Assembly (NCBI GenBank): GCA_029259835.1
Contig: JAJDEL010000452.1
Coordinates: forward strand, 1 to 16,149
DNA from: Planctomicrobium sp.
Lineage (GTDB): Bacteria; Planctomycetota; Planctomycetia; Planctomycetales; Planctomycetaceae
Reading direction: 5' to 3'
Length of the DNA stretch: 16,149 nt
Part shown: positions 1 to 16,149 of the stretch, one piece after another
Layout of the letters: every line of letters begins with the position of its first letter
Position numbering within the stretch: position 1 is the stretch's first letter
Notes under the pieces: model-generated
Seen by the model: the letters and a program-made list of their open reading frames with translations, nothing else
The model's database searches: none
Told to the model about the DNA's origin: nothing
Translations under genes and position numbers: made by a program

Positions 1-1
1 A

Positions 2-868
2 ACGATGGCAGTTTGCAAAGTTGCCCGTGAGCATTTGAAAGTTGTTCTCTCAGGCGACGGAGGTGATGAAGCCTTCGGTGGATATTCACGCTACGCACAC
101 GATCTCAAAGAAGCAAAATTGCGAGCATTGCTTCCTTCATGGCTTCGCCGCACTTTCCTTCGCTCAGCAGCAAACATCTGGCCGAAAGCGGACTGGCTAC
201 CACGTCCATTGCGTTTGAAAACAGCATTGACAAACTTGTCTCTGGACTCTGGTGAAGCGTACGCAAATACGATTTCGATTTGCCGACCAAACTTACGCAA
301 AGCATTGCTTCGCGAAGAGGTTCGAAATCAACTTAATGGATCACACCCAGAGCAACGTATCGCCGATGCGTACCGTCGCGGTGACGTAACGCCTCTCGAT
401 GGAATGTTGTCGGCAGACATTTCGATGTTGCTACCAGATGATTTTCTTACGAAAGTCGACCGAGCAAGCATGGCAGTTGGACTTGAAGTGAGGCCGCCTC
501 TGGTCGACCACGAATTCCTGGAATTGGCTGCATCTGTTCCAGCTCAATTGAAGGTCAATGAAGGCGAGACGAAATGGATCTTCAAGAAAACGTGCGAGCA
601 GCGTTTACCCAAAGCTATCATCTGGCGCAAAAAGCAGGGTTTCGAAATCCCTGCCAATGAATGGTTGCGCGGGCCACTCCGTGACACCTTTGAAGAATAT
701 GTTCTTTCCCCGAACGGAAAGCTCGCTGAATACGTTGAACTTCTACCCATTCAAAACTTGTATCAATCACATCTCAACCACACAGGTCGCCATGGCGCCA
801 TCTTGTGGTCGCTGTTGGTGCTTGGTTGCTGGCTAGAAAAGTGGACTTCGACTTCCAATGCCAATTAA
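2..868 (+). CDS. Asparagine-synthetase-like amidotransferase (AsnB family), C-terminal part, 5' truncated
   Basis: Only the C-terminal synthetase half is visible. The reading frame is open to the window edge, so the true start, the N-terminal glutaminase domain and the SGGxDS pyrophosphatase loop lie upstream. Counting the Met codon at base 5 as residue 1, SGDGGDEAFGGY (16-27) is the conserved glycine/acidic segment of AsnB-type synthetases. LLPDDFLTKVDRASMA (142-157) and LEVRPPLVDHEF (160-171) are the two most diagnostic family segments, followed by a KKQGFEIP stretch near 212. Members transfer glutamine-derived ammonia to an ATP-activated carboxylate. In EPS clusters such paralogues are thought to amidate sugar acids or other glycan carboxylates rather than make free asparagine. 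The next gene, a glycosyltransferase, begins 65 nt downstream on the same strand. Family assignment is firm; the acceptor is unknown. It may be the XrtA-associated amidotransferase subtype, which the missing N-terminus would help decide. Confidence 0.93.
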   Translation, partial: TMAVCKVAREHLKVVLSGDGGDEAFGGYSRYAHDLKEAKLRALLPSWLRRTFLRSAANIWPKADWLPRPLRLKTALTNLSLDSGEAYANTISICRPNLRKALLREEVRNQLNGSHPEQRIADAYRRGDVTPLDGMLSADISMLLPDDFLTKVDRASMAVGLEVRPPLVDHEFLELAASVPAQLKVNEGETKWIFKKTCEQRLPKAIIWRKKQGFEIPANEWLRGPLRDTFEEYVLSPNGKLAEYVELLPIQNLYQSHLNHTGRHGAILWSLLVLGCWLEKWTSTSNAN

Positions 869-933
869 ATTTGTAGGCTCTGCGGTGCGGACCGTTCGGT
901 TCACTTCACTTTTCAATAGGGCCACTCGTTTCC

Positions 934-2058
934 ATGTCTGAGATCACCGTTCTTCAATTGCTTCATGGGATGTCTGTTGGCGGGGCAGAGATATTAGCTG
1001 CCGGGCTGGCTCGGCGGCTTCGTGGTCAATTCCGATTTGTGTTTGCCTGTCTTGATCATGTCGGCGAACTGGGTGAAGAATTGAAAGGCGAAGGCTTCCC
1101 GCTTGTTGTCCTGGACCGAGAATCTGGTGTTGATTGGAGATGCTCTCAAGCGTTGAAGCGAGAAGTTTCGACAAATCAAGTAACGCTCATTCACGCTCAC
1201 CAATACACGCCATTCTTTTATGCACTGACAACCGGTATTCTTCGACGTAGGCCGCCGGTCTTATTCACCGAGCATGGGCGATTCCATCCTGACCTCCCGA
1301 ACAAAAAACACTTCCTGTTCAATAGAACTCTATTGCGAAAAACTGATCGGGTCATTGGAGTGGGCAAAGATGTACGGCGAGCATTGATTGAAAATGAAGG
1401 GATCCCGGAAGACCGCGTGGATGTCATTTACAATGGAATCGACCTTTCACGATTCCAACAGCCACCCCCCGATTCCGCTAAAAGAATTCGGAGAAGCCTC
1501 GGGATCGATGAAGACTGTTTTGTTGTCACTCTGGTCGGGCGACTGAACGATCTCAAAGATCACTCAACAGCGATTCGCACGGCCCAACGCGTTGCCGCCG
1601 AGCATCCGAATTTTCGTATGCTCTTTATTGGAGGAGGTGAGGAGCAGCAGAAAATTGTGGCGGAAATCAAAGAGCGGAAGCTGGAAGAGAGTGTCACTCT
1701 GCTCGGAACTCGACACGATGTTCCGGACATTTTACATGCTTCGGATGTGAACTTTTTGTCGAGCATCAGCGAAGGAATTCCGCTCACACTCATCGAAGGG
1801 ATGGCGGCTTCACTTCCGACTGTCTCCACAAACGTCGGTGGAATTGCAGAAGTGGTTAACGATGGAGAAACCGGATTGCTGGCACCTGCTCAAGACGACG
1901 AGGCTCTGGCGAAACATTTGCTCGATGTTGCTCGCAATTCAGAACTCGGCAATCGATTGGGAAAACAAGGGTGCGAGCGCGCTCTGGAATGCTTCTCAGA
2001 AGTCGAAATGCACCGGCGTTACGCGGAACTTTATCGCGAGATCGCTGGCGTTATTTAG
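934..2058 (+). CDS. GT4-family glycosyltransferase
   Basis: A 374-residue GT-B fold retaining glycosyltransferase, a usual length for GT4. The N-terminal acceptor domain has the GGAE glycine loop (16-19), an HAH motif (87-89) and TEHGR (112-116). The hinge carries VIYNGID (164-170). The C-terminal nucleotide-sugar domain opens with a VGRLNDLKDH segment (201-210) and contains the EX7E signature, with E280 and E288 within SEGIPLTLIEGM. It should move a hexose-type sugar from a nucleotide donor to a lipid-linked or growing glycan on the cytoplasmic face of the membrane. The overall pattern resembles the sugar transferases found in exosortase/PEP-CTERM EPS clusters, and the FemAB-like neighbour fits that. 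The ATG is chosen because family homology starts at once (TVLQLLHGMSVGG); only a distant AGGG precedes it, so Shine-Dalgarno support is poor. Donor and acceptor cannot be read from sequence. Confidence 0.93.
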   Translation: MSEITVLQLLHGMSVGGAEILAAGLARRLRGQFRFVFACLDHVGELGEELKGEGFPLVVLDRESGVDWRCSQALKREVSTNQVTLIHAHQYTPFFYALTTGILRRRPPVLFTEHGRFHPDLPNKKHFLFNRTLLRKTDRVIGVGKDVRRALIENEGIPEDRVDVIYNGIDLSRFQQPPPDSAKRIRRSLGIDEDCFVVTLVGRLNDLKDHSTAIRTAQRVAAEHPNFRMLFIGGGEEQQKIVAEIKERKLEESVTLLGTRHDVPDILHASDVNFLSSISEGIPLTLIEGMAASLPTVSTNVGGIAEVVNDGETGLLAPAQDDEALAKHLLDVARNSELGNRLGKQGCERALECFSEVEMHRRYAELYREIAGVI

Positions 2059-2080
2059 CCGTACACTTTAAGTGTACGGC
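2058..2080. repeat. Perfect 23-nt inverted repeat between GT and FemAB-like genes
   Basis: The arms GCCGTACACTT (2058-2068) and AAGTGTACGGC (2070-2080) are exact reverse complements around a single central T. The left arm begins on the last base of the upstream stop codon. As RNA it would form a 9-10 bp stem with a 3-5 nt loop. No T-run follows on either strand, so a classical rho-independent terminator is not supported. An mRNA-stabilising or attenuating hairpin, or a palindromic protein-binding site, fits as well. Confidence 0.7.
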
Positions 2081-2103
2081 AAAACTGAATTCATAGAACA
2101 TTA

Positions 2104-3201
2104 GTGAAGACAATCGTGCAGAACGAAGCAAGCGTTTCAGAAATCGACGAACAGAAGACCGACATCGTTGTTCAGGTTTTATCGCAACGCGAAATTCTCG
2201 TCGCTGGTGATCAACTTTGGAGTGCAGCAGGAGTCCCGGCACATCCAAGTTCGGACCTGCTCTGGTTGCGAATTCTCGATCGTGGTTTGAGACACAAGCC
2301 TTTTTTGTTGCAAGCTGTTCGTGATAAAAAACTCGTTGGTCAATTGCCGCTTGCACTGGTGAGCGGACCAATCTTTGGTCGGTTTTTAGTGGCGCTACCG
2401 TATTTGAATTCCGGAGGCGTGACATCTTACGATCAGTCAACTACTGACGCGTTGATGGACTGCGCGGTCTTGATGGCAGATCAGCATAAGTGTCGGTATC
2501 TCGAACTTCGTCATGAGGAACCGATCAAGCATTCAGCACTCAATGCGGAACTGACGACGAAAGTCCATATGCGAATGCCGCTCCCGAGTGACGTTGAAAG
2601 TCTGCGGAGCAATTTGAAGGCGAGTGTTCGGAATCAAGTAAAGAAAGGTGAGCGGCCTGGATTTACAATTGAATGGGGAGGAGTCGAACTTCTGGATGAC
2701 TTCTACTCCGTCTTCAGTAGAAAAATGCGGGATTTGGGAACTCCAGTCTTTAGCCGTAAACTGTTTGAAGCAATTCTCACTGAACTTCCAGAAATGGCAG
2801 AGTTGTGCTGTATTCGTGATGGCTCGAAAGCAATTGCAGTTGCGTTACTCGTGCATGGTTCAGAAGTGACCGAAGTTCCAAGTGCGAGTTCCTTGCCTGA
2901 GTACAATCGCACGAATGCGAACATGCTCATGTACTGGAATCTGCTCGCGCGAAGCGTCGAACGAGGACAACAAGTGTTCGATTTTGGTCGTTCGACAAAG
3001 GATGGTCCGACTTATAAATTCAAAAAGCAGTGGGGAGCGAAACCGCACTCTGCAACTTGGCAGTATCACCTTCGCTCAGGAAGCGTGGACGACATGCGCC
3101 CAGACAGTGGCAAGAAGAAATTCCTGATCTGCATGTGGAAATGGCTGCCGGTGTGGTTGGCAAATTTGATCGGCCCGTGGATTGTAAAGGGGATTCCGTA
3201 G
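2104..3201 (+). CDS. FemAB-like aminoacyl/acyltransferase, XrtA/PEP-CTERM-associated type
   Basis: A 365-residue protein of the FemAB/GNAT-like superfamily. FemAB proteins transfer amino acids from aminoacyl-tRNA to peptidoglycan precursors; EPS-cluster relatives are thought to acylate or aminoacylate a surface glycan or its precursor. Segments I recognise from the PEP-CTERM-associated FemAB family are KASVRNQVKK (172-181), FYSVFSRKMRDLGTPVFS (199-216), a VPSASSLPEYNRTNANMLMYW-like stretch split over 258-278, and FDFGRSTKDGPTYKFKKQWG (292-311), close to that family's C-terminal signature. The first ~40 residues are poorly conserved. The start is GTG at 2104; a second GTG at 2116 is also possible, there is no clear Shine-Dalgarno sequence and no early ATG. 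No signal peptide is visible, so it is probably cytoplasmic. It sits between two glycosyltransferases with short gaps. The family is secure; the substrate is unknown. Confidence 0.88.
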   Translation: MKTIVQNEASVSEIDEQKTDIVVQVLSQREILVAGDQLWSAAGVPAHPSSDLLWLRILDRGLRHKPFLLQAVRDKKLVGQLPLALVSGPIFGRFLVALPYLNSGGVTSYDQSTTDALMDCAVLMADQHKCRYLELRHEEPIKHSALNAELTTKVHMRMPLPSDVESLRSNLKASVRNQVKKGERPGFTIEWGGVELLDDFYSVFSRKMRDLGTPVFSRKLFEAILTELPEMAELCCIRDGSKAIAVALLVHGSEVTEVPSASSLPEYNRTNANMLMYWNLLARSVERGQQVFDFGRSTKDGPTYKFKKQWGAKPHSATWQYHLRSGSVDDMRPDSGKKKFLICMWKWLPVWLANLIGPWIVKGIP

Positions 3202-3249
3202 CGTGACTGAGTGAAATCAATTTTAAGCTGATAGTTAGCAAGTGAAGAC

Positions 3250-4449
3250 GTGAACTCCGAAGCGAATCAAGACATGCAATCGGATAACGAGAAAGTGACC
3301 CGTCCGCCGCTGCTCGTTTTATCCGACGACTGGGGGCGGCATCCGTCAAGCTGCCAGCATCTCATTCGGCACCTGCTGCCTACTTATGATGTGACATGGG
3401 TGAATACGATTGGAATGCGACCTCCCCGTTTGGACATGCAGACGGTTCGTCGTGTTCAGGGGAAGTTGGCAGAATGGATCAGGACAAAACAACCCTCTGG
3501 AAACAAAAGCAGTCAGGATGAACCGCAGGTTGGTCCGGAAATTCGAAATCCAAAAATGTGGCCCTGGTTTCGAACGGCGACTGACCGGCGTTTGAATAAA
3601 TTCCTCATCACTCGGCACCTGCGCGACTTGGCTGAACCTTTACCCATTGCAATTACTACGATTCCAATCGTTGCAGACCTGATGAAGAGTTTGCCGGTAC
3701 GCCGCTGGGTTTACTACTGCGTTGACGATTTCTCCGAATGGCCTGGACTCGACCAGGAACCACTTCGCAGGATGGATGACGAAGTGATTCAAGCAGCGGA
3801 TGTTCTCATTGCTGCAAGCGAATCTCTGCAAGAAAAACTCGCTTCAGCAGGTAGAGCTTCCGAACTATTGACTCACGGAGTTGATCTCGATCATTGGACT
3901 TCATTGAATCAAAGCGGAGAGCGTGGCGTCCTCAGCCAGTTTGAAGGACCACTGTTTCTGTTTTGGGGTGTGATCGATCAACGGTTGGACGTGGAATTTC
4001 TACAGGCTCTGAACGACTCACTCGACAAGGGAACAATAGTTTTAGTGGGTCCGCAACAGAATCCACCTGCTGAAATTGCGGAACTCTCTCGAGTAAAACT
4101 TCTGCCTCCAGTCGAATTTGATGAACTTCCAGGCTGCGGTCATGCCGCCGATGTCCTCATCATGCCGTATGTCGACGAACCCGTTTCTCGTGCAATGCAG
4201 CCGTTGAAACTTCTGGAGTACCTGGCGACTGGGAAGCCTGTTGTCGCCAGAGATTTACCAGCCACAAAGGCTTGGGCAGACTGCATGGAGTTGGCAGCGA
4301 CGAAGGAAGGTTTTGTCGCAAAAGTGGAAAAGGTTGTTTCGTCAGGCGTGACGGATCAGCAACGACTGTCTCGAGAGCGATTGAAGGCAGAGTCCTGGAG
4401 TGCAAAAGCGATGCGTTTTGAACAACTGATCACACAAGCAGAGGCATGA
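3250..4449 (+). CDS. TuaH-like glycosyltransferase (GT-B fold)
   Basis: A 399-residue putative glycosyltransferase. It resembles the group containing Bacillus TuaH rather than the plain GT4 neighbours. The N-terminus has a SDDWGRHPSS segment (25-34) in place of a glycine loop. The middle has YYCVDDFSEW (155-164), a characteristic segment of this group, then LTHGVDLDHW (207-216) before the C-terminal domain. That domain begins with FWGVIDQRLD (238-247) and holds the donor-site region MPYVDEPVSRAMQPLKLLEY (305-324), followed by LATGKPVVA. In TuaH-type enzymes the first acidic residue of EX7E is embedded in this MPY...EP...PLKLLEY context (E310 and E323 here), so classical spacing is not kept. 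The start is GTG at 3250; ATG at 3274 (residue 9) is an alternative, and neither has a convincing ribosome site. The stop overlaps the next gene's ATG by four bases, implying translational coupling. The sugar transferred is unknown. Confidence 0.85.
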   Translation: MNSEANQDMQSDNEKVTRPPLLVLSDDWGRHPSSCQHLIRHLLPTYDVTWVNTIGMRPPRLDMQTVRRVQGKLAEWIRTKQPSGNKSSQDEPQVGPEIRNPKMWPWFRTATDRRLNKFLITRHLRDLAEPLPIAITTIPIVADLMKSLPVRRWVYYCVDDFSEWPGLDQEPLRRMDDEVIQAADVLIAASESLQEKLASAGRASELLTHGVDLDHWTSLNQSGERGVLSQFEGPLFLFWGVIDQRLDVEFLQALNDSLDKGTIVLVGPQQNPPAEIAELSRVKLLPPVEFDELPGCGHAADVLIMPYVDEPVSRAMQPLKLLEYLATGKPVVARDLPATKAWADCMELAATKEGFVAKVEKVVSSGVTDQQRLSRERLKAESWSAKAMRFEQLITQAEA

Positions 4450-5636
4450 TGTCCGAGCCAACCATTCACATTGAGACATCGGCTTCTAACACATCTGATC
4501 ATAGAGTTGTTCTGCATACGCGCGTCGTGACAGGCACGGGTGGAGGGCCTGACAAAACGATCCTGAACTCACCGCGCTTTCTGGAGCAGTTAGGCTACGC
4601 CAGTGCTTGTGCCTATCTGCACCCGCCTGACGATGATGGATTCAGCACACTGCAAAAGAGGGCAGAGGAATGGGGCAGCGAGCTGATTTCAATTCCGGAC
4701 AAAGGTGCTCTTGATGTTTCCGTCATTCGGAAACTTCTCAACGTGTGCAAGCAACACAATGTTTCAATTTGGCATGGGCACGACTACAAGACGAATGCAC
4801 TTGGTTTGATCTTGAGGCGTTTTCATAGAATGCAATTAGTGACGACAGTACACGGCTGGGTGCATCGCACCAGCCGGACTCCTCTCTACTACTGGGTTGA
4901 TCGAAAAGCGATTCGATATTACGACCATGTCATTTGTGTTTCTGAAGACTTGTTTACAACCTGTCGTGAGTTTGGAGTCCCGGAACCGCGATGCAGTTTG
5001 ATTCAAAATGCAATCGATACGGACGAATTCAAACGCTCTCAGAAACAGAGTGATGTTAAATTTGTTCAGGGGTTTTCTCCAGATCGATTACTCATTGGTG
5101 CCGTTGGCAGATTGGCAGAGGAGAAAGGGTTCGACTTGTTAATTTCGGCTGTCGAGAGATTGATCGAATCAGGGCTTAATGTGGAATTGGCGATTATTGG
5201 AGAAGGGGATCAGAAAGAACAATTAGAATCGCAGATCACTGCGTCGGCAAACGCAGATCGCTTTCATTTACTCGGTTATCGGTCCGACACGATTGCACTC
5301 TATGAAGCGATGGACCTATATGTTCTGAGTAGTTTGCGGGAAGGCTTACCGAACGTTGTTTTGGAAGCGATGGCGATGGAGGTTCCTGTTGTTGCTACGA
5401 GAATAGCCGGGGTCCCGAAGTTGATCCAAGATCGAGAGAATGGGTTGCTTGTCAATTCAGGATGTGTGGACGAATTAGAACAGGCGACGAGGGAGATGCT
5501 AAGCAATGATCCTTTACGTGAGCAGCTCCTCAAAAACGCTCGCAAAACTATTGAAACCGAATTCAGCTTTTCAGCCCGAATGGACAAGATCCGGAAGATT
5601 TATGATCAGGTTCTTGCGAAGTCCGCATCAACTTAG
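4446..5636 (+). CDS. GT4-family glycosyltransferase
   Basis: A 396-residue GT-B retaining glycosyltransferase. After a poorly conserved leader of about 20 residues come RVVTGTGGGPDK (26-37, the glycine loop), HGHDYKTN (110-117), TVHGW (134-138), VSEDL (165-169) and IQNAID (186-191). The C-terminal donor-binding domain shows VGRLAEEKGFD (220-230) and the EX7E signature (E299 and E307 in REGLPNVVLEAMA). It acts on the cytoplasmic side of the membrane in glycan chain assembly. ATG at 4446 overlaps the upstream TGA as ATGA, and a second ATG follows at 4449; either may be used, with a weak GAGGC just before. This is the last gene of the plus-strand glycan operon, since a convergent minus-strand gene begins 23 nt beyond its stop. 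Donor and linkage cannot be read from sequence. Confidence 0.93.
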   Translation: MMSEPTIHIETSASNTSDHRVVLHTRVVTGTGGGPDKTILNSPRFLEQLGYASACAYLHPPDDDGFSTLQKRAEEWGSELISIPDKGALDVSVIRKLLNVCKQHNVSIWHGHDYKTNALGLILRRFHRMQLVTTVHGWVHRTSRTPLYYWVDRKAIRYYDHVICVSEDLFTTCREFGVPEPRCSLIQNAIDTDEFKRSQKQSDVKFVQGFSPDRLLIGAVGRLAEEKGFDLLISAVERLIESGLNVELAIIGEGDQKEQLESQITASANADRFHLLGYRSDTIALYEAMDLYVLSSLREGLPNVVLEAMAMEVPVVATRIAGVPKLIQDRENGLLVNSGCVDELEQATREMLSNDPLREQLLKNARKTIETEFSFSARMDKIRKIYDQVLAKSAST

Positions 5637-5659
5637 AATTTGTCAGTGAATTGAGCAGG

Positions 5660-5968
5660 TCACTCGACAGATTGGCCTGATGAAGCTGATTCGCGGTAGA
5701 GGCCCAGCATATGTCGAATCAGACCCAGAAACCCGGTTTCACCTTTGAGATTCTCGGCTCGGTCCATCCAGGCTTCACATTCTGCCAGCGATCCAGAAAA
5801 AGCGATGTTGTCACCCATGTCGAAAATCACCCAACCTCCGTCCTGGCAATCGTTTAGACGATATCCCTGTGAACCGTCTCTGGAAGCGGACGAGAGTTCT
5901 TCCTCTAAAGACGCTTTCTGGTTCACGCCTGCGAGTTGAATGGGGTTTTGAGTGGTGGTCGAATTCAT
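5660..5968 (-). CDS. Small conserved-looking hypothetical protein, 102 residues
   Basis: I do not recognise a named family. It is the only good coding candidate on either strand in the gap between the two plus-strand operons, and its stop lies 23 nt from the end of the convergent glycosyltransferase gene. The first 33 residues are polar and low in hydrophobics. Residues 36-72 look like a compact beta-beta-alpha unit: YRLNDCQDGGWVIFDMGDNI (36-55), then SLAECEAWMDRAEN (60-73), a spacing of Gly-Trp, strand, then AW(M/L)DRAEN helix often seen in small bacterial single-domain proteins. A short amphipathic helix (GFLGLIRHMLGLY, 79-91) follows, then a polar tail. There is no signal peptide or clear membrane segment, so it is probably cytoplasmic. 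The ATG at 5966-5968 is the most upstream plausible start; no strong Shine-Dalgarno sequence precedes it. The short conserved-looking core argues for a real gene, but it remains a prediction. Confidence 0.68.
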   Translation of the reverse strand: MNSTTTQNPIQLAGVNQKASLEEELSSASRDGSQGYRLNDCQDGGWVIFDMGDNIAFSGSLAECEAWMDRAENLKGETGFLGLIRHMLGLYRESASSGQSVE

Positions 5969-5976
5969 TTGATCTG

Positions 5977-5997
5977 AACCGTAAACATACTTACGTT
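5977..5997. promoter_or_regulatory. Imperfect inverted repeat in divergent intergenic region
   Basis: AAC-c-GTAA (5977-5984) pairs with TTACGTT (5991-5997) across ACATAC, with one extra base in the left arm. It begins 9 nt upstream of the minus-strand gene's start, between two divergent genes, so it could be an operator or part of a 5' leader. No other evidence supports regulation. Confidence 0.25.
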
Positions 5998-6039
5998 AAA
6001 GAGTACGTCGCAATCTTCGATGGGCAAATAGGGAAATTG

Positions 6040-6054
6040 AAAATTGCGAATTTT
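6040..6054. promoter_or_regulatory. AT-rich inverted repeat upstream of VanZ gene
   Basis: AAAATT-GCG-AATTTT is a perfect 6-bp inverted repeat with a 3-nt spacer. It ends 38 nt before the ATG of the VanZ-family gene, in the divergent gap. It could be a weak operator or part of the promoter region. Such AT-rich repeats arise easily by chance. Confidence 0.2.
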
Positions 6055-6092
6055 GAGTCCAGAAGCAGCAAAGACCGCTCAATTCACATGAA

Positions 6093-6575
6093 ATGACTGC
6101 GAATTCGATGAAAAATGATCTCGATAAGAATTTTGATCACAGATCAAGACTGAGCGAAGAGCACAAGATGGTTCGCTGGCTACGGAGAATCACTTTGATG
6201 TACTGGATCGCCCTGACTTACCTCCTGCTTGCCCCGGAACCTTTCTGGTTTTTGAGTGGAACAGAAGGAACAAATGATTCTTACGCGCTGAGTGTGCCTG
6301 ATCTGATTCAACACTTTCTTGTGTTTGGCTTGCTCGGGCTGCTTCTCGCCTCTCAGTTAGAAGCTAACAAGCTTTTGAGTCGAACTCTAAGGTTTGCTGT
6401 GATCTACGCAATTGCGACTGAGTTCGTTCAGTTTTTTGTGCCAGACCGTTTCGCTTCTGTGGCGGATGTTCTCGCCAATCTCTCAGGGCTTGTCATTGGC
6501 TGGGGAACCGTTCAATTCCTGCGCAGCATGACGTCCTTACGCAGAGTACGAACCTCGAATGCTATCAGTTCATGA
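6093..6575 (+). CDS. VanZ-family membrane protein
   Basis: A 160-residue integral membrane protein with four predicted helices (about 33-48, 70-88, 97-114 and 125-144), the usual VanZ-domain layout and size. Family landmarks are DLIQH opening helix 2 (70-74), TEFVQFFVPDR (109-119) and DVLANLSG (125-132). VanZ itself confers low-level teicoplanin resistance by an unknown mechanism; VanZ-like proteins are frequent in envelope-polysaccharide and exosortase loci, where their role is also unsettled. The first ~27 residues are polar. Starts are possible at ATG 6093, at Met6 (6108) or at Met26 (6168), which directly precedes the first hydrophobic block; 6093 is the longest. The stop overlaps the next ATG (ATGA), so the two products are probably made together. 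The neighbour carries three more copies of the same domain, suggesting that the proteins associate or that the fusion arose by duplication of this unit. Confidence 0.85.
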   Translation: MTANSMKNDLDKNFDHRSRLSEEHKMVRWLRRITLMYWIALTYLLLAPEPFWFLSGTEGTNDSYALSVPDLIQHFLVFGLLGLLLASQLEANKLLSRTLRFAVIYAIATEFVQFFVPDRFASVADVLANLSGLVIGWGTVQFLRSMTSLRRVRTSNAISS

Positions 6576-9500
6576 AACGGCGAATTCAGAACTGTTCCTC
6601 ATGGCACCCTCTCGCGCTGATGCGCTTGCAACCTCTCACACAAGCGCTTCTTGCTTGTATCGTCATGTTGATGTATTGCTCGACAACATCACTTGCTGAT
6701 GATTGCAAAATTCCCCGTTTTCTTCGAGAGAATCCGTCTGTTATAAACCGCGAATGGTTACGAGCCGATTTCTTCCTGCGAGCGCATTTCGGCGATCAGA
6801 CAAACGATGTGAGTGAGATTGTCGAAAGCGCATCTGCGCGTGGTTTCGATGTCATTGCGGTCGTTGATGATCAGACTCTAAAAGGTCGGTCGCAAGACGA
6901 GGCGTATGCAACCGCGATTGTTCATGCTCGTCAGACGTATCCAGAGATGGTCATTCTCTCGGGACTTCATTTCAAGATTTCGCAAAATGGAAATGAACAC
7001 GACTTAACGATTCTGATGCCAGCAGACCCAGATGAATTTCGAATTCTTCGTGAGTTCAAATCGCAATTTTGCAAATCCAACGAACTTTCTGATTCATCAG
7101 ATCAAGTGCAGCAGGGTTTACGCTGGCTTACCGAGCAAACTTCATCTGCAAGCAAACCGGTTGTGTTGGCAAATTCAACACGTTGGTCGGGGGAAAGTTC
7201 TGGAGAGATTATTAAGTCTCTAGCGTCTCTGCGACGCAACAATGCTCTCGTTGTCGGTTTCCCTGTCTTTGCTCCACTTGAAGATCGAGATTCTCTTGAA
7301 ACAACAGAGCAACGGCTGCGAGCAGATGGCGTTCGCGAGTCCGCGTGGGATCAACTCTTGATTCGCGGAATTGACGTTCACTCTGCGTTCTCACACTCCT
7401 GGATTCAGGAGCAGAATGCTGAGCAGTCATCGGAAAACCTTGCCGAAACCTGGGTCTCTGTTCCGAAAAATACAGTTCTGGAAAAGACGGCAGAGGAAGT
7501 GATTGATGCTCTTTGGCATGGGGCGTTTTTTGCGAGTCGTGGTGGCATCGTCAGGGATGTACGATTCTCTGTTTCTACCGTTGGTCTCTATAGAAAAGTC
7601 GTTCCAGGTGAAGCGGTCATTCTCGAAATCGGAACTTCAGTGAGAATCATGCTGGAGTGCGAAGTTCCCGATCAGGATTTGGCTGGGAATTCAAATTGGC
7701 TGGATAACATTGAATTCACTAGCATCAGTCACAGTGGAACCGAAAAATTTAGCGAGGACTCGCTTCAGTCAGGGACCGCACGTTTCGAATGGACAACGAC
7801 GGTCCCAGAAGGCGGAATGGTTTTGCGAGCAAGTGGACACCGCGCTGGTGAAGGCAACGACAAACTGCACTTCTACACGAACTCCATCCGCATTCGAACG
7901 GCACCGAGCACCAAAATTTGGAGTGCCAGCGATGTTCTCTCTCTCACTTTTCTATACCCAATTCTGAAATATCTCGCTGTTGTGATTATTGGACTTGTCG
8001 TTTTCCTATACAGCCTTCGTCGGTCTTCGCGACGAAAACGCCGTCGACGTTCCCTTCCTTCAGACCTCGCACCACGACCACTTTCGGCTCAGCCATTGGA
8101 GAAGTCAGACACCACTGAATCCCCAGAGGTCGACTGGCAACCGCCTGTTGTGAGAGAGGTGAGTTCAGTGCAGGAGGTGCATGGCAAGAAAATCGAGGCT
8201 GTTCAATTTGCACCTCTCTCAAAAAACTTTTCGATACCTACTCGAAGTCATTTTGCAGTCGGTGCAATCTTTTTCACTGCGTTTGCCGTTTACGGTCTAT
8301 ACGTACCATTGAACTACGAAGAGATTCCATGGAACAACGCTCTGAAAGAATTTTCGGATGTTCCGTTCCTTCAAATTGGTGTTCAGCGGCGACAAGACTG
8401 GGTTGCGAATATCCTTCTCTTTGTTCCACTCGGTTATCTCTGGTGCGCAGCATTGACCCTCGACACACGGAATCTTTTCGTAAAGATCGTCTTCGCTGCG
8501 TTGACGACAATTGCCTTGTCCGGATTGGCTGTTGCCACTGAGTTTTTCCAGATTTGGTTTCCACCGAGAACTGTCTCGCAAAACGATATCATTGCAGAAT
8601 CACTGGGAGCGTTGATTGGCAGCACCCTTTCACTGCTGACTGTCCAATGGATTGTCATCTGGTTTCGACGAGCACTCGCGCAGGCAACTGCAAAGGCGGT
8701 TTTTGATTGGGGGGTCCGGGTCTACCTCGTTGCTCTTCTGCTCGCCACGCTCATGCCATTTGACTTTGTGTTAAATGCCAACGAGTTTCAGATGAAGACC
8801 GAAGCCGGGCGACTTTCGATGGAGTTTCCGGAGATCTCAGCATTGAGTCTAGCGAATTTGATGGCGACGATTCTTGTTTTCATTCCTGTTGGAATCTGGG
8901 TTGCCCGTTCGAGTCATTCGCGTCGAAGTACCGCTCTTTGGGGCGAGATTGCCGTCTCGATTGGTATCGTTGCAGCCTTTGAACTCATACAGATTCCGGT
9001 GTTCTCCAGGTATGCAACTCTGAGCGGGTTCCTGGCAGGTACAGTCGGTGCAACAGCCGGAGTTTTTGTTGTGCGGTTTCTTGGAGAGTCTGTGGTACGC
9101 GCGCTCCTCGCTGCGCCACAACAGAATTTCTCCAGATCTCTCAAATCTTTGTTTCTTGGAGTGACCTACATCCTTGTCCTGGCATACTTCTATGTGGGGC
9201 CAAATAACCTGGATTCAGTGGGGGAGACGATTCGACGGCTGCAAGATTTCTGGCAGGTTCCATTTGCACGTCTGTACTGGGGAACGGAACTCAATGCTTT
9301 TTTTGTGATCGCCAGACAACTCACATTGCTGCTTCCATTGGGCTTTCTTTTTTCGGACTTTGTGTTGGCGAGAGGGGCAGAGCACAAAATGATTTTCCGG
9401 ATGACCATCTGCGTCGTGATCATTGCTTGCATCGCAACGCTCATGGAAATTGGTCAAATTTGGAACGTTGATCGCTATTCAGATGTGACTGATGCTCTAC

Positions 9501-10894
9501 TGTTGGCAATCGGAGGGCTGGGGGGACTTGTGTTACGCGCGTCTCTTGCGGACTGGTCGACTTATGGATTTGCCATCCAAAAGAAGCGACTTGTCACGTT
9601 AAATCGAGTGCTTGCCTTGGTATTGCTTGGGGCGATCAGTTCATTAGGCACAGGGCTTGCAAGTTTCCGTGTTGTTCACGCAGTGTTGGGGTACTCGCGG
9701 CCTTTGGAACGAAGAATCGATCTGGTGATTGAGGACGAAGCGACTTCAAGTCGACTTCGTGTTCAAAGGGTGATCGTGCCTACTCTCGACATTACAGAGG
9801 TAATTTGGGGAGCCACAGGTTCTGACCAAGATGGAAACATTTGGTTTGGCGTCTCTGGTGACAGCAAACAATTTACTTCAGCTCGCGTTTACCAAATTTC
9901 TACATCTCAAGGATGGTTGACAGAAGTTGGGAGTGTCCTTCCCGAACTTGAAAAGCAAGGGCTACTTCGCAAAGGGGAGTCGCAGCAAAAAATACACTCC
10001 AAATTTGTGGAAGCCGAAGATGGATATCTCTACTTCACATCAATGGACGAAAAAGGTGAAGCGGGCGACGGAAGCCAACTCCCGACTTGGGGATCACACT
10101 TGTGGCGGATTCATCCAGCCCATCCAGAATTTGAACACCTCGCCACAGTTCCCGAAGATTTGATCGCTGTTTCAGGAGGAGGAGAGTGGATTTATTGCCT
10201 TGGTCTGTTTGACCACATCCTCTACCAGTGGAGCGTGCAAGCAAAAGAACTAAAGAAGGTCCGTGTCGGTTCTGTCGGAGAACATATTTCTCGGAATTTT
10301 CTGACAGACCATCGCGGGCATGCCTTCGTCCCCCGAGTGACATACTTTGGCGATCCGCTCATATCGCCTGATAATCCTCTGGGAAAAACTCCGAACATTG
10401 ATGTAGAACTGATTGAATACAACACAATGCTCCAGGAAATTGGTCGCACACCGTTGGAGAACTACTTGACAGACAGTTACTGGACAAGTCATGGAATTGT
10501 TGGGTTCTCGAATCTCAACGATAACTCCATCGTTTTCTCGACCAGTCAAGGATTCCTTTATCGGATTCTCCCTCAGAGTGCTGAAGCTGCGGCACAGGTA
10601 CTCTCTCTTGGCTGGATACACCCCGATGGTTCGGCATATGCACCTTCACTTTTTGAACTCAGCGGCGGTCGCTCGGTGGGGAGCGTGGTGAAGCGAGGAG
10701 ATGAGTTTGAATGGGTGGAGTTCGATTTGAATTCACATCGCTCGACTGTTTTTCCATTTCCAGTTCCACCGTCCATTGCTTCCTCGAAAGACCTTCTCTT
10801 GTATGGATCGCAAACACGCGATCAGTTCGGCGCTTTTTACGTTGTCGGGAGAGTTCATTCCACACCAGTCATGCTGCGTATTGAAATGCGTTAG
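6572..10894 (+). CDS. Giant multidomain membrane protein: PHP-like domain, three tandem VanZ domains, beta-propeller-like C-terminus
   Basis: 1440 residues. Residues 1-42 are a long signal peptide with hydrophobic core 22-36. Residues 63-330 align with the PHP fold (RAHFGDQTND 70-79; GFDVIAVVDD 91-100; ILSGLHF 128-134), with a typical tail (VIDALWHGAFFASRGG, 310-325) and a beta-sandwich to about 445; the metal-ligand residues are mostly replaced. A helix (461-481) and an Arg-rich stretch (482-493) follow. Three VanZ-like units come next, each of four helices: 560-695 (DWVANILLFVPLG 609-621; TEFFQIWFPPR 656-666), 713-836 (ANLMATILVFIPVG 761-774; FELIQIPVFSR 803-813) and 858-990 (LTLLLPLGF; LMEIGQIWNVDR 957-968). 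A last helix (1008-1032) leads to a beta-rich region (1071-1440) suggesting about seven blades. The positive-inside pattern fits 14 helices with both soluble domains periplasmic. The ATG overlaps the upstream VanZ stop. Domain calls are from motif reading; overall function is unknown, probably in envelope polysaccharide assembly or sensing. Confidence 0.85.
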   Translation: MKRRIQNCSSWHPLALMRLQPLTQALLACIVMLMYCSTTSLADDCKIPRFLRENPSVINREWLRADFFLRAHFGDQTNDVSEIVESASARGFDVIAVVDDQTLKGRSQDEAYATAIVHARQTYPEMVILSGLHFKISQNGNEHDLTILMPADPDEFRILREFKSQFCKSNELSDSSDQVQQGLRWLTEQTSSASKPVVLANSTRWSGESSGEIIKSLASLRRNNALVVGFPVFAPLEDRDSLETTEQRLRADGVRESAWDQLLIRGIDVHSAFSHSWIQEQNAEQSSENLAETWVSVPKNTVLEKTAEEVIDALWHGAFFASRGGIVRDVRFSVSTVGLYRKVVPGEAVILEIGTSVRIMLECEVPDQDLAGNSNWLDNIEFTSISHSGTEKFSEDSLQSGTARFEWTTTVPEGGMVLRASGHRAGEGNDKLHFYTNSIRIRTAPSTKIWSASDVLSLTFLYPILKYLAVVIIGLVVFLYSLRRSSRRKRRRRSLPSDLAPRPLSAQPLEKSDTTESPEVDWQPPVVREVSSVQEVHGKKIEAVQFAPLSKNFSIPTRSHFAVGAIFFTAFAVYGLYVPLNYEEIPWNNALKEFSDVPFLQIGVQRRQDWVANILLFVPLGYLWCAALTLDTRNLFVKIVFAALTTIALSGLAVATEFFQIWFPPRTVSQNDIIAESLGALIGSTLSLLTVQWIVIWFRRALAQATAKAVFDWGVRVYLVALLLATLMPFDFVLNANEFQMKTEAGRLSMEFPEISALSLANLMATILVFIPVGIWVARSSHSRRSTALWGEIAVSIGIVAAFELIQIPVFSRYATLSGFLAGTVGATAGVFVVRFLGESVVRALLAAPQQNFSRSLKSLFLGVTYILVLAYFYVGPNNLDSVGETIRRLQDFWQVPFARLYWGTELNAFFVIARQLTLLLPLGFLFSDFVLARGAEHKMIFRMTICVVIIACIATLMEIGQIWNVDRYSDVTDALLLAIGGLGGLVLRASLADWSTYGFAIQKKRLVTLNRVLALVLLGAISSLGTGLASFRVVHAVLGYSRPLERRIDLVIEDEATSSRLRVQRVIVPTLDITEVIWGATGSDQDGNIWFGVSGDSKQFTSARVYQISTSQGWLTEVGSVLPELEKQGLLRKGESQQKIHSKFVEAEDGYLYFTSMDEKGEAGDGSQLPTWGSHLWRIHPAHPEFEHLATVPEDLIAVSGGGEWIYCLGLFDHILYQWSVQAKELKKVRVGSVGEHISRNFLTDHRGHAFVPRVTYFGDPLISPDNPLGKTPNIDVELIEYNTMLQEIGRTPLENYLTDSYWTSHGIVGFSNLNDNSIVFSTSQGFLYRILPQSAEAAAQVLSLGWIHPDGSAYAPSLFELSGGRSVGSVVKRGDEFEWVEFDLNSHRSTVFPFPVPPSIASSKDLLLYGSQTRDQFGAFYVVGRVHSTPVMLRIEMR

Positions 10895-10918
10895 AAGTGT
10901 GCTTATTGAGTTCCTGAC

Positions 10919-10942
10919 CAAGGCGGATCAGCCTTGTCTTTG
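10919..10942 (+). terminator. Possible weak rho-independent terminator after giant VanZ gene
   Basis: CAAGGC (10919-10924) and GCCTTG (10931-10936) form a perfect 6-bp stem with the 6-nt loop GGATCA. A short T-rich stretch (TCTTTG) follows. It lies 25 nt after the stop at 10892-10894, a sensible position. The T-tract is poor, so termination would be inefficient. Confidence 0.4.
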
Positions 10943-11098
10943 AACTGCTTGTTTCGCTGAATTCCTCCATGCAGAAGAGCGCGAGGAGCACGATCCTGGT
11001 GAATACAGTGAAGGACGCTTGATCGCCCTCATTTAGACTTGATTCTTGTCTTGGCAAGCCGTAGCGTGGAGAGTTGCTGCTGCGTGCTTAAAATAGGT

Positions 11099-11143
11099 GA
11101 GAATCGAGGCGATTCTTCGCGGGGGCTGCGAGTGCACTGTAGC
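11099..11143 (+). promoter_or_regulatory. Two consecutive hairpins in the TPR gene leader
   Basis: The first is AGAATCG/CGATTCT (11100-11106 with 11110-11116), a 7-bp perfect stem with an AGG loop. The second is GCTGC/GTAGC (11125-11129 with 11139-11143, one G-T pair), then a bulged G and an AG/CT pair around TGCA; it contains the 8-bp palindrome AGTGCACT. They lie 76-120 nt upstream of the GTG start. A structured 5' leader is possible if transcription starts upstream. No known riboswitch was recognised. Confidence 0.3.
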
Positions 11144-11218
11144 TCAGATAAGTGTTCAGATTCTCAACCTGATTTTCACCAAACTGATTTCGAACTTTGA
11201 TCTAAACAGAGAGATATT

Positions 11219-14200
11219 GTGGCTACGGAAAAAGAATCAAACACGCCTTCGGAAAAAGTACCCGTAAAAAATCAACCGGCGCATCGGTTGAAGATTACTT
11301 TTGATCTTCGATTCACACTCAGACTCATCGCTGGCGTTGCGGTCTTTGGAGTCGCAGTACATTTTTTGCACGCTTATCAAGTGGATCGAAATGCCGACAC
11401 GCTACGAGCTAAATCGAAAGAAGCTCAGGCCGAGGGCAATCTGAAAGAAGCGACTCAGTACCTCCAGCAATACATCGGGTTTCGTCCTCAAGATGCGAGT
11501 GCTGTTGCCGATCTCGCTCAACTGCTCGACCAACAGGCGGATTCTGGTCGTAGTTTGCTGCGTGTTTATTTCACATATCAGGAAGCTGTACGGCAAGATT
11601 CTGGTCGCGACGATTTGCGACACCGAATGATTGAAATTGCCTTGCTGCTTCGCCGGTACGATGATGCTCTTCTTCAGATTAAAAACCTAGAGAAAAAAGG
11701 GACTCTGGAAATCAAACAAGTGCTTCAAGCAGCCGAATGCCGCTTAAACAACCGTGACATTCACCGCGCTGCCCGAAGGTACATTGAAGCGATCCAGCGT
11801 GACGAAACACAAGTTGAAGCATATTCGAGACTGGCTGATTTGTTTATTCGATTTCCGGATGACATACCCACCCAGGAGGAATTGGAAAAATTGAATGCTC
11901 CGAAGGAACTCTTGAATGTTCCGCAGGAACTCTTGAATGTTCCGCAGGAACTCGTCGATCTTTTTCTCTCCAAGTCTCTTGAACTCTCTAACCGGGAAAC
12001 TACAGCCTTTAAGACAGATCGTGTCAAACTTTTATTAGCCCGCATGGTCAACCTAGGTGAGCCAAAATATCGAGCGTACGTGGAACGGGCACTGTCCCGC
12101 ACGCGAAGAGATGAAATTGCCACAGCTGAAGAAGATGTGGCGAAGGCGCTTGAGTTGGCTCCAAATGACACTGACGTACTGATGACAAGCGTCAATTTGA
12201 ATTTAAAGAAAGCGGAGATCGCAAAGGAAAAGGGAATTGCCAACGATGTGGAACGTTCTCTCGAAAAGGCAGAACAGTACGCCAGTCAGGGACTGAAACT
12301 TTCTGCCCCTGACCCGCAGTTTCATTTCAGTTTCTATCAGATTCAGCAACTTCGTGGAGATCTCGACAAAGCCCAGAAAGCTCTTCAGGATGGCCTTGCT
12401 ACAGTTTTACTGCAGCAGGAAAGTGCGAACCTGGAAAGTCGTGGAGCGCTACGACACTCTGAGCAAACATTCCGTTTTTCAATTGCCCACTTATTAATTT
12501 CGAGGAGCGCATTAGAAACGGGTCAAAACGCAATAGAAAAAATCAACCAGGCACAGGAAATTGTCACCGAATTGCGAGATACCGCTGCTCCGGGATGGCG
12601 TATTCTGTACCTTGAAGCTCGTCTGCATTTCGTCAGAAAGGAATGGCGTCTTGCTGTTCCAAAATATGAGCAAGTTCGCCTGTTGGCCGAACAAGAACGC
12701 CAAATACGGCGCAGTATTGATCTCGCGTTGGGAGAGTGTTATCGGCAACTCAGTAACCCAGACCGCCAAATCATAGTCTTCAGAAGAGCACTTGAAGATG
12801 ACCCGCTGTGGGTGTTAGCTCGCGTGAAATTGGCTCAGGCACTCGCCGCGGCAAATCGGCTGGACGATGCCATCGAAGCATACCAACTCACCGGTGGTGT
12901 CCCTGGCGCCGGGGCGGAACTTGCCCAGCTGCTCTTGATTCGGGAACGGAGAGTCCCCAAGGCTGAGCAAAACTGGCAACCCGTGCGCTTGGCACTTCAG
13001 CAGGCGGAGAAATTCGCACTGGAACAGAATTCACTTGTTCCTTCTCAAGTCAGAATTTTGCAAGCAGATGTTTTCATGCAGCAAGAGAAGCAGAGTGAAG
13101 CTAAAGCGGTTTTAGAAAAGGCACGAATTGATCACCCAGATGATGCAAGTATTGTGAATGCAGATGTTGAGTTAATCATGTCAAATTCCATTCTCGACCA
13201 GCAGTCCCGTATTCAAAACGCAGAAAAATTGCTCGCAGATGCTGAAAAAGAATTAGGAGATCGCTACGAATTGCGTTTAGCTCGCGCCCGGATTGCTCAA
13301 GAGTTCCCACCTGAAAAAGCGGCGAAAACGTTTTCAACTCTCGCAGAGAACACCGACGCATTTTCAGCGAAACAGAAAACCCAACTCCTGCAACGACTAG
13401 CTCAGTTGTACGCCTTTATCGGAGACATGGACGGAGCAAAGGGCATTTGGCAACGACTGGCACAATCAAATGACCTCAGCATTTCCTCGCGACTCTCTTT
13501 ATTCCAATTGGCAACCCGGAATAAGGATGAAAAGGCAAAGCGTCAACTCTTGGAACAGATTCAAAAAGTGGAAGGGCCAAACGGTCCCTATGGAAATGTG
13601 CTTCAGGCAGAGCAACTCATCATGCAGGCCGCGATTGAAAACGGAACAGAATTGAGTCCAGAGCAGCGGTCCCTGTTAGGTGAGGCCCGAAGACTTCTTC
13701 AACGTGCCGGATCACAAAGAACATCGTGGTCAGCGATTCCGCGCATGCTGGGCACAATCGAACAAGCACTCGGAAACGAAGACATCGCTCATGAGCAATA
13801 TCTTCAAGCGATCGAAAAAGGGGACCAATCGAAATTTGTCATTGAAAATGTCGTCCAGTACTTGCTTGTCAAGCAGCGACTCAATGAAGCGTCCCAACTG
13901 ATTCAGAAAATCACAGAGAAGAGACCTCAGCTTCTTTCAGGCAATCTTGCTCGACTCGACTGGCAGATTTCCTGGATGCAAGATCGACGTGAAGAAGCAG
14001 TGGGGCTTGCGGATGCGGTCGCAGAAAACTCGGAAGATTTTCGCGACAAGCTGATGCAAAGTAACTTGCATTTTCTTCAGGGTGATCGAGGGAAACTTGC
14101 AGAAGATCCCCTAAGAGAAGCAACACACGATTTCCCGAAGGAACCTCAGGTCTGGTTAGCACTCGTGGCGTTTCTAGAACGCGTGGGGCGCAGAGAAGAG

Positions 14201-15997
14201 GCTATTGCCGAGTTAAAAGAAGCAGAGGAAATTCTCCCAAGCGATCCTCCTCACATAAAGCCAATCACGCTGGCGCGTGGATACGAAACTGTGGGCGATC
14301 TTGATCAGGCAGAGAAATACTATCTCCTCGCGCTGAAGACTGAACCTGACAGTCCGAATTTACAGTATCGATTGGTTGATTTTTACACCAGGTACGGGGA
14401 GTACGCAAAGGCGAATCCCTACATCGACTCACTTTTGGATCCTCAGAATAAAGTTTCAGAAGAGATTCAAGAGCAAGTCCGCAGCCGGCGCGCTCGCATC
14501 ATTGCCTCAAGTGGAAATTATGGAGACATTCAAGAGGCGTTCCAGGCATTGGAAACCTCAAGTTCGATAGCCACATTGTTCGATCTCAGAACGAAGTCTC
14601 TGATTCTCTCGACCCGAAGAACGAACACCGACCGGCGAGAGCACATTCGTGTGTTAAATCAGATTGCTGATAAGGGTGCGATCGAAACAACGGAACGATT
14701 GCAATTGGCTCGCCTTTACGAAAATGTGGGCAACTGGCAGCAGTCCCGGCAAACGTTTGAAACGCTGCTCAACGACCTCCCCAAAGCTGAATTATTGATG
14801 GTTGAATTCTCGACCGCACTGCTCAGACACGACGAAATCGAAGAATCGCGTCGCTGGTTGGGGCGTGCCAAACTGCTCGCACCTGATGCATTCTCACTCG
14901 TTCTTCTGGAAGCACGAATTCTCTTGAATGAGCAAAAAAATTCAGAAGCGGTTGCCATTGTCGACGAATTCATAGCAGATGACGACTCATTGACTTCGTC
15001 TCCGACTGTTCTCCAGGAAATGCTGGCAAGCAACGAGGGAAAAGCCCAGATCGCTCAATTCTCAGCAATTCTCAAGACGGTCAACGACGAACAGTTAGCG
15101 AAGCATTTTCAGTCAGGTATTAAATTTCTGGAAGTCCGCCAGGCAGAGCAGGCTATTAGCGAATTTTTACTGTTACTCAAGAACGAACAGATCCGAAACA
15201 GTGTCCAAGCTTATCTATCACGACAAGCCTCTCGATTGTTTTCCGAACTTGGCGAACATGATCATGCAGAGCAACTTCTGAAACGCAGCATGGACTTGGT
15301 CAAGCAACCATCAGATTCATTTGAGCTCGTTTCAATTCTCGCGAGACAAAATCGCGTCTCAGAGGCACTCGATTTGTGCGATACCCTCTGGGGAGCATTT
15401 GAAGACTCTGTCGTCGCCAGAACAAGCATCGCGGTTCTGCGGACCGGAAAGCCAAACCAGAAAGAGATTCGCCGCGTGGAAGCGCAAATCACGGCTGCGA
15501 TGGCGAAGTCGTCGACACCTGGTCAAATTGCTCTACATCTCGCCGATCTTAAGGATTTGCAAGGGGATTACCCGCAGGCTGTTGCTCTTTACGAGCAAGC
15601 TTTACGTTCTGATGAACTCAATCTCGTGGCGCTCAACAACTTTGCCTATCTTAGCATCCTCATAGGAAACGATCAGAAACAAGCTCTTGATGCAATCAAC
15701 CGAGCCATTGAGACCACAGGTCCTGTTGGAGCATTTCTAGATACGAGAGGAGTCGTCCACTTGAAGAGTGGGAATTTCAAGCAAGCCATCAAGGATCTCA
15801 CTTTCGCAATTGATGAAAACTCCTCCCTCTCGACTAGATTCCGCCTCTCGCAAGCCTATTGGGAGCAAGGAGATCAGGAGAAATCACGCGAAGTCTTCAA
15901 GGAAGCTCAAGAAGCGGGGTTGTCCATCCAGTCGGTCCATCCACTTGAGCGCGAGGAGTACGAGCAGTTTGAGAAAACACTGGAAACTAAGCCGTGA
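11219..15997 (+). CDS. Giant membrane-anchored periplasmic TPR protein
   Basis: 1592 residues. Residues 1-32 are charged and cytoplasmic, ending in a K/R-rich stretch (RLKITFDLRFTLR, 23-35). A single helix (about 34-52) anchors the protein, and the positive-inside rule places the rest in the periplasm. Tetratricopeptide-type helical pairs fill most of the remainder, starting at AKSKEAQAEGNLKEATQYL (64-82) and clear again at QGDYPQAVALYEQALRSDE. The C-terminal module (GPVGAFLDTRGVVHLKSG, from 1501, ending HPLEREEYEQF) recurs, in my recollection, at the ends of long planctomycete TPR proteins. Such proteins are scaffolds; the PEP-CTERM-associated TPR protein PrsT is an analogy, not an assignment. 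The start is GTG at 11219 with AGAGAG about 5 nt upstream. An in-frame 21-bp triple repeat lies at residues 225-245. No catalytic domain was seen. Its place after the VanZ and glycan genes suggests a role in envelope polysaccharide assembly. Confidence 0.88.
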   Translation: MATEKESNTPSEKVPVKNQPAHRLKITFDLRFTLRLIAGVAVFGVAVHFLHAYQVDRNADTLRAKSKEAQAEGNLKEATQYLQQYIGFRPQDASAVADLAQLLDQQADSGRSLLRVYFTYQEAVRQDSGRDDLRHRMIEIALLLRRYDDALLQIKNLEKKGTLEIKQVLQAAECRLNNRDIHRAARRYIEAIQRDETQVEAYSRLADLFIRFPDDIPTQEELEKLNAPKELLNVPQELLNVPQELVDLFLSKSLELSNRETTAFKTDRVKLLLARMVNLGEPKYRAYVERALSRTRRDEIATAEEDVAKALELAPNDTDVLMTSVNLNLKKAEIAKEKGIANDVERSLEKAEQYASQGLKLSAPDPQFHFSFYQIQQLRGDLDKAQKALQDGLATVLLQQESANLESRGALRHSEQTFRFSIAHLLISRSALETGQNAIEKINQAQEIVTELRDTAAPGWRILYLEARLHFVRKEWRLAVPKYEQVRLLAEQERQIRRSIDLALGECYRQLSNPDRQIIVFRRALEDDPLWVLARVKLAQALAAANRLDDAIEAYQLTGGVPGAGAELAQLLLIRERRVPKAEQNWQPVRLALQQAEKFALEQNSLVPSQVRILQADVFMQQEKQSEAKAVLEKARIDHPDDASIVNADVELIMSNSILDQQSRIQNAEKLLADAEKELGDRYELRLARARIAQEFPPEKAAKTFSTLAENTDAFSAKQKTQLLQRLAQLYAFIGDMDGAKGIWQRLAQSNDLSISSRLSLFQLATRNKDEKAKRQLLEQIQKVEGPNGPYGNVLQAEQLIMQAAIENGTELSPEQRSLLGEARRLLQRAGSQRTSWSAIPRMLGTIEQALGNEDIAHEQYLQAIEKGDQSKFVIENVVQYLLVKQRLNEASQLIQKITEKRPQLLSGNLARLDWQISWMQDRREEAVGLADAVAENSEDFRDKLMQSNLHFLQGDRGKLAEDPLREATHDFPKEPQVWLALVAFLERVGRREEAIAELKEAEEILPSDPPHIKPITLARGYETVGDLDQAEKYYLLALKTEPDSPNLQYRLVDFYTRYGEYAKANPYIDSLLDPQNKVSEEIQEQVRSRRARIIASSGNYGDIQEAFQALETSSSIATLFDLRTKSLILSTRRTNTDRREHIRVLNQIADKGAIETTERLQLARLYENVGNWQQSRQTFETLLNDLPKAELLMVEFSTALLRHDEIEESRRWLGRAKLLAPDAFSLVLLEARILLNEQKNSEAVAIVDEFIADDDSLTSSPTVLQEMLASNEGKAQIAQFSAILKTVNDEQLAKHFQSGIKFLEVRQAEQAISEFLLLLKNEQIRNSVQAYLSRQASRLFSELGEHDHAEQLLKRSMDLVKQPSDSFELVSILARQNRVSEALDLCDTLWGAFEDSVVARTSIAVLRTGKPNQKEIRRVEAQITAAMAKSSTPGQIALHLADLKDLQGDYPQAVALYEQALRSDELNLVALNNFAYLSILIGNDQKQALDAINRAIETTGPVGAFLDTRGVVHLKSGNFKQAIKDLTFAIDENSSLSTRFRLSQAYWEQGDQEKSREVFKEAQEAGLSIQSVHPLEREEYEQFEKTLETKP
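11891..11953 (+). repeat. Three tandem 21-bp units inside the TPR gene
   Basis: Units at 11891-11911, 11912-11932 and 11933-11953. The second and third are identical, and the first differs at two bases. Each encodes seven residues: LNAPKEL, then LNVPQEL twice. The repeat keeps the frame and lengthens a proline-containing linker between helical repeats. Near-identity of adjacent copies points to recent slippage or duplication. Confidence 0.95.
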
Positions 15998-16110
15998 ATG
16001 GATCAAGGATTGCGTAAAAACACGGCGTGAAGGGCTGCGATGACCGATTGGTAAAAAACAACAAATCCTCATTATCTGAAAAATCCGCAAAGATTTATCA
16101 CCTGAAAGTT

Positions 16111-16149
16111 TCCGGACATCGCACAATTACTGTATTGTGGATGGTCGGA
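16111..16149 (+). terminator. Strong imperfect hairpin downstream of the TPR gene, at window edge
   Basis: Pairs are TCCG/CGGA (16111-16114 with 16146-16149), one G-T, one A-G mismatch, CATC/GATG (16117-16120 with 16140-16143), a bulged G at 16121 and CACAAT/ATTGTG (16122-16127 with 16134-16139), with loop TACTGT. That gives 14 Watson-Crick pairs. It lies 114 nt after the TPR stop. Whether a T-run follows cannot be seen because the window ends there. A terminator is the simplest reading; an inverted repeat at a mobile-element end or a structured RNA are alternatives. The rest of 15998-16110 holds no gene I can support. Confidence 0.45.

Follow-up and report, generated by a model that had tools for sequence, protein, structure and literature searches.

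A planctomycete protein joining three VanZ domains to a PHP-like domain and a beta-propeller in an XrtA/PEP-CTERM-like exopolysaccharide locus

Introduction

What might a protein do that places three membrane VanZ domains between two large outer domains and is encoded beside polysaccharide genes? The question is raised by a 1440-residue reading frame in a 16,149-nucleotide contig of Planctomicrobium sp. (GCA_029259835.1, JAJDEL010000452.1), and that entire contig is the window analyzed here. VanZ-1, a family of the lipocone superfamily, has membrane domains with a predicted action on lipid head groups of the outer leaflet; in 2025 VanZ-1 was proposed to act on undecaprenyl-diphosphate-linked lipids and to be fused to extracellular domains (Burroughs, Nicastro, and Aravind, eLife, PMC12419801). 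The text of that paper links VanZ to exopolysaccharide genes, including WaaL-like ligases, describes SP+X+TM+VanZ and VanZ+TM+X architectures in which X can be a beta-propeller or beta-helix, and reports tandem VanZ domains of which the second is inactive. It gives the lipocone reaction of VanZ as a prediction.

Gene neighborhood and locus type

The genes of the window are the following.

5..868, plus strand: asparagine-synthase-like amidotransferase, truncated at the contig start, closest to TIGR03108 (XrtA/PEP-CTERM)
934..2058, plus strand: glycosyltransferase, most like TIGR03088 stp2 (PEP-CTERM/XrtA), 199.1 bits, below the cutoff of 409.05
2104..3201, plus strand: XrtA/PEP-CTERM FemAB-family protein TIGR03019, 322.8 bits, above the cutoff of 260.35
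3250..4449, plus strand: TuaH-like glycosyltransferase, 80.4 bits, below the cutoff of 550
4446..5636, plus strand: GT4 glycosyltransferase, from domain models
6093..6575, plus strand: single-domain VanZ gene, 160 aa, PF04892 at 45.2 bits
6572..10894, plus strand: PHP-like/triple-VanZ/propeller protein, 1440 aa without stops
11219..15997, plus strand: PrsT-like TPR protein, 1592 aa, TIGR02917 at 128.8 bits, below the cutoff of 312.2

The window is an XrtA/PEP-CTERM-like exopolysaccharide locus, probably of exosortase type, because the TIGR03019 match exceeds its cutoff and is joined by weaker amidotransferase (270.4 bits for the fragment, cutoff 816.9), glycosyltransferase, and PrsT-like matches and by the exosortase of a relative, G005. 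The tie to adjacent polysaccharide genes suggested by a first-pass annotation of the window was borne out. In G005, the exosortase is on the contig of the large gene, 33 kb upstream of it, and scores 138.3 bits with TIGR02602 (cutoff 105.55) and 142.5 bits with TIGR03109 (XrtA), below the cutoff of 208. The window genome encodes PEP-CTERM proteins, its own exosortase on another contig (C707), and a separate ligase-like protein, likewise outside the window contig, that scores 93.3 bits against a TIGR03097 cutoff of 188.1. A related TPR gene adjoins the triple-VanZ gene in G005, G002, and G032. The PEP-CTERM/EpsH exopolysaccharide loci of Haft et al. 2006 (PMC1569441) are similar in their TIGR03019 FemAB protein, in the exosortase and PEP-CTERM proteins of the genome, and in the XrtA-like amidotransferase, glycosyltransferase, and PrsT-like neighbors. 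VanZ is absent from the text of that paper, and a literature search found no paper pairing VanZ with exosortase.

Layout of the large protein

The large gene is divided as follows.

6572..6700, plus strand: signal peptide-like segment (aa 1-43), inferred from a hydrophobic segment at 25-43
6701..7591, plus strand: CehA/McbA-like PHP domain (aa 44-340), degenerate, with loss of the metal-ligand motifs
7592..7906, plus strand: putative PHP-domain beta tail (aa 341-445), aligned across all six rows of the PHP alignment
7961..8017, plus strand: TM segment (aa 464-482)
8018..8254, plus strand: basic cytoplasmic linker (aa 483-561), 16 K+R in 79
8240..8686, plus strand: VanZ copy a (aa 557-705), six near-invariant polar residues
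8687..9121, plus strand: VanZ copy b (aa 706-850), degenerate, ExxQ present
9122..9586, plus strand: VanZ copy c (aa 851-1005), E959 in 82 of 83 rows
9608..9664, plus strand: TM segment 13 (aa 1013-1031)
9743..10891, plus strand: beta-propeller (aa 1058-1440), fold recovered, invariant polar residues

This order of domains in a single frame, first proposed from the window alone, was confirmed, and the homologs of the same order that were sought were found in G005 and as P0003-P0005. Topology was read from hydropathy and charge; both outer domains are predicted to be periplasmic, as had been suggested, and the C terminus, given TM segment 13, would lie outside. Direct sequence search of the whole protein against the PDB gave no match at E 1.

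VanZ copies

The whole protein matched PF04892 (VanZ) at 78.6 bits, with a cutoff of 30.1. Copies a and c pass alone (48.8 and 33.2 bits), and copy b scores 26.1 bits, below the cutoff. The predicted structure contains three sets of four TM-length helices, and the matches listed by a fold search with it fell on the propeller. The first-pass reading of three VanZ copies was upheld. Conservation was judged over 83 rows, obtained from 125 aligned matches by dropping those that were shorter than 350 aa, contained in another, or more than 90% identical. In copy a, D609 and N613 are each kept in 81 rows, E657 and D672 in 78, and Q660 and R666 in 82; N613 is the helix-2 asparagine of VanZ-1 lipocones, and its position is taken by T766 in the a-b alignment and by Q916 in the a-c alignment. 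The ExxQ of helix 3 occurs in all copies, as E657-Q660 in a, E804-Q807 in b (E in 77 rows, Q in 74), and E959-Q962 in c (Q in 51). The VanZ-1 helix-4 motif DxDDxxxN was not found in copy a, which has D672 there and E676 at the N position. Helix 4 of copy b in the window protein has no acid, and that of copy c carries D971 (61/83) and D974 (46/83). Conservation is lower in copies b and c than in copy a, whose dN/dS, at 0.07 to 0.09, is the lowest among the domains. Judged by its sequence, copy a is likely the catalytic VanZ copy.

Distribution of the triple-VanZ module

A model match to the triple-VanZ module was found in 85 of 397 genomes of the class, 54 of them in frames of 440 to 550 aa. 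Distances to exosortase were taken from the best module match per genome, with exosortases among the matches listed, in 80 of these 85; G012, G119, G128, G185, and G299, with weak or split matches, were left out, and second module matches in G002, G094, G162, G169, and G300 were not counted. An exosortase lay within 500 bp of the module in at least 23 of the 80, all 23 belonging to one family, f3. At least 52 had an exosortase or a FemAB protein (XrtA type) within 20 kb, for which a rough chance level is 2.5%, and at least 55 had one within 50 kb. Among the matches listed, 25 of the 80 had neither within 50 kb: 23 lacked both on the contig, counting contigs of any length, and in 2 (G251 and G365) the distance was about 450 kb. 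Four of the 80 (G027, G070, G114, and G164) had no exosortase at E 1e-15 among the matches listed. FemAB occurred in 71/85 genomes with the module versus 53/312 without it (Fisher test, kinship ignored); for the former count, G128, G185, and G299 come from a separate scan, in which G012 and G119 were not among the matches. The near-complete, same-genus genomes G001 and G004 have an exosortase and lack both module and FemAB, so exosortase itself can do without the module. The triple-VanZ gene, directly adjoined by exosortase in one planctomycete family and with FemAB nearby in others, ties VanZ function to an exosortase-linked exopolysaccharide pathway.

Fusions and relatives

Single polypeptides that join PHP, O-antigen ligase, triple-VanZ, and acyltransferase domains are part of this tie. 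G378 encodes PHP-Wzy_C-VanZ3-Acyl_transf_3 in one frame at the same locus position as the window gene, G006 a PHP-Wzy_C-VanZ fusion, and G020 a Wzy_C-VanZ3 fusion; in G370, triple-VanZ and a low-scoring ligase match (21.8 bits) occupy adjoining frames. Precomputed PF04932 (O-antigen ligase) assignments were present in 11 of 47 homologs, and P0012, when rescanned, scored 29.4 bits, just under the cutoff of 31.7. Ligases of the TIGR03097 PEP_O_lig_1/PF04932 type are thus fused to or near triple-VanZ in relatives, mostly below the TIGR03097 cutoff, whereas the window protein (P0001) has no PF04932 domain up to E 1 and the ligase-like gene lies elsewhere in its genome.

A scan of genome contigs with P0001 found one relative in Planctomicrobium sp., apparently that of G002. 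In the careful tree, P0001-P0004 cluster with P0006 and P0008 (98/97), and P0005 groups with P0007 (95/100), apart from that cluster. Forcing one clade, with the G002 copy (L007) included, cost 41.9 log units at a p-AU of 0.074, so the test does not reject one common origin for the PHP-VanZ3-propeller order. Group V3_LIG of the quick tree comprises all of P0012-P0047 that were present, whether or not they bear a ligase.

Proposed function

Glycan assembly is favored because the module travels with exosortase, FemAB, and O-antigen-ligase-like proteins and is fused to ligase and acyltransferase domains; on the same grounds, the sensor or transporter-like machine first imagined for this protein is not favored. 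With a probability of roughly 0.5, we propose that the window protein is a periplasm-facing inner-membrane glycan-assembly mosaic whose copy a acts on an undecaprenyl-diphosphate-linked glycan. At the periplasmic face, copy a would present a polar site like that of lipocones, where it would most likely bind the lipid-linked glycan after flipping and then cleave or transfer the head group, working with the pathway's O-antigen-ligase-like enzyme (encoded separately here, fused in cis in relatives). The main part played by copies b and c may be to fill out the helical bundle. The PHP domain, its metal site lost in the window's clade, would probably be a glycan- or partner-binding platform, and the propeller, with its many invariant polar residues, may bind or cut the growing glycan. 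With the partner set and six residues for mutation named, the predicted lipid-head-group chemistry of VanZ becomes testable in a defined pathway, and VanZ gains a testable job in building the outer sugar coat of the cell.

A bolder version, to which we give a small chance, would make triple-VanZ a central enzyme, hitherto unrecognized, in many exosortase/exopolysaccharide systems. Copy a, as a lipid-head-group transferase, and a PEP_O_lig-like ligase would together move the undecaprenyl-diphosphate-linked glycan to an acceptor, possibly the new C terminus or anchor of exosortase-cleaved PEP-CTERM proteins. In the window protein, PHP would have become an inactive binding domain, and the propeller would trim or edit the glycan.

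It is doubtful that the triple-VanZ bundle is a scaffold that holds ligase, transporter, and exosortase together without chemistry of its own. The weaker conservation of copies b and c, the lost PHP metal site, and the many different fusion partners fit a docking core, but D609, N613, E657, Q660, R666, and D672 of copy a are kept in 78 to 82 of 83 rows and copy a has the lowest dN/dS; a mere scaffold would not need such fixed polar residues.

A signalling or gating role, in which the outer domains would detect a ligand outside the cell and switch the VanZ core in response, comes close to the first-pass reading and appears unlikely. Such a role has been proposed for SP+X+TM+lipocone proteins (Burroughs et al., PMC12419801), a class that the SP-X-TM-VanZ-TM-X architecture fits; one relative (G094) joins FHA domains to VanZ, and the propeller and degenerate PHP could be binding domains. 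However, a domain-model scan of the window protein detected neither kinase or cyclase nor HTH or receiver domains, none of the nine window frames scanned encoded a regulator, and the outer domains of several relatives are glycan-assembly enzymes (Wzy_C and Acyl_transf_3).

Outer domains

The metal-ligand motifs of CehA/McbA PHP proteins are HxH, DH, (E/N)HP, GHQ, and DxH, a list that can also be read off homolog P0005. In the window protein, all are replaced except the D of the DH pair, and the CehA/McbA family model gave its domain 22.4 bits, short of the cutoff of 80. The domain can be aligned with PHP domains that retain these motifs. The motifs are intact in P0005 (45.6 bits, Pfam cutoff 26.4) and in the proteins of G006 and G019; the G378 domain also exceeds the Pfam cutoff. 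Unlike those metallohydrolases, P0001-P0004 and G002 have the ligands replaced or missing. The PHP profile matched the PHP proteins 2anu (E 1.1e-6) and 9etk (E 3.2e-5) in the PDB, which supports the PHP family rather than the window domain alone because three of the six profile rows are intact relatives. These motifs bear on carrier recycling, in which triple-VanZ, with a PHP domain that looks active in some relatives, would hydrolyze undecaprenyl-diphosphate or stalled lipid-linked glycan and return the carrier. The intact or above-cutoff PHP domains of P0005, G006, G019, and G378 are consistent with it, as is TelC, a lipocone that cuts lipid II between undecaprenol and the diphosphate-coupled head group (PMC12419801), but we hold it to be very unlikely, since the window's clade no longer has the PHP site and the ligase/exosortase link is more specific than general recycling would need.

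The propeller shares its fold with enzymes such as virginiamycin B lyase; Foldseek matches include that enzyme (2z2n), oligogalacturonate lyase (3pe7), and rhamnose-glucuronate lyase (7esl). A lyase reading is kept as an option only, because the best Z rows tie with WD40 proteins. The propeller profile gave one PDB match, at chance level (E 0.99). Invariant polar residues, in 23 rows picked among the best 120 of 258, include Q1138, K1140, H1142, D1159, E1160, H1176, R1179, H1215, H1238, R1241, H1250, and R1255. FemAB and exosortase are close to the propeller in G370 and also in G351, where the propeller is a fragment at a contig end; in 7 of 13 propeller-bearing genomes it lies away from these genes.

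That the frame is an assembly join, a concern of the first-pass annotation, or a decayed gene appearing as a single frame has almost no chance, even though the draft source genome comprises 954 contigs and is 82% complete. The identical order in P0003-P0005 and in the complete genome G005, where it stands on a single contig of 6.36 Mb, rules out a join, and the frame has no stops and a dN/dS of 0.07 to 0.28 across its domains.

Relation to published systems

The first-pass claim that no such system had been described stands in part. VanZ fusion architectures are in PMC12419801, and the window protein resembles the VanZ-1 proteins described there in its membrane VanZ, exopolysaccharide link, propeller fusion, and degenerate tandem copy. 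It differs in having three tandem copies with one best-conserved site, in the PHP and propeller domains that flank VanZ, in exosortase adjacency, and in its helix-4 motif. Neither the precise PHP-VanZ3-propeller order nor a link to exosortase was found in the text of that paper, the main text of which lacks the terms exosortase, PEP-CTERM, planctomycet-, and triplicat-.

The single-domain VanZ gene runs 4 bases into the start of the large gene and retains ExxQ and a DxxxN motif. Relatives precede the large gene in G002 (59% identity) and G005 (42%), another (37%) lies one gene further upstream in G378, and in G019 the single VanZ is fused to PHP.

Domain order and role of the fusion protein

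The first-pass annotation described a single reading frame joining a PHP-like domain, three VanZ domains and a propeller (P0001; positions 6572 to 10894, forward strand), and this architecture was confirmed, with the identical order found in a second genome, G005, where an exosortase lies 33 kb upstream on the same single contig. In the window, TIGR03019, the XrtA/PEP-CTERM FemAB-family protein (FemAB), exceeds its cut-off and is surrounded by weaker XrtA-type matches; the exosortase and a ligase-like gene of the same genome are on other contigs. P0001 is best read as acting in glycan assembly on the periplasmic face within an exosortase-type locus. For the VanZ-1 lipocones, action on lipid-linked exopolysaccharide and fusion to extracellular domains have both already been put forward (PMC12419801). 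Literature searches indicate that the triple-VanZ module adjoining an exosortase and the PHP-ligase-VanZ3 fusions look new.

The putative active site

Residue conservation was counted over 83 triple-VanZ rows, and by this measure copy a is the conserved one of the three: D609 (81/83), N613 (81/83), E657 (78/83), Q660 (82/83), R666 (82/83) and D672 (78/83). Copy b retains the E and Q of its ExxQ motif in 77 and 74 of the rows, respectively, and its helix 4 lacks an acid in P0001; in copy c, E959 is kept in 82/83, D971 in 61/83 and D974 in 46/83. Copy a is the likely active site of P0001, and we infer one catalytic copy per module. According to PMC12419801, the predicted VanZ-1 substrates are undecaprenyl-diphosphate-linked glycans, membrane lipocones are predicted to face the outer leaflet, and betaproteobacteria have a VanZ-1 tandem whose second copy is inactive.

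Distribution and fusions of the module

A model of the triple-VanZ region (E, 1e-10) detected the module in 85 of the 397 class genomes. In 54 of these the best match lay in an open frame of 440 to 550 residues, in 24 in a longer frame and in 7 in a shorter one, the last being fragments or partial matches. Fusions were of the following kinds.

PHP-Wzy_C-VanZ: G006, open frame of 1604 residues
PHP-Wzy_C-VanZ3-Acyl_transf_3: G378, L080 8458-13980, single protein of 1841 residues
Wzy_C-VanZ3: G020
beta-helix-VanZ3-propeller: P0008
beta-helix-VanZ: G191
VanZ-beta-helix and VanZ-FHA: G094
VanZ3-propeller: P0006 and P0009

Precomputed matches placed the PF04932 ligase domain (Wzy_C) alongside VanZ in 11 of 47 homologues, one of which, P0012, scored 29.4 bits on rescanning, slightly under the 31.7 cut-off. 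The G378 fusion occupies the locus position of P0001, in the order FemAB, two glycosyltransferases, a single-domain VanZ gene, a 302-residue protein and the fusion; a PrsT-like TPR gene follows two frames later. Its ligase part is closest to TIGR03097, the exosortase-A-associated O-glycosylation ligase (63.1 bits, under the 188.1 cut-off). This chain places an entire periplasmic glycan line (PHP, O-antigen ligase, VanZ3 and acyltransferase 3) in one polypeptide. In G019 the single-domain VanZ and PHP are fused and VanZ3 is the next open frame; in G006 the frame after the fusion joins a GDSL-lipase domain to a P0001-type propeller.

Association with exosortase and FemAB

Neighborhoods were counted in 80 of the 85 module genomes, at least 76 of which have an exosortase and 68 TIGR03019. 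An exosortase or FemAB lies within 20 kb of the module in at least 52 and within 50 kb in at least 55; among the matches listed, 23 genomes have neither on the module contig and 2 have one about 450 kb away. At least 23 genomes have an exosortase within 500 bp, and all 23 such cases belong to one planctomycete family, so that kinship inflates this count; the FemAB link appears in other families. Downstream of the exosortase-VanZ3 pair are ABC-exporter-like genes (L071 and L074) or a ligase-like gene and a glycosyltransferase (L072 and L073), the L072 ligase-like protein scoring 145.3 bits against TIGR03097, under cut-off. Overall, 71 of the 85 module genomes carry TIGR03019, versus 53 of the 312 that lack the module (Fisher p 2.6e-30, uncorrected for kinship). 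The module tracks the FemAB-type locus more than the exosortase itself, because two genomes of the window's genus, G001 and G004, have an exosortase, and searches for FemAB and the module found neither.

The PHP-like domain and history of the fusion

The N-terminal domain of P0001 aligns at 26 to 30% identity with the PHP domains of P0005, G006 and G019, which exceed the Pfam PHP cut-off and retain all of HxH, DH, EHP or NHP, GHQ and DxH. P0007, which is truncated at the first motifs, retains the later ones. The motif positions are substituted or gapped in P0001 to P0004 and the G002 copy, and the sole motif residue left in P0001 and G002 is the D of the DH pair. P0002 has a late annotated start, and its first motif is likewise replaced when translated from the DNA (L027). 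The kinship of the P0001 domain with PHP proteins is one of ancestry rather than of activity. The domain is still held by selection, less tightly than VanZ copy a or the propeller; its dN/dS against G002 is 0.28, compared with 0.07 to 0.09 and 0.10, respectively.

The best triple-VanZ tree puts the PHP-VanZ3-propeller proteins at two places, P0001 to P0004 and the G002 copy with P0006 and P0008, and P0005 with P0007. Constraining them together, G002 copy included, was not rejected (p-AU 0.074); the order may have arisen once and then been lost in some lines, or it may have arisen twice.

The propeller

The propeller family has at least 258 proteins, nearly all without a Pfam name, and the best 120 of the 258 relatives are 40 to 48% identical to the P0001 propeller. 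Within the class it occurs in 13 of 397 genomes, and the module is present in 11 of these 13 versus 74 of the 384 others (uncorrected for kinship; in 3 of the 11 the propeller is part of the fused gene). G370 encodes the propeller on its own, one gene away from FemAB and close to an exosortase; G351 has the same order, the propeller being truncated by the contig end. In G006 it adjoins the PHP-ligase-VanZ gene, and in the remaining seven genomes (G058, G157, G210, G216, G289, G305 and G382) it is distant from the FemAB match. The G370 stretch (L100 445-9749) runs from the propeller through a 1141-residue protein with a GlcNAc 2-epimerase-like domain, FemAB and, by eye, a dehydrogenase/epimerase-like protein to the exosortase.

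Twenty positions (charged, His, Asn, Gln, Tyr or Trp) are invariant in 23 of 23 propeller rows, including H1142, H1176, H1215, H1238 and H1250; H1189, H1307 and H1350 are kept in 22. Such a polar set would be commoner in an enzyme or metal site than in a plain docking propeller. The large unnamed family (P0048-P0167; 258 matches), with eight histidines conserved in at least 22 of the 23 rows compared, is possibly an uncharacterized enzyme family.

Other genes near the module

Three further kinds of gene were observed.

Window 5660-5968, reverse strand: 102-residue frame between a GT4 gene and the single-domain VanZ gene
L041 465-1589, L080 13977-14885, L082 8930-9952 and L036 11678-12766: gene for a protein of about 300 to 370 residues directly before the VanZ3 gene
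L078 10622-12799 and L085 10855-13053: gene for a protein of 726 to 732 residues immediately before VanZ3

The 102-residue frame is conserved in G002 (68%) and G005 (39% over 57 residues) and is probably a real small gene. Among the proteins of about 300 to 370 residues, the L080 and L082 copies are alike at the N terminus, and a Pfam scan of the L080 copy alone gave no match; those of L041 and L036 contain, by eye, long beta-repeat sequence. The L078 copy of the longer protein has an uncharacterized nucleotidyltransferase domain (NTP_transf_5).
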